A DNA stretch of 64,000 bases from Chloranthus sessilifolius (Eukaryota > Streptophyta > Magnoliopsida > Chloranthales > Chloranthaceae), in the NCBI GenBank assembly GCA_021018995.1, contig CM037593.1, positions 17,822,088-17,886,087 of the forward strand, written 5' to 3'. The position numbers and the translations under genes are program-made. A model generated the notes under the pieces. The model made no database searches, was not told the DNA's origin, and saw nothing but the letters and a program-made list of their open reading frames with translations. This document shows, in pieces, positions 1 through 64,000 of this stretch. Every line of letters begins with the position of its first letter. Positions within the stretch are counted from its first letter, which is position 1.

Positions 1-240
1 TTTGGGGTATTGAACGGTAAATGTGGAAAAAGTTTTTTTTAGTTGGTCTACAATGGGCGGCAACCCATCATGTGCATTAAAGGAGTCCACACATTTGTGT
101 TACTGCATTCACGACTTTCATACTTTTAAAGGTCATGCTTGTCATACAGTCACACAAACGTGAGGGTGGGGACACTCATTGTAGACTAACTCTTTTCTTT
201 TCTTTTTTATTTTTCTTTGGGCACCAACTCTCCTGGCCAT
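1..240. other. Unassigned non-coding DNA
   Basis: No reading frame or repeat boundary can be supported here. It lies left of a truncated LTR and may belong to whatever element that LTR came from or was inserted into. Confidence 0.4.
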
Positions 241-970
241 TGATAAGTGTTGAAATATGATCATATTTCAACCCCTAAAATATACACTTAGCCATCCGAT
301 GAGAGTAAACTAACGGTTGTTGTGGAGTTTCAATAGTTTCAGGACCCTTGGATCAATTCAAGAGTACAAAAGAGTATAAAAACAACATATGCCGGAATGT
401 AGAATCAAGAAGGCATCAAGCACAGAAATCAGTGGAAAAGTGATCGATCAATCTGGAATCGATCGATCAAAGCGTAACGGAGAAATCGATCGATCGAACT
501 TAAATAAATAAATATCGTACCAGTCTCTGTCCAGATTCGATTGATCGGAATATGAAATCGATCGATCTTGAGTAAATTGGAATACGGTGGAACTCAGTCT
601 TAAATCGACCGATCAAATTTGAGAATCGATCGATCAATTTTTATGTTTTGGCAAGGGGTTAGGGTTTCGAAATAAGACCCTATATAAGCTAGAGTTAGGG
701 TTAGTTGTTTCTTCTTTTAGAGAGTCGTCTTCATTTTTTTTAGCCGTTTTACATTTCCAACTTTCATTTCTTCATTTTTTTAGCACTTTTCTCTCCATTT
801 TCTAGCCTTTAGATGATAGAGTAGAGATTATTTTATTGAAGCAAAGATTGTAGTGGGTTGATTAAAGTTGTTGTTGGATTCATTTTGACGCTAAAATTAT
901 GGTATTGTAATGAATTTTAATTCAGTTATTTCAATTGCTTATATTGTTCTTATTGAAACGTCTTAGATTA
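241..970 (+). repeat. Truncated LTR, TGATCG family (copy 1)
   Basis: It starts TGATAAGTGTTGAAATATG and matches, in order, the 5' parts of the LTRs at 3304, 22424, 26304 and 34341: a short hairpin around ATATTTC, then TTAGC(C/T)ATCCGATGA. A cluster of GATCGATC-type palindromes at 441-640 precedes a TATA box (TATATAAG at 681). The last part of the LTR, including the conserved GTGCACTTGCAAGGGT end, is missing. The sequence instead runs into pol-related DNA near 970-1125. The right boundary is approximate. Confidence 0.6.
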
Positions 971-1124
971 TGCCAAGGAAGGGTTACCTTTCGCAAACTC
1001 AGATCCCCAGTGTAGTAATTTCGCAGTATATGAACTTATCGAGGATGAAAAAAGAGCACCAGTTGCCCAGAGGCACTAGACTTCCAACGAGTTATCAAGC
1101 ATTTCGATGAGCAAACTCAAGCTT

Positions 1125-2016
1125 CCGCGGAACCCACAGAAGAACTTAACTTTGGCACTGAAGAGAAACCCAAGAAGTTACTAACTCAAATGAACGCCAA
1201 CAAATTGCACAAGTCCTGCAAGAACACCTCGATTCCTATGCATAGTCCTATGAGGACATGCCCGATTTAGACCCAAGTTTAGTAAAACATCGCCTCGTCT
1301 TAGAACTCGATGCAAAGCCTATTAAGCAGAAACTCTGCAGGATACACCTACAAATTGCCCTTCAAGTTAAAGAGGAAGTTGATAAGTTATACAAAGCCAA
1401 GTTCATCCGAGTCGTCCTCTACCCTAAGTGGGTTGCCAACGTAGTACCTGTCACCAAGAAAGACGACAGAGTACGGGTTTGCATCGACTTTCAAAACCTC
1501 AACCAGGCATGCCCAAAATATGACTTCCCACTTCCACACATTGACACTCTAGTCGAAAACATCGCGGGATATGAGATGTTATCCTTTATGGATGATTTCT
1601 CTAGATATAATCAGATCAAATTAGCAGAGTCTGACAAAGAAAAGACTTCTTTCACCACACTATGAGGAACATACTGTTACGTCGTTATGCCTTTTGGGCT
1701 CAAGAATGCAGGAGCCATGTATCAACATGCCATGATGGCTATCTTTCATAACATGATGCATAAGTGTATAGAATTCTACGCCGATGACATATTAGTGAAG
1801 TCCCAAACGCGATTAGGACATGTTGAAGCACTCCGACTGGTACTACAAAGAGTTAAGACATATCATCTAAAAATGAACCCAAAGAAATGTGTCTTCAAAG
1901 TCACTTCTGGAAAATTACTTTGTTTCATAGTTAGCAAGCGAGGGATCGAAGTTGACCCTGCAAAAGTCAGAGCCATCCTTGAGATGTCGCCTCCCAGTAA
2001 TATCAAAGAGTTATAA
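1125..2016 (+). pseudogene. Tat-lineage Ty3/gypsy reverse transcriptase (decayed)
   Basis: This encodes the reverse transcriptase domain that copies element RNA into DNA. Readable pieces are 1258-1665 and 1687-2016, with weaker frame-shifted homology from about 1125. The finger/palm motif VRVCIDFQNLNQACPK, the MPFGLKNAGA motif and the catalytic box FYADDILVKS are all visible. These wordings are typical of the plant Tat/Ogre lineage. A TGA at 1663-1665 breaks the frame just before the motif that continues at 1687, and a TAA at 2014-2016 breaks it again. It joins directly to RNase H at 2020. The copy cannot encode an intact enzyme. Lineage assignment rests on motif wording, not on a tree. Confidence 0.88.
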
Positions 2017-2019
2017 GGG

Positions 2020-2560
2020 TTGATAGGAAGATTACAATTCATCATAAGATTCATCTCCCAACATTCAGATAGATGTGATCCTTTCTACAGACTACTTAAA
2101 GGAGGAACTGAGTATAAATGGGATGAGCAGTGTCAGCAAGCCTTAGATACTATCAAGAAGTACCTTCTTAACCCGCCAATATTATCACCACCAGTCCCTG
2201 AAAGACCCCTAATTCTATACCTCTCAATGAACGACAAAGCAATGGGAGTAATTCTGAGACAATATGAAGAAGACGGCAAGAGAGTCAAGGCTATCTACTA
2301 CCTCAGTAGGACAATAGTTGAATACGAACGAAAATACACTTCAATGGAGAAGACTTGCCTCACCTTAGTGTGAGCCTCTACTAAATTACGAAACTACTTC
2401 AGAGCACATAAGATACTAGTGCTAGTCCGAATGGACCCTCTGAAGTATGTATCGAAAAAGCACGCAATATCAGGAAAGATCGCTCGCTGGCATATGCTAT
2501 TGCAAAAATTTGACATCATTTATGTCATGCAGTAATCGATTAAAGGACAAGCAATCACTG
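2020..2560 (+). pseudogene. Tat-type RNase H connected to RT (decayed)
   Basis: This is the connection and ordinary RNase H domain following RT; it would degrade the RNA strand of the RNA/DNA hybrid. The frame 2020-2373 reads GLIGRLQFIIRFIS, the usual RT thumb/connection, then LILYLSMNDKAMGVIL and AIYYLSRTIVEYERKYTSME. In Tat elements this first RNase H is commonly degenerate, which fits the weak catalytic context. A stop at 2371-2373 and frame changes up to about 2530 break it; homology continues as the MDPLKYV segment near 2432-2450. Confidence 0.8.
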
Positions 2561-2604
2561 ATTACCTTGCAGATCTCCCACTCCCTAGTGATGAACCCAT
2601 ACAT

Positions 2605-3120
2605 GTGGATTTTCCCAACGAAGACCTATATACAATTCATAATGAAGAGCCCGATAAGACCTCATGGATCTTTTATTTTGACGGCGCTCTAAATCACAAA
2701 AGAAAATGCATCGGGATAGTCCTCCTGAGCACGGAAGGAGTTGTCATACCTAAAGCTTTTCAACTAGATTTCCCCGTCACTAAAAATGTCGCAGAATACA
2801 AAGCCTTTATAGCTGGACTACGAGCAACACTATAATTAAGTGTTAAACAGTTAAAAACTATCAGTGATTCCAAACTAGTAATTTCATAAGTCATAAAAGA
2901 ATGAAAAACTAAGGAAATGAGACTAATGGCATACCTAAAAACCGCTCAATATTTAGTAAAGAAATTTGAACGAATCTCTTTCACACACATCCCTAGATTA
3001 GAAAACGAGCTCACAGATTCCTTAGCCACATTAGCCTTGGTCAACCAAATACCCATCGGGCAAAGTATCAAGACCTTCTTCATCGAAAAGCTGAGAGTAC
3101 TTGCTCACGAGGTAGCATGA
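2605..3120 (+). pseudogene. Second (archaeal-type) RNase H of a Tat element, decayed
   Basis: Two frames, 2605-2835 and 2917-3120, encode WIFYFDGALNHKRKCIGIVL and then KNVAEYKAFIAGLRATL. This is the second RNase H-like domain known downstream of the first one in plant Tat-lineage elements. The first Asp (FDGA) and the AEYKA Glu are visible. A stop at 2833-2835 and a gap to 2917 disrupt it. Its presence is the strongest reason to call the element Tat rather than chromovirus. It is followed, after a short linker, by the insertion site of a solo LTR at 3304. Confidence 0.82.
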
Positions 3121-3298
3121 ACCGTCACCCGTCCTCCTCACAGGTACATGACCGAAAGAAGCAATCACTCCGGAAAAGCACGACAAGACAGAAATCGAAG
3201 TTGCCATGTTCAGATTTGAAAAATCACCGGCCGATGATAGATAATCGTGGTATTTCGACATCTAGAACTTCTTAAAATATCAACACGTCCCTCCATAC

Positions 3299-4748
3299 GC
3301 CACTGATCTGTGTCGAAATATGACTATATTTCGCACCCTAAATACTAACATTTAGCTATCCGATGAAGGCATTCTAACGGCTGCTGTATAGTTTTAGTGG
3401 TTTCAGGTGTTACGGACCGTGGGATGTTGAAGAGCTTAAGTGAATAAAATTAAGGGACTATATGAACTTTGGACCATGGAGCCAGCGGAAGCACTGAAAT
3501 CCGTGAAAAAGATTGATTGGTCTAGCCACAGTTTCGAGAGTTAAATATGTCACATGCCCATTTCAATCGATTGAGATTTGAAACTCAATCGATTGAGTTT
3601 AAAAAGTTGCCCAAAAATCAATAGATTGAATTTGGAATTCAATAGATTGATTTTCGAAAATCAATCGATTGAATTCCTTAAATTCAATAGATTGATTTTG
3701 GGAATGCAAATGAGCCACCAAAATTCAAATTTTGAATTCAATCGATTGAATTCAAAATTCAATCGATTGATTTCAAAATTCAATCTATTGATTCGGATAT
3801 GGAATAATTTTAGCCCGGGGCCCTATTTAAACAACAGGATGTTTAGTGTTCAGGGGGACTTCTGCTCGGTAGATTTTCTTAGGGCCTTTAGCAATTTTTT
3901 TTCTTTGATATTTTTAGTTTTGTATTTAGATAAAAAGCTGTGTAAGGTTGTGATCTTCTCCAAAAAGATCAAGCGGTTGATAAATAAAAGAGCAATTTTT
4001 GTGATGGCTTTCGATTTACATTGTGCGTGTGGATCAAGGATGAGCGGCTAAACCCCTCGTTCAAGGAGGAAGCGACCCCTAGATGAGTAACTAACTTACT
4101 TTTAAGCTTACAATTTCTTGTTAGAATTATTAAATCGTACGGCTTTTAGTGTGTGCTTCATTGTGTTATCATCGAATACTCGTTTATAGCCGTCGACCGT
4201 GTGATCGGCGACAATAAACGAACTATTCCACCTAGATCGATCTTATAGATCGATATAGGATGCCGTGCGGTTGATTCTTACGGTTGTGATTTCGAGTTTG
4301 AGATACGCTATGCCTTTCGCATGATGCATGCCGTGATTGGATGCGTCATAGTGTTCGGATAGGGTATGCCGAATCAATATTTGTATTTTCATCGATTCGT
4401 TTTTCTTGTAGTTAAATGATGGTATAATGATTTAACATGAAATTGTGTGGTTGATTGTAGAAAAGTTATAAATCTAGGGTTAGCAACTCCTTGATCATTT
4501 CATCATTGTTAATTTCTTAATCATAGTTCATCCGTGCATAGCTTGATTTAGTTCTTTTAATTATTGCATTGTGTAGTGGTAAATCTTGACAATGAAATTT
4601 CTCACCCTTGGTACTTCCTTGGGTCTTTGAAATCTCTTTAAAATTAATCTAATTTTGCCCTTCCCTGTGGGTTCGACACCCTTAATTTCGCCGTGCTACA
4701 ATCGAACTTGTGCACTTGCAAGGGTACACTTTAAAACCGATCAGCCAC
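3299..4748 (+). mobile_element. Solo LTR nested in Tat pol, perfect 5-bp TSD (copy 2)
   Basis: The LTR is 3304-4743 (1440 bp). It begins TGATCTGTGTCGAAATATG and ends TTTAAAACCGATCA. The 5 bp on its left (GCCAC, 3299-3303) are repeated exactly on its right (4744-4748). RNase H sequence lies on one side and integrase on the other, so removing the insertion and one GCCAC restores collinearity of the host element. A cluster of TCAATCGATTGA palindromes at 3563-3795 precedes a TATA-like box at 3823-3831. It is the product of recombination between two LTRs of a formerly complete element. Confidence 0.93.
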
Positions 4749-5481
4749 GAGGATCGAATGGAAGACTATAAGGAACCAATGCGCCTGATTCTGCATACTT
4801 GGCGAAACATTATATAAAGAGGCCTTCACTAAAGGAGTACTGCTACGATGCGTCAAGACTGTCGAAGGATAATATATCATCCGAGAAGCACACGCCAGCA
4901 CCTGCGGTGCCCACTCCGGTAGACAGAGGCTTGCCGATCAAGTTACACGATAAGGCTACTTCTGGCCGACCATAATTAGAGATTACTACCTCTATGTCCA
5001 ATCCTGCAGACAATGCCAAGAACATGCCGCACTCGTCAAAGCTCCATCAGTTGCATTGAATACTATGACTTTGTCATGGCCATTTTCGATATGGGCCTTC
5101 GATATCATTGGACCTTTCACAGACACAGTTGGAAACACTTATAAGCATGCGTTCATACTTACAACGACCGAATACTACACCAAATGGGCAAAAGCTGAAT
5201 CCTATATCAAAATCACTGCTTTAACACTTGTAAGGTTTATTGTTCAGAATATCATCACCAGATTTGGAGTACCCAGGATGTTTGTCACTGATAATGGACC
5301 GCATTTCATCATGAAGAACACAAAGTTATGCAAGCAATACGGCATTGATTTATGCCACTCATCACCATTCTACCCTCAAGGCAATGGACAGGCAGAAGCT
5401 ACGAACAAAATGCTGATTCGAATCCTGAAACGGACAAGTAATGGAGCCGACTGGCCTGAACGATTATCAAAATTACTCTGA
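4749..5481 (+). pseudogene. Tat integrase: zinc-binding and catalytic core (decayed)
   Basis: This is integrase, which inserts the cDNA into the genome. About 4843-5040 encodes an N-terminal HHCC-type region (REAHASTCGAHSG ... CRQCQEH) containing stops. 5056-5481 is an open core with the DDE triad in place: FDIIGPF, VTDNGPHF and NGQAEATNK. It continues the pol interrupted by the solo LTR at 3304-4743. The TGA at 5479-5481 ends the core prematurely. I see the family motifs directly; the lineage comes from the upstream dual RNase H. Confidence 0.85.
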
Positions 5482-5946
5482 GCCTATAGGATCTCTATTC
5501 ATACGGCCACTGGCCAGACTCCCTACCTCCTTACCTATGAGATGGAGGCAGTCCTACCATATGAGATACAAGTACCATCCTTATGAATTAAACTCGATGA
5601 TGAACTATCCTTAGACGAGAGGAGAATTGCCCTACTCACGCAGCTAGAGCAGCTCAATGAAACACGTCTAAGGGCAGCTGATCACGCTCAGGTATATTAG
5701 AGGAGAGTGGTCAGGGCTTACGATAAGAAAGTTCTTAAACAAACCTTTAATATTGGAGAATTAGTCTTGAAGAAGATCATGCCTTCCAAGCACGCCTATC
5801 CAAAAGGAAAACTGAAACCGAACTGGGAAGGCCCATATGTCATAACAGCCACAAACCTTAGAAATGCCTACAAATTGGTGAACCAAGATGGGGAAGAACT
5901 CCCTGGCCCTTGGAACACCTTGTACCTTAAAAAATATTATCCTTAG
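5482..5946 (+). pseudogene. Tat integrase C-terminal region (decayed)
   Basis: After the stop at 5479, homology carries on as AYRISIHTATGQTPY and then an open frame 5707-5946 with FNIGELVLKKIMP ... LKPNWEGPYVI ... GPWNTLYLKKYYP. This is the usual GPY-like C-terminal region and end of plant Tat pol. Additional stops lie at about 5584 and 5698. The TAG at 5944-5946 looks like the natural pol end because Tat polyproteins normally finish with this NTxxLKKYYP-like wording. Confidence 0.82.
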
Positions 5947-7477
5947 CCCTGTGATCATCACATCCCGTGGTTAGATACTTATACTTATCATCCCCGTAGT
6001 CATCGCGACCCATTCATTGGTCATACGCCTTTAATTCTCAGAATATCCTTAAAACTTCTGATTTATCGCTCACCTTTTTCCACTCGGATAATCTAATTAA
6101 AAGACTAGGGACCTATCTAATCTCTTTTAAAAGTATAAGTAACACCCGATCCTTATTTTCCTTCCCCCGTCATTGGAGGAGACGTTAGAGCAGAAAAAAA
6201 ATAAAGATGTTAGGTTCAATCAAAACTTATTATTCTTACGCTAGCAGGATGCTTTTAAAAAACTATACAGTTATATATAAAAAAATCGAGTGAGAGCATT
6301 ACGACGAATGAACAAGTCAATGAGCTCAGGGAAGCATAAGCAGGCGGTGAGGACATCTCTGGTAACTTTACTAAAAGTGTATAAGCAAGCTGCGAGGGTG
6401 TCCCTGATTTTCCCATACTACTAGATGTCATTGTAAGGTAGCGGGAGGAGGATAAACTCTTGCTAACCATAAAATGTGAGATTTTGATGGTATCAAAATA
6501 TAACGAAGAGCTCAATTGTAGCATTCCATATCCCTCTGAGAAAAAGATTGTTACTCATCTCTTTTGGGAAGCATTAGATACGAACTATTCCCCATATCGC
6601 TGAGCCTTACACCCCTCTTCTTTTTTTATTTTCGAACGATAAATCAGAAGCTTTATAGGATGCTCCTAGAAATGAAACTGAAAACTAATGAATGATGACT
6701 GATGCAATCACCTACTATATCTACCATACTTCTTCCTAATAGCCATGGGATAGGACGACCACCACCCTAGGATAGACCCCTGTATACAACTAACCTAATC
6801 AAAGAGACCTCCCCGGTTCGGTGATAGTACCGATCAATTTTTCTTCAAAACTAACTCACCAAATACCCATGACTGCTTATAGACCCAAAGTGCTCATCTT
6901 GAAATCCAGAAAAGCTTCATTGCATCTTGACGCTGGAGCATTTTTCTTTTTGGGATTAGAAGAAGAATTATATCAGAAGCGCCGGCTTGTCCACAAAGAA
7001 GATAAGAAATGAAGAAGTTACCACCCGAAAAGTGCTACCGAAGATGCCATACTACCGATACTATCAGGATCCTACACTGGGGCATTTTTATTTTTATTAT
7101 TGGTTTTACCATTTTCATCTTAGCTATTTGCTTTCCCTGTTGTATTACCTTTATTTCAAAAAATAAATAAATAAATAATAAAAATAAAAATAAATAAAAA
7201 ATAAAAGAGAAAAAGCCTATATTCATTTTTTGCTATCAGACCCCGGTCTAAGATACTCACCCCCCTTGACAACTAGCAAGGGGGCGAACAAAACTACTGA
7301 TGATGTTACTCTCACATGTACAGATATGAAGCAACCTTCAACCATCATCAGGCCAGCTCAAGAAGCATCCAAGTCCCAATGACGATCGATGTCGCTAAAG
7401 CAACTAAAAAGCAAAAGAAGACACAAGAGGTAACTAAAAGGAAAATGAGCTAATCAGGTACATCTAAACCAAAATCT

Positions 7478-7532
<55 letters not shown>

Positions 7533-7620
7533 AGTTTTTTCCTTTTTACACTTGTCACCAGGGGCATCCCCCCTATACATGTACAACTCACACACACACA
7601 GCAAAAGAAAAACATGCACA
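5947..7620 (+). other. Post-pol non-coding region of the first Tat element
   Basis: No convincing gene is present. 6150-6500 is homologous, in inverted orientation, to 28300-28650, showing that both Tat copies share this post-pol region. A purine-rich string AGCAAGGGGGCGAA near 7275-7288 looks like a polypurine tract, but no LTR start clearly follows it. A (TA)n microsatellite occupies about 7480-7529. Confidence 0.6.
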
Positions 7621-7665
7621 CACACCTACTCCCTACGCTGTCGTTGGGATGGCCGAAGCATCACA

Positions 7666-10600
7666 GTATCATCGGACGGAGGTCTCAGAGTAGTCATCTA
7701 AAATACAATCCACCAGCGGCAAAACCTCTAAACGACAAGGCCCTGTTATAAAACCCCCCTCACTCATCTGGCTAGCAGACCGTCTCGATCGAGAGCGAGG
7801 AGGATACCCCACAAGAATATCATGAACGGTCGAGTCCCTACGTGCATCATCCCTGACACGATCATCTGACATGTGACGAGACTGCCCAGCCGAGGAACCC
7901 GTAGCCCTCGACTCCGAGCCATCAAGATGACTAACCAACCTACGTACCCCTCGCTCACTCCTCGCCAAACGATACTGCAATCGATCTAGGGACACCTGCG
8001 TCTCCACGCGCGTCGTCTGACATGCCGCCTCTAATGCCTCTGTCTAAATCCTCTGTGTGGCCATCAATTTGACAAACAAGTCCTCCCGACTCTGCGTCTC
8101 CCCAAGGACTCGTCTCGCCTCGGGAGTGGCGCGCTCTCACGCTGCCACTAGACATGCCTCCTCAAGCTGACGGACCTCCACAACCACACCAAGTCAAAGG
8201 AAGACTAATAGATATGAACAAAATAAGAAACTTTGGAAAGGAAAGAATTATACCAGGCCCAACCTCTCCTCCAAGAATCGCCCAACCGTCTCAACAGTCA
8301 CCGGATCAGCAAGAGGTACAGTAGGAACAACAAACATAGGTGGCTGCCATAAGAATAAATGAATACATCAGAAAAATACTATAACGATAAATAAACTACA
8401 AACACAATGACTGAAACATATCTGAGTAGGGATAGGAACAAACTCCTGAGGGGAAGCCTCGGGAGCAGAGTCAGGAACAGCCTGCACGAAGAACCAAACA
8501 AACCAATACAAGACATGTCAGAATGAAATAAAGATGAAATAACCTAAACAGAATTACACCACATAAAAAAAAAAAGTCATACTTGAATCTTCGGGCGTAG
8601 AGAGGCAACAACAGCCTCCCTCGTTTGAAGATCCTCGGCGATTCGAACTTACCCAATGATCTAGCTTAGCCCGAAGCTGAGCCATCGCTGGATCCTCCCG
8701 ACTAGAAGAAGAAACTGAAGATGGATCAAATGTCAGAACGGAACCTTTGACAGCGAGCTCGGCTCTCTACGAATAACAATAAACACCTCAGTTGACAAGC
8801 TCACAATGCTAATAATTAACAAAATCATGTTTGTAAAGACACTTACTAATCGATCAACCTCAGAACATAGACTGGCCGCTGCCTCCCGATCAGCTAGCTG
8901 TTGACTGCGATAGACATCCAGCAGGGTCGCCAGATGAGCAACCTCACCCTCCCTCTGAGACTGTCCAGAATAAAATGAGATACCACAATCACGTCAGAAA
9001 GACCAGAAGGCCAATTCCACATAATATGAAAAATAAAAACATAAATTAACTCACCAGAAGCCGTCGAGTCTCTGCTAGCCGAACCCCTAACTCATCCTCC
9101 GTTGCCCTAGCCTGAGCAACTGAGGAGGCTAAGGAGTGCAGCATCTCCTCATCCGGACGAGGAGCACACCCCATCCACTCCATCGCCCTATGGAGAGCGT
9201 CCAACGCCCCCCGGACGCTCGCGGTGAGATGGCCCTGCTCCAATGTAGCCAATCTCTCCCTCAAGGCCGATGCCGACTCAGGCCCACCGATCGTAAAAGA
9301 GCCACTCCCATGGAAGGGACGTGTGAAGAAGCGCCCGCCACCCAACACACTAAACTAATGCACATACTCCTGGGCATCTGCCTAGTCACGCGCCCCTGTA
9401 ACCTTGGTCCCCCCAACTTTAAAATCTGCCACATGAAGCGCCATCCGCTCCGCAAAATTTTGGCTAGGAGGGCCGGTCATCCTCTTCGCCACTCTGTGGA
9501 AAATCTCTGGAGGGACTCCCTGAGCGAGCTCCAGCTGCTGTACCACCCGAGACTTGTGGATCCTCTCCACTCTCTCAAAATAATGAACCTATATGTCCAC
9601 ATCAAAGAAGGGCCGGCCAGACTGAATCACTGGCACGCCCGCATCCTCCTCATTTGCATACGGCCTCCAAATCACCTACAACCAAGCAAACGAACCAACT
9701 CCTCAATGAAGACTTAGATATTAAAGACTGAAACGAAAAAAATATGCATGACAATCTATAACTGCCCCACATGCATATCCTCAAAGAGGCCGCTCACAGT
9801 CTGAAGATTCGAAGACCAGCGGCGACCCCTCAACGCCACCCTCTACACGCGCATCCGCGAAAATGTGAATGTCACCTCCAACAAAACTCCTGGACGAAGA
9901 AAAGCGAAATGATCAAACGCCCAAAACTGGAAAGAAAAAAATAACAAAAACAATAACACACACAAAAAAACACTAAGATCGTCACTACGACCAAAAAAAA
10001 TTAACTAAACTAAAGACATCACGACACTAATTAACTAAAAACTCACCTGAATGAACAGAAGGAAACCTCCGATCGATGCGACACCCTATTCCCGACGGTA
10101 AAACTGCTCATAGAGATGCGCCAATGCGGCCGCACTCCACGCGTAGGAAGGGACTGGATCCAAGTCCCCGAGAACCATCAAAAATAATTCGGTAATGAAT
10201 CCCCAAATCGAAGAAGAGAAAAGTACAACACCAAGGAACTGCATCAAAAATGCTCGAAGCACCTTATCCGCAGCCAACCCCGGCTCCACTACGGGCTCCC
10301 AACCCACCACTATCGCACACCATGCCTCATAGGTCGCCTTGGCCTCCGAATGGCGCCTCGGGGGGACGAAGCCACTTGCAAACGTATCAAAGAATCAGGT
10401 GACTCGAACTACACCTGGCCCCAAGCCGCTCGACCTATAAGGCACACCCAAAATCTCCTCACACACCAAATAATGGCCCGCCATCCGCCCTGTGATCGGC
10501 TCATCTCGAAATGAAGACTGCTGATGCGGACCCAGTCCTCTGAAGTCGGCAACATCATACCAACTAGAAAGAGAAGCGTCTGATGCTCCTCTCTCCACCT

Positions 10601-11421
10601 CTCCAAGATCGCCGCGATCAGGCCACGATTGACCTGAAAGGGTTCCAGCTCTAGAATCGGTCTGAAACCAAAAGACACCAGTCGCGCCCGCTGAAACTTC
10701 AGCAAGGCATTATACTGAGTATGAGACTCGGTACATACCGAGCTGATAGCTAGCTGTGGGGGCTCCTATCGAACGAAAGACAAACAATAGCAGTAAGACT
10801 GACACATACCTACGATGAAAGACAAACGAGTTTAAAACTAAAAGTAAGTCAAATACGCCTCAAACTCAAATAACAATTTACAACCAACATGCAAAACATG
10901 ATAAGAACAACTGAACATAAACATGACCTATCTCTATATGCCACCATGATGTATGAGTGAGCACACAACCAATGATCAATGCAGGTTTGACATAAATTAA
11001 AAGGGTTTTTAGATCCTAATAAGCCTATGTCATGACCTAAGTGGCTAAGAAAATGGAAGAATTCTTGCTCATGAGTGCTTACCCGGCCTCGAGCGAAGAA
11101 ATCCTCAAGCGAGAAGTGTCTGCGATCCTAGTGCTCCGCAGCCGCACCATCAGCTCCCTCACCAGCAGCTCTCTCACCCTCGAGTATCTCACCCTCAACC
11201 CTCTCACCCTCATCCTCAGCAACTCCTTGCTCAATCTTGAGCACCTCCTCCCTGACCACCAACTGGTCAACCTCCAAAACCTCCCCTCTAGCAACCTCCC
11301 TAACATTCACCTCCCCGACAGTGTAAGTCCGAGCCTCAGAAGTCTCATCTATCTCCACCCATAACATCCCCTCCAACTCAGAAATGGTAATATCATGCCT
11401 ACCACCACCCTCAAACTCCAT
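7666..11421 (-). pseudogene. Plant mobile domain (MAIN-like) gene, nine exons, antisense in Tat element, decayed
   Basis: This resembles a plant-mobile-domain protein followed by coiled coil. Exons inferred from GT/AG signals are 11421-11083 (acidic N-terminus, MEFEGGGRHDITISELEGML), 10765-10047, 9926 to about 9775, 9675-9055, 8960-8847, 8766-8653, 8481 to about 8424, 8343-8254 and 8174-7666. Exon 2 carries the domain motifs: LIAAILERWREEHQTLLF, EPITGRMAGHYL, then DPVPSYAWSAAALAHLYEQF. Exons 4-9 are rich in Leu/Glu/Arg and look coiled-coil. Most exon ends have clean GTGAGT or GTAAGT donors. Breaks are a frame change in exon 1, one near 10500, a stop near 10400, a stop near 9355 and two in the last exon. 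Plant mobile domains occur both in host MAIN-like proteins and in mobile elements. The position, antisense and downstream of Tat pol, fits the known extra ORFs of Tat elements. Confidence 0.75.
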
Positions 11422-11590
11422 CCTAGAACGAAGAGCTCAAAAAATTAAAGCAAACAGAAGAAACGACGCTTGAAATGGACATCCGGATCGCGGGATATCA
11501 CGAAAACATGAAAATTAGAGCACAAAGGAACAAGGAAACAGAGAATCGAGGACTAACATGGATCGCGCGACGAAAATAAAAAGTTTTGAA

Positions 11591-11970
11591 CTATTTATAG
11601 GACCTGCCAAAATCGCGCGCCCTAATCTAGGCGCATAAATCAATCACGCACCACTCAAACTGTGCTTAATTCAGATTAAGTGCTTGGCGCCAAGCGTGCG
11701 AACCAATCGTCGCCTGCCCGAACTAACCCAACCATCTGGTTGCGCACATCCTACTGAGCGCGTGACCACTTCAAGTGTCCACCCAGTGGCGCGCGAATGC
11801 CAATGGTTGCCCGTACAATGACCAGCTACCGCCTTAATCACGCGCTCAATACGCTGCGTTTAATTTGGTCAAATGATCGAAAACTGGCGCGTAATTACCT
11901 TCTGACGCTCTGAATGCGTGTTCACTCTCTGACGCGCAATTAACTTATGAGCTCGGAGCGAAGCGCGCAA
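11591..11970 (-). promoter_or_regulatory. Promoter of the antisense mobile-domain gene: TATA plus GCGC motif cluster
   Basis: On the minus strand CTATAAATAG (11600-11591) sits 170 bp before the proposed ATG at 11421. Upstream of it (11613-11970) is a dense cluster of GCGCG/TAATT-type motifs such as CGCGCAATT, GCGCGTGA and GCGCGTAATT. The same motif type stands upstream of TATA boxes in the Tat LTRs at 24270-24690 and 38694-39260. The TATA box and motifs are visible; promoter activity is inferred. Confidence 0.55.
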
Positions 11971-14619
11971 TTCCCCAGAAACATAAGATAAAAAAAATAC
12001 CAAGAACATCACATTCACAAGCCCTAAATTAAGAGATTTCCGACACTAATTATTATCTAAACCATGCCCTTGTTGAGCCCGATCTAAAGCGTTCCACACC
12101 TAAAAAAATATCTACCCCGATAATCGAAAGAAAATGCACCAAACCAGAAAAAGCCCCAACTTCACCTATACACTCCAACCGATACCAAACCCAAAAAAAA
12201 TAATAATAAATGCCTCCCATCATCCATTCATTTGAAGTAAAACTAAACAAACAAAAATAAACTTACCCCAAACTAAGGCGAGACTAAACAAGAAAAATAC
12301 CCTCGTCATTCATATACTCCAACAAAGCCCAAACTACGTCAAAACGAAAAAATGCTCCTAACATGCCCTGATCCAAAATAAATAAATTAAACCTCGCACT
12401 CAAAACAAATCAAATAAGAGACAAAATAAACTAAACCACAATTTACAAAGGAAATTAAAATGATAATCACTTCATAAATAAATAAAATAATTACAAAAAT
12501 ACACTGAGAGCATACCCTCTAAATATACAACTTGAAACAAGAAACTTAAAATCCACCCGCTCAGGCAATGCCCGAATCCAGATTTATTCGGGAAATTAGA
12601 AATCTCGGAGAAATCCGGAGAAAGGGTGCACCTTGAACGAATTCTAGTCGTAATAACCTCTTCCCCTTGCCCCGAGCCGGCAGAAAAGAAAGAGTGGCTC
12701 ACAGAAAGTCACCCAAGACCTACAGGATCCGCCCTTAGATGCTCACCTTGGAAACCATAACAAGGAAGAGCAACTAATACGAGATTTGCAGAGCCTACTG
12801 AGGAAAGATAGGCATCGGTCACGAGAATTCTAACCCAGCCTTATCCTTAGATTTCCTCTCTATCACCTTTTTCTCCTCCATCTCTTTCCATAGCATGGCA
12901 GCAATTCAACTGCTACCCTGCATTTCCAATCCCGTCCATTCTCAAGAATCCACGTAATAAACACAACTCTTCAGGTCTAACACACCCGGGATACAAAAAA
13001 AGAAAGGAAGAAAAGACATTAATGAACAAGGAAATGCCAAAACAAAAAAATGCCCCAAAACTCTTAATCCCAAACTTGAAATGAAACCTAAAACAGCAAG
13101 AACTCAAGACTTTTAGCTCACACATTTATAAACTATACCTATTAAATTACCAAATGACAAATGTCACACCTTTAAGTTTTTCTAATCCAATTAATTCTAA
13201 ACCAAACACATAACCCCTTGAAAGAACACAATCCATGGTAACTCATATGAACCAATAATCACACAACACGTAACCCTCTAAGAAACACCAATCTCCCCAG
13301 GTCTAGATAAACCAATAGGATTCAAACATTTAACACCCATCTAGCACCTTTGAAAACTCACACCTTTTAAACCTCATGTTAAATCAAACAAAAGACCAAC
13401 ACTCAAGCCAAAATCAAACCTTAAACTAAAAACAAAAACTCTTTAAAATGAAACCTTGACATGTTCAGGACCAAAAAAAAATGCCCTCAGTAAACCAAAA
13501 CAGAACGAATAAACCTTCTAAATCGAACAGAACCGAGTAAACCTTCTAAACCAAACTCAATAAAACAAATTAACCTCGGGATAAGCCCTGAGTAAATTTA
13601 GAATGAATCCTAAAACTCTAAACTAAATCAAAACTAAGTCAAACAAATCAAATGAATCCAACTAATCCGCTAATAACCTCAAATGAATAAACGAATAAAA
13701 GAAATGCCCTTTTATTCATAACTCAGAAGTTTTACAAGTATCACCGGAGTCATACCTCCTGAATTTATAACCCAAAACGAAAGCATAAGACTTTAACCTA
13801 CAACCCAAAACGAAGACTGGGTTCGAGACTGAGATGAAGCGAGGAGCAGATTCCGCTTGGAGCGTCCAATCGGAGACTTTAGGGAGCATTGGTTGGGAAA
13901 CACATCCCTCCACTTTTTACTCCTCTTCCTCTATCTTCGCCTCCTCCTCAGCTGCCGCCTCAACCCTTCCTTTACTGCTCCCAAAAAAGGATCGATGTGA
14001 AGACTAGCGCTCTCATTTCCAATGCCGCCCATTCCCAAATAATACCATCCACGAGCATCACCTCAGGATGGAGATCACGCAAAATAATGGATATAGGAAG
14101 AAACGACATCCCAATCAGACGGTTAGATCACCCGATATCATTAAAACACAAATTTCAGAACACAAATTATAAGAAAAATGTCAAAACTCGAGACTAAACC
14201 AGAAAATAGAAAATAAATAAAAGCTCTTTCCCTTATATAGAGTACAGCCTTAATTACGCGCCCAAACACGTGCGCTTAATTCTATCATGCTCCACGTATG
14301 TCGCGCACAATTCAAAACACGCGCTATGACCCAAGCGCTTAATGAAACCATCGCCCGCGTCAATTGCGCGACGCTCCGAATCACGCGCAAGATATAGGCC
14401 GCTCAATCCAATCAAACGACACATTCACATCACGCATTCCGAAAGGTCACTCGTACACTTACCTACTGACGCCTCAATCACGCACAAGGATTATCGCGCA
14501 TGATCTAATCGCACGCATGCTCCCAAACACGTAAACGGCCCCTCAAACCTGCTATCACACTCCTAAAAATAGGGCCGCAATTGTATTGAACGACCTAAAA
14601 TAGGTGCGCAATACCTGAC
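11971..14619 (-). other. Non-coding DNA with a second antisense TATA/GCGC module
   Basis: Mostly low-GC sequence without a supported gene. A second module sits at 14231-14600: minus-strand CTATATAAGG at 14240-14231, preceded by GCGC/TAATTACGCGC motifs at 14253-14600. Downstream on the minus strand, 14130-13716 has short open stretches that might be a leading exon, but I do not recognise a protein. Confidence 0.4.
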
Positions 14620-15525
14620 TTTGGATGAAATTTACACCCCCAAGGCCTTCTTGTCCCATCGTGGTCAAAATTCTTTTATCCCATCGCGTAGCCTCATAGG
14701 CTGCTCTACTGAAGGAAAAAAAAAAAAACAACCTACACACCCGTCCCGTTGCTTACCCTTGCATGAAGAGAAAGACCCACTCCCCCATCCCCATCGCGAT
14801 AACGTGTACACACGTGATATTAACTCAATATCCAATCCCATCATAATAAATTAGCCATACCCTCATCACCCATCACAAAAAACCAAAAGTAAACAGCCCA
14901 AAGACGAAACCAATCACGACGCAACCACAACGTGATTTCTTTTATAACCGAAGATTCGCCAAAGAAATACATCAACATCCCATCACGTAAATATCCCACC
15001 AGCATGTCACTGCTAGCTATGCTCAGCTCACATCCCATCACAAGCATCATTACCTGAAAAAAAAAAAAAAAAAGAAAAAAAAAGCTCCAACAATGTCGTA
15101 TGATGAAAAGAGGGAAAGATTGAGCATGTCCCATCACTAAAGCAAAGGGCTCCTCTCTCTCTCTCTCTCCTAAATTGATCCCCACGTCTCACCAAGACTC
15201 ATCCAGCACGCAGCCAAAGGAAGGGAGAACCCAGGTCCCATCACAACGTCATTTCTCCCAAGACATCACATCACAACTGCCAAACCCTACCAGTACGCAG
15301 ACCTGAAGAGAATGAATCTCCAAAGTCCCATCGCGACACTACGACACCAGCAGACCGTACAAACTACGCGCAACCCAGGTAAGTATCACCTCCAGGTAAG
15401 TACTACCCGCTTTTTATTTTACTCGATTTTCCTCATATATAAATATAGTTAGCTATGATTAAGTCAAATATTTTCAAAACTCGTCTCTCTCAACTCGCGA
15501 ATCACTGTAGTCCTATCATAAGAGA
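14620..15525 (+). promoter_or_regulatory. Possible LTR start with TCCCATC motif array and TATA
   Basis: At least ten copies of the motif TCCCATC followed by ACA, GCG or a variant are scattered between 14653 and 15336, then a TATA-like TATATAAATATAG lies near 15436. ACACCCCC at about 14630 resembles the ACACCCCC near the start of the Tat LTRs at 24023 and 39449. This could be the 3' LTR of the first Tat element, interrupted by the solo LTR at 15531-19195, with its end after 19201. The motif array and TATA are seen; LTR status is inference. Confidence 0.35.
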
Positions 15526-15999
15526 CAATCTGTGATAGCCCGGATTTTCCAACTTAAAAATTGGAGACAATTTTTTTTTCTCAACTTATAACAAATACCA
15601 AAAGGGAAAACCCGGACCGCCAGATCATAGATCACAATCTGATACAGAATACTTGGCACATCCATATGTATATGGAAATCAAAGCAAAATTATATATGTC
15701 ATGAATAAAAATCTCCAGTTCTACTACCTAATATGTACAGAATAAAACAAACACCAGTGGTGACCAACCATCACTAATAGTAGTGTACCATGCATGTATA
15801 ATGGCACGAACATACCAGGCCTGAACCAACCAAAGTCCACGATGCACTAAATCTACGATCCCGAAATAGAGTACAAATCCTTATGCGGAAGCTCCTTTTT
15901 CTCAAGTATGTAGTCTGGCCTTCATCAAACCTACACCTATGACGTATAGTGGAGGTGACCTAACATCTAAGCTCAGTGGAGAAAACTAATACCAATATA

Positions 16000-16780
16000 C
16001 ATCTCATCACATGCATAGATTCAATGACAAGATCAAAATATTTTTTTATCAAAACTAATACTGATTTCAAAGGCATTTCTTATCAAAACTAAAATTGAGT
16101 TCAAAGGCATTTTCTTATCAAAATTCAAAACTAATTTCAAAGGCCAACTAATTCAAGGACATTTCCTTATAAACATCAAAACTGATTTCAAAGACATTTT
16201 CTTATAAAAATCGAAACTAATCTCTTATCAAAATCATATTTCTTATCTTTGATTTACTGAGTTTGAATCACATTCTCTCATACCTCATATATTTTTTTAC
16301 ATAACTTACACATTTACACAATCACTTACATATCTTACACATTCTCCATGACATATAGTGGAGGTGAGCTAACATGTCTTATCACTTACATGTCTTATCA
16401 CATTCTCCATGACGTATAGTGGAGGTGAGCTAACATCTCATCACATGCATAGATTCAATGACAAGATCAAAACATTTTTTTATCAAAACTAATACTGATT
16501 TCAAAGGCATTTCTTATCAAAACTAAAATTGAGTTCAAAGGCATTTTCTTATCAAAATTCAAAACTAATTTCAAAGGCCAACTGATTCAAGGATATTTCC
16601 TTATAAACATCAAAACTGATTTCAAAGACATTTTCTTATAAAAATCAAAACTAATCTCTTATCAAAATCATATTTCTTATCTTTGATTTACTGAGTTTGA
16701 ATCACATTCTCTCATACCTCATATATTTTTTTACATAGCTTACGCATTTACACATTCACTTACATGTCTTACACATTATT
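16000..16780. repeat. About 434-bp tandem duplication inside the solo LTR
   Basis: The block starting CATCTCATCACATGCATAG at 16000 recurs at 16434 with only scattered differences and continues for about 340 bp. A smaller duplicate of the GTATAGTGGAGGTGA segment lies at 15950, 16360 and 16415. Confidence 0.85.
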
Positions 16781-16899
16781 ACTTAGCTTACTCACCTGTC
16801 TTACACACTCTTACTTGGCTTACTTACATGTCTTACACATTCTTACTTTACTTACTTACAAGTCTTACACATTCTACTTAGCTTACTTATATGTTTCAC

Positions 16900-17212
16900 A
16901 CTCGGATATTCCGTCGTGCTGATTTGATTCACGGAGACTGTTGTGTCAGTTCGATTCACACACACTTACTTGTCTTACTTACACATTGTCACATAGTTTA
17001 CACAGTTCGATTCATGGATATCCCACCGTGCCGGTTCGATTCACGGATACTGCCGTGCCAGTTCAATTCACGAAGACTGTTGTACCAGTTCGATTCACCA
17101 TTAGCCGTCGTGCCGGTTCGATTCACGGATATCCCGCCGTGCCAGTTCCGTTCATGGGTTTAACCGTCATGCCGATTTAATTCACGGTTAGCCGCTGTGC
17201 CAGTTCGATTCC
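16900..17212. repeat. Degenerate repeat: GTTCGATTCACGGATATCC units
   Basis: Around eight copies of a roughly 30-bp unit combine CCGTYGTGCCRGTT with CGATTCACGGA. The homologous segment at 32180-32225 in the related LTR has only two or three copies, so the array expanded in this copy or contracted in the other. Confidence 0.75.
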
Positions 17213-17366
17213 GCCCTAGCGGCCCACAAGGTATCATATAATCCGCCCAAAGCGGTTCACACATGCACATATAATCCGCCCATAGCGGTCCACGATGTCA
17301 TATAATCCGCCCGTAGCGATCCACAACACACTTATAATCCGCCCATAGCGGTCCACATTATGACAA
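17213..17366. repeat. Short tandem array containing CCGCCCATAGCGG
   Basis: Four to five units of about 37 bp contain ATAATCCGCCCATAGCGGTC with variants. The core CCGC...GCGG is self-complementary, so each unit can form a small hairpin. Confidence 0.8.
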
Positions 17367-19200
17367 GGCTCACACGTTCGATTTACTTACATAGCTTACA
17401 TATTCAGTTTTTCTTACATGACTTTCAGGTTCATATACATATTTAACTGTCCAATGCATTCAAAAACTCAGACGAAAATAAATTCTTCATGATCGAAAGC
17501 ATTTCAAAAATATAAATGCAAATAGATTAAGCAAACATCAAATTTTCATTTCTAAAAGCATAGATTCAAAGTTCTTCATGACATTCGGAGTTCAAAAGTC
17601 AAAGCTCAAAATCATATTCAAAACTGACGGAATTTAAAATTTTAAATTTTAAATCATGATTCAAATCACATTAATTTCATTCGATCCTATCAAGCATCTA
17701 TGAAATCAAACAAAAATGCAATCGTGTATTGGAATTTCCCCACCTTAAACTTGAAGTCGCGTTAAGCTAAGCTAAGCCCTATCGATGGATTCCCGTCCTC
17801 AATCTACATTACAAGCATATGATGATGTATCAAGGATCAATTCCAATAACTAATAACTTAGACATATATACGTGTTTTCTCAAAATGAAGCGGAAATGGA
17901 GAAGTTTGTGCTACCCTAGAGTTTGATGCAACTTTCCTCTCAAATTTTGACCCTTCAAACATTGGATTTAAGAGTTGGTCAAATCACAAAAATTGTAGAT
18001 ATCTCTTTCCTCTTTCCAACACCTCAAGAATCATGTAATCTTGAGTTCGGGGTAGAAAATTACGACAAAAATACCGAAGCCATTTTGGCATTCAGTCAAA
18101 GCATGCTAACTCGGAACTTAACCCAACTTCTCACTCAATTTTGACCTTTAAAATGATTGATTCATAAGCTTTTCAATTCATAAAAATTGTAGATCTTTCT
18201 GTCTTCTTTCTAACGCCATAAGAATCATACCAATCGGAGATCGGGGAAGAAAGTTACGTCCTAAATATCAAAGTAGTGTCGGCAAGCACAGACAAAATCG
18301 ATCACGATTACTTATTTCGTTCGAATGGTTTTCCAAACCGATCGAACGGTTTTCAAACCGACCAGAAACCTTCAAATTTCACTCTTAATGAAATTGTTCG
18401 ATCGGTTAGTAATTTCAATCGAACGGTTTCGTCAGATTTCACCCAAACACGGGTTTTAACTTCCCCAAACTCATTTTTTTCTTCAAATCTAACCTATATT
18501 CTTCTAATTTTTCACCCACATGTTATCCAAAGACTAATCTACATACAAATCATAACTAAACATAAATTTTCTTACCTTTGAGTGATCGATTCCTCGATCC
18601 ATACGCTCGCATCGAAACGAGGGTTTCGAAGTTGGAACTTTGGGGATTCTCTTCGATCCTTAAATCCACCACCTTACTCACCATTCCAATCTTGCACACC
18701 ATACACACACTAAATTTTGAGCTCCCTTTCTTTCTCTCTTCCTCTCTCTAGAACTCAAACCCCACAAGCTTTTGCAAAGCAAAATGGTTGTAGCTTCTCA
18801 AAGAAGCTTTTGACTTTATATAAAAAAAGGGGGCTGGTTCCTTTATTAAATACACACACCCTTTTAGGTGTTAGCCTTACCCAAAGAACTTGATTTTGCA
18901 TGAAATGAATACACCTAAGCGAGGTGTTTCTTACTACCCAAACACTCTTTGGTTCGGTGTGGGGCCTACACACCCAAACCACCTATCTATCAGATTCGGT
19001 GTAGAGCTGATACACTGAAGCTTGGTGTACACGAAACCATCTAATGACCCACACACAATCTAAATCAGATTCTTTTCAATTAAGACCTAGCCCAAACTAA
19101 TTTATTTAATTAATTTCACAATGTCGGGTATGTAACCAGTCGAGCACGCACACCGAGGCATACTGTTCGAAGGTTAAAATTTTTGGGATGTTACACAATC

Positions 19201-19640
19201 ATTAGTATTCGTCGAGAAGGTTAGACGGAGTATCTGACATGCTAATTGCCGTCTTGACAACCGCAATAACGGTCGGGTCCACAAATGCCGTACCGGTGGA
19301 TTTGCTCAGTGATGTCTCGGAAGCAACGTTTTTTGTTGTTTTACCACCGAATTAATCTTAAGTTAAAATCCCTAAAATTTCAAATTTTCAAAACTCTCTT
19401 TATTTCAAAAAAAAAATTCCCTTACTAACAAAACAAAAGTACAAAAAAAAAAAAAAAAATGAAGCAACAAGATAAATAAACCCAACTCACATATCTCTTA
19501 AATACCAAATATATATATATATATATACCAAAAAAAAAAAACCAATTAAGCACCCCATCACTCGCACACAATAAATTATACTTGAACTTGACCTTTAACT
19601 CCTAAGTCTGAAAAGGTAAAGTATTGGTCGTGCCCCATAT
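19201..19640. other. Non-coding flank of the solo LTR
   Basis: It continues the sequence interrupted at 15530, as the shared CAATC shows. It carries A-rich runs and no gene. It may be the end of an LTR beginning near 14620. Confidence 0.4.
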
Positions 19641-19659
19641 AGCACCACTGGCATCACGT

Positions 19660-20420
19660 GTCAATCGATTGACACTCGTAAGTCAATCGATTAATTGATG
19701 TTTATTTTCAAAAAACTACCTCTTTCATTCCGAAAATCCAGATTTGAGTCGTCTTAGAGTCCGTAATTTAGGAAAGTCTTATTTATTTAAGCCCTTCGTA
19801 GGTTAGTTCTTTTAAAAGCATCTCATCAGTCAAGAAGATCAACCATCTTCTCTACCTTCGCGCCATGTCTTCAATCTGATACTGTACCCGATCGACAGTC
19901 AAGAAATTAGCAGAATCGGCAAGAAAAAGATTGCGTCATGAGTCGCCACAGCAACTTCTCAATTTATCAAATCAAGAAGTCATTGATCTTGACTTAGAAT
20001 CAAATCAAGAAGTCAAATTGACTTTTGCTCATTCCAACGAAGCCGAAAAGGACCCGACTGCAAATTTGATTCCGACTTACCTTTGGGCGGAATGGAATCC
20101 GCAACCGTCACTCGTACCGCCGCCTCCTACTCCACCAACATCACCATCACAAGCTCCCATACCACTACCCGGCGAGGTCGGAATTATAGACGAGATGTGG
20201 CGTTACGCATTTTCGAAACCAAAGCAAGGGATGGCCACCAATGATGACTAAGAGATTAGAAGTATCAATTTTAGGGTCTAATTTTTTTAGTCTTTTAGAT
20301 TTTATTTTATTTTATTTTCATGTATTAGATTAGGTTATTTTTAGATTATGTTTTAGAATTAGGTTAGTTTCTTTAAATTTTTAATTAAGTGTAGTAAATT
20401 GTATAAGTTTAATAAAAGTT
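19660..20420 (+). CDS. Short unrecognised gene-like unit within an LTR element remnant
   Basis: A reading frame 19931-20251 encodes a 106-residue protein with a basic N-terminal extension in frame back to about 19878, a Leu/Asp/Glu-rich middle and a PPPPTPPTSPSQ proline stretch. It ends in GMATNDD. The nearest upstream ATG (19864) is followed by a stop after four codons, so the true start is unclear. Upstream are TCAATCGATTGA-type palindromes (about 19660-19695) and TATTTATTTAAG near 19778; downstream is AATAAA near 20411. I do not recognise a family. It lies in an element whose 3' LTR is 22424-23793, so a truncated gag-like product is possible. Confidence 0.3.
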
Positions 20421-22399
20421 TAATTTAGTTAAATATTTGTGTGTTGAATTGTGGTCATAATATCTTTCGCTTGGTCCGCTTTTTGGTCCTCGATTGCATT
20501 TTACAGGTTTGGGAGTCTCATTCACTTTCTAAAAATCAAGCCAATGGGGACATTGGACAGATCAGGTTTGGGAGGGGTATTTCTTTCGATTCATATGTGC
20601 AGATTTCATAATAAAAAATAAAATTAAAAAAAAAAAGGGTTGTTCTCGGATTTTAAAAGTGTATCAGTCAATCGATTGAGACCATTGTCTCGATCGATCA
20701 ACTGATAGTCAATAGCCCATACCTATTGGAAGCTTGCATCAGTCAATCGATTGAGGAATTTGAGTAAATCAATTGACTGATAACCATTAAACTCATAAAT
20801 TCTGAATTGATCTCATTTTCTTAAATTGTTAATGACCGAAAACTTGTAAAGAAATTGCCTTCACACCATGATTGTTCTACAAATGCTCATTAATTTCAAT
20901 ATGTGTTGAAAGATGATTTTCATGATCTATGCCTGAAAAGTTTTGTACCATCACTATGCTTTAATTCTAAAATCTGATAATTAAGTATAGAACTTGAAAT
21001 CCTAAGATTCCAAAGAAAGACTAAAACCTAGTAAGCTTTGGAACTTTGTCCTTATTTTTTATGAGTGCTGAAAAATTTTGGAGTATCTTTAAACTTTATT
21101 CTTAATTGTTGAAATCTCATATATTTTATCTCAATTTGTTGATTTCGCATGTGTTATATTATTACTAGAAATCATTGTGTGAAAACTCAAGGCAAATAGG
21201 CATCATTACCATCATGAGAGTAGATGATCAAAGGCTATCTTTGGCTTGTTTGTGCCCAAAATATCCCACCATATATTGATTTATCTTGTTGCACTCCCTT
21301 TGAGCCTCAATTGAAAGATTTTACCCTAGATCATTCCTTGTTAAGCTATACCAACCATATATCCCACACCAGTTTGGAAAACCTTACCCTTCAATCTCTG
21401 AGAAATTAGAAAAGAGGGATGAGAGCAAGAAAGGAAATAGAGAGTTATGGAAATAGTATTTACAAGGAGTATATGGCAGAAAAATAAATAGGAGAGTGAA
21501 GAAAAAAATATATCTTTGTGCAAGTGGTAGAGAAATATGTAAAAGTGGTGTTAAAAAGAAAAATAAAAGAATGAGAAAAGTGATAAAAAGGAAAATATTC
21601 TAAAAAATTCGAAAAAGAATGAGTGAAAAATCATAAAATCAATTGTATTTCTTTTTTCCGATTTCTCAGAGAAAATTCAATCCAATTTTCCCTTTCTTTC
21701 TTAACCTTTACCCGAGCCCCGTTATAACCTTGAAAAAAAAGACCTTTATGATCCAATCATGAATGGTAAATGCCTTGTGGACAGTAATAGCACAACGTCT
21801 ATGGTGTTCGGTATATGCATGTTTAGGATAAAAATATCTTTCCTCATGAGATTTCTTTTAATTCGTGGATGCACCGTTCTTCTTATAACATGTGAGATTT
21901 TTCTACTTTGTGTTACAACTTCATCTCACATAATAGATGAAAATATAGACCACTCATCGGAGCGATTTCATTTTGAGTGCATACCTATGGTGAGAATTGA
22001 GTCTAGACATGGTATCTAAAGATTTTTAGTTTAAACTAAATCTCAGATGAAAGAATTATAGCAGTGATAACAGTATGACACTCTGGGCAGGGATCGTGAA
22101 TTATTAGAAAACAATGAATTGAATTGAATGAGCATTAATAAAATGAGCATGGCTAGACCCATCTTAAAGGTATTCACGGATATTTGACCATTTAAGGGCA
22201 TGACTACAATTCTGAAATTTATCAGTTTATGAAATTTGTAGGTACCTTCACTGAAAACCTTCATGAGACACAACTCCTCCACTAGGGATCACCTAGGGGT
22301 TTAAAGGCTTGTTGCATAGGCTAAATGAAATCGTGCTCCCTACAAAAGTGGTATTCATTTTATTTGTTAAACTGTTAGTCATTATCTTTGCTCAAGGAC
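20421..22399 (+). other. Non-coding 3' internal region of an LTR element
   Basis: No pol domain is readable. A G-rich segment at 20545-20585 (AATGGGGACATTGG ... GGTTTGGGAGGGG) resembles the purine-rich 3' region of Ty3/gypsy elements. Palindromes TCAATCGATTGA near 20667 and 20748 suggest an older LTR fragment here. Confidence 0.4.
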
Positions 22400-22423
22400 T
22401 AGCAAAGTGTAGGTTTCGGGGTG
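22400..22423 (+). other. Polypurine tract before the 3' LTR
   Basis: AGCAAAGTGTAGGTTTCGGGG sits directly before the LTR start TGATCGG at 22424 and is preceded by TGCTCAAGGACT. This wording is typical of the plus-strand primer site of plant Ty3/gypsy elements and fixes the orientation of the following LTR as plus. Confidence 0.7.
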
Positions 22424-23793
22424 TGATCGGTACCAAAATGTGACTATATTTCGCACCTTAATTCCTATATTTAGCTATCCGATGAAAGCATATGATGGTT
22501 ATATAGTTTTAGTGATTGCAGGTGTTTCTGACCGTTGGATCTTTAAAGAGCATAAAAGATAATAATTAAAGGTTACACAGGAACAGTGGACAAAGAGGTC
22601 AATAGAAGCATCAAAATCTGTGAAAGCAAGTAATTGGCTTAAGCATTCATCAGAAGACGGAAGACCTTACCCCTAAGTGTCAATTGATTGAGAACCAATT
22701 CTCAATCGATTGACCATAAAGACAACTTTTCCCTCTACTTAAAATTTGAATTCAAATTCAAATTTTAGAAAATTTAGAGTCAATCGATTGAGAAAAGATT
22801 CTCAATAGATTGAGACTGTTATGAAAGTTGTCTTACCGGCTCTTATAAAAATAAAGTTACGGCTTTGTTTTGAGGGCTCTATTTGGAGGTTCTATTTTTT
22901 TAGGGTTCTTCTCTCTTTTAGTCTCTCTCTTGTCTCTTTGAGGATCTTCTTCTCTAAGTAGATTATATTTAGGCTTTTACAGTTCTTTTCTTTTACAGTT
23001 TGTGAAATCATAGATTGTATTTTGATGACAAATAAAAAGTGTATATTTAAGATGATGGCTTCGAGTTTATAATGAGATTGCACATCAAAGATGAGCGGCT
23101 AAAATATTTGTTCAAGGAGGATGCGATCACCAGATAAGTAACATTTTTATTATTAACTCCACAATTTCTTAGTTTCATCATAGAATCATTCGGCTAAAAA
23201 GTGTGTTTAACTGAATATCTTCTGAATGTTTTATTATGGCCATTGACCGCGGTTATCAATGACCATAATCTCTAAATATGTACCTGCAGGCCGATCTAGG
23301 CTGCAGAGTGATTATTTGCTCATTGTCGTGATTTAAGAATTTTGAGATACGTTATACTTTTTACATGATCCATACTGCAATGATAGGCTGACTCATAGTT
23401 TTTAGATAGGGTATATCGGATTAATAATTGTATTTTCTTATAATTCATTTTTTGTTTAAATAAATGATGGTGTGATTGATGTGTTATAAAATTATGGGTG
23501 TAATGGTAGAAAAGTTATAAATCTGGGATAGCAAACTCCTTGATCATTCCTTTAAGTTGTCCTTTTATTTATTAAAATTTATTCTTGCATAGATTACTTT
23601 TTCCTTGTTGTATCTAGAATAGTGTGGTAATTATTTGGCAAATTGAACTTTCTCCCTTGGTACTTCCTTCAGTGTCTTTTTCTCTTTAAAAATTAATTAA
23701 ATTTCACATTTCCTTGTGGGTACAACACCCTTGATTTCACCGTGCTACAACTAATCTTGTGCACTTGCAAGGGTAATATTTTAAAATCGATCA
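22424..23793 (+). repeat. 3' LTR, TGATCG family (copy 3)
   Basis: It is 1370 bp, from TGATCGGTACC to AAAATCGATCA, with the same internal order as copies 2 and 4. Palindromes TCAATCGATTGA at 22702 and near 22780 precede TATAAAA at 22844. The flanks GGGTG and ATGCA do not match, as expected for a 3' LTR attached to its polypurine tract rather than a solo LTR. Confidence 0.85.
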
Positions 23794-24022
23794 ATGCACC
23801 ATGCACCCACATATCTGGAACGTGCCCTTCGACAACTACCATTTGCCCTTCAAATGCTCCATTTTAACTTACACTGATAGATAAGAAAGCCAAGCATGTC
23901 ATGTCAGCATCACCAATTCACATTTGTGATTTTTTAAGAGAAACGAGAAGACACCGCGAATGAGGGGTGTCTACTTCTTCGACTCGTTCTTACTTCACAA
24001 GAACGTACTAAAAAGGGGCATC

Positions 24023-27000
24023 TATGAACACCCCCATTTTGTCTTCTCGGAATATACATATTTGTTCGGTCAACCTTTGACCTCATAATCCTGATATAGG
24101 ACCATATACTGAAAAAATAGTACAAGGTTGGACACAAGCTGAAATAATAGCTCTGTGGCTCAGATCCCGACCTAGGGAGACTATATACTGAAACAATAGT
24201 ATATAGTCGGAATACAGACTGAAATAATAGTCTTGCATTTCAGACTAGAGACCAGACCCGGACAACCCCGAATTAAGCGCTTGAAATCCCGTGCGTAATT
24301 TGATTGCATGTCATACCACAAGCGCGCAATCAGTCCCCCTTTCAGACCAAACTTCCTTTCCCAAACCATCTCGAGACTCGATCACGCGCCTGAAATCAGA
24401 CTCGCGATCGGATTAAGCGCCTCATTACCAGCGCGTAATTGGCCTACGCCTGGCCTAGCCTCACTGTCCTTGACCCCTAAGCTTCATTGGTTGAGCGCTT
24501 CTAAAGAAACGCTTTATCAGATTGCGCATGTCCTATCAAGCGCGCAATTAGCCCTAACGCTATTAGGACTAGGAAACTCGCTAAGCAAGTCAGCCGATCG
24601 CTCACTGAGTCGGTAACCAACTCAAAGCGATTAAGCGCCAAAAAATTAGCACGTAATTTAATTAAACGCTTGAAAAAGGGCACGTAATTGAAGAAAAACC
24701 TATAAAAACTTTTTTAATTTTGACCAAACGGAATGGGGAAGAGGCTGGCAATTTTTGAGAGAGAACGGATTTTTTTAGAATTTCGAAACCAGAGAACTCC
24801 GAGGACAAACCCATAAAGCAATCTAGTCATGATTTCAAGATTCAAGCACTGAATCTTCGAGATTTCTCTCCACAGCCCCGGTCCTAGGTAAAAAGCTTAG
24901 TTTTTAGACTTAGGATATTTCTCTTAATTTTAATTATAATTTTTAATTTTTAGTCCAAGACCGTAGCACCCCTTTTTTTTTAGACCATAAATATTTTATA
25001 TCTGGTTCTAATTCTCTAAATTCAGAACCAGTACTTAATCCGACGGTCTAATTCATCGACCATAGGCCTTAATTCCGTTCTAAAATCTTAATCTACAGTC
25101 CTATCATTAATTTATGGTTCTAATTCTTTGAGTTCAGAATCAGTCCTAATCATACGGTCTGATTTTTTTATTTTGGACTCGAATTCAGTCCTAGAAATTT
25201 AAATTTAAATTTTAATTCCTTAGTTTAATATTTCTAAAAATCATAAATATTAATTTCAGTTTTCATAATTCTAGTTTTACAATTTAATTCCCAATTATTA
25301 TTCCGAAATCAACTCTGAAAAATCTAAAATACAATTTTATCATCCAAAATCTAATTTATCTTTAATCTCAGCCATCCGATTTGCCTAAGGGAGCTTACGA
25401 AGGGTACTCGGGAATGAGGCTAATCTTTCTTAGCATAGCGGGCCCAAAATCCCTTTTTTTCCTTAGGATTTGAGAATTTATTAATTACTTTTTCTTATTT
25501 TTAGTATAATTAATCAGTAGATTTGTCTTATTTTAGCATATTTAATTAATTAAGTGCATTAGATTTTAGTATGATTGATTAATTTCTTTAAAGCATATTT
25601 CAATTGATTAATTTCCTTGCTTTAAATCAGATTTAGTATGATTTATTTCATTGTTTTGATTAGAATTTAGTATAGTTAACTTATTGCTTTAATTAGAATT
25701 TTGATGAAATCAATTTATTTATTTTAATTAGCTTTTGATAAAAATCAGTTCACTTATTTAATTAGATTTTAGTAAAATTAATTCATTTGCTTAAATTAGA
25801 GCTATAGTAAAATTAATTTTCTATTTCAATTAGAATTATGATAAGACTGTCATAATTGCTTTTGTTAGAATTTCGATACAATTAGTACACTTGATTTAAT
25901 TAAAATTCCAATACAACTAGCACACTTGCTTAATTTGAATTCTAGTACCATTAGCATGATTGGTTTAATTAGAGTTTCACTAGAACTGTCACATGTGCAC
26001 TCCTAGTATAGTTGGAAAACCTGATTATGATTAGACTTCTGATGAAATTAGGGGACTAAAATTAATCGGACTCCTAGTAGCGTTAGGACACTAAATTAAT
26101 TATAATTCTAATAAGATTAGGAAACTAAATCAATTAGACTCCTGATAGAATTATAATATTAGAATAAATCCACTCACTCTAATAAATTCACAACTAAACT
26201 CTTAATAAAATCAGGGAAGTCTAAACTGATCAGAACTATAACCAAAAAGGGAAATAAAAAGAAAACTAAACTATCTAAATTAAGAAAATATATAGCTGCT
26301 GATTGATCGGTGCCGAAATGTGACTATATTTCGCACCCTAATTCCTACATTTAGCTATCTAATGAAAGCATCTTATGGTTGTTGTGAGATTTTAATGATT
26401 ACAGGTGTTTCTGACCGTTGGATCGTTAAAGAGCATAAAAGAAGATAATTGAAGGCTACACAGCGGCTATGGACATAAAGGTCAAGAGAAGCATCGAAAT
26501 TCGTAAAGTAGCTCAACATCCATTAAGGGAATGAAGAATCTACCCTTATATGTCAATTGATTGAGGAATATGTGTCAATCGATTGACACATGAAGACAAG
26601 TTTGCCCTCACATATGCCGAACCAAAAGTCAATCGATTGAGACTTCAGTCTCAATCGATTGAGGCTATTAGGTATAGGGTTTGCTCGACCCTATAAATTG
26701 GAAGCTACGAGTTTGCCAAGGAAAAAAAGTTTTTGAAGAATAATTATTCATTACTCATTTTTGATTTTTAGGTTTTCACTTTTGGAATTTTGAGATTTCT
26801 CTTTTCATTCTTTAAGGGTTCTTCTTTTCTCCTTCTTCTAGGGTTTGATCAGGGTAGATTGTACTTAGGATTTGCACTATCTTCTTCTACATTCATGAAA
26901 GCATAGATTGTATTTAGGAAAAGGCATTGTAAACAAAGATCTTTTGGAAAAAATGAAAAGTGGAATGGCTTTGAATGAACAAGGAAATCATACACCAAAG

Positions 27001-27941
27001 ATGAGCGGCTAAATCAGCTGATCGAGGAAGATGCGATCTCCAAATAAGTAGCAATTTTTTATGATTAATACCGCAACTAATTTATGTCATCATAGAATCG
27101 TTTTGCTTAAAGTATGTGTGATTGAAAATATGTTGAATGCTTGTTATGACCGTTGGTTGCGCGTATCAACGGCCGTAATCGCTAGATCTGGACCTGCAGA
27201 CTGATCTAGGTTACAGAGCAATTATATATTTACTGTCGTGATCTAAACATCATGAAATACACTATGCTTTTTATATGACTTATACCGCAATGATAGGCTG
27301 AGTCATTATTTTTAGATAGGGTATGCCAAAGTGATGATCATGTTTCTTTACGAATCATTTTTTTAGATAAATGATGCCTTAATGAAACTGTGGGATTTAA
27401 TGATAGAAAAGGGGTACAAATCTGGGGTAGCATATTCCTTGATCATCTTTAAATATTGTTCTTAGATTCATCAGTAATTAGTTGTTTAGATTAATTTATT
27501 TTCCTTACATTTAGGAAAAGTGTGATAAATTTTTGGTAAAATTGAATCTGCCCTTTGGTACTTCCTTGGGGACGTTTTTAGATCTCTGAAAGAATTAATT
27601 AAAATTTACGATTTCCCTATGGGTTTGACACCCTTGTTCTTGCCATACTACAATAGATCTTGTGCACTTGCAAGGGTTACACTTTAAAACCGACCACTGA
27701 CGTTCGTAGGCGGACGATTCAATATAGAAGTAACCCATACCCGCTCTCAAGCGTGATCATTGACGTGCTGTAGCGTTGATAAATATTTGCAGCTGGCGAT
27801 CGCAACAAACTAGGAACCTCCCTTGAAAACCCCTTTATTTTTAACATTCCAAACGCCGCATCACTAAAGTCCACTTAGATAAAATTAGAGCCATTGATTC
27901 AACGAGAACCGAGAGGAACTCAGAAAAAGCGCGCACCAACA
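24023..27941 (+). repeat. Tat-type LTR with nested solo LTR
   Basis: It is homologous to the LTR at 37583-39449 but in the opposite orientation. It starts near TATGAACACCCCCATTTTG and ends AACTCAGAAAAAGCGCGCACC. It has GCGC/TAATT clusters at 24270-24690 and TATAAAA at 24701. Without the nested insertion (26304-27696 plus 5 bp) it is about 2.5 kb. No matching target duplication is visible: GCATC on the left, GGTGA on the right. It abuts the 3' region of the minus-strand Tat element, so either a rearrangement or loss of one flank occurred. Confidence 0.72.
26299..27701 (+). mobile_element. Solo LTR nested in a Tat LTR (copy 4)
   Basis: The LTR is 26304-27696 (1393 bp), starting TGATCGGTGCCGAAATGTG and ending AAAACCGACCA. 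The flanks CTGAT (26299-26303) and CTGAC (27697-27701) match at four of five bases, a slightly decayed target duplication. TCAATCGATTGA palindromes (26570-26665) precede TATAAAT at 26692. Confidence 0.88.
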
Positions 27942-29090
27942 GGTGAGACTTTTATTGATCTCTCAGATATTCTAGAGTGTATTTGCAATGATCCCATGTT
28001 GGAAAGTAGTTTGATTATTTCAGTCATATGTCGAGCTCGATTTTGTAAGTGTTGAATGATCATCATGTATCATAGCTTTTAACAAGATTGAGGTGTGTGG
28101 TAGATAAAAAGTGATTGCATCACTTCTCATTTAAAAGTTTTTTATTTTATTCTGAAAAGAATTTAAAAAATCATTTGACTCATTGTCCGAAAATAAAATT
28201 AAGGGTGAAGATGAGGTAAGGTTTATTGATCTGAGGGTAGCTTCTTATTCATCTAAATTTTCAAATAATAGTCAACTAATTTCTTCTCGGGTGGGTAATG
28301 CGATGCTATAATTGAGCTCTCCGTCATGGTTCAATACCATCAAATCATCAAATTTTATAGTTAGCAGGAGTTTTGTCCTCCTCCCGCCACCGTACGACAC
28401 ATCTAATAGTGTGAATATGTCAGGGATGCCCTCACGGATTGCTTATACTTCCCTAATAAGATTACTAGGAATACCCTTATAATTTGCTTATGCTTCCCTG
28501 AATTCATTGACTGTTCATTCGTCGTATTACTCTCGCTCGGTTGTGCTTCTTTTCTATATATATTTTAAACAATTTGCTAGCGCAAGAATTATGAGGTTTG
28601 ATGGAAACTTGTATTTTTATTTTTCTGCTCTAACATCAACTCCAATGGCTGAAGAGGGTGTATGAGAATCCAGAGTTTTTTATATTTCAGAGAGAAAGTT
28701 TCATAATCCACTAGTCCTTTCATTCAACTTGCCCGAATAGGAGGGTGGTCAATGAGTAAGATAATATCCAAAATAATTTTGAAAATAATGACCTACAACT
28801 GGCGAATGCCTTGTGATGACTGCGAGGATGAGAGGTATATAAGTATGTTTGTTTAGGCTACGAGACATAATGGTCATTGACTTATGATTCTAAGGGGTTA
28901 GAGAGTCCTTCCCCTGTGACTATTTCCTGGGCATGTTGCTAAGATAATATAAGTACCTCCCATATGGGTTTGATTTCCTTCAGGCGAGGCGGTTGTATAG
29001 GCACTTTTTCCTTAGCACTAGCTCCTCGACTTCAAGTCCTCGGTCAGGTAAGAGTTATAAGTCAGAGATATTGCTAGGCGGATGACATAT
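27942..29090 (-). pseudogene. Integrase tail and post-pol region of the second Tat element
   Basis: On the minus strand about 29085-28890 encodes a degraded integrase C-terminus (GLEVEELVLRKKCLYN). 28650-28300 matches the post-pol region 6150-6500 of the first Tat element. No intact frame remains. It shows that the element reached its 3' region even though protease, RT, RNase H and most of integrase are missing. Confidence 0.6.
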
Positions 29091-29160
29091 GTATATATAT
29101 ATATATATATATTATTTTGTATATTTTTTTTTATTTTTTGTATTTTTATGTTAGGGTATA

Positions 29161-29251
29161 ACATCAATTCCTTAAGCGAAGTCTGACTCAGGAGATCAAT
29201 GGTACAACATCAATTCCTTAAGCGAAGTCTGACTCAGGAGGTCGGATGGCA
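29161..29251. repeat. 45-bp tandem duplication at the pol deletion point
   Basis: ACATCAATTCCTTAAGCGAA and the following bases to CTGACTCAGGAG occur at 29161 and again at about 29206. The duplication stands where pol should be, between 5' sequences (above 29270) and the integrase tail (below 29090). Confidence 0.85.
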
Positions 29252-29715
29252 AAGTGATAGTTGGATAGCTTATTTCAGGGTCCTCGATCCCTTCCGATTT
29301 GATTGATATGGGGTGAGAAAGATGTTATATTTAGGTTTGTGTTTTGGATGATATAGGGCTTGTCAAAATAGGTATGATGTCGTTTGATTTCTTCCTTTGA
29401 TATGTCATTTATGGCCGGTGGCTCCTTTTCAGGAGGGACTTTCTTTCATTTTTCAACGAAGTGAGGCATCTCGTAGAGTTGGGGCGTAGAGTTGTTAGGG
29501 AGTTCTTCAGGGTCATTTGCTGGTGATTAGAAAGTTGTTTGCGAGTGAAGTTAGAGTGAAAACTGTTGAGAGGGAAGGTAGTGTGATAAAGGTAATGATA
29601 AGATAAGGCAGAGGTAGAGTAGGAGGAGGAGGAGACGCGAGGGTGTAGGCCAACGTTGACCTTTCTTCCGCATGGGGTGGTTTAGTTTTGTTTGATTATG
29701 CTTGTTTTGTTTAAT

Positions 29716-31273
29716 TTATATTTTGGACTTATTGTGAGGTTGTTTTAAAGTTTTGTTTGTATTTGTTGGAGAAGGTTTAGTGTCAAGAGTTTGGTGTAGT
29801 AGTTTTGTCGCCGATTGGAGTTCTGTGAAGGTTTTGATCGTGAGGTCTACGAAAATCTTGATCTGGGGTTTGAATGGAATTCCAGTTGTATAGTCAATTT
29901 TATGTTGCGAGGTTTGAGAATTTGGCAATATGCTAATTTGGATGTTGATCGGACTTGTAAGATTCAAGTTAGGAGTGATGGAGTTTTTTATAGTTTATCG
30001 ATAGGTTCAATGGTTGATATTGATATTGTAGATGTAGATTCGATGACATATTCGGATTTGATGATAGGCTTAGTTTTGATAATGGGTTTATGTTTGATGA
30101 CAGGTTCGAGTTCAATGATGGGTTCAAGTTTAATGATGGGTTCGATTTTGACGATGGGTTCATGTTCAACGATAGGTTTGGATTTGTTGATAGTTTGAGG
30201 TTTGATGATAGGTTTGAATTCAATGATGGGTTCAGGTTCGATGGTAGGTTCAGGTTCGAGGATAGGTTTAAATTTGTTGATAGTTTGAGGCTTGATGTCA
30301 GGTTTGTATTCAGTGATCAGTTTAGGTTTGACGATAGGTTCGAGTTTGATGGCAGGTTCGCCTTTGATGGTGGGTCGAGCTTGTGGAGGGGTGTAGGGTC
30401 GATGATAGGTTCGAGTCTAGGTTTGACAATTGGTTTAAGTTCAATGATCGGTTTGGTTTCGTGTCCGATGGCAGGTTCAACTTCGATCATGGGTTTAGGT
30501 TCGGTGATAGGTTCATATTCGAGGATAGGTCTAGATTCGATAATAGGTTTAGTTTTGATTGTAGGTTTAAGTTTGATGATAAGTTTAGGTTTTATAATAG
30601 GTTTAGTTTTGATAGTAGGTTTAGGTTTGATGATAAGTTTAGTTTTGATAATAGGTTCTGTTTTGATAGTAGGTTTAGGTTTGATGATGGGTTTGATGGG
30701 TTTAGTTTTTATAATATGTTTGAGTTTGAGGCTCGGTGAGGTGATAAGTTCAGTGGTGAGTTTAGGTTTTGAGGCGACTGCAGAGATTGGTTTGAGAGTT
30801 GGTTTTGAGATCGGTTCAATGGTTGATTCTGAAATGAGTGAAATGGATGGTTCGGAGGTGTGTTTGATAACATATTCTGGTTCGAGATTTTGTTTTGAAG
30901 TTGGTTAGGTGGTAGTGAGTTTAGGTTCCGAAGTGGCCGTAGAAGTTAATTTAAGAGTTGATTCTGAGGTTAGTGGGGTGATTTGTTTGTTGTTGAGTTC
31001 AAGTTTTAAAACAGGTATAGGGATTGATTCAAGGACTGGTTTTGATATTGGTGGGGCAATGGGTTTGACAATGGGTTTGATTTCGGGGGTTTGTTTCATA
31101 GTTGATTTGGAAGCGAGAGAGCTAGTGATTTCAGGGTAGATTTGATTACTAGTTTGGGGTCAGAGTTTAGTTTTGTGATTGGTTTAAATATCAATGGCAT
31201 CGTATAATACAGATTAATTGATTTGAAAATTACTTCTAGAATCGGCACATGAGCCTATTCGGGGTAGTTTACA
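29716..31273 (-). pseudogene. Tat-element region encoding degenerate Pro/Lys/Ile repeats
   Basis: Reading minus, one frame gives long runs of a hexamer-like repeat, KPIIKxKPTIK and EPIIExEP, across most of 31100-29990. It is interrupted by a stop near 30904 and by a frame change near 30380. No Met begins the best frame. The first part, 31099-30905, is open (MKQTPEIKPIVKPIAPPISK). Simple-sequence expansion of about 18 bp (ATCAAACCTAAACCTACT) explains it. The other strand is also open but is a by-product of the repeat. It lies between the gag segment (36.9-36.1 kb) and the integrase tail, so it is likely gag-linker or an extra ORF. Confidence 0.5.
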
Positions 31274-33876
31274 TGTGACAGCCCGGATTTCGGCACCCTG
31301 AAACCCGTGCCATCAGCACGATCATCTTGACCGTGCCCTTTAGCTAAGCACGGAACACTGGTATATCAAGCATAAAAAATTATAATAAACGAAATTGCGG
31401 AATTTAAATCTATATTAATTAACTTCCCAAAAGACAGTTCTACCCTCATGCCTCTGCATGAATGGAGAACCGATCCGAACCATCGATGATAGAAATCATC
31501 ACGGATGGTTCGTCCCAAAAGAATAATCCCAACTCCTTATATACATGGTTTTAAATAAAATCAAGGCTTGACATACCAAGCCGTACAAAATCTCTCTAAA
31601 AGCCCTCAAAGCGGCTGTGAGTCCTCTAGAAGAAGTCCTCGGGAGGTGGCTCCAATTCTTAGCCGCAAGGTCGACTCACGGATCGGCGTCTCCTGAGCCG
31701 CTGCTGCTAGTAGTGGACCTGCGACGTATAGTCTATAGGGTGAGCTACATCCTAGCTCAATAGGGAACAAACACGGTTGAACATATAAATTATAACTCAC
31801 ATATATTCCATGATATGCCATGCATGATGTGTCTATGCAGTTATTGATGAAAACAGTTAAAAAGCATTTCGTTTTACTGTTGATTACTTATGTTTTCATT
31901 TACTCATGAATGATGCTGAAAAGGCCTAAAGCAAAACTTAAACTTTCAACTTAAGTAGTCCCCGAGCAATATAGCATCGAGCCCCGATGAGATACCCTTC
32001 ATCATCATCTATATAGACAGTTTTAACGTATTCCCTGGGAATACCAATATAGTACCCAAGCCCCTTTCCCCTGGGGATTGGTGGCGGGGTTTCACTTGTC
32101 TCAATCAACACCCCTGGGGTGTGCTTACTACGTACGGATAAGCCTCCGCACTGGCCTACGGTTTCGCCGCCGTATCGGTCACGGATATCCTGCCGTGTCA
32201 GTCGTGGATATCCCGCCACGTCGGTGGGGTAACCTATCAAACCTCAAATAACAAAAATATTGGTGCCTTACATATAGTTATTCACCGTGTAAGTGTGCTA
32301 TCTTATATCAGTTAGGCCCTATCAACATGATTCAATCATTGGATACATCCCTGGGATGTATCCATTCACTTGCATCACACCTGATGCTCTCATCTCTTTA
32401 CTTCTTCATCCCCTGGGGATGGCTTATTAGAATTACTCTTATGGATGTCACACACACTTTTCACAATTCTTAAGCAATTAAACAATTGAATTGAAATCTA
32501 TATCACTACATACATGCTCTTGTAAAATAAGGTACATGTTCAAGGTGTTCCCTACCTCAAGTCTTTGTTTGCTCAACGCATCAAGGTCCCACGTGGCTCC
32601 TTGTGCACTAGTCCACACGTACCACCTATGGTACCACATAACAGGTGAAACACATCACAAAGGATGCAATAAAGAAGGTCTAAGACTCTCCAAGAATCTT
32701 AAAGTCAAACCCAAAAGTCAACATATTTTATCTCAGTCGATTAATCGAATCTGATTCGATTAATCGATTAATCGAAAGTCAATATCGATTAATCGATTTT
32801 CAAATCGATTAATCGAGATTTTCATTCGATTAATCGAATCTCATTCGATTAATCAAAATTCTCTGTTTCGCAAAGTCGATTCTCAATTCGAGTAGTTCGA
32901 TTTTCAAATCGATTAATCGAGATTTTCATTCGATTAATCGAATCTCATTCGATTAATCGAAATTCTCTGTTTCGCAAAGTCGATTCTCAATTCGAGTAGT
33001 CGAGTTCCTAAAATTGATTAATCGATCCCAAATCGATTAATCGAAAACTGAAATCGATTAATCGAAATCCCATTTCAATTAGTCGATTTTCCTCAAGTCC
33101 TTTCCCCCAGTCCCCTGGGGTCCACTAGAGGTTCCCAGTCGATTAATCGACACTCAAACCGATTAATCGAAATCCAAAGTCGATTAATCGAACTCCAATT
33201 CGATTAATCGAAATCGGGTCCTCTGACCTTTCAACTTCCTGGCCAATTTCGATTAATCGAAACCCAATTTCGATTAATCGAAATTGTCAGATTCAGCCCC
33301 CTTTCGAGCTGTTCTTCCCAATCTTCTTCCATACTTTTTCCTCTATTTTTCTAAACCATTATCCTATGATTTAACCCACTTTCAACCACAATTTAGACTC
33401 TACGATTTATGCATTTTATTCACAAAAATTTACCTTGAATCAATCTCAAATTGATTTCAAATCAAATGGTTGGAAGGCTAGGGTTCCAGCTTTGGCTCTA
33501 ACAGATCCAACCCGTGTTGAATCCGGCTTTTATCGCTTGAATCCCCCCTCCAAATCAGTTGCAATAACTCCTCTCTTTACTTCCTCTCTCTCTCTCTCTT
33601 CTTTACTTCTCTCTCAACCACCAAAAACATACATTTAGGGTTATTAAACCCTTTTATCCCTTTCCTCACGTGTGTGTGTTGAGCACATACACCGCGATAG
33701 GTGTATGCGACTTCACATTTACAATACACACCACACAGACATTCAATTTGTCACATCTCATCCGTTCATCACACCTCATGCTAACTATTGGACTTCCATT
33801 TGGTCAAACCTATGACCGATCGGGCACGGATCCCGAGGTCATAGTTTAGCGTGATTTTTTGGGCTATTACATTACA
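31269..33876 (-). mobile_element. Solo LTR with perfect TSD TTACA
   Basis: The LTR is 31274-33871 (2598 bp), from TGTGACAGCCCGGATTTC to GGGCTATTACA. TTACA occurs at 31269-31273 and 33872-33876. It belongs to the same LTR group as 15531-19195. A minus-strand GATAAAAGGG near 33655, then an AG-rich leader and CAAGGTAAAT donor-like site, suggest minus orientation. It interrupts the second Tat element. Confidence 0.92.
32737..33285. repeat. Array of TCGATTAATCGA palindromes
   Basis: About twenty copies of the 12-bp palindrome TCGATTAATCGA and close variants are spaced irregularly at 10-40 bp. A block of about 105 bp around 32824 is duplicated near 32930. Spacers are not conserved and no cas-like context exists, so this is not a CRISPR array. 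Confidence 0.9.
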
Positions 33877-34335
33877 TCATTGGTTTGGGCGCCTGCTCAG
33901 GAGGTGTGGGGATTGATTCATTTGTTGGTAGGTTATCGGATTCAAGGGTAGGTTGAGTTGGTTCGGAGATAAGTGCGTTGAGCTTGGCGATGAGTTTGGT
34001 GATAGGGTTGAGTTAGTTTAGGGGTGGATTTAGTGATAGTTTGAATTTTAATGATCTTAGTGACCGATTCTAGGTAAAAGGTAATTTCGCGTTTATCGGT
34101 ACGTGGGATAGGGTTGGTTGGTAGTGAGTGAATGGTATGAACATGGTTTGAAGGGGGTTCAATCCTTCGGATCAGGCTTGTAAGGTGGAATGGGGTAAGA
34201 GTGAATGAGTGTACAGTCTCGTATGCGAGTTGAGGGCTTGATGGAGTTTGTTCAAACAACGGGTTGTAGCAGGTGATATTAGTTTACGCAGCATTAGGGC
34301 ACTGGCTTTGGTCATAGTGCGGGTTTGTGTATTGG
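33877..34335 (-). pseudogene. Second Tat element: gag-linker segment between two solo LTRs
   Basis: Minus frame 34259-33942 (105 residues, Thr/Pro/Ser-rich, MFEQTPSSPQLAYE) continues the compositional style of 36463-36086 and 31273-29716. It is the stretch of the second Tat element left between the insertions at 34341-36101 and 31274-33871. No domain is recognised. Confidence 0.45.
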
Positions 34336-36106
34336 TTGGTTGATGAGTAGTGAAACATGATGATATTTCACCCCTAAATACCTATATTTAGCTATTCGAT
34401 GAAGGCTATTTAATGAGAATTATTAGATTTGAAGTGTTTCAGGTAAATACAAGCCAAGTGTGGAAAACAGCCCAAGAATTCTGAAAATAATGTCAAAACA
34501 CTGTAATGTTGGGTCATCGAGAACTTAGTGCTACTTGTGGCTAAATTTGGACCTTCAAGACGGCCGAATTATGAAATTATTAAAACATGAACGTTGTAGA
34601 TCTTTTCGTCAGCTTTCCAATGGAGTAAGAATCGCCTTAATATGAGTTCGGGACAGAAAGTTATGGCCAAAATACCGAAGTAGTATCTGATACAAAAAGT
34701 GGGCTGGAATTTACAGATTTCTGGGAGCTCGATGCATCGACCCTTTTGGTCGATTAATCGAGGAGAAAATAGTGTCAGACACGGAATTGACACTTTAAAG
34801 CTGATTTTGAGCCTCTTTTGTAGGGTCGATGCATCGACCCTAAATTGTCGAGTTGGGAGACTTGTGCGACCGGGGAATCTATTTAAAGCGACTCAAACAC
34901 TTCGAGAATCAATGAGAATTAGAGAGATAGGAGATTAGAGTTTTTAGTTTTAGTCTTTATTTTTCATAGTTAGACATAGAAATAGGGAGTTTTTATTATT
35001 CCTTTTTGAGAGCTTTGTTCCTTTAATTTCCAGTACTCATTCATTCAGTTTATTATTGTTTTTGTTCAAGTTGATTCCTGCATTAATCTCGTTTCTGAAG
35101 ACCATCGTACTTTTGGATCAAAGTAATTTCTTTTGAAGTTGAGGTATTTTTAATTCATTAAATTAATATTATTTTCCCTTCCTTATTTATTTATGTCATT
35201 TAATTGTAATATGTGTGGCTAAATTCATAGGGATGGGGATCTAATAATTCCCATCCGAGGGATGTATTTTTAATAATATAAATTTAGGATTAAAATATAA
35301 GATCTTATTTTATGGTTGTTATGCTATCATGAACGGATGAAATCCTTGCCACTAACCGAGTTCGCGTGTGCCGAGCCATGCCCGGGATCTCAGATCTGTG
35401 ACGGTAATTTTATCATATTATTGTTATGGTCTTTTTGCTTTCATCGTGTGGATCTAATTATGATTATGATGTGTGTCTTGAGCCATGCCACTCGGATCTT
35501 GGATCTGTAATGGTAATTTTATCTTAATTACTCCCTAATCTGAAATCGAGTGTGCCGAGCCATGCCCTTAATTTCAGATCTATGGTGATATTATTGTTGG
35601 AATTTTCACCCACTTTGGGGATGATTTTTATTTGAAACTGAGATCAAGTGTGCCGAGCCATGCCCTTGATCTCAGATCTATATATGAAAATCATCTAAGT
35701 CCTGATTGCAGGGATGCAACGTGGAACCTATCGGGGTTTTGACCATTTATCTTCCATAAAAGATGTTTGTTTTCAATGGTATATCTCATAGTTTAATCCG
35801 TAGATTTATATTATGGGAAGAACGGACCAAAGATGGGAGGATTTAGTATCTTTATCTTTATCTTTATTTTTGAATTATCAATTAAATTTCAGTTTGTAGT
35901 CAGTAATTATCATCTCATCAAACCACCTAAATCATAAGACTGGTAGAATACTGTTAGATCTTAGTGGATTTCTGAAATTATTTATCTTTTTAGATCTTTC
36001 AAAATTAGTCCTCGTGGGAATGATCTCGTACTCTGCACTCACTATATACAATCCGATTCGTGCACTTGCGAGTAAAACATTACAATTAAAATATCACATC
36101 ATTGGT
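34336..36106 (+). mobile_element. Solo LTR with perfect TSD TTGGT (copy 5)
   Basis: The LTR is 34341-36101 (1761 bp), TGATGAGTAGTG to ATATCACATCA. TTGGT is at 34336-34340 and 36102-36106. It is a divergent member of the TGATCG family: same TTAGCTATTCGATGAAGG start and a GTGCACTTGCGAG end. An 18-bp perfect palindrome around CGATGCATCG (34823-34840) and CGATTAATCG at 34751 precede TATTTAAA at 34880. Confidence 0.92.
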
Positions 36107-37395
36107 GTATAGTGGTTGGTTTTGGTCGGGGTATAAGTTTGTGTATAGATCTTGAGTTTGGTCATATGGGTGGTATGGTTGAGGGTTTATTTGGTTTTGT
36201 TCTTGATTTATGTTGATTTGTTCAGGGCTCAGAGTCTCGTTTAGGGTGTTTGTCTCAGGGTCATTGGAGGAGGGTTCTTCGGGCATTAGTGTGGAGAGAT
36301 TAAGGCTCTCATTCTTCAGGTGATTCTCTATGTGTGAAGCGCGTTCTCGGAGGCTAGTGAAATCGGAATAGTCACTTAGGATGAGAACGCTCCGAAGAGG
36401 CTCTCGGATATTGCTAATCACGATTTCTATCGCATCGCTTCTTTTATTTGATTCCACATTCATGCGGCGAGCCTTTTCTAGCGATTGGCGAACGTTGTGA
36501 AGTCCTCATCGTCCTCTTATCGTGTATGCATCAAGTCAACGAGACTAAGACTGACCTCTTCGTGAGTCAAGTACTGGTATTGGTCTAGAAATCTGTCGGC
36601 TAAGTCTTCAAATGTCTCGATTTCGACTAAAGGTAAGGCTGTGAAACAGTCAAGGGCTTCTCCTTCTAGTAATCTTGAAAAGTAATGGATTAGAAGCCCA
36701 TGATTGGTGCAGATTGATCGACAGTCATTGCAAAATAGGGCCAAGTGGTGCTTTGGGTTTCCCGTACCATTATATTTGTTGAATTTGGGTTGTTTGAACC
36801 CGATGAGTACAGTGAAGTCAATGTCTTGACAGAATTTGCCGAATCTGAAGGACTGTCTTGAGCGTTCGTTCTTAGCCATGTACATCTAGAAGTCGAGGGC
36901 AGCCATTTATTTTTATGGTGGTGACTTTTCTAGGTGTCTCAGGAGAGAGTTGCCTTCGGTAGTTGTTGTTGTAGGGGGTTCGAGAGGTGTGTGTGTGTTA
37001 TGTGTCGGAGGAGTCAGCGTCTTTTCTTCTTGTTTGGTTCTCAGAGTAACTTGTCGTTGATCCATCAGCTTCTAATCCATCACGACTTCGTATATCTCGG
37101 CTAGGGCCTGTTACAAGGTATCGGCTTCTTCTCCTCCCGTTCATTAGCTTTTGGGCCGTGAGGTCCATAATCTAACTGACGGTGTATCTTGGCTCGCTAT
37201 CACTTGTCCTGCTACTGTTGCTGTGGCTTGTGTTTCGTGGGCGAAAGGGTATTTTTCGCTCTCACTGACCGTATTTACCCGAGCACGACGCTGGGCTATC
37301 CACAAAGACGACCTAATGTTATACTCGGGGTCACTATGGGAGCCCCATGAGAGTGGGTCGATATAATTAATATTTAATTTTCTAATGCCTGACAT
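36107..37395 (-). pseudogene. Tat-type gag (decayed)
   Basis: Gag forms the particle that packages element RNA. The minus strand shows three pieces: 37395-37144 (MSGIRKLNINYIDPLSWGSH), 36885-36517 and 36463-36086. The middle piece has the Retrotrans_gag core: FNKYNGTGNPKHHLALFC, LLIHYFSRLLEGEALDCF and FEDLADRFLDQYQYL. These are typical of plant Tat/Ogre gag. Stops between about 37140 and 36890 and near 36515 break it. The piece at 36463 begins MNVESNKRSDAIEI and ends at 36086, within copy 5. No zinc knuckle is seen, consistent with a lost downstream part. Confidence 0.78.
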
Positions 37396-37582
37396 TTTCT
37401 AAAAAAAATCTTTTTTTTTTTTTTGTAAAACTAAGTATGTAGGTGAGTGTGTGTAAAAAGTGATAAAGTAAGGCGTAGAAAATAAATAAAAACTAAATTA
37501 AATACAGCAAGGAAAATAGAAAATCAAATTAATTAAACTGGGGTAACCTTAGCGAAAAAGAGTCCCACAATGATCGCCAGTC
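37396..37582 (-). other. Primer-binding region and leader of the second Tat element
   Basis: Immediately after the LTR end on the minus strand is GACTGGCGATCATTGTGGGA, in the position of the primer-binding site. I have not assigned the tRNA. The rest, to the gag-like frame at 37395, is A/T-rich with a T-run. Confidence 0.5.
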
Positions 37583-39449
37583 TATTGGTACACGCTTTTT
37601 CTGAGTTCCTTTCAATCCCCGGAAAGAGTGGCCCAATTCGGTCCAAGTGAACTCTGGCTAAGGGCGATGGTGGAGTAATAAATTAGGAAATATTAAATTG
37701 CTAAAATTAAAGAGACGGATATTAAATGGAGAATACCTGGATAATACGATCGCGAGCTGCAAATATTTATCGACGTTGCAACACGTCACTAATCACGCTT
37801 TAAGAAGATGAGCAGAGGCTTGCAGGTTGGACTCCTTTACTAAATCGTCGGTCAGCCAACGTCAACAACTGGGGGTTGCCTTTAGTGTAACTAGTTTGGT
37901 TTTCCTATTCCTGCTAGGATTGTAATGGATCTAATCTCCTAATCCTACTGGAAGTCTAATTGATCTAGTCTCCTAATCCTATTAGGAGTCTAATTTTAAA
38001 AAAAGGTCTCCTACTTCTACTAGGAGTCTAAATTAAAAAAATCGGTTGTGGCCCGTTATGCTAAGGAGGATTAGCCCCGTTTCCGGGCACCCTCCGTAAG
38101 CTCCCTTGGATAAATCGGATGGTTGGGTTTAAAAATCAGAGGTTGAGGAACCTAATTGGTTTTAGGCCGAGTGCTTCCTCCTTCGATATTGCTTCGAGAA
38201 TCGTGACTAATGGGCTGATACCGCTAGCTTCACTATCTGGGGCTCCCGGGGAAGAGTTTGTAATTCTAGAAGTTTAGAAGGTAGTTTGGAAGCCCCAGAG
38301 AGAACCTCAAATTTTTTTAAAAGGAGAAGTTTCGGAGAGAGAAAAAATAGTAACTTGGTTTGATGATTAAGAGTGGTTTGAAAAAGACTGAGTTTGAATT
38401 GATGATTAAAAGCTTTGAAAATTGATGATTAGGAAAAGAACTAGAATGAATAGAATGAAAATTAGGAAGGAAGATTAAGAACTAGGTCCAGAATTAAGAA
38501 CTAGAACCTAGGAGCTAAGAACTAGAAACTAGAATTGAAAACTAGAAACTATAAATTTAAGAACTAGAAACTAAAACGTTACCCGAAGTTGGACGCCAAA
38601 GAGAGAATCTAGAAATCCCTAAGCTTGGAAGAGAGGAAAAAGTTATGTTTTTGGTTGAGGTGGTGGGGCCTATTTATAGGTATTTGGTCAATTGCGCGCC
38701 TTGTGGGGTGCGCTCTCAATTGGTCGATGGATTTCAATTACGCGCCCTGTCTGGTGCGCTTAATTGAATTGCACGCCTGTGATCAGGCGCTTAATCACTT
38801 TGAGTCGGTGGCCGACTTAGTGGGTGATCGGGTGACTGGCTCAGTCGGGTTTTCTAGTTCTAATCAAATAGAACTAATTGTGCGCTCTATTTAGTGCGAT
38901 CAATCCAATTAAACGCGAGATTCGGGGCGTTTAATAGGGGAATTTTGGCGGTCTAGGGAATTAGAGGCTAGGTTCGCTTGGGAACCAATTGCGTGCCCAA
39001 GGAGGGACGCGTAAGTTGATTGCGCACACTGAATAGGGCACGTAATTAAGTCTCAAGGCGGTTTCTAGAAGGATAAAAGGCTAGTCCAAAATGGACTAAT
39101 TGCGCGCTAGTGGTGAAGCGTGCAATATGATTGCGCGCGCCTGATAGGGCGCGTAATCAAGGCCTAAGGCGGTTCACAAGAAAAACAAGCTGATCCAAAG
39201 GGGACTAATTGTGCGCCAGCTATGGGGCATGCAATCAAGTTGCGCGCGTTGTACAGAGCACGTAATTCGGGATTTTCCTAGGGTTTGAGCTGGGTCCAAG
39301 CCACAAAGCTATTGTTTTAGTATATGGTCCCCGTATAGGGTTTTAAAATTTTCGGAGAAGGTTAGTTCTTTTCCGGAGATCGTGGGTAAGGTCAAAAGTT
39401 GACCGAATAATTTTGTATACTCTGAGAGGGCAAAATGGGGGTGTCTACA
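37583..39449 (-). repeat. 5' LTR of the second Tat element
   Basis: It starts TGTAGACACCCCCATTTTG at 39449 on the minus strand and ends near 37583 just before the primer region. GCGC/TAATT motifs (39260-38694) lie upstream of CCTATAAATA (38680-38671). It shares start, motif cluster, TATA and end block with 24023-27941. Length is about 1.87 kb. Confidence 0.75.
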
Positions 39450-41378
39450 CCGATACTGTCTTGATATTGATTCACTGATGCAATATCTACGACACCTGAT
39501 CTGTATTGGCCGATACGTATCAGTTGAAGATGGGTTGATACCTGATACCAATACCGAGTTTGATTCCTTGACCCCATTAATAAATTTTAATACAAGCCAT
39601 TAAAAATAAGATCGATTCATATTAGAATGCACATATCAGGGAGTTCAGACCATTAGATCCGAGTACATTTTTTTTGAGAGAATTAGATCCGAGTACTTAA
39701 ACATACATCATATATTGTTTATATTAAATTCAACGTTGATAATAACTTATTTGAATTGGATAATATATTCGCCATATATTAAAAGTGATTTTAGTGTGAA
39801 TGATACGTGACTATTTAGATGATGTGACTTAATACAAGTAGCGAATTATTTTTTATCGGTTACAATATTATATTATTTTATTCAACCATCTTTAACAAAT
39901 TTTATTTAATTTTACTTTTCTTTGGATGAGCATAAATAGATAAGACTGCAGAGCAAAAATTTTGCTGCTATTAAGCTAATCAATTATGGAGTTGACCGAT
40001 CTGTTGAAAATACTGTATAAATATTTAATTGATTAAATCATGATTTTAAATATCAGTCATATCTGATACATATTGGCTGATATGGTTAGGGATTTTTCGA
40101 TATATAGACATCAACAATAGTATATAAGATCAAATATCGAGTTAAGCTGGGGAAACATCGGTCTTATATCGGGTCATATTGGCCCATGTGCATCCGATCT
40201 AAATTTGATATAATATCAAAAAAGTTCATTGGGAAAAATTTTATTATTTTAAAATCATATATAAATTTAAAATTTTAAAATAAAAAATACTTAAATACTA
40301 TCTATAAAAGTGCGAAAGTCACCATCAAGAGTACGTCCACGAATCTTTGAGACCACCCACGTTAAATCCCGTTGATTACTTTGAATCGGATGATGAGGAA
40401 TATTTTTCATTCCAATCTTTCACACACTTAACCCAGAGATCATATACGTACTATCAAGCCTCCAGACATTGATTTGACTCGACACAAATACCAAAAATAT
40501 CCTTTTTCAATAAACTTTCCCTTGCTTGAATGTCTCCTAAAATATCTCTAGATAGAAATAAAATTTTATTTGAAAATAAAATTTTAATTATTCAGATCTT
40601 TTATTAAAAAAAACTTATATAATAGTTCTCTCCAAAATATGAATTAAATGAATCTCGTTCGAAATAAGAGTCTAAGACCTAATACCCACAAACATAGTAA
40701 CAATATAGGTACAAGAACAAAATGACTCCATAAATATATGAAAAATAGTGGTAAATTTTAGTAATTTAAAAAAAAAAGGAAAATTAAAAAAATATTAATT
40801 ATTATGAACGGGAAAAAGTGGGTTTACAACCTGTTATTTGAAAAAGTTAGGTTTAAAACGCGATTTTTCGGAAAAAAAGGGATTTTTTTGTTTTTCATTT
40901 TTTCAGAATTTTTTGTAATTATTTTTTTATCTTAATTATAGTATTACCCAATCCTTTGACATCTTCTATGAGCTTGTGAGCAACGTTATATGCACTTCTA
41001 ATGGATTTATTTCTTATTATGGGTTCAGGCGAGTTTGTCTTCAGTCATTCGGGAGAAAATACGGATCTGCATAATTGCATCAACACCAATATCATACCAG
41101 ACCATTTCTTCATTTCATATTTTAGGACCATTCTCTAAAAGCTCGGACATATGGATCTTTGAATCAGGTTTTATAAGCGTAATAACTTTTTAGGTAGACA
41201 CCCTATAAATCTGTTTTCCAACACTTTGAGTTTCTACTGCCTACCCTCTATATCAAGTCATTTTTAATTATATTTTTTACAGATATGATGCTCGCTCAAG
41301 AGTAAGAGACATTTCTACCAACCATTGTATAAAAGAAATTCGCTATTAGGAAATACTTGGCTAGCTCCATTAGGTTTA
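39450..41378. other. Unassigned AT-rich DNA
   Basis: No gene is supported. Short GATAC/GTATC-rich stretches near 39452-39560 resemble 49370-49555 on the far side of the caulimovirid-like element, so the two flanks may share a degenerate host repeat. Confidence 0.4.
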
Positions 41379-41429
41379 CACATTTGAAAACCCATCCCAC
41401 CATGCTCCTTAGGTTTTACACATTTGACC
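41379..41429. repeat. 51-bp direct repeat, left copy, flanking the caulimovirid-like element
   Basis: Identical over 51 bp to 48519-48569. It begins CACATTTGAAAACCCATCCC and ends ACACATTTGACC. The two copies touch the outer ends of the 421-bp terminal repeats. It looks like duplicated target DNA. Confidence 0.92.
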
Positions 41430-41850
41430 ATAAAACAGAAATATATTAAACAACTTAAAACATAAGGAATATTACACTATACACACACTATGCAACTACT
41501 ATGCTGCTACTATGCATGCATTAAACAAATATATACAATGCTATGAGAAGTCTTACCGATATGCAGGACTTCTCCGATACACTCTTATACTAAAGAAAGA
41601 AAGAACAAGAGAGAATGAAAATACTCGGTGTGAATTTTCGGTGTCCTGGACAATCCCCAGGCTAACCCTTTTATAGATGGATGCGGACTTGAGGTGGTTT
41701 GGAATCCGCTATTGATTGATGAATGCGGACTTGAAGTGAATTGAAATCCGCCGCTGAGTGGGACACGTGTGCTGGGTGGATTGGTTGCAGTCGCTTCGTC
41801 CCTTGATAATTGTATTCTGACGTAAGGGCATGCGTCAGTGCTTCATAATT
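41430..41850 (-). repeat. Left terminal repeat (421 bp) of the caulimovirid-like element
   Basis: It matches 48098-48518 base for base apart from about three substitutions. It lacks TG...CA ends. On the minus strand it contains paired TGACG motifs (41818-41837), two 27-bp inverted-repeat modules (41725-41751 and 41683-41709) and TATAAAA (41675-41669). As the downstream copy it would supply the RNA 3' end. Confidence 0.92.
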
Positions 41851-41950
41851 GGAATGATGACTTCATGGACAGCTGGCGAGTATATTGGCCGACAATAATT
41901 AGTTGGATGACAGCTGCTTTATTAATTGATTTGTCTTTTGTGGCTGAACT

Positions 41951-43328
41951 TCATGGTTCTCTGTGATTGTCAAGATTCTGGTAAAATATTGAATCGCCAG
42001 ATAGGGAGCTATCCGAATCAGAGTTGTAAAGCTGATCTTCTTCTTGGATAGATGCTTCAATTTCTAAATTAGCAGGCAAATGGAGATTATTCCTGCTGAT
42101 CATTTGTTGGAGAAATTTTTCTGCTTCTTCTTCTTGTTGAGGAGTAGTCATATATTCCATAGGAAAATCGGTGAGGAAAATTCTTTGACCATCAGAAATT
42201 TTGAAAGCATAATGGTCCTTAGAAATTTCTCTTGCTCTGTGAGAAAATTGTATTAGGGAATGAATCCAGTAGGATTTGGGAGAGATTGACAGAGCACTTG
42301 ACTGTGCTAAAGGATCTGCTTGGTTGATATATTCCATTTCATATATCTGGGCTTTACGAAGAATCCAAATTTGATATGGTTGGAAGAATTGTTCTCTAGA
42401 TCGCCAGCCAAGAGTGCTAGTGATCAGAAAAGTAAGATAAATGCCTTTGCGTAAACATTTAGAGGCATGAAAAACCATGGATTTAATCATTCGGGGAAAA
42501 TTTGGAATATTAGAAAGTGGGAAAATAATTTGATTGATCAATCCCCAATCAAGACCTTGGGAAAGATTATGAAGATAATCAGGTGTGAACAAAGAAATTT
42601 TTGGGAGATAGTAACCCTGAAGGTGGTTGATAAATTGACAATTCTGCAAGAGGATTTGTTTGATTTGAGTAGCCGAATCCTCGACTTGAGATACAATATT
42701 TTGGGAAATATCAATTGGAAGAACATGTTTGACTTTTTCAAACATACAGATTCTTTTAAGACGATGCAGAATTGGATCATTTTGTTTTACCAATTCAATG
42801 AGGTTGAGGAAATAGGAAATTTTCTCAATGGAAAAGGTTTCTTCTTCCCAATTGAAGTTCTTGAGTAATGAGGTTAGGCCTTCATAAAGTTGTTGGGTAT
42901 GGGCTTCTTGAGCCTGAATTTTGGATGCCAGAATGCTCAAATGTTGTCTGACTTTTCTTTTATTATTGGCAACATGATTTTTCCATACGCCATTAATTTC
43001 TTGGTACATGGAGGACTCAATACGTGGGCTAATAAAATTGGGTATATGGCTAATGTTAAACATTTCTGATTTGGAGTAGTCTTTGATTTCCATAATAGGA
43101 GATGGTTTGATAGGTTTGAAAAGCAAATTTGCCTTCTCTGATGGAATTATACATTTGGTATAATGGGCTGGGAAAGTTATAAATTTGGCTATGGCATGAT
43201 TGCCATGAAGTGTATAATCCTGGTTGGTGTCCTCTGAGGACAACATAAACTTTTCTTTGTAGCGAGAAATTGTCCTCTGTTGAATTGGCTGTAGAAGAGC
43301 TTCCAGCAAGACTAGTCATCAGCTGCAC
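41951..43328 (-). pseudogene. Viroplasmin-type domain and unrecognised 450-residue C-terminal ORF
   Basis: The minus frame 43328-43056 (90 residues) contains KVYVVLRGHQPGLYTSW followed by FPSPLYQMYNS, the fold signature of the Cauli_VI/viroplasmin domain (also the N-terminal hybrid-binding domain of RNase H1). The adjoining frame 43309-41951 is open for 452 residues. It is helix-rich, with a coiled-coil-like segment near residues 115-150 and a Ser/Asp/Glu-rich tail. I do not recognise the fold of the long part. A frame change of this copy or two overlapping ORFs would explain the split. In caulimoviruses a viroplasmin/transactivator protein follows the RT-RNase H polyprotein; here it directly follows protease. 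Position and the domain suggest an ORF-VI-like role, not proven. Confidence 0.6.
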
Positions 43329-44265
43329 AACAAGTCGTGGTGATCTGGTGATTTCCTAATGTAGGATCACCGCATAAGTAGAAAACCACTAGATTAGTGG
43401 TATGCGAATGCTCATGCAAATAACCAATTCGATTAGTATGAGTAGTGTGAGTAGGATGATGACCCCCCCAGAATTGGGTATTGCGTGTAAGGGAGACACA
43501 ACAAAGATGAAGAAGGGAGCCCTCGGAAGGAGAGGAGAGAAAGTGGAATCGAAGGGGATGACCCTGAAATTGAGCAGAAATGCCTTGAGAATCAACCCTA
43601 GTAAAAGGAAAAATGGAAGAAATAAAAGGGACCCCTAAGATAAGGGTTTGAGTGATATTTGGGAGAATCACAAAGGAAGTGGGAATGGTTATATCATGAT
43701 GCTGAATAGCAGCATGGTTAAGTTTGTTGTGGATAGGTATGGGATATCCACTAGCATTGGTGAGACTTTGACAAGTGGAGGTTAAATAAAAGGAAGGAAC
43801 TAATCCTTCTTGAAGACAATTCATGTCAGCACCACTATCAATAAGGGCGATGATGTCATAAATTGTATAATTGGAACTAATTAATAAATTGACCTTGATA
43901 TACCATTTTGGGTAGGAGACCTGTTGGAGAGTATTCAGGTAAGAATGTGATGGAGAACTAGAAGAGACTTCTTTGTTTTCCAAATGATGGAGGCGATTAT
44001 TAATAGTGGAAATTTCGTTAGCAAATTGTTGCTTTAAAATTATTAATGCATTGTTGAGAGATTCTATTTGTTGTTGGAAATTGGCAACCATAGAAGAAGT
44101 ATGGGTAGAATTGGTCATCTGGTTAGAAGAATTATGGGATTCTAGCCGATGAAAGAGTTCTCTAATAGAGTAAGGATTTTCTACTATTAGAGACTTTCTA
44201 GTTTCTTTGTGAGCTGTAGATATACATGCTTCAATCAATTTGGATTTCATTATTGGTTTTATCAA
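43312..44265 (-). CDS. Caulimovirid-like aspartic protease region, RT absent
   Basis: An open frame of 317 residues. Residues about 60-95 form a heptad-like coiled coil (QQQIESLNNALIILKQQF). Residues about 120-225 are a retropepsin: KWYIKVNLLI, catalytic ALIDSGADMNCL, flap region SGYPIPIHNK and the LILGVPFI hydrophobic-Gly motif. The protease would process the polyprotein. The frame ends at 43312 after a His/Thr-rich stretch of about 60 residues that has no RT motif. In complete caulimovirids the reverse transcriptase and RNase H should follow here. The N-terminus overlaps the preceding CCHC frame, so this copy is a piece of a longer polyprotein. Confidence 0.75.
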   Translation of the reverse strand: MIKPIMKSKLIEACISTAHKETRKSLIVENPYSIRELFHRLESHNSSNQMTNSTHTSSMVANFQQQIESLNNALIILKQQFANEISTINNRLHHLENKEVSSSSPSHSYLNTLQQVSYPKWYIKVNLLISSNYTIYDIIALIDSGADMNCLQEGLVPSFYLTSTCQSLTNASGYPIPIHNKLNHAAIQHHDITIPTSFVILPNITQTLILGVPFISSIFPFTRVDSQGISAQFQGHPLRFHFLSSPSEGSLLHLCCVSLTRNTQFWGGHHPTHTTHTNRIGYLHEHSHTTNLVVFYLCGDPTLGNHQITTTCCAADD

Positions 44266-45052
44266 CTAAGTCCAGTAACGATTGTTGGGATTCAGAAAGA
44301 ACATTAATACTAAGATTATTCATGGCAGCAAATGCTTGCCAAGAATCATTCGAAGTATGAATATGATTACAATTGCAATTTGCAGGGTGGTCATCTGCAG
44401 AGGAGGAAGATGACGAAGTGGAATGAATATCATTATCAGACTCAGAAAGTTCTGAATAATCAGGACTCGAATCTAAACAGATTTTTGAAAGGGTTAATTT
44501 CAGTCCTTCATCATGAATTTGATTTATTCTTTGTGCAATTATTGGCATAATGACCAAATCGATGACATTTGTAACATTTAATTTCTCTTTGGGGTCGATT
44601 TGTTGAGTTTCTTCTTTTCTCACGATATTTGCGTGAAAAAGAAAGATTCCTGGGTTCTCGATGTTGCCGAGTAGAATTTCTTTTTTCGCGATGTTGTGGA
44701 TGAGAAGAAGGATTGTTAGTTTGTTTGAAAATACGACGACGTCTTTCAGAGGGACGATGATAACTTGAGATTTCTCTATTATCTCTTCCTTTTGAAGGAT
44801 AATTGATTTTTGTGTCATAAGCAAATTGGTCACAAAATTCTCCCAATTCCTTTCGACCAGTAAGTTGTTGTTGTTTTAATTGTTGGTGTAATTTTAAGTC
44901 ATTACACAAAGTTAATCCTTCACGCACAATGATACTTTGGAGTTGCCCATAAGTATATTGATTGTAAGTGATACTTTAATCATCAGGATTACGGAGTTTA
45001 TTACGGACCTTCTCAGCAAATAAACTGGGAAGTCCATCAATGAATTTGGCTT
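44231..45052 (-). pseudogene. Coat protein C-terminus with CCHC zinc knuckle (frame-broken)
   Basis: After a break at 45053 the coat protein carries on in another frame: FIDGLPSLFAEKVRNKLRN, YGQLQSIIVREGLTLCND, then a basic arm (RRRRIF) and the zinc knuckle CYKCHRFGHYANNC (pattern CX2CX4HX4C) in 44927-44511. A Ser/Asp-rich acidic tail with CNCNH and INVLSESQQSLLDLVDK follows in the overlapping frame 44833-44231. The wording fits nucleic-acid-binding coat proteins of plant pararetroviruses. An in-frame TAA near 44977 and at least one frame change break it. Confidence 0.7.
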
Positions 45053-46399
45053 TCAATATTGATTGGCATCACTACGTTGCATGACCTTTGTCATAAACAC
45101 ATCTTTATACCATCTAAAGTGGGTTAAAGATGGACAACGGAGATTTTGAAGTAGCTCTCTACTTCTTTCATATTGAAGATTCCAAGAACCTACAAAATGA
45201 AAAATTATGGTTTGGGTCAATGTATAAACTGCATCTTCCCTAGTTTCCATTAAGCCAGTAAGGTCATTTTTGACTGGTTTAGTTGAAGTTAGGATTTCTT
45301 CACTTTGAGTGGCTGTGAGAACATTATCCCACCATCCTTTCAACATACCAGAAAATCCAGTAGTAATATATCGAGCAATTGTTTGATCAGAATTTTGATG
45401 TTGTTTTAAGATGGTACTGTACATGAAAATTTTATGTAGAACAGCAAAAATCCCGTATTCAGATTTACCATCAATGTTCCATTCATAAATGGATCGATAA
45501 TCATAAGAATTTTGAATATCGATATGATCTTCTTCATAAAGAAGATCCTGAGGTGTAGGTCTATGGTAGTAATATCGAGTATTACCACCATCCCAATTAT
45601 ACTGGAGTTTATTAAGCTCCATGCTATTTTGTAAGGATTCGAAATTATTTTGAATTTCTTGTATTTCTGCTAAATTGGCATTTTCTCTATCAGTCAATAC
45701 ATTAATTTGAAAATTATTGTTTTTCTTTTCTGGATTGAGTGATAAAGAGTGTAACCTGGAGGTTAGTTTATCAATAAATTCCTCTTGCTTTATCATATAA
45801 GATTTTGATGACAGATTTAGTCCAGAAATTTCTAGAGGAGGTTTGATGTTTGGTTGTTCGACCTTTAAGGTTGATATTTTGTTTATTGGTGGAGAAGAAA
45901 GAATATTTTCAATCCTATTTAATTGCATACTAATTGTCTGTAAATTTAAATTAGTAAAATTATTTTGCTTATATAGATGGGATAAATCAACTTTTGTTGA
46001 ATGAGGGATCGGTTCAACAGGTTTGATGAAAGCAGTGGCTTCCAAAGTAGCTGTTGTATTAGGTTGAGTAAGTTTGAGGGCTTCAACAGGAGGATGAATC
46101 GACTGAATGATTGAACCATCAAGCTTCTGCCATTCCTTTTGAAAGTCCTCAAGGAGAAATATTCTCCTTTCCTCTTGATTCATTTCAAGATAATTTGTTG
46201 CTTTGAACCAAGTAACAAATGGAATTACTTGGTAAAAAGTTTCAATATATTGATAAAATTGTTCTTTGAATTTTTGCAATTACGATGCGAGAAAATTTTT
46301 AAAATACCATTCACGGAATGGTGCATATTTATCTTGCTGAAATTCAGCATTGATTTCTTGTCTATTGATTACAAAGTTTTCTAGTTTTATAAAAGCCAT
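45053..46399 (-). pseudogene. Caulimovirid-like coat/gag protein, N-terminal and central part
   Basis: It starts at ATG 46399 (MAFIKLENFVINRQEINAEF) with a TAA after 39 codons (46282-46280). It is then open for 408 codons to 45053. The central region has the conserved particle-protein wording DQTIARYITTGFSGMLKGWWD and FVGSWNLQYERSRELLQNLR, followed by LTHFRWYKDVFMTKVMQRSD. The rest of the coat protein follows in another frame at 45052. The stop at codon 40 and the shift at 45053 are the main lesions. Its job is to form the particle around the genome. Family placement is by motif reading. Confidence 0.7.
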
Positions 46400-46524
46400 A
46401 AAACTTTTATTAATGGATTGAGAAATTCATCTCGCTAGCAGTAGGGGATTCCCTCTGCTGTTGGGTATATATCCCATGAGGAATCTGTTGTTCAGAAACT
46501 TGGATTCCTTCCAGATTGGGTTGA

Positions 46525-47472
46525 TTAAATTCGGAAGAGCGGATGAGTTAGCTTACGAATAAGATGATCGAGCGATGAGGGTATAGATACTCTATAAGGA
46601 CCTCGAGACCTCGTATCAGAAGAAGAACTCCTATAAGAAGTTCTGTGAGATGTAGATCTATCGAATTTTAAGATTACATCTCCCTGGGTATTTTGAACAA
46701 TTTGTTCAATTTCTTGATTTAAAATTGGTTTAGGTGAGACAACTTGAGGTATACTCCAAGCGTCAGGAAAAGCAATATTTTCCCATTCACATAATTTTCG
46801 TGTAGCAACATTAGTGGTTGCACTATTAGTCTCGATTAAGACTGTTCTTCCTGGTTCATTTTGATAATTAATTTTAGGAATCAGAGAAGTCATTACCTTA
46901 TAATGAAGGCGATAGATCAGAGCAATGGTCTCTGATCCAGGCATAAAATTGTATCCCTCAGTTTGGAGATGAAGGGTACAAGCATGAAAAATATTTTTAT
47001 CTGTTAAAGATAAAGTTAAATTTGGGAAAACATTGTAGTATACTGGACCAAGGCACAAGCTGGTCTCAATAGCAGCCATCAGAGAAGATTGCCAATCAAG
47101 GCATCTAGCATCTCTGAGAGTGCTAAGTATACTAGTATTTTCAAGACCCAATAAGGTCAAAGGTTTGAATGCAACTTGAATGCATCCTAAATGAAGAAAT
47201 TTGAAACTATGAAGGTCATGTAAAAGATCTTCGTTAGAAAGTAATTGAAAACCTTTATTTTGACTTTCTTCATTTATACTGAGAGTTTACTCAGTAGTTT
47301 TGATTGACATGTCGGTGGACCAATCTTTCCATCCATATTGATAGATTGTTTTAGGATTGATGGAAGGAATTGTCCATCTATTTAATTGGTTTTGTTGGTC
47401 ATCAATTTGAGACCATTTATCTAATTGTTTATTTTTTATTAATTTTTTGGAGGGAAAATTAAAAAGAGACAT
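46525..47472 (-). pseudogene. 30K-superfamily movement protein, caulimovirid type
   Basis: The frame runs from ATG 47472 (MSLFNFPSKKLIKNKQ), with one TAA at 47289-47287, to a stop just before 46525. The core shows SLCLGPVYYNVFPNLTLSLTD and a later GYNFMPGSETIALIYRLHYK, typical of the 30K movement-protein fold found in plant viruses and Caulimoviridae. Movement proteins open plasmodesmata for cell-to-cell spread. The C-terminus is Ser/Arg-rich. A T-run of about 20 bp (47490-47511) lies just upstream. A movement protein is a strong argument for viral origin, since ordinary plant LTR retrotransposons lack one. Confidence 0.82.
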
Positions 47473-48000
47473 AATTGATGAATTTTGATTTTTTTTTTTT
47501 TTTTTTTTTTTAAATTTTAAAACAGTAAAAAGAAAGGGTAAAAGAGCTTTTGATAAAACCAATAAGACTGTAATTACATATAGGAATAGTAATGTTGGAA
47601 TAGTTTTACTATAGTGAATAGTGATTCGGAATACTATTCATCAGCATAGTAAATTACTATTTACCTTCTTCTCCATAAATTTCTATGGACTTCTTAAATT
47701 CATTTAGATTTACCGTTGTAAAATCAAGCGTCTCATTCACCGACTTTTACGGGGAATCAATCGGCAACAACGCAATCCCTGCTACAATGCCATCAAGTCA
47801 TCCCAACGCGACTTCCCACGCTGCCACAGCATAGTAGTAAATCTAAACAGACCATTATAAGTCATCCATAAAAACCACTGAAGAAGACGATGAACAGTAG
47901 TTCATACGCCCATGATTAGCCACCCTAATCACGACTCACTACCTCTCAAGATTCCAACACTAGCCACCCGCCATATGTAATTACCACGGGCTTAGTCGGA

Positions 48001-48016
48001 CATGGCTTTGATACCA
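48001..48016 (-). other. Primer-binding site, initiator-Met tRNA
   Basis: The minus strand reads TGGTATCAAAGCCATG. It matches the complement of the plant initiator methionine tRNA 3' end (TGGTATCAGAGCCATGG) over 15 of 16 bases. It lies 81 bp after the end of the right terminal repeat, not directly next to it as in LTR retrotransposons. Confidence 0.88.
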
Positions 48017-48097
48017 AACTCAGAGTAGGGGGAAGACGTGGTTGCGGAAGACAAGGAAGCACACGGGAAGAAACTCTAATGCATAAACAAATGACTA

Positions 48098-48518
48098 ATA
48101 AAACAGAAATATATTAAACAACTTAAAACATAAGGAATATTACACTATACACACACTATGCAACTACTATGCTGCTACTATGCATGCATTAAACAAATAT
48201 ATACAATGCTATGAGAAGTCTTACCGATATGCAGGACTTCTCCGATACACTCTTATACTAAAGAAAGAAAGAACAAGAGAGAATGAAAATACTCGGTGTG
48301 AATTTTCGGTGTTCTGGACAATCCCCAGGCTAACCCTTTTATAGATGGATGCGGACTTGAGGTGGTTTGGAATCCGCTATTGATTGATGAATGCGGACTT
48401 GAAGTGAATTGAAATCCGCCGCTGAGTGGGACACGTGTGCTGGGTGGATTAGTTGCAGTCGCTTCGTCCCTTGATAATTGTATTCTGACGTAAGGGCATG
48501 CGTCAGTGCTTCATCATT
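48098..48518 (-). repeat. Right terminal repeat (421 bp) with promoter
   Basis: This is the upstream copy for the minus-strand genes. Between its outer end and the TATA box are paired TGACG motifs (48505-48486), two 27-bp inverted repeats (48419-48393 and 48377-48351) and TATAAAA at 48343-48337. It resembles a pararetrovirus genome promoter placed ahead of the primer site and movement protein. Identity with the left copy is about 99%. Confidence 0.92.
48486..48505 (-). promoter_or_regulatory. as-1-like element (paired TGACG)
   Basis: TGACG and its inverted partner CGTCA enclose TAAGGGCATG. The TGACGTAAGGG half matches the as-1 element of the CaMV 35S promoter, which is bound by TGA-type bZIP factors. 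It is about 145 bp upstream of TATAAAA. Confidence 0.75.
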
Positions 48519-48569
48519 CACATTTGAAAACCCATCCCACCATGCTCCTTAGGTTTTACACATTTGACC
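48519..48569. repeat. 51-bp direct repeat, right copy
   Basis: Perfect partner of 41379-41429; see that entry. Confidence 0.92.
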
Positions 48570-49893
48570 CAAATTTTTTCAGTGTATGCTCTTACCAAAG
48601 CTAGTTTAGTTCAATTCCTATAATTCCCTTATCTTTTTATATTTTGCATACAAAAAATTTGTCAACCTAACCTTCAAAGATTCATGCTCGAAATTGATCC
48701 GAGGGGTCAAGTTCATGTACTCGACGTGATTAGAAAATTGAGTCAAGCAATGAAATCAAATCAGTCTGATAATATTTTAGTTGATGTTACCGACGTATTA
48801 CTTTATGTCATAGCTATTGCATTCAATGAATAAAAACTGTTGAAAAGGAGTGGACATCCATGATAAAAAATATGGTCAAACGATAGAAAATTCAATGTGA
48901 GAAATTTAGACCATAAAAAAAAATTAATTTTTTTTTAATAAATGGCATACGATATTGCTCATGATTCAAAAAAGGCAATATCTTGAAATCAGGTGATATG
49001 CAATATATGATTTGAGGTTTGAATGCATAGATTCATCCATACATTAGAACTCATAGACTTTTTTCATTTTATAAATTTATTATTATTTTTATAATTTTAT
49101 AGAGCAATTGCATGTTTACTAGCCTTTTAAAGGATGAAGTATTATTTTACTAAAAATCCATATTAAACCGCTGAATAGTTTAATAATGAGAATATTAGAT
49201 TGTTATATAATCTATCATCTTTTATTAAAATTATTTTCATACATTAGTAAGATACGTTCAATTGGAGCCGGGCTGCCAAACTTTTATAGCTCATGGAAGC
49301 AGGCTGAAATACCACCAATCTGCCCGTATTCGTTCCAATAGTAATTCGGCTGGGTCAGCCATCCTATTCATGGTATCAAGTACCCGTGATACATATATGT
49401 ATTTTGGCCAACCGATACATATCTGGTATTAGTCAATGCGGATCAGGTATCGGCTGATACCTTATTTATTTGATTTTTTTATTTTTTAAAAAAGTATATT
49501 ATATTAGAATCGGTTGATACATATCGGTCTATGGACCGATACTTGATTTGACACCGTGATGCTATTTGTTTATTTGTTTATGGAGTTTACATAACTTAGC
49601 CCGTTAGCCATCTCGCCTCATTGACTATTTAACGACATCAATGGTCGAATTCGCCCAGGCTTTTGCAAACTGATTCCTAGTCGAGGTGCGGAAGCCAATC
49701 CATACCCGGCCCAAATAGTTATGGGGCCATGCATGGCCAGCCTATTATAAATTGGGCTTCTAGTGCTTAGCCCATATACAACCACGTTGGCCAAGTCGTT
49801 ACTGTTCCAAGACCAGCCCAGTTAGGCCCATATACAATTCACTGTCTGTGCATTGGCTATACATAGAGTACTAACTCTATCACTAGTCCACTC
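48570..49893. other. Flanking DNA, one possible coding exon
   Basis: The plus-strand stretch 48687-48833 is open, preceded by T-rich sequence and a TTCAAAG acceptor-like site. It reads LEIDPRGQVHVLDVIRKL then DNILVDVTDVLLYVIAIAFN and a stop. Composition looks protein-like, but I do not recognise it. The rest is AT-rich with GATAC/GTATC stretches at 49370-49555. Confidence 0.3.
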
Positions 49894-51452
49894 TAAGGCC
49901 TCGTTCGGTAACCCAAAATACTCAGAATCTGGGCAGATTCTGAGTTTTTTTGCAAGATCTGAGCAAAGCCCACGTTCGAGAGCCAATTTTGGGAAGCGGG
50001 AATCTGAGTGAAAACGACGTTTGGTCGTTTGACCAAACCTCTCGGATTAGCTCAGATTCTGAGCTCAGAATCTGGGTTGGTGAAGTATACTCCTCATCCA
50101 TCTATGCAGCTGATCAAAACTATGTGTCCTCCCCAGCTACGCAGTAGCTTCTTTGAAGCTATTGCATCGTCTTCCCCAACCATCCATGGCGATAGGTAGG
50201 GGCCAGCCTCGATTCAAAAACACTTGCCTCCATCTCTGCTCCGATTCCCTTTGCGAAAGGCATTCATGGCCATGTCGTAATCGATGCGACTCGATGCAGC
50301 ATCGACTCGACTCTGATCGTCACCGATTACATAAAAAAAAAAAAAAAAAAAAATTATTATTTTTTTTTAAATTTTTTTTTATGTAATCGATAATCTGAAG
50401 ATCGACATCGACTTCAGCAGAATCGTTATCGATTACATAAAAAATAATATTATTTATTATTATTATTATTTTTTTTATGTAATCGATGACGACTCAACGG
50501 ATCGACTGATCTGAGAATCGTTATCGATTACAAAAAAAAAAAATATATATATAATTTAATTTTTTTTTATGTAATCGATAACGACTTCAAGATAATCGGC
50601 ATCGACTGATGTAATCGTTATCGATTATATAATTTTTTTTTTAATATAATCGATGGCGACTCAGATAGAGCCAATAACGACTTTGTACGTAATCGATGAC
50701 GACTCTTAAAATGATCGATGCATTGTATGCTAGTCGATATCCTTTTTCTCATATCTATCTTTAGAATTATCGATTTTATATTATAGTCTTCAAATCGTGG
50801 CATAGATCTCGTTTCTTAAATGAGTGTTTGGCTTTTTATGTTTATTGTTCTCCTATCCACTTTGGTTATTTATGTATGATCATTTGTGATTTCTTTATAA
50901 TTCTGAAGCTTGTCTCTTTTCATATTTTATTATTTCTCCGTAGTAAGCAAATCATATGGGTTGTATCGTATCCCAAATGACTCTTCTCAAGGTGAGGGTC
51001 ACCGTCATAGGTTGTCATACTCCTCGACTCTTATGGTGACGACGCTGCATAATCGCAATGGTAGTGTTAGGGACCCATTTTAAAAATAATAGTAATTAAA
51101 TCAAATTGAAAAAGACTCAGTCAAATATGTTATTCATCTCGATTGGTTGCCCGTAAATTTTGAGAGAAATTCGAGTACGGCACATAAACCGATGATTAAG
51201 ATCACGTTTCTACGTTCGTAGTATAATCACTGATTGAAGCTATTCTGAGGATTTTCTGAGAGGAATCTGAGTGGTTTAAGAACAAAGGAGTTTTGTAAGA
51301 ATCTGTCAGGAATCTGAGTGGTTAAAGAACGCATATGATAAAAATCAGGAATCTGAGTTCGCTAAGAATCTATCAGGAATCTGAGTGTCCAAAATCTGAG
51401 CAAAATCTGAGCTTTTCTGGGAAAAATCAGGAAACACCCGAACGAGGCCTAA
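49894..51452. mobile_element. PIF/Harbinger-type non-autonomous DNA transposon
   Basis: The element is 49897-51449 (1553 bp). Its ends are the 12-bp inverted repeats GGCCTCGTTCGG (49897-49908) and CCGAACGAGGCC (51438-51449). TAA occurs at 49894-49896 and 51450-51452, matching the TWA duplications of PIF/Harbinger elements. Copies of CAGAATCTGAG-like subterminal sequence are found at both ends (49920-50090 and 51240-51420). No transposase is present, so it needs help in trans. Confidence 0.88.
50316..50660. repeat. Tandem array of four AT-loop hairpins in the Harbinger element
   Basis: Units at 50316-50390, 50422-50493, 50517-50586 and 50612-50660 each have the stem ATCGTTATCGATTACAT, a run of A then T, and the complementary ATGTAATCGATAACGA, with variants. 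Each unit can fold on itself. Unit spacing is about 95-105 bp. Confidence 0.82.
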
Positions 51453-51551
51453 AAGCAAACGCTTGCCGTCGTTCGAAGCTCTTCAGCTTAAAAAGTACCC
51501 AAGGAGCAGAAAATTGGCGCCATTTTTTCTCCACATTCCACAATCGATCAG

Positions 51552-51662
51552 ATGACGATCGACGACGATAATTCGATCTACGTCGGCGGACTACCGTACG
51601 AATCATCGGAGGAGAGCATCCGAAGAGTCTTCGATTTGTACGGCGCCGTCGTCGCCGTTAAG
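51552..51662 (+). CDS. RRM-family RNA-binding protein, first coding exon
   Basis: The exon has 37 codons from ATG 51552. It has the start of an RNA-recognition motif: RNP2 strand SIYVGGLPY at residues 8-16, helix 1 EESIRRVFDLYG and the start of strand 2, VVAVK. It ends at 51662 with AAG|GTCCGT, a phase-0 donor. RNP1 and the rest of the domain must lie in later exons, and I find none in the remaining 12.3 kb. Coding composition is GC-richer than its neighbours, as expected of a host gene. The 5' leader begins right after a Harbinger element that ends 102 bp upstream. The intron holds copia and LINE debris, and the chromovirus starts within 5.8 kb. Either the intron is very long or the gene has been severed. 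Confidence 0.72.
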
Positions 51663-52032
51663 GTCCGTTTCCTTTTTCATTTTTTTTTTCTCTCTCTAGG
51701 GTTTCTGAAGTTTCGCTTATTTTCTTGTTCTTTGTATTAAACGATGCAAAACTGTGAATTGTATAAATATTTCGTTTATTTATGTAAGGTGTTTGTAGAA
51801 GGGACTGATTCTACTGACCGCCATTTAAACAGCATTTATTTTGATGTTTAAACGATCTTATACCATTAAACGTGTACATGGGAGCATTCTAAGCTGTCAA
51901 AGTTAGCTCATACATTGAATTGAAGTGGACCTGGAAATCATGCTGTTTGGGAGATTTGAACCATCCGATCTGTGTACTCTAATATCAACGGTTATTTTTA
52001 ATTCTTAAACGGTGACATGTTCCAATGATGGA
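51663..52032 (+). other. Proximal part of the RRM gene intron
   Basis: It follows the donor GTCCGT with a T-rich stretch. No second exon encoding GKCYGFVTF-like RNP1 wording is seen. Confidence 0.45.
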
Positions 52033-52236
52033 CTGCTACTTGTGTTGGGATTTGGATCCTAAAAGGCAATTGATGCCCTACTGATCTAGGCCCCGTGAAC
52101 GTTCACAATAAAGAGAAGAAAATAAATCAAATAGCTTACATGACCTTGGTGCTTCGCCAGTGATTTTCATCACCGGTGTTGCCGTCACCTTCGCGCTGCT
52201 TTCGCGTTGCCCTCGCGGCACCCATGATGTGTTCTA

Positions 52237-52272
<36 letters not shown>

Positions 52273-52500
52273 ATGCACTCTCAATGGGAGGAGACTTGTT
52301 GCAAGAGGAGGAGAGGACAACACCACCATTTTATATCGTGCATGAAGTTTCTTTCCCATCAAGGAAACTTCATGCAGCGCTCCACGCGTCTAATGCCATG
52401 ATTGCATTAATGAAACAATGCACTCTTCTTCCTTACCGCTCTCCCACTGAATAGGTTATTCTGGTGTAAGGGAAGAACGTAAAGGTGTGGACTTAAAGAA
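52033..52500 (-). repeat. Possible copia LTR
   Basis: It begins TGTTGGGATTTGGATCC, an LTR-like start, contains a (CT)n tract at 52234-52272, and is followed by copia integrase on the minus strand. No second copy is seen in the window, so the call rests on position. Confidence 0.3.
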
Positions 52501-52540
52501 GGTGATGACCATGGTGATGAATTGCTTGCCGAAAAAGGGA

Positions 52541-53060
52541 TCAAACAACCATAGGTTCTAGCTTATCATGACAGACCAAAGAGACGAGGAGGAACTGGAA
52601 GAGAGGGAATTTAGGACACAACACATGGAATTGAGATTTTCCTTTAAGAATAGGGGTAGACATATAATTGATCAAAAAACAGGCTGTAAGAACAACTTCG
52701 GACCATAATCTTCTTGGAACATTTATTTTGAGCAATAAAGAACGAGCAACCTCAGGAATATGACAATTTTTTTTGTTCTCAACACCATTCTACTGAGTTC
52801 TGTAAAGACAAGTTGTCTGTCCCTCATTACCATGCTCATGTAGGTAGGACTGAAGATGATAAGAGTATTCCCTACCATTGTCAAATCGCAAGATCTTCAC
52901 ATTAGTCTGACATTGAGTTGGACTAACTTATGAAATAGGCAAAAAATAGTAGCAAGTACATATGTAGCTCCATAAACCTTGTGCAATCACGAATAAATGT
53001 GATAAAAGTAACAATAGCCTTGTAAAGAAGTATCAAGGGATGACGTCTAAACATTAGAAT
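52541..53060 (-). pseudogene. Ty1/copia integrase fragment
   Basis: Minus-strand reading gives VKILRFDNGREY near 52880, a GREYSYHLQSYLHEHGNEGQ segment, an in-frame stop where NGV begins, EVARSLLLK and then NVPRRLWSEVVLTACFLIN in 52735-52541. These are the second half of a copia integrase core (second Asp in DNG) and the start of its C-terminal region. Upstream wording is broken by stops. It sits in the RRM gene intron. Confidence 0.8.
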
Positions 53061-53325
53061 GAACAATCCCTAAACATTAGAATGATCAATCTGAAATGGT
53101 GTGTTACATCTATCACCATTATATGGATGAGAATTTCAACATTTTTTTAAAATTTGAATAATTTGATACATTTTACATTGGAATTTTGAAACAGCAAAGT
53201 TTTCTAACTGCCTAGGAAACAAAATACATAAATAGGAATTGACACATGCCCAATACGACTACGACAGTGCCATAAATGAGCTGTCTCTCATGAAACAGTA
53301 GTAGCAACACAACAAATCCACCTCA

Positions 53326-53980
53326 TCACCCAACAAATCCACTTGGAGCCTGTAGATCAACCTAACAAGACTGTGGTCATGGCAGCATTTAAGGTCTCAA
53401 GAGACCTCCGGATCAAACAAGAAGTCTGAACAAGGTTTAGCAATTTAAGAGGAGGGCCAAAGTGAAAACTCATAACCTACAATTTGTCTCTCAAAAGCAA
53501 CTCCAAAAGAAAATTATTTTCTTATTCCAAATCACAAAAATTATTATTTATTTTTCACGGATGTTTTGCTTACATATATGAAGAAAAAAGTCCTAGTCAC
53601 TTTGCCACAAAAAGAGAAAATAACTTTCCTTTCATTTACCCCTAAAATCTTGGACTCAATAACTTAAAGAAATAAAAATAAAACCCAACTCGATAACTTA
53701 AGAAAAAAGAAATAAAACCCAAGAGGAACTTGCCATTGAGATCTTAATCCCGAGATTAAGATCTCGGTTTCTCTCCCCTCACGTGATCACTTAAGTGAAC
53801 ACGTGAGGGACAATCTTATTGAGATTAAGCTCTCGTTAACCTCCAGCTCCTCCAAGCTGCTTTAAAACCTGCTCCATGTCTTCTCCTAACATCTCTAGAT
53901 TCTTGATTATACAGCTGCTCCAAACCCCCTAAACATGGTTCTAACAGCTCGATTAATGGTTGTTTTAGGTGATTTCCATG
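53326..53980. repeat. Imperfect direct repeat, left copy
   Basis: Homologous to 55067-55785 over about 650 bp, with substitutions and small gaps (for example AGATTAAGATCTCGTTAA vs AGATTAAGCTCTCGTTAA). It may be a truncated LTR partner of the copy ending near 55800. Confidence 0.75.
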
Positions 53981-54898
53981 TCTTTGCCCCCCATCATTCT
54001 CCTCGGGTTGAGAAAACTTGACTTTGATGAGTTGATTTCCAACTTCGCTTTGATTTAGTCTTTGTATTGGGTCTGCCAACTTTTCTTCGTTGCATCTTCT
54101 TCCATAATTTTCGTCTTTCTCTTCCAAGCCTTGTCTCTGGCCCTTTCCTTCCGTTTTCTTTGTCTTTGGCTGTCGCTCGAATCTTCATGTTCCCATAATC
54201 GAAATTTTTTCTAATCCGGCGAAATTCCTTTCACGACTATTACACATTCATTGAGATAATTTTGATCTACGCCATTCATCTTGTAGGTACTATCATTGGG
54301 CGATTGATACCTAACGATTATTTGATCTAGCTTTTTTTTTCGTGTTCAAGATTTCCATTGGACTGTTGGAATTATTCAGGATGGGAATCCGTCATCTTGT
54401 CAACATCGTGATCTTCATCAGGCTGTTAATCATTTTTTGTTTAAGATTAGAAGCCTTCTCATCGTTAGACTTCTCTTTGATCGCTTCATCATTGATTGAG
54501 ACTTGATCTACCACTCTTTCACCGTTGGATTCTTCATCGGACTCGTGATCAATAGTTAAAACTTGATCCAAAGCCTCTATGGCATGAAGATCATGATCCT
54601 AGCGTTGATCTTGTTCAAAAACTTTATCGGATACCCTTTCTTTGATCGAGTCATCTTGTTCGAATTTTGAGATAAAAAAATGACTGTGTTAAGTGCTAAC
54701 AACATGCATGTCACTTTTGCGCATCGGTTCTTCACAAATCGTGACTTACGATTCCGATGGCGTCCCCGGCTTGCTTCTACGGGGAAGAATCATTCGATCA
54801 AACTTTTGGAACACCCTTTGAGCTTCACGCTCCAATCAATCCAATCACGGCATCTACCCGTGATGATAATTTCATCGGTTTTCCTATGGTAAACACCC

Positions 54899-54910
54899 GC
54901 TCTGATACCA
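54899..54910 (-). other. Primer-binding site TGGTATCAGAGC (initiator Met)
   Basis: A perfect 12-base initiator-Met primer site. It lies next to TGATGAGAAAGC at 54913, the start of the adjoining LTR on the plus strand. It shows that 54913 rightward is an LTR and that the element reads to the left. Confidence 0.78.
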
Positions 54911-54912
54911 TC

Positions 54913-55800
54913 TGATGAGAAAGCATGAACCTCCATATTTGAGAGGGTACTAGCTTTGATGCAAAATTAGTAATACTAATATCCCAAACTAATGTTGTAG
55001 AACTGGTGAATAGTAATCCACTGCTATGTATGCCTTTTCAAGAAGGCACAGAAGCATATCAACCTCACCATCCAACAAATCCACTTTGAGCCTGTAGAGC
55101 AGCCTAATAAGGCTGATCATGGCAGCATCTAGGGTCTCAAAAAATCTCCAGATCATACAAGAAATCTGAACAAGAACTAGCAGTTTAAGAGGAAGGCATA
55201 GTGAAAACTCTCGTGACTTACAATTTGTCTCTCAAAAGAAACTCGAAAAGGAAACTAATGTCTTATTCCAATCACAAAAATCATAATCTGTTTTGCACTG
55301 CTGTTTTGCTTACATTTATAAAGAAAAAGGGAAACAAATAGATTAGTTCATACCATGTCAATCTCGATCTATGAAGGGCAGTTTTGTTGATGCTTTCCTG
55401 TTGAGAAAGAAGAAGAAAAGAGAGACCAAGTCCTAGTCACTTTGCCACGAATAAAGAAAATAACTTTCCTACCATTTACCCCTAAAATCTAGGACTCGAT
55501 AATTTTAAAAACAGAAATAAAAAAAACCCAAAAGAAACTTGCGATTGAGATCTTAATCCCGAGATTAAGATCTCGGTTTCCCTCCCTTCACGTGATCACT
55601 TAAGTGAACACATTAGGGGCAGGCCTATTGAGATTAAGATCTCGTTAATCTCCGGCTCCTCCAAGCTGCTCCAAAGCCTGCTCCATATCTTCTCAAAACA
55701 TCTCCAGATTATAGATTATACAGCTGCTTCAAACCTCCTAAACCTGGTTCAAACAGCTCCGTTAATAGCTGATTTAGGTGATCCTTTTTCTCCTCTTAAT
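54913..55800 (-). repeat. 5' LTR of a truncated copia-like element
   Basis: It begins TGATGAGAAAGC beside the primer-binding site. Its 55067-55785 part matches 53326-53980. The right end is approximate. The internal region 53990-54898 has Glu/Lys-rich minus frames but no recognisable gag. Confidence 0.55.
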
Positions 55801-55865
55801 GCCCCGCATCACTAAACATCTTTCGGGTCGACAACTCTTTTTCTCGATGGCTGCTGCTGCTGCTG

Positions 55866-55896
<31 letters not shown>

Positions 55897-57100
55897 TAGA
55901 TATGATATATTTCTCAATAGTCGAGAGAGTTGACACTCAGATTTCTCACAATAGATTTCTCGGCAGTGGAGAGAGTTGGCTCTCAGATACCTCGGCTCTC
56001 ATGACACTGATGGCTCTCTCTCTCTCTCTCTCTCTCCCTCTCTCCCTCTCTCGACACTCCTGAGAAATTTCTCGGCACTCAACAAATCTCTGAATAAGTT
56101 TTTTTTTTTGGTATATCTCTTCTTTTTTCCCACTGAGCAAAACAGCAGATTTCTCTTTCGTTTTTTGGTTTATGTTTACTGATTTCTCGGCACTCAAATT
56201 TCTGTTTTTTTTTTTTTTTTAAATCGCCTCTGCACTCAGATTTTCTCTCATTTTTTATCACTAGGTGCTTGAGACTTGACAGTCTAGGTTTTCTTTCTTC
56301 TTTTTTTCATTCAGCAGCCAACAATCATTTTAGGCCAGTTTGGTCAAAATATCTAATTAAATTAGTTTAATGGTGCTTCCATCTAAAGTTAAGATAATCA
56401 CAGGCGGGCTATCTTTTATTGTTATGTTAATGGTGTTGCTCCCTAATATAAAAGAATCACAGGTAGGCAGGGCTATCTTATATACATTAGTAATTAAGTA
56501 ATTATAAGTTTTTTTCCATCTTCACGTAGGACTGATCAACTGGTTTTGATTTTGCCTATTTATGAGTTATCATTAATTCTGTTTACGATTATCGACTGTT
56601 TTGGTGTTATCTTAGAATTATATTTTAATTAGGAATTCTAGTGGTATTATGAGTTTTACTTATAAACATTGTAGTGATGCTAGTTTTCTATTTTAAATTT
56701 TTAACTAGAAGTTTATTTTTTCAATCTTCAACTAGGGCTGATCAACTGGTTATGATTTTGCCTATTTTTGAGTTATCATTAATCTGTTTTATGGGCTGTT
56801 TCAATTATCGACTGTTTTGGTGTTATGTTGGAATTATATTTTAATTAGGAATTCAGGTGGTATTAGGAGTTTTACTTAAAAACATTGTAGTGATGTTTGT
56901 ATTTTAAAATTTTAACTAGGAGTTCTGTTGAAGTTTTACATTTATATATTATCAAATCTGAGTTCCTATCTGTTTTCTCTTTTATATGTTCTTTTTATGC
57001 ATTTACTTCTGTGTCAAAGACATATACATCAAGAAAACATAGAGGAAGAGTTTAATTTCTAACAGTGTGCAAGCAACTAACTACTCTGAAATCGATTTTA
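55801..57100. other. Intron DNA with CT microsatellites
   Basis: (CT)n tracts lie near 55866-55890 and 56014-56053, and T-runs near 56100 and 56206. Two homologous stretches, about 56510-56700 and 56730-56920, share GATCAACTGGTT ... GATTTTGCCTATTT and form a 210-bp tandem duplication. No gene is supported. Confidence 0.6.
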
Positions 57101-57109
57101 TATAATTAG

Positions 57110-57454
57110 CATTAATACTAGAGGCAGATAATTCATGAGTGGTGGTCTGGTGTTTGGAAAGCTCCTACCCCAAAAGTCAAAATATTTGGCTGGAGCTTTG
57201 CCTGGGGCCATATCCTTAATGTTGATCAGCTTCTTTTTATTCATTGCTTTGTTGCTAGTGATAATTGGGTAACTATCTATCGGTTGTTCAATAAAAGTTG
57301 GGGTCAGCCTGAAGACCATACACAATTGTTGAATATGTGCGAGGGTGTACAGATTGAAGACACTGCAGTCTCTCTTTGGAGGGCATCTCTTTGCTGTTTT
57401 CTGGGCTATTTGGAGAAAAAGGAATAGAATCTTGCAGAGAAATGGTAAACCAAT
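57110..57454 (+). pseudogene. LINE (L1-type) 3' fragment with zinc-binding RT domain
   Basis: The plus strand reads WWSGVWKAPTPKVKIFGWSF, then LNVDQLLFIHCFVASDNWVT, and further on a LWRASLCCFLGYLEKK segment. This is the zf-RVT type region found at the C-terminus of plant L1 reverse transcriptases. Frames change near 57340 and 57420. It is cut by the chromovirus LTR at 57455. Confidence 0.72.
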
Positions 57455-58364
57455 TGATGCGGGACAAGGACCCTAAACTACGTGATTGCTATGATTTAAT
57501 TAATTGTCGAAATTAAACTAAATTAATTAAGCAATAAACTTGAAAATAATGCGGATATCTTCGGGTTTTGTAGTTTTCCATTGGGAAAATCGTGCTAGAT
57601 GTGAGTAGGGTCCAGTCCGTGCCCTAAATTCGTTAGATTCGCGGTGTAGATCGGTCTAGAGGTAGAACTCTAGTTATTCCAGATTAGGGCGCCGCTCGGG
57701 ATTCAATGTTGGAGTCGCGAGTGCTCTAAGGGTTCTGATTCGGGTTGGTTTAATGGCTCAGATAAAATCTGGGCTTGAATCGGATTGATTCAGGGACTCA
57801 GATGGGATCTAGGATTTATAAACTTCGGGGTATTTAAAGGTGGGGTGACTGATTTGAGGATTTAGGGGATTGGATCGAATCAACGGTACAAATTTAGGAA
57901 TTTTAGGAAAAGTTAATGGCTGGATTTACAGTTTATGGGATCAACAAGCAGAGAAAAAAATAAAATAAAGAGATAGATAGAAGATAGATTTTGTGGGCTT
58001 CACACCCTTGGCTTCACACCAAACCCTTCTCGGGAAGCGAAGATTCACTCTTCATGGAGGCTCATCTCAAGCACACAAGCAAAAACTTTTTTTTCATTCA
58101 ATAATCAACTCCTTACATTAATTTTTAAAAGACCTTATATAGGAGGCCTCAAAAATAAAACCCTAAAACAAAAGTAAACACAAAGAAAGACAAGTTTTCC
58201 CCTAACAATTTAAATTCGAATTCTGGTCACATGCCAGTCAATCGATCAACTCTTGGTTTTCGATCGATTGACTTATATGTATGTTGCCAGAATTAAATCT
58301 TCAAAGGCCATAGTCAATCGATCGAATTCCCAGAGTTGATCGATTGACTGGCATTGGTCCAGCA
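57455..58364 (-). repeat. 3' LTR of the chromovirus
   Basis: It starts TGATGCGGGACAAGGACC and ends GGTCCAGCA. The first part matches the right LTR from 63430. Palindromes TCAATCGATCAA/CGATCGATTGA (58238-58350) lie upstream of the minus-strand TATA CCTATATAAGG (58143-58133). The right end is set by the TGCTGG start on the minus strand and could be a few bases off. Confidence 0.82.
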
Positions 58365-58376
58365 TGCTGATTTCTT

Positions 58377-58660
58377 TTAAGTCGGGTTTTGATCTCTGTT
58401 TCCGTTCTGCTTCTTCCGACGCCGGTACATGCGAAACTGTTCGCATCCAATGTCTACAATGTTGGCGTCCTCACCAATTCTCCTAGGCCGAAAAGGATTC
58501 ATCACCGATGAAGCGGCGTGGTGATAGTGATCGAACACGTCGGGGTCCAAGCATCGCACCTCGTCTTCAGTTAACCACGTATTCTCGGAGTCCTGCTTTC
58601 CCATCCACTTGACCAAGTATTTCTGAAACCCTCCACCATGCGTGGATACCATAAAATCAT
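58377..58660 (-). pseudogene. Chromodomain at the end of chromovirus integrase
   Basis: The frame 58652-58377 has FQKYLVKWMGKQDSENTWL then LDPDVFDHY, a chromodomain, and ends in a basic tail (RRRKKQNGN). The chromodomain tethers integrase to histone marks and defines chromoviruses. Stops between 58660 and 58690 separate it from the integrase C-terminus. Confidence 0.85.
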
Positions 58661-59760
58661 CAAGTATCCCTTCAATTTCATCTCTCCTCTGCTTACGTGG
58701 GGAAAGGAATGGTAGAGGTTGCAGGGTGGGGCTGGGGGTTTGGGCTCGGGGTTGCTTGGAAAGGGTTGGTAGGGGGTGGGGTTGAGCCCAAAGAAGGAAT
58801 TAGGTTCTCCACATTGAACGTAGAACTGATCCCAATATTCGGCGGAAGTTCGAGAGCATGCGCATTAGGCACGCTCCGTGCCACAATTCTAAAAAGCCCA
58901 GCGCCGCGGGCTTGGAGCTTCTTCGTGACTCCCGATGGGAATCATTCAGGCCTAACCCGAACCATCACATAATCCCCCACTTGGAATTCTTTGAAACGCC
59001 TATACGCATCCGCAGTTACCTTGTAATGTTCATTGCTTGAATTAATTTTTTGTCTAATTTCGATGTGCAAGTTATGAATGTGTCCGCGGACTCAGACACT
59101 CGATATGATGCAGGCATGAGGATTAAATCTAATGGTGTCCTTGGCCTATGTCCATGTACGACCTCAAATGGACTCATGCCTAGGGACCTATTGACAGAGT
59201 TGTATGCAAACTCGGCTATTGGTAATGTAGAATCCCAAGTCCTAATATGATCACCGACTAGACAACGAAGGAGATTACCTAAGCTCCTATTGGTGACTTC
59301 CATTTGGCCATCGGTTTGAGGATGATAGGCCAAAGAAAACTGGAGCATGGTATCCATCATGTGCCATAAAGTTTTTCTGAAGTAACTAGTGAACTTCATG
59401 TCCCGATCCGACACAATAGTTTTGGGTAACCCATAGAGACGCACAGCCTCCCCGAAAAATAATTTGGCTATGTGAGTCGCATCAGAGGTTTTAGGGCAAT
59501 GTATGAAGTGGGCCATCTTAGAGATGCGGTCCACCACCACAAAAATGGAATCGTGCTTCCGTTGGGTCTTGGGAAGTTCGAGCACGAAATCCATAGATAT
59601 GTCTTGCCAAGGGATGTGTGGCATGGGTAACGGGGTGTACAAACCTGTATTTTGTTTAGTTTGTTTGGCCACTTGGCATGTACAACATTGTTTCATGACC
59701 CGTGAAACATCTCTCATAAGGCTAGGTCAATAAACCTATCCTCAACGAGCGCAATGGTCT
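58661..59760 (-). pseudogene. Chromovirus integrase (decayed)
   Basis: Frame 59717-59016 carries CCTCQVAKQTKQNTGLY, the core DFVLELPKTQRKHDSIFVVV, the second Asp VSDRDMKF, and YHPQTDGQMEVTNRSLGNLL with the catalytic Glu. The GPF-like stretch 59015-58690 follows, with FQVGDYVMVRVRPE and a stop after RPE. Stops at about 59729-59740 separate it from the N-terminal zinc region. The DDE triad is present, but the whole polyprotein is not open. Confidence 0.88.
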
Positions 59761-60420
59761 TGTTGCGCCCAAAAGGCTTGCAATCCCTCCGGCATGTAAC
59801 TCCCAAATGAGAAAGTCACGCAATGAGGTGCGAGGGATGCATAAGCGATTTCCTTTAAACAGATACCCATCTTGCAGGGTATACTTGGAGTTAAGGTTGT
59901 TCGGATTATCAAGAAGAGCAGTGTAATCCGGCCCAAAATCTGGGCACTCAGGTAGTCTTGTTTCAACTGCTCAAATCCAACAACCTCAGTGCTCATAGTG
60001 CGCAAAGTCATCACCTGTCGATTAAGTGCATCAGCTGCCTTGTTCTCAGCACTGGCCTTATGCTTTAACATGAATGTGAACCCTTGAAGGTACTCGACCC
60101 ACTTTGTGTGTCTCGGGTTCAACTTTTTCTGTGAGGCAAGGAAGCGTAGGGCTTCATGGTCAGAAAATAACACAAATTCCTGCAGTCTCAGGTAATGCTT
60201 CCAATACCAAAGAGATCAGACGACTGCATAGAACTCCTTATCATAGGTGGAGTATTTTTGTTTCGCCTCATTAAGCTTCTCGCTAAAATAGGCCACGGGG
60301 TGGCCCTCTTGGCTAAGCACTTCGCCTATTCCTACACTCGACGCGTCACATACTACTTCAAAGAGTTTAGAAAAGTCGGGTAGACGCATGACGGGTGCAG
60401 TGCTCATTTTTTCCTTTATC
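59761..60420 (-). pseudogene. Chromovirus RNase H (decayed)
   Basis: The minus strand shows [20 protein letters not shown] and [13 protein letters not shown] (60407-60216), then DHEALRFLASQKKLNPRHTK and AENKAADALNRQ (60173-59742). These are the usual RNase H motifs, with Asp, Glu and Asp in place. Stops near 60210 and 60175 break it. Confidence 0.86.
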
Positions 60421-61400
60421 TCGGTAAAGGCTCTCGTCGCAGTTTTGCTCTATTGAAACTCTCATTTTCTCATACAATCGGTAACAGGAGCCATAATGGT
60501 GGTAAAGTTCTGGATGAAGTGACGATAGAATGTGGCCAATCCATGGAAGCTACGGGCATCATGAATATTCCTAGGCTTGGGTCATTCCACAATGGCTTAA
60601 ACCTTCTCGGGGTCCACAACCATCCCATCAGCCGAGACAATGAATCCTAAGAATACAACAGATTGTTGCATGAATGTACATTTCTTGAGATTCACATATA
60701 ACCTTTCTCCCCTCAAGGTTTCCCAAACCATCCTTAGGTGGATGATGTGTTGTTCTTTGTCATGACTGTAAATCAAAATGTCGTCAAAGTATACGACAAG
60801 GAATTTGCCGAGAAACGGCCTCAACAATTGGGTCATGAGCCTCATGAATGTGCTCGGGGCATTTGATAGCCCCAAAGGCATGACCATCCACTCATAAAGA
60901 CCATCCTTGGTCTTGAAGGCTGTTTTTCACTCATCGCCAGACGCGAATGCGAACTTGATGGTAGCCACTTTTAAGGTCTATCTTGGAAAAGATAGTGGCG
61001 CCAACCATCCTATCAAGCATATCGTCGAGCCTTGATATGGGAAATCGATATTTAACCGTAATCTTGTTGATCGCACGACTATCCACACATATGCGCCATG
61101 TACCATCTTTCTTAGGAGTGAGTAGGGCGGGTACGACACACGGCTGAAACTTTCTTGGATGAACCCCTTTTGAAGGAGTTCATTGACTTGCCGAGTCAAT
61201 TCGGCGTGCTCAACCGGATTTAACCTGTAATGGGGTAGGTTTGGTAGGGTAGATCCGGGAACCAAATTGATTGCGTGTTGACTGTCACGCATGGGAGGAA
61301 GCTCGTTGGGTAAGTCTTCGGGGAAGACATCCGCAAATTCATTCATGATTGGCTCGACGTCCTTGGGGTACTCGCTTACTGACTCAGGAGCACTCTCAAC
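60421..61400 (-). pseudogene. Chromovirus reverse transcriptase (decayed)
   Basis: Frame 61532-60978 carries the protease-RT linker and LPPMRDSQHAINLVPGSTLP, the usual entry to chromovirus RT. Frame 60887-60597 carries [17 protein letters not shown] and the catalytic [10 protein letters not shown], followed by [18 protein letters not shown]. Frame changes near 61100 and 60930 break it. Confidence 0.88.
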
Positions 61401-61950
61401 GGTGACAACTACGTACACCACACTCTCATCTAACGATGCCTTTTTGAATTCTAAAGGACTCACAATGTTAATGGTCTTGGATTGACCGCCCTTCTTCTCG
61501 ACTTTGTTGGGCGATGGTGTTTTGGGAGCCAAAGGGTAAGAGTGATTTTCTTGCCCTTATAATTGAACGTGTAAATGTTAGATCGGCCAAAAATGGTCAC
61601 GTTCAAGTCGTAGAGCCATGGTTTTCCCAAAATGATATGGCCCACATCTATCGGCACCACATCGCACCATAAGGTGTCAGAATACGAACCCAATTGTATT
61701 GGTACGTGACACTTTTGAGACACGGGAATGGATGAGGAGTCGACCCATGCGACCTTGTATGGTCTCGGGTGGGCTTCGGGTGCAAGCCCTAAGCGGGTGA
61801 TGGTATGATTTGACACCACATTGGTGCAGCTTCCGCTATCCACGATAACCCCTACAACTCTTTGTCCCACATGTAACGAAGGTGTGCAAGATGTTCTCCC
61901 TTCGCCAATCCTCCTTTTCATCCCGTTGAGGTTGTGCAAAGGCACACCTT
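61401..61950 (-). pseudogene. Chromovirus aspartic protease (decayed)
   Basis: The frame 61945-61460 has VVGVIVDSGSCTNVVS (catalytic DSG), CHVPIQLGSYSDTLWC and GHIILGKPWLYD. It joins gag above and RT below. It is open as a stretch, but the preceding zinc knuckle is in a different frame. Confidence 0.86.
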
Positions 61951-63098
61951 ACAACTAGAGCACGACCCATGTCATCACCTTCCTCATCACTATGTGTGGC
62001 GTTCGGCTCAAAAACCTCTTCTTCAAAAACTCCGTCATCCTCGTTGCCCTCTCCCTCGACGTAGAGATTCCTTTGCAGGTTTTTCTTAGGGCATTAGGCG
62101 ACAAAGTGTCCCAACTCTTGACAGTTGTAACACTTAATGTGGGAGCCACCTTTCGAGGATTCTCCTACCACACCCTTTCCTTTGTCAAACCGCACATCGG
62201 ATGTGGATTGTGTGAGTTTGGGGGGTGGGTTTCCAGCACTACTCCTCACCTCGCCGGTACAAGGTTGATCGATATGAGACTCAGATTGCCTCACCATCAT
62301 CATTTTCAAATATCGTTCAAGGTCTTGAACGACGGTATAACATTCGGTGAGAGTCTCAACGGGGTGAGAGACTAACTCTTTTTACAAGTCAAACCTCAAT
62401 CCGGTGCGAAATCTGGATAGAGTGACTTGGGGGTCTTCAGACACTTTGGCTCTCATCATGAATTCTTCAAATTTGCCAATGTAATCCGCTACGGGCATAC
62501 TATCTTGGCGTAGATTTTGTCATTGATCGAGGAGACGATGGTAGTATGAGGAATGAACGTACTTCTCTGTAAGTCGCTCCTTCATGTCCTTCCAACGGGT
62601 AATGGGAGCACATCCCGCATTCATTCTGATGCGCTCAACGTTGACCCAAAAGAGTCGGGCTTGACCAATGAGTTTCATTTTTGCGAGCCTGACGCATCGC
62701 TCATCACTAATGCTAAACTACTCAAAGAGTTAATCCATATCGGATAACCAATCGAGGAAGACTTGAGGGTCCATCCTCCCATCGAAAGTTGGGAACTCAA
62801 CTCGGACATTTTTAAAGAGTTTCCCTTCCGGATCGTGGTCATCTCCACGATGATCCATCCTATGATTGCGGTTCCGATCATGTTGATAACCATTGCGTTC
62901 GAAACGTGGACCGTTATGTTCACGACGCTGCTCAAGGTAATCGTCATTCTCATCTAACTGATTGACTCGTTCTAGCAATCTCCCATCGGAAACCTCAAGG
63001 TTTCTTTAGGCTTGTTCCATGGCAGCCATTCGATCATTGATTGCTTTCAAATCGGCTCTCATGCCATTAAGAACATCGGAAATCCCATTCATGTCCAT
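61951..63098 (-). pseudogene. Chromovirus gag with CCHC knuckle (decayed)
   Basis: It begins at ATG 63098 (MDMNGISDVLNG). A stop follows about 30 codons in. It continues LLERVNQLDENDDYLEQRRE, then VEFPTFDGRMDPQVFLDWL (62978-62730). The core VADYIGKFEEFMMRAKVSED and the knuckle CYNCQELGHFVA with a stop just before the last Cys appear near 62500 and 62115. Stops and frame changes are frequent. Gag would make the particle. Confidence 0.82.
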
Positions 63099-63413
63099 GG
63101 TGACCACAGCTATTTAATACGGGTTCTAAATGGGTATGCAAATATGGACTACAATGAAAGAAAATTTTTATCGAACACAAGACGTGCACACTTTTGACCA
63201 TAACTGAAATAAATGCAAAGAAAAGTGAAATGGAATAAATCAAAGAGTATTAGTCAATCGATTGATATCGAAAAGTCAATCGATTGACATTGAAGGCTTT
63301 GTCGGGATAAACAAATAGATTCAATCAAAATCAATCGATTGAATAAGAGTACTCGATCGATTGACACCAAAACAGTGAATATGCCACACAACATGCCCTA
63401 ACCTAGCACTTAG
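63099..63413 (-). other. Leader between primer site and gag
   Basis: Contains palindromes TCAATCGATTGA-type at 63253, 63283 and 63340. No gene. Confidence 0.6.
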
Positions 63414-63425
63414 GCTTTGATACCA
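63414..63425 (-). other. Chromovirus primer-binding site (initiator Met type)
   Basis: The minus strand reads TGGTATCAAAGC, 11 of 12 bases matching the initiator-Met primer site. It is 4 bp from the LTR end at 63430. Confidence 0.8.
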
Positions 63426-63429
63426 AAAC

Positions 63430-64000
63430 TGATGCGGGACAAGGACCCTAAACTACGTGAATACTATGATTTAATTAATTGCCGAAATTAAACTAAATTA
63501 ATTAAGCAATAAACTTGAAAATAATGCGGATACCTTCGGGTTTTGTAGTTTTTCATTGGGAAAATTGTGCTAAATGTGAATAGGGTCCAGTCCGTGCGCT
63601 AGATCCGTTAGATTCACGGTGTAGATCGGTCTAGAGGTAGAACTCTAGCTATTCCAGATTAGGGCGCCGCTTGGGATTCAATGTTGGAGTCGCGAGTGTT
63701 CTAAGGGTTCTGATTTGGGTTGGTTCAATGGCTCGGATGAAATCTGGGCTTGAATCAGATTGATTCAAAGACTCAGATGGGATCTAAGATTTATAAACTT
63801 TGGGGTATTTAAATGTGGGGTGACTGATTTGAGGATTTAGGAGATTGGTTCAAATCAACGGTGTAGATTTAGGAAAAGTTAATGGCTGGATTTAAAGTTT
63901 ATGGGATCAACAAGCAGAGAAAAAATAAAAATAAAGAGATAGATAGAAGATAGATTTTGTGGGCTTCACACCAAACCCGTCTCAGGAAGCGAAGATTCAC
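63430..64000 (-). repeat. 5' LTR of the chromovirus (cut by the window end)
   Basis: TGATGCGGGACAAGGACC repeats the start of the LTR at 57455. The two copies differ by a few per cent and have small gaps (for example CACACCCTTGG present only on the left). The rest lies beyond the window. Confidence 0.88.

What the first reader, a model, noticed from the sequence alone, without database searches (positions are those of the whole stretch)
41379..48569. Caulimovirid-like element with movement protein, coat protein, protease and viroplasmin domain but no reverse transcriptase
Seen: on the minus strand a movement protein, coat protein with CCHC, DSG protease, then a viroplasmin-type domain and a 452-residue ORF. 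No RT or RNase H motif is found between protease and viroplasmin, where only about 150 bp separate them. Known: Caulimoviridae place RT-RNase H after protease, and bipartite endogenous caulimovirids have been reported among florendoviruses. Inference: this may be one component of a split or helper-dependent pararetrovirus, or a deletion derivative spread by a relative. The intact termini and near-identical repeats suggest it is a fairly young unit, not a random scrap.
Basis: partly seen in the sequence, partly recalled or inferred. Interest (0 to 1): 0.9.

Follow-up and report, generated by a model that had tools for sequence, protein, structure and literature searches.

The report
Half of a two-part plant virus
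This stretch is a fossil of one half of an ancient plant virus whose genome was split over two DNA circles: this half carries the coat but no copying enzyme, and fossils of the other half, with the copying enzyme but no coat core, lie elsewhere in the same plant genome.

Summary
Confirmed, and taken further. 41,430-48,518 (minus strand) is an over-length, integrated caulimovirid circle (unit 6,668 bp) with movement protein, coat region, protease and a viroplasmin-type ORF, and no RT or RNase H. It is not a one-off deletion: in the plant's own genome 39 other scored matches cross the protease-viroplasmin junction at 84-99% identity, and substitutions among copies are concentrated on third codon positions in protease and viroplasmin ORF but not in the promoter repeat. 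RT-bearing relatives exist in the same genome: of 30 loci read (fetched by an RT query), 29 share the movement protein (73-97%) and 0 have the coat core. Similarity stops at window base 46,013/46,014 in 24 of 30. The same 421-bp terminus sits on partner-type elements in 7 of 18 others classified. This is the A/B pattern of bipartite florendoviruses (Geering 2014) and non-autonomous pararetroviruses (Chen 2017). New here, as far as I searched: the RT-less component carries a viroplasmin (RNase H1 N-terminal) ORF with no detectable relation to the partner's second ORF, and two such lineages share one homogenised regulatory region. Mutual dependence is inferred.

The parts
41379..41429 (.). 51-bp flank, left copy (target duplication)
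   Evidence: identical to 48519-48569
48519..48569 (.). 51-bp flank, right copy
41430..41850 (-). terminal repeat, downstream copy (promoter part + transcript start region)
   Evidence: 3 of 421 differences to other copy; TATAAA at 41670-41675, TGACG/CGTCA pair within 41818-41837 (as-1-like by recall)
48098..48518 (-). terminal repeat, upstream copy
41851..41950 (-). rest of promoter region, present only on one side
   Evidence: shared with RT loci from about 41900
48004..48016 (-). tRNA-Met primer-binding-site-like TGGTATCAAAGCC
   Evidence: 2 in window, 0.00 expected from shuffles
47532..48307 (-). structured leader with 20 listed short ORFs; main hairpin leader nt 290-767, primer site (nt 295-307) on base of ascending arm
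   Evidence: z -7.8, 0 of 20 shuffles; -7.1, 0 of 100
46525..47472 (-). movement protein frame, one internal stop
   Evidence: Pfam MP 3.5e-9; frames
46014..48097 (-). leader, MP and coat N-terminus shared with the RT-bearing component
   Evidence: similarity ends at 46013/46014 in 24 of 30 RT loci; leader seen with few of them
44231..46426 (-). coat region: DUF7588, DUF7746, CCHC (several broken frames)
43503..44265 (-). stretch before the protease + aspartic protease (DSGAD)
   Evidence: RVP 1.6e-5; RT-relative profile E 8e-48
43312..43503 (-). C-terminal tail of protease ORF, in place of RT-RNase H; its end overlaps the start of the next ORF (ATG 43317-43319)
   Evidence: same open frame as protease in 26 of 30 copies
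41951..43319 (-). viroplasmin-type ORF (Cauli_VI + about 400 aa), frameshifted here
   Evidence: Cauli_VI 2.2e-11, RNase HI chain 1qhk 3e-5; one open frame of 473-474 aa in copies L017 and L021

Best explanation
The element is an integrated, over-length copy of component B of a two-component (bipartite) endogenous caulimovirid. Shown: B has MP, coat region, protease and a viroplasmin-type ORF but no RT-RNase H; component A in the same genome has MP, coat ends without the coat core, a divergent protease, RT, RNase H and its own second ORF; both share promoter, leader, MP and the coat N-terminus, with one sharp boundary in the coat. Inferred: both circles were transcribed from the same promoter, A's RT copied both pregenomic RNAs through the shared leader and primer site, B's coat packaged both, and B's viroplasmin-type protein served both as inclusion-body or translation factor. 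Also inferred: this copy entered the chromosome not by an integrase but by capture of an over-length molecule at a staggered break, which explains the 421-bp overlap and the 51-bp flank duplication.
For: Junction in 40 of 40 scored matches, window included. AP and tail in one open frame in 26 of 30 copies, tail and Cauli_VI in 0 of 30, Cauli_VI and the next part in 21 of 30. Mismatches by codon position among copies: AP 186/164/443, ORF4 259/205/666, weaker in tail 122/174/240 and Cauli_VI 49/62/85, none in promoter plus repeat 116/138/118, p 0.30. RT loci: RT 30/30 and RNase H 30/30 (by selection), coat N-terminus 26/30, CCHC 28/30, DUF7746 0/30, coat conserved domain 0/30. MP matched in 29 of 30, 73-97%. 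Boundary 46,013/46,014 in 24 of 30. In six RT loci (L041, L042, L046, L050, L054, L068) B's promoter sequence begins again about 1.4-1.5 kb behind RNase H. Same terminus beside A's second ORF: L004, L006, L007, L008, L072, L076, L081. 8 of 40 B junctions lie within 50 kb of one of the 52 RT loci against 0.1 pairs expected by uniform placement. Estimated A unit about 6.55 kb against B 6.67 kb (one locus, L042).
Against: Only best-scoring loci were seen (30 of 52 scored RT loci read, from 92,379 first-look candidates), so a one-piece autonomous virus may have been missed. B's last ORF shows no relation to A's second ORF (hhalign probability 0.1%; B profile shallow), unlike the published component B. 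No expression, virion or episome data. Copies share ancestry, so codon-position counts are not independent; indels not a multiple of three outnumber the others in AP (33 to 4) and ORF4 (97 to 35), i.e. the integrated copies are decaying. One RT locus (L062) has a 96-nt, 71% match inside the coat linker. Leader and MP stand in line with RT only in L061; in L039, L058 and L065 leader pieces are inverted or belong to a neighbour. Uniform placement ignores clustering of insertions.
Confidence: 0.86

Rival explanations
1. B is a satellite-like, helper-dependent derivative of an autonomous one-piece caulimovirid that has both RT and coat.
For: Published precedent: eRTBVL2 with autonomous eRTBVL (PMC5491270). 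A shared regulatory region is all that such a parasite needs.
Against: 0 of 30 RT loci, 29 of them with B-like MP, keep the coat core; B keeps its protease and viroplasmin ORFs under codon-level constraint, which a pure parasite would not need.
Confidence: 0.1
2. The RT region was deleted after integration, or B multiplied only by host segmental and tandem duplication.
For: Five head-to-tail B junctions on C11 (97.36-97.39 Mb, 6.7-7.1 kb apart, 97-99% identical to the window) are local amplification or a multi-unit insertion. Flanks of B copies were not compared.
Against: Same junction on 13 contigs down to 84% identity; third-position bias; the tail stays in frame with the protease in 26 of 30.
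Confidence: 0.03
3. An LTR retrotransposon that captured viral genes.
For: Direct terminal repeats and flank duplication.
Against: Promoter continues outside the repeat; primer site 81 bases inside; 51-bp flank duplication; no integrase among the Pfam matches of the eight ORFs scanned; movement protein and coat domain.
Confidence: 0.01

Closest known systems
Bipartite florendoviruses, component B (Geering et al. 2014, PMC4241990; sections 6 and 7 in full, other passages)
   Same: MP-CP-AP without RT; size within 5.5-6.9 kb; partner A with coat deletion; shared intergenic region and MP; A and B near each other in the genome; primer site on the ascending arm of the leader hairpin as stated for florendovirus PpersV-sc1 (PMC5902531, passages)
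   Different: published B ends in an extension homologous to A's ORF2 and misses only the N-terminal portion of RNase H1; here no RNase H remains and the last ORF is separate, has a viroplasmin domain and no detectable relation to A's second ORF
Non-autonomous pararetroviruses ePVCVL/ePVCVL2 and eRTBVL2 (Chen et al. 2017, PMC5491270; abstract, sections 6 and 8, passages)
   Same: RT/RH absent, another domain instead (eRTBVL2); partner lacking coat; protease dissimilar between partners; regulatory region far more alike than the rest
   Different: that domain is 'SFKTE' of unknown function; here Cauli_VI + about 400 aa
TAV/viroplasmin-bearing caulimovirids such as cotton eCPRVE (PMC10458927, passages) and Caulimovirus/Soymovirus
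   Same: viroplasmin-type ORF near the end of the coding region
   Different: those keep RT; the review PMC5902531 (passages) recognises no TAV homolog in Florendovirus or Petuvirus and contrasts TAV genera with MP-CP-RT polyprotein genera

Membership tests
Caulimoviridae | movement protein, CCHC coat, retropepsin | tested here: met
Caulimoviridae | tRNA-Met primer-binding site in structured leader with short ORFs | tested here: met
   (one mismatch to the TGGTATCAGAGCCA quoted in PMC4411674)
Caulimoviridae | short ORF ending just in front of the hairpin (shunt layout) | tested here: inconclusive
   the last short ORF before the hairpin ends at nt 235, about 55 nt before it
Caulimoviridae | RT-RNase H | tested here: not met
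   absent from this element; present in the partner component
Florendovirus | RT falls in florendovirus clade | not tested
   no florendovirus reference sequences at hand; partner RT is 53-59% identical to Solanum protein P0107
Florendovirus | MP-CP-AP in one polyprotein | tested here: inconclusive
   frames broken here; relatives P0003, P0125, P0133 join two or three of these domains, some are gene models; some RT loci, e.g. L042, have one open frame from the coat N-terminus into RT
Bipartite florendovirus component B | no RT, complementary A component with coat deletion, >90% intergenic and >87% MP identity | tested here: met
   best pairs: 421-bp repeat 93-94% with A-type L004, L006-L008, MP to 97%; not every pair reaches these values
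Bipartite florendovirus component B | C-terminal extension homologous to A's ORF2 | tested here: not met
   tblastn and hhalign
Non-autonomous pararetrovirus (Chen 2017) | many fossils of an RT-less form sharing regulatory sequence with a partner | tested here: met
LTR retrotransposon | primer site abutting LTR, short target duplication, integrase | tested here: not met

The most novel reading that the evidence does not exclude
A pararetrovirus genome split into two nearly equal circles with a division of labour that I found nowhere described: A carries the replicase and its own second ORF, B carries the coat core plus a viroplasmin/transactivator-type protein gained in place of RT-RNase H. 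B existed as at least two lineages (last ORF about 72% identical) that kept exchanging one regulatory region with each other and with A, so that the shared leader defined the partnership rather than common descent of the genes.
Probability: 0.5. Interest if true: 0.75.

Novelty: new variant of a known kind. Interest (0 to 1): 0.64.

Why it matters
Divided genomes are commonplace in plant RNA viruses, but the papers whose passages I saw know none in extant Caulimoviridae (PMC4241990) and report bipartite ones only as fossils (PMC10377300). A further fossil case with selection visible on the RT-less half, and with a viroplasmin gene in it, makes it testable how often and why such genomes split, and whether sharing of the leader alone maintains the pair.

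Tried and rejected
Led nowhere: viral-contig scans with coat, Pol alignment, coat alignment and ORF4 (0 relatives); database search with the 452-aa ORF (0 of 3,150 candidates); single-sequence AlphaFold2 of that ORF (mean pLDDT 34, not used); Rfam on the window (0); solved structures for coat and protease (nothing credible).

Considered and dropped: a frame-shifted resemblance of the tail to the end of Saponaria P0087 (a gene model read in another frame); a mismatch between young termini and many frame lesions as evidence of re-mobilisation (counts too small); the open tail as proof of coding from this copy alone (4% by chance in shuffles; replaced by the 30-copy test). Saponaria proteins P0087, P0103, P0104 and P0105 jump from mid-protease to late RNase H and could be another RT-less form, but predicted introns explain it as well. 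L069 (a B2 locus) proved rearranged.

Not answered: a search for the coat core, for ORF4's end (111, 116, 123) and for A's second ORF (112, 122, 127); so there is no genome-wide census of A and B. 20 of 38 other termini were not classified.
Full report
What is in the window. Between identical 51-bp stretches (41,379-41,429 and 48,519-48,569) lies a 7,089-bp insertion, 41,430-48,518, whose first and last 421 bp are direct repeats with 3 differences. The repeat-to-repeat distance gives a circular unit of 6,668 bp. Read on the minus strand it has a TATA box and a TGACG-type promoter motif, a long leader with a tRNA-Met-type primer site, then MP, coat (DUF7588, DUF7746, CCHC), protease, and a viroplasmin-type domain at the head of a last ORF. 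Promoter sequence continues past the repeat on one side only, and 81 bases separate repeat and primer site, so the repeats are the overlap of an over-length circle and not LTRs (inference).

Leader. The predicted 838-nt leader folds far better than its shuffles (z -7.8, 0 of 20; 776 nt of it -7.1, 0 of 100), with 20 listed short ORFs; the primer site (nt 295-307) lies on the ascending arm of the main hairpin (nt 290-767). Against it: several other 838-nt stretches of the window reach lower raw energies (down to -298 against -236.5 kcal/mol), and no short ORF ends directly before the hairpin (the last ends at nt 235). PMC5902531 (passages) puts the primer site on the ascending arm in a florendovirus and downstream of the structure in most genera it lists. 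The transcript start is assumed from the TATA box.

No RT. A profile of ten RT-bearing relatives from other plants, run without filters over all stop-to-stop pieces of the window of 20 residues or more, matches only the protease in this element (profile positions 23-264 of 774; E 8e-48) and otherwise Ty3-type elements. The protease frame runs on through a tail of about 63 codons, without relatives among the 142 fetched proteins, to a stop that overlaps the start of the last ORF.

Condition and age. At least three stops and several frameshifts break MP and coat; the last ORF is frameshifted; the protease frame is open. With 2-3 differences between the repeats and an assumed rate of 6.5e-9 to 1.3e-8 per site and year (recalled), insertion is roughly 0.2-0.55 My old, Poisson limits 0.02-1.6 My. 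A 51-bp flank duplication fits capture at a staggered break better than integrase action; PMC7407515 (passages) cites rice work on such duplications.

Relatives elsewhere. 102 coat relatives and 42 protease/RT relatives (142 distinct proteins) come from many angiosperms; Rhododendron, Camellia and an unnamed protein are nearest to the coat in a tree of 25 rows, without a well-supported set. Of 25 proteins with protease and its end matched, 18 run on into RT and 7 end within 25 residues. These are gene models or ORFs from a length-limited search.

The junction is a family trait. The window lies in a 2.17-Gb genome (C10: 17,822,088-17,886,087). The 551-bp protease-tail-viroplasmin stretch has 40 matches among 40 scored (324 first-look candidates): the window itself and 39 others at 84-99% identity, 39 of the 40 over the full length and one over 536 bp, on 13 contigs. 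Thirty loci were read, the window's own included: protease and tail share one open frame in 26, tail and viroplasmin domain in 0, viroplasmin domain and next part of the ORF in 21. Among 29 other copies (27 for the promoter stretch; matches over 97% identical to the window left out of the counts) mismatches by codon position are 186/164/443 in protease, 259/205/666 in ORF4, 122/174/240 in the tail, 49/62/85 in Cauli_VI and 116/138/118 in promoter plus repeat. The RT-less form therefore multiplied while its proteins were in use; the tail and Cauli_VI patterns are weaker. The copies are related, so the p-values printed there should not be taken literally; the non-coding stretch serves as control. 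Many indels break frames (33 of 37 in protease, 97 of 132 in ORF4), as expected of integrated, decaying copies.

The partner. Searching the same genome with one RT-bearing protein gave 52 scored loci at 53-59% identity (of 92,379 first-look candidates); 30 were read, each with 1.5 kb on either side. All 30 share some DNA with the window element: MP in 29 (best matches 73-97%), coat pieces in 27, protease only over short stretches in 25 (70-83%), promoter in 7 (84-97%; in L039 from an adjoining B fragment) and leader in 4, of which only L061 has leader, MP and coat N-terminus in line. L043's matches are a 65-nt protease stretch and separate B fragments. Protein profiles find RT and RNase H in 30 of 30, coat N-terminus in 26, CCHC in 28, DUF7746 in 0 and the conserved coat domain in 0. 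DNA similarity stops at window base 46,013 or 46,014 in 24 of 30 and resumes near 41,900 in six loci whose own 3' side reaches the promoter. One locus (L062) has a further 96-nt match at 71% in the coat linker. Behind RNase H the partner has a second ORF without Pfam match (L042); the 1.5 kb there match L042's in all 29 other loci at 71-97%, without detectable relation to B's last ORF. From one locus (L042) the partner's unit is about 6.55 kb, close to B's 6.67 kb.

Same termini. Of 41 rows for the 421-bp repeat (40 full or nearly full, one short piece; 713 first-look candidates), two are this element. RT itself lies outside these short stretches; for L006 and L072 a scored RT match lies directly behind. 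A-type L006 runs on through promoter, repeat and leader at 91-99%; L004 and L008 share the first 93 and 140 bases of the leader at 90-95%. In L003, a B2 locus, repeat and MP are 97-98% identical to the window's while the last ORF is 72%: the regulatory region has been exchanged or homogenised between lineages, as PMC5491270 reports for grasses. Two partner loci (L047, L056) form a second A lineage at 71-74%.

Neighbourhood. 8 of 40 B junctions lie within 50 kb of one of the 52 RT loci (2 within 10 kb), against 0.1 pairs expected from uniform placement; insertions may cluster for other reasons.

Interpretation. A lacks the coat core, B lacks the polymerase, both keep promoter, leader, MP and the coat N-terminus. 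This is the complementarity that Geering et al. (2014) called components A and B, and it meets their conspecificity marks in the best pairs. Mutual dependence, packaging of both by B's coat and a trans-acting viroplasmin role are inference. What differs from print, as far as searches and the passages read show, is the viroplasmin-type ORF on the RT-less component; PMC5902531 recognises no TAV homolog in florendoviruses. Most subscription papers were not searchable, and the sugar-beet case was seen only as cited in PMC10377300. PMC13308828 (2026; passages) holds no mention of 'bipartite'. Genus membership was not tested by RT phylogeny, and the host was not identified.

Noticed in passing
57452-63972: Ty3-type LTR element on the minus strand: terminal repeat blocks 94-97% identical, primer-site motif at 63413-63425 beside the LTR, RT/RNase H pieces at about 60.0-61.4 kb.
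   Followed up: partly
1246-5481: Second Ty3-type element on the plus strand (RT pieces 1246-2532; integrase-like ORF 4954-5481 judged by eye).
   Followed up: no
30024-30908: 18-bp based minisatellite with strong G over C skew and long open frames on both strands.
   Followed up: no
own genome C11:97364708-97392763: Five RT-less junctions 6.7-7.1 kb apart on one strand, as in a head-to-tail array of component B; nearby C11:97330226-97343517 holds three B2 termini 6.44 kb apart.
   Followed up: partly
L003 (C15:63337385-63340805): Repeat 98% and MP 97% identical to the window but last ORF 72%: mosaic between component B lineages.
   Followed up: partly
P0087, P0103, P0104, P0105 (Saponaria officinalis): Four proteins on different chromosomes (by their names) join mid-protease to late RNase H without RT, two of them also to a second ORF; RT-less form or predicted intron.
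   Followed up: partly
L043: Two successive tail-viroplasmin fragments lie beside an RT locus on the opposite strand.
   Followed up: no
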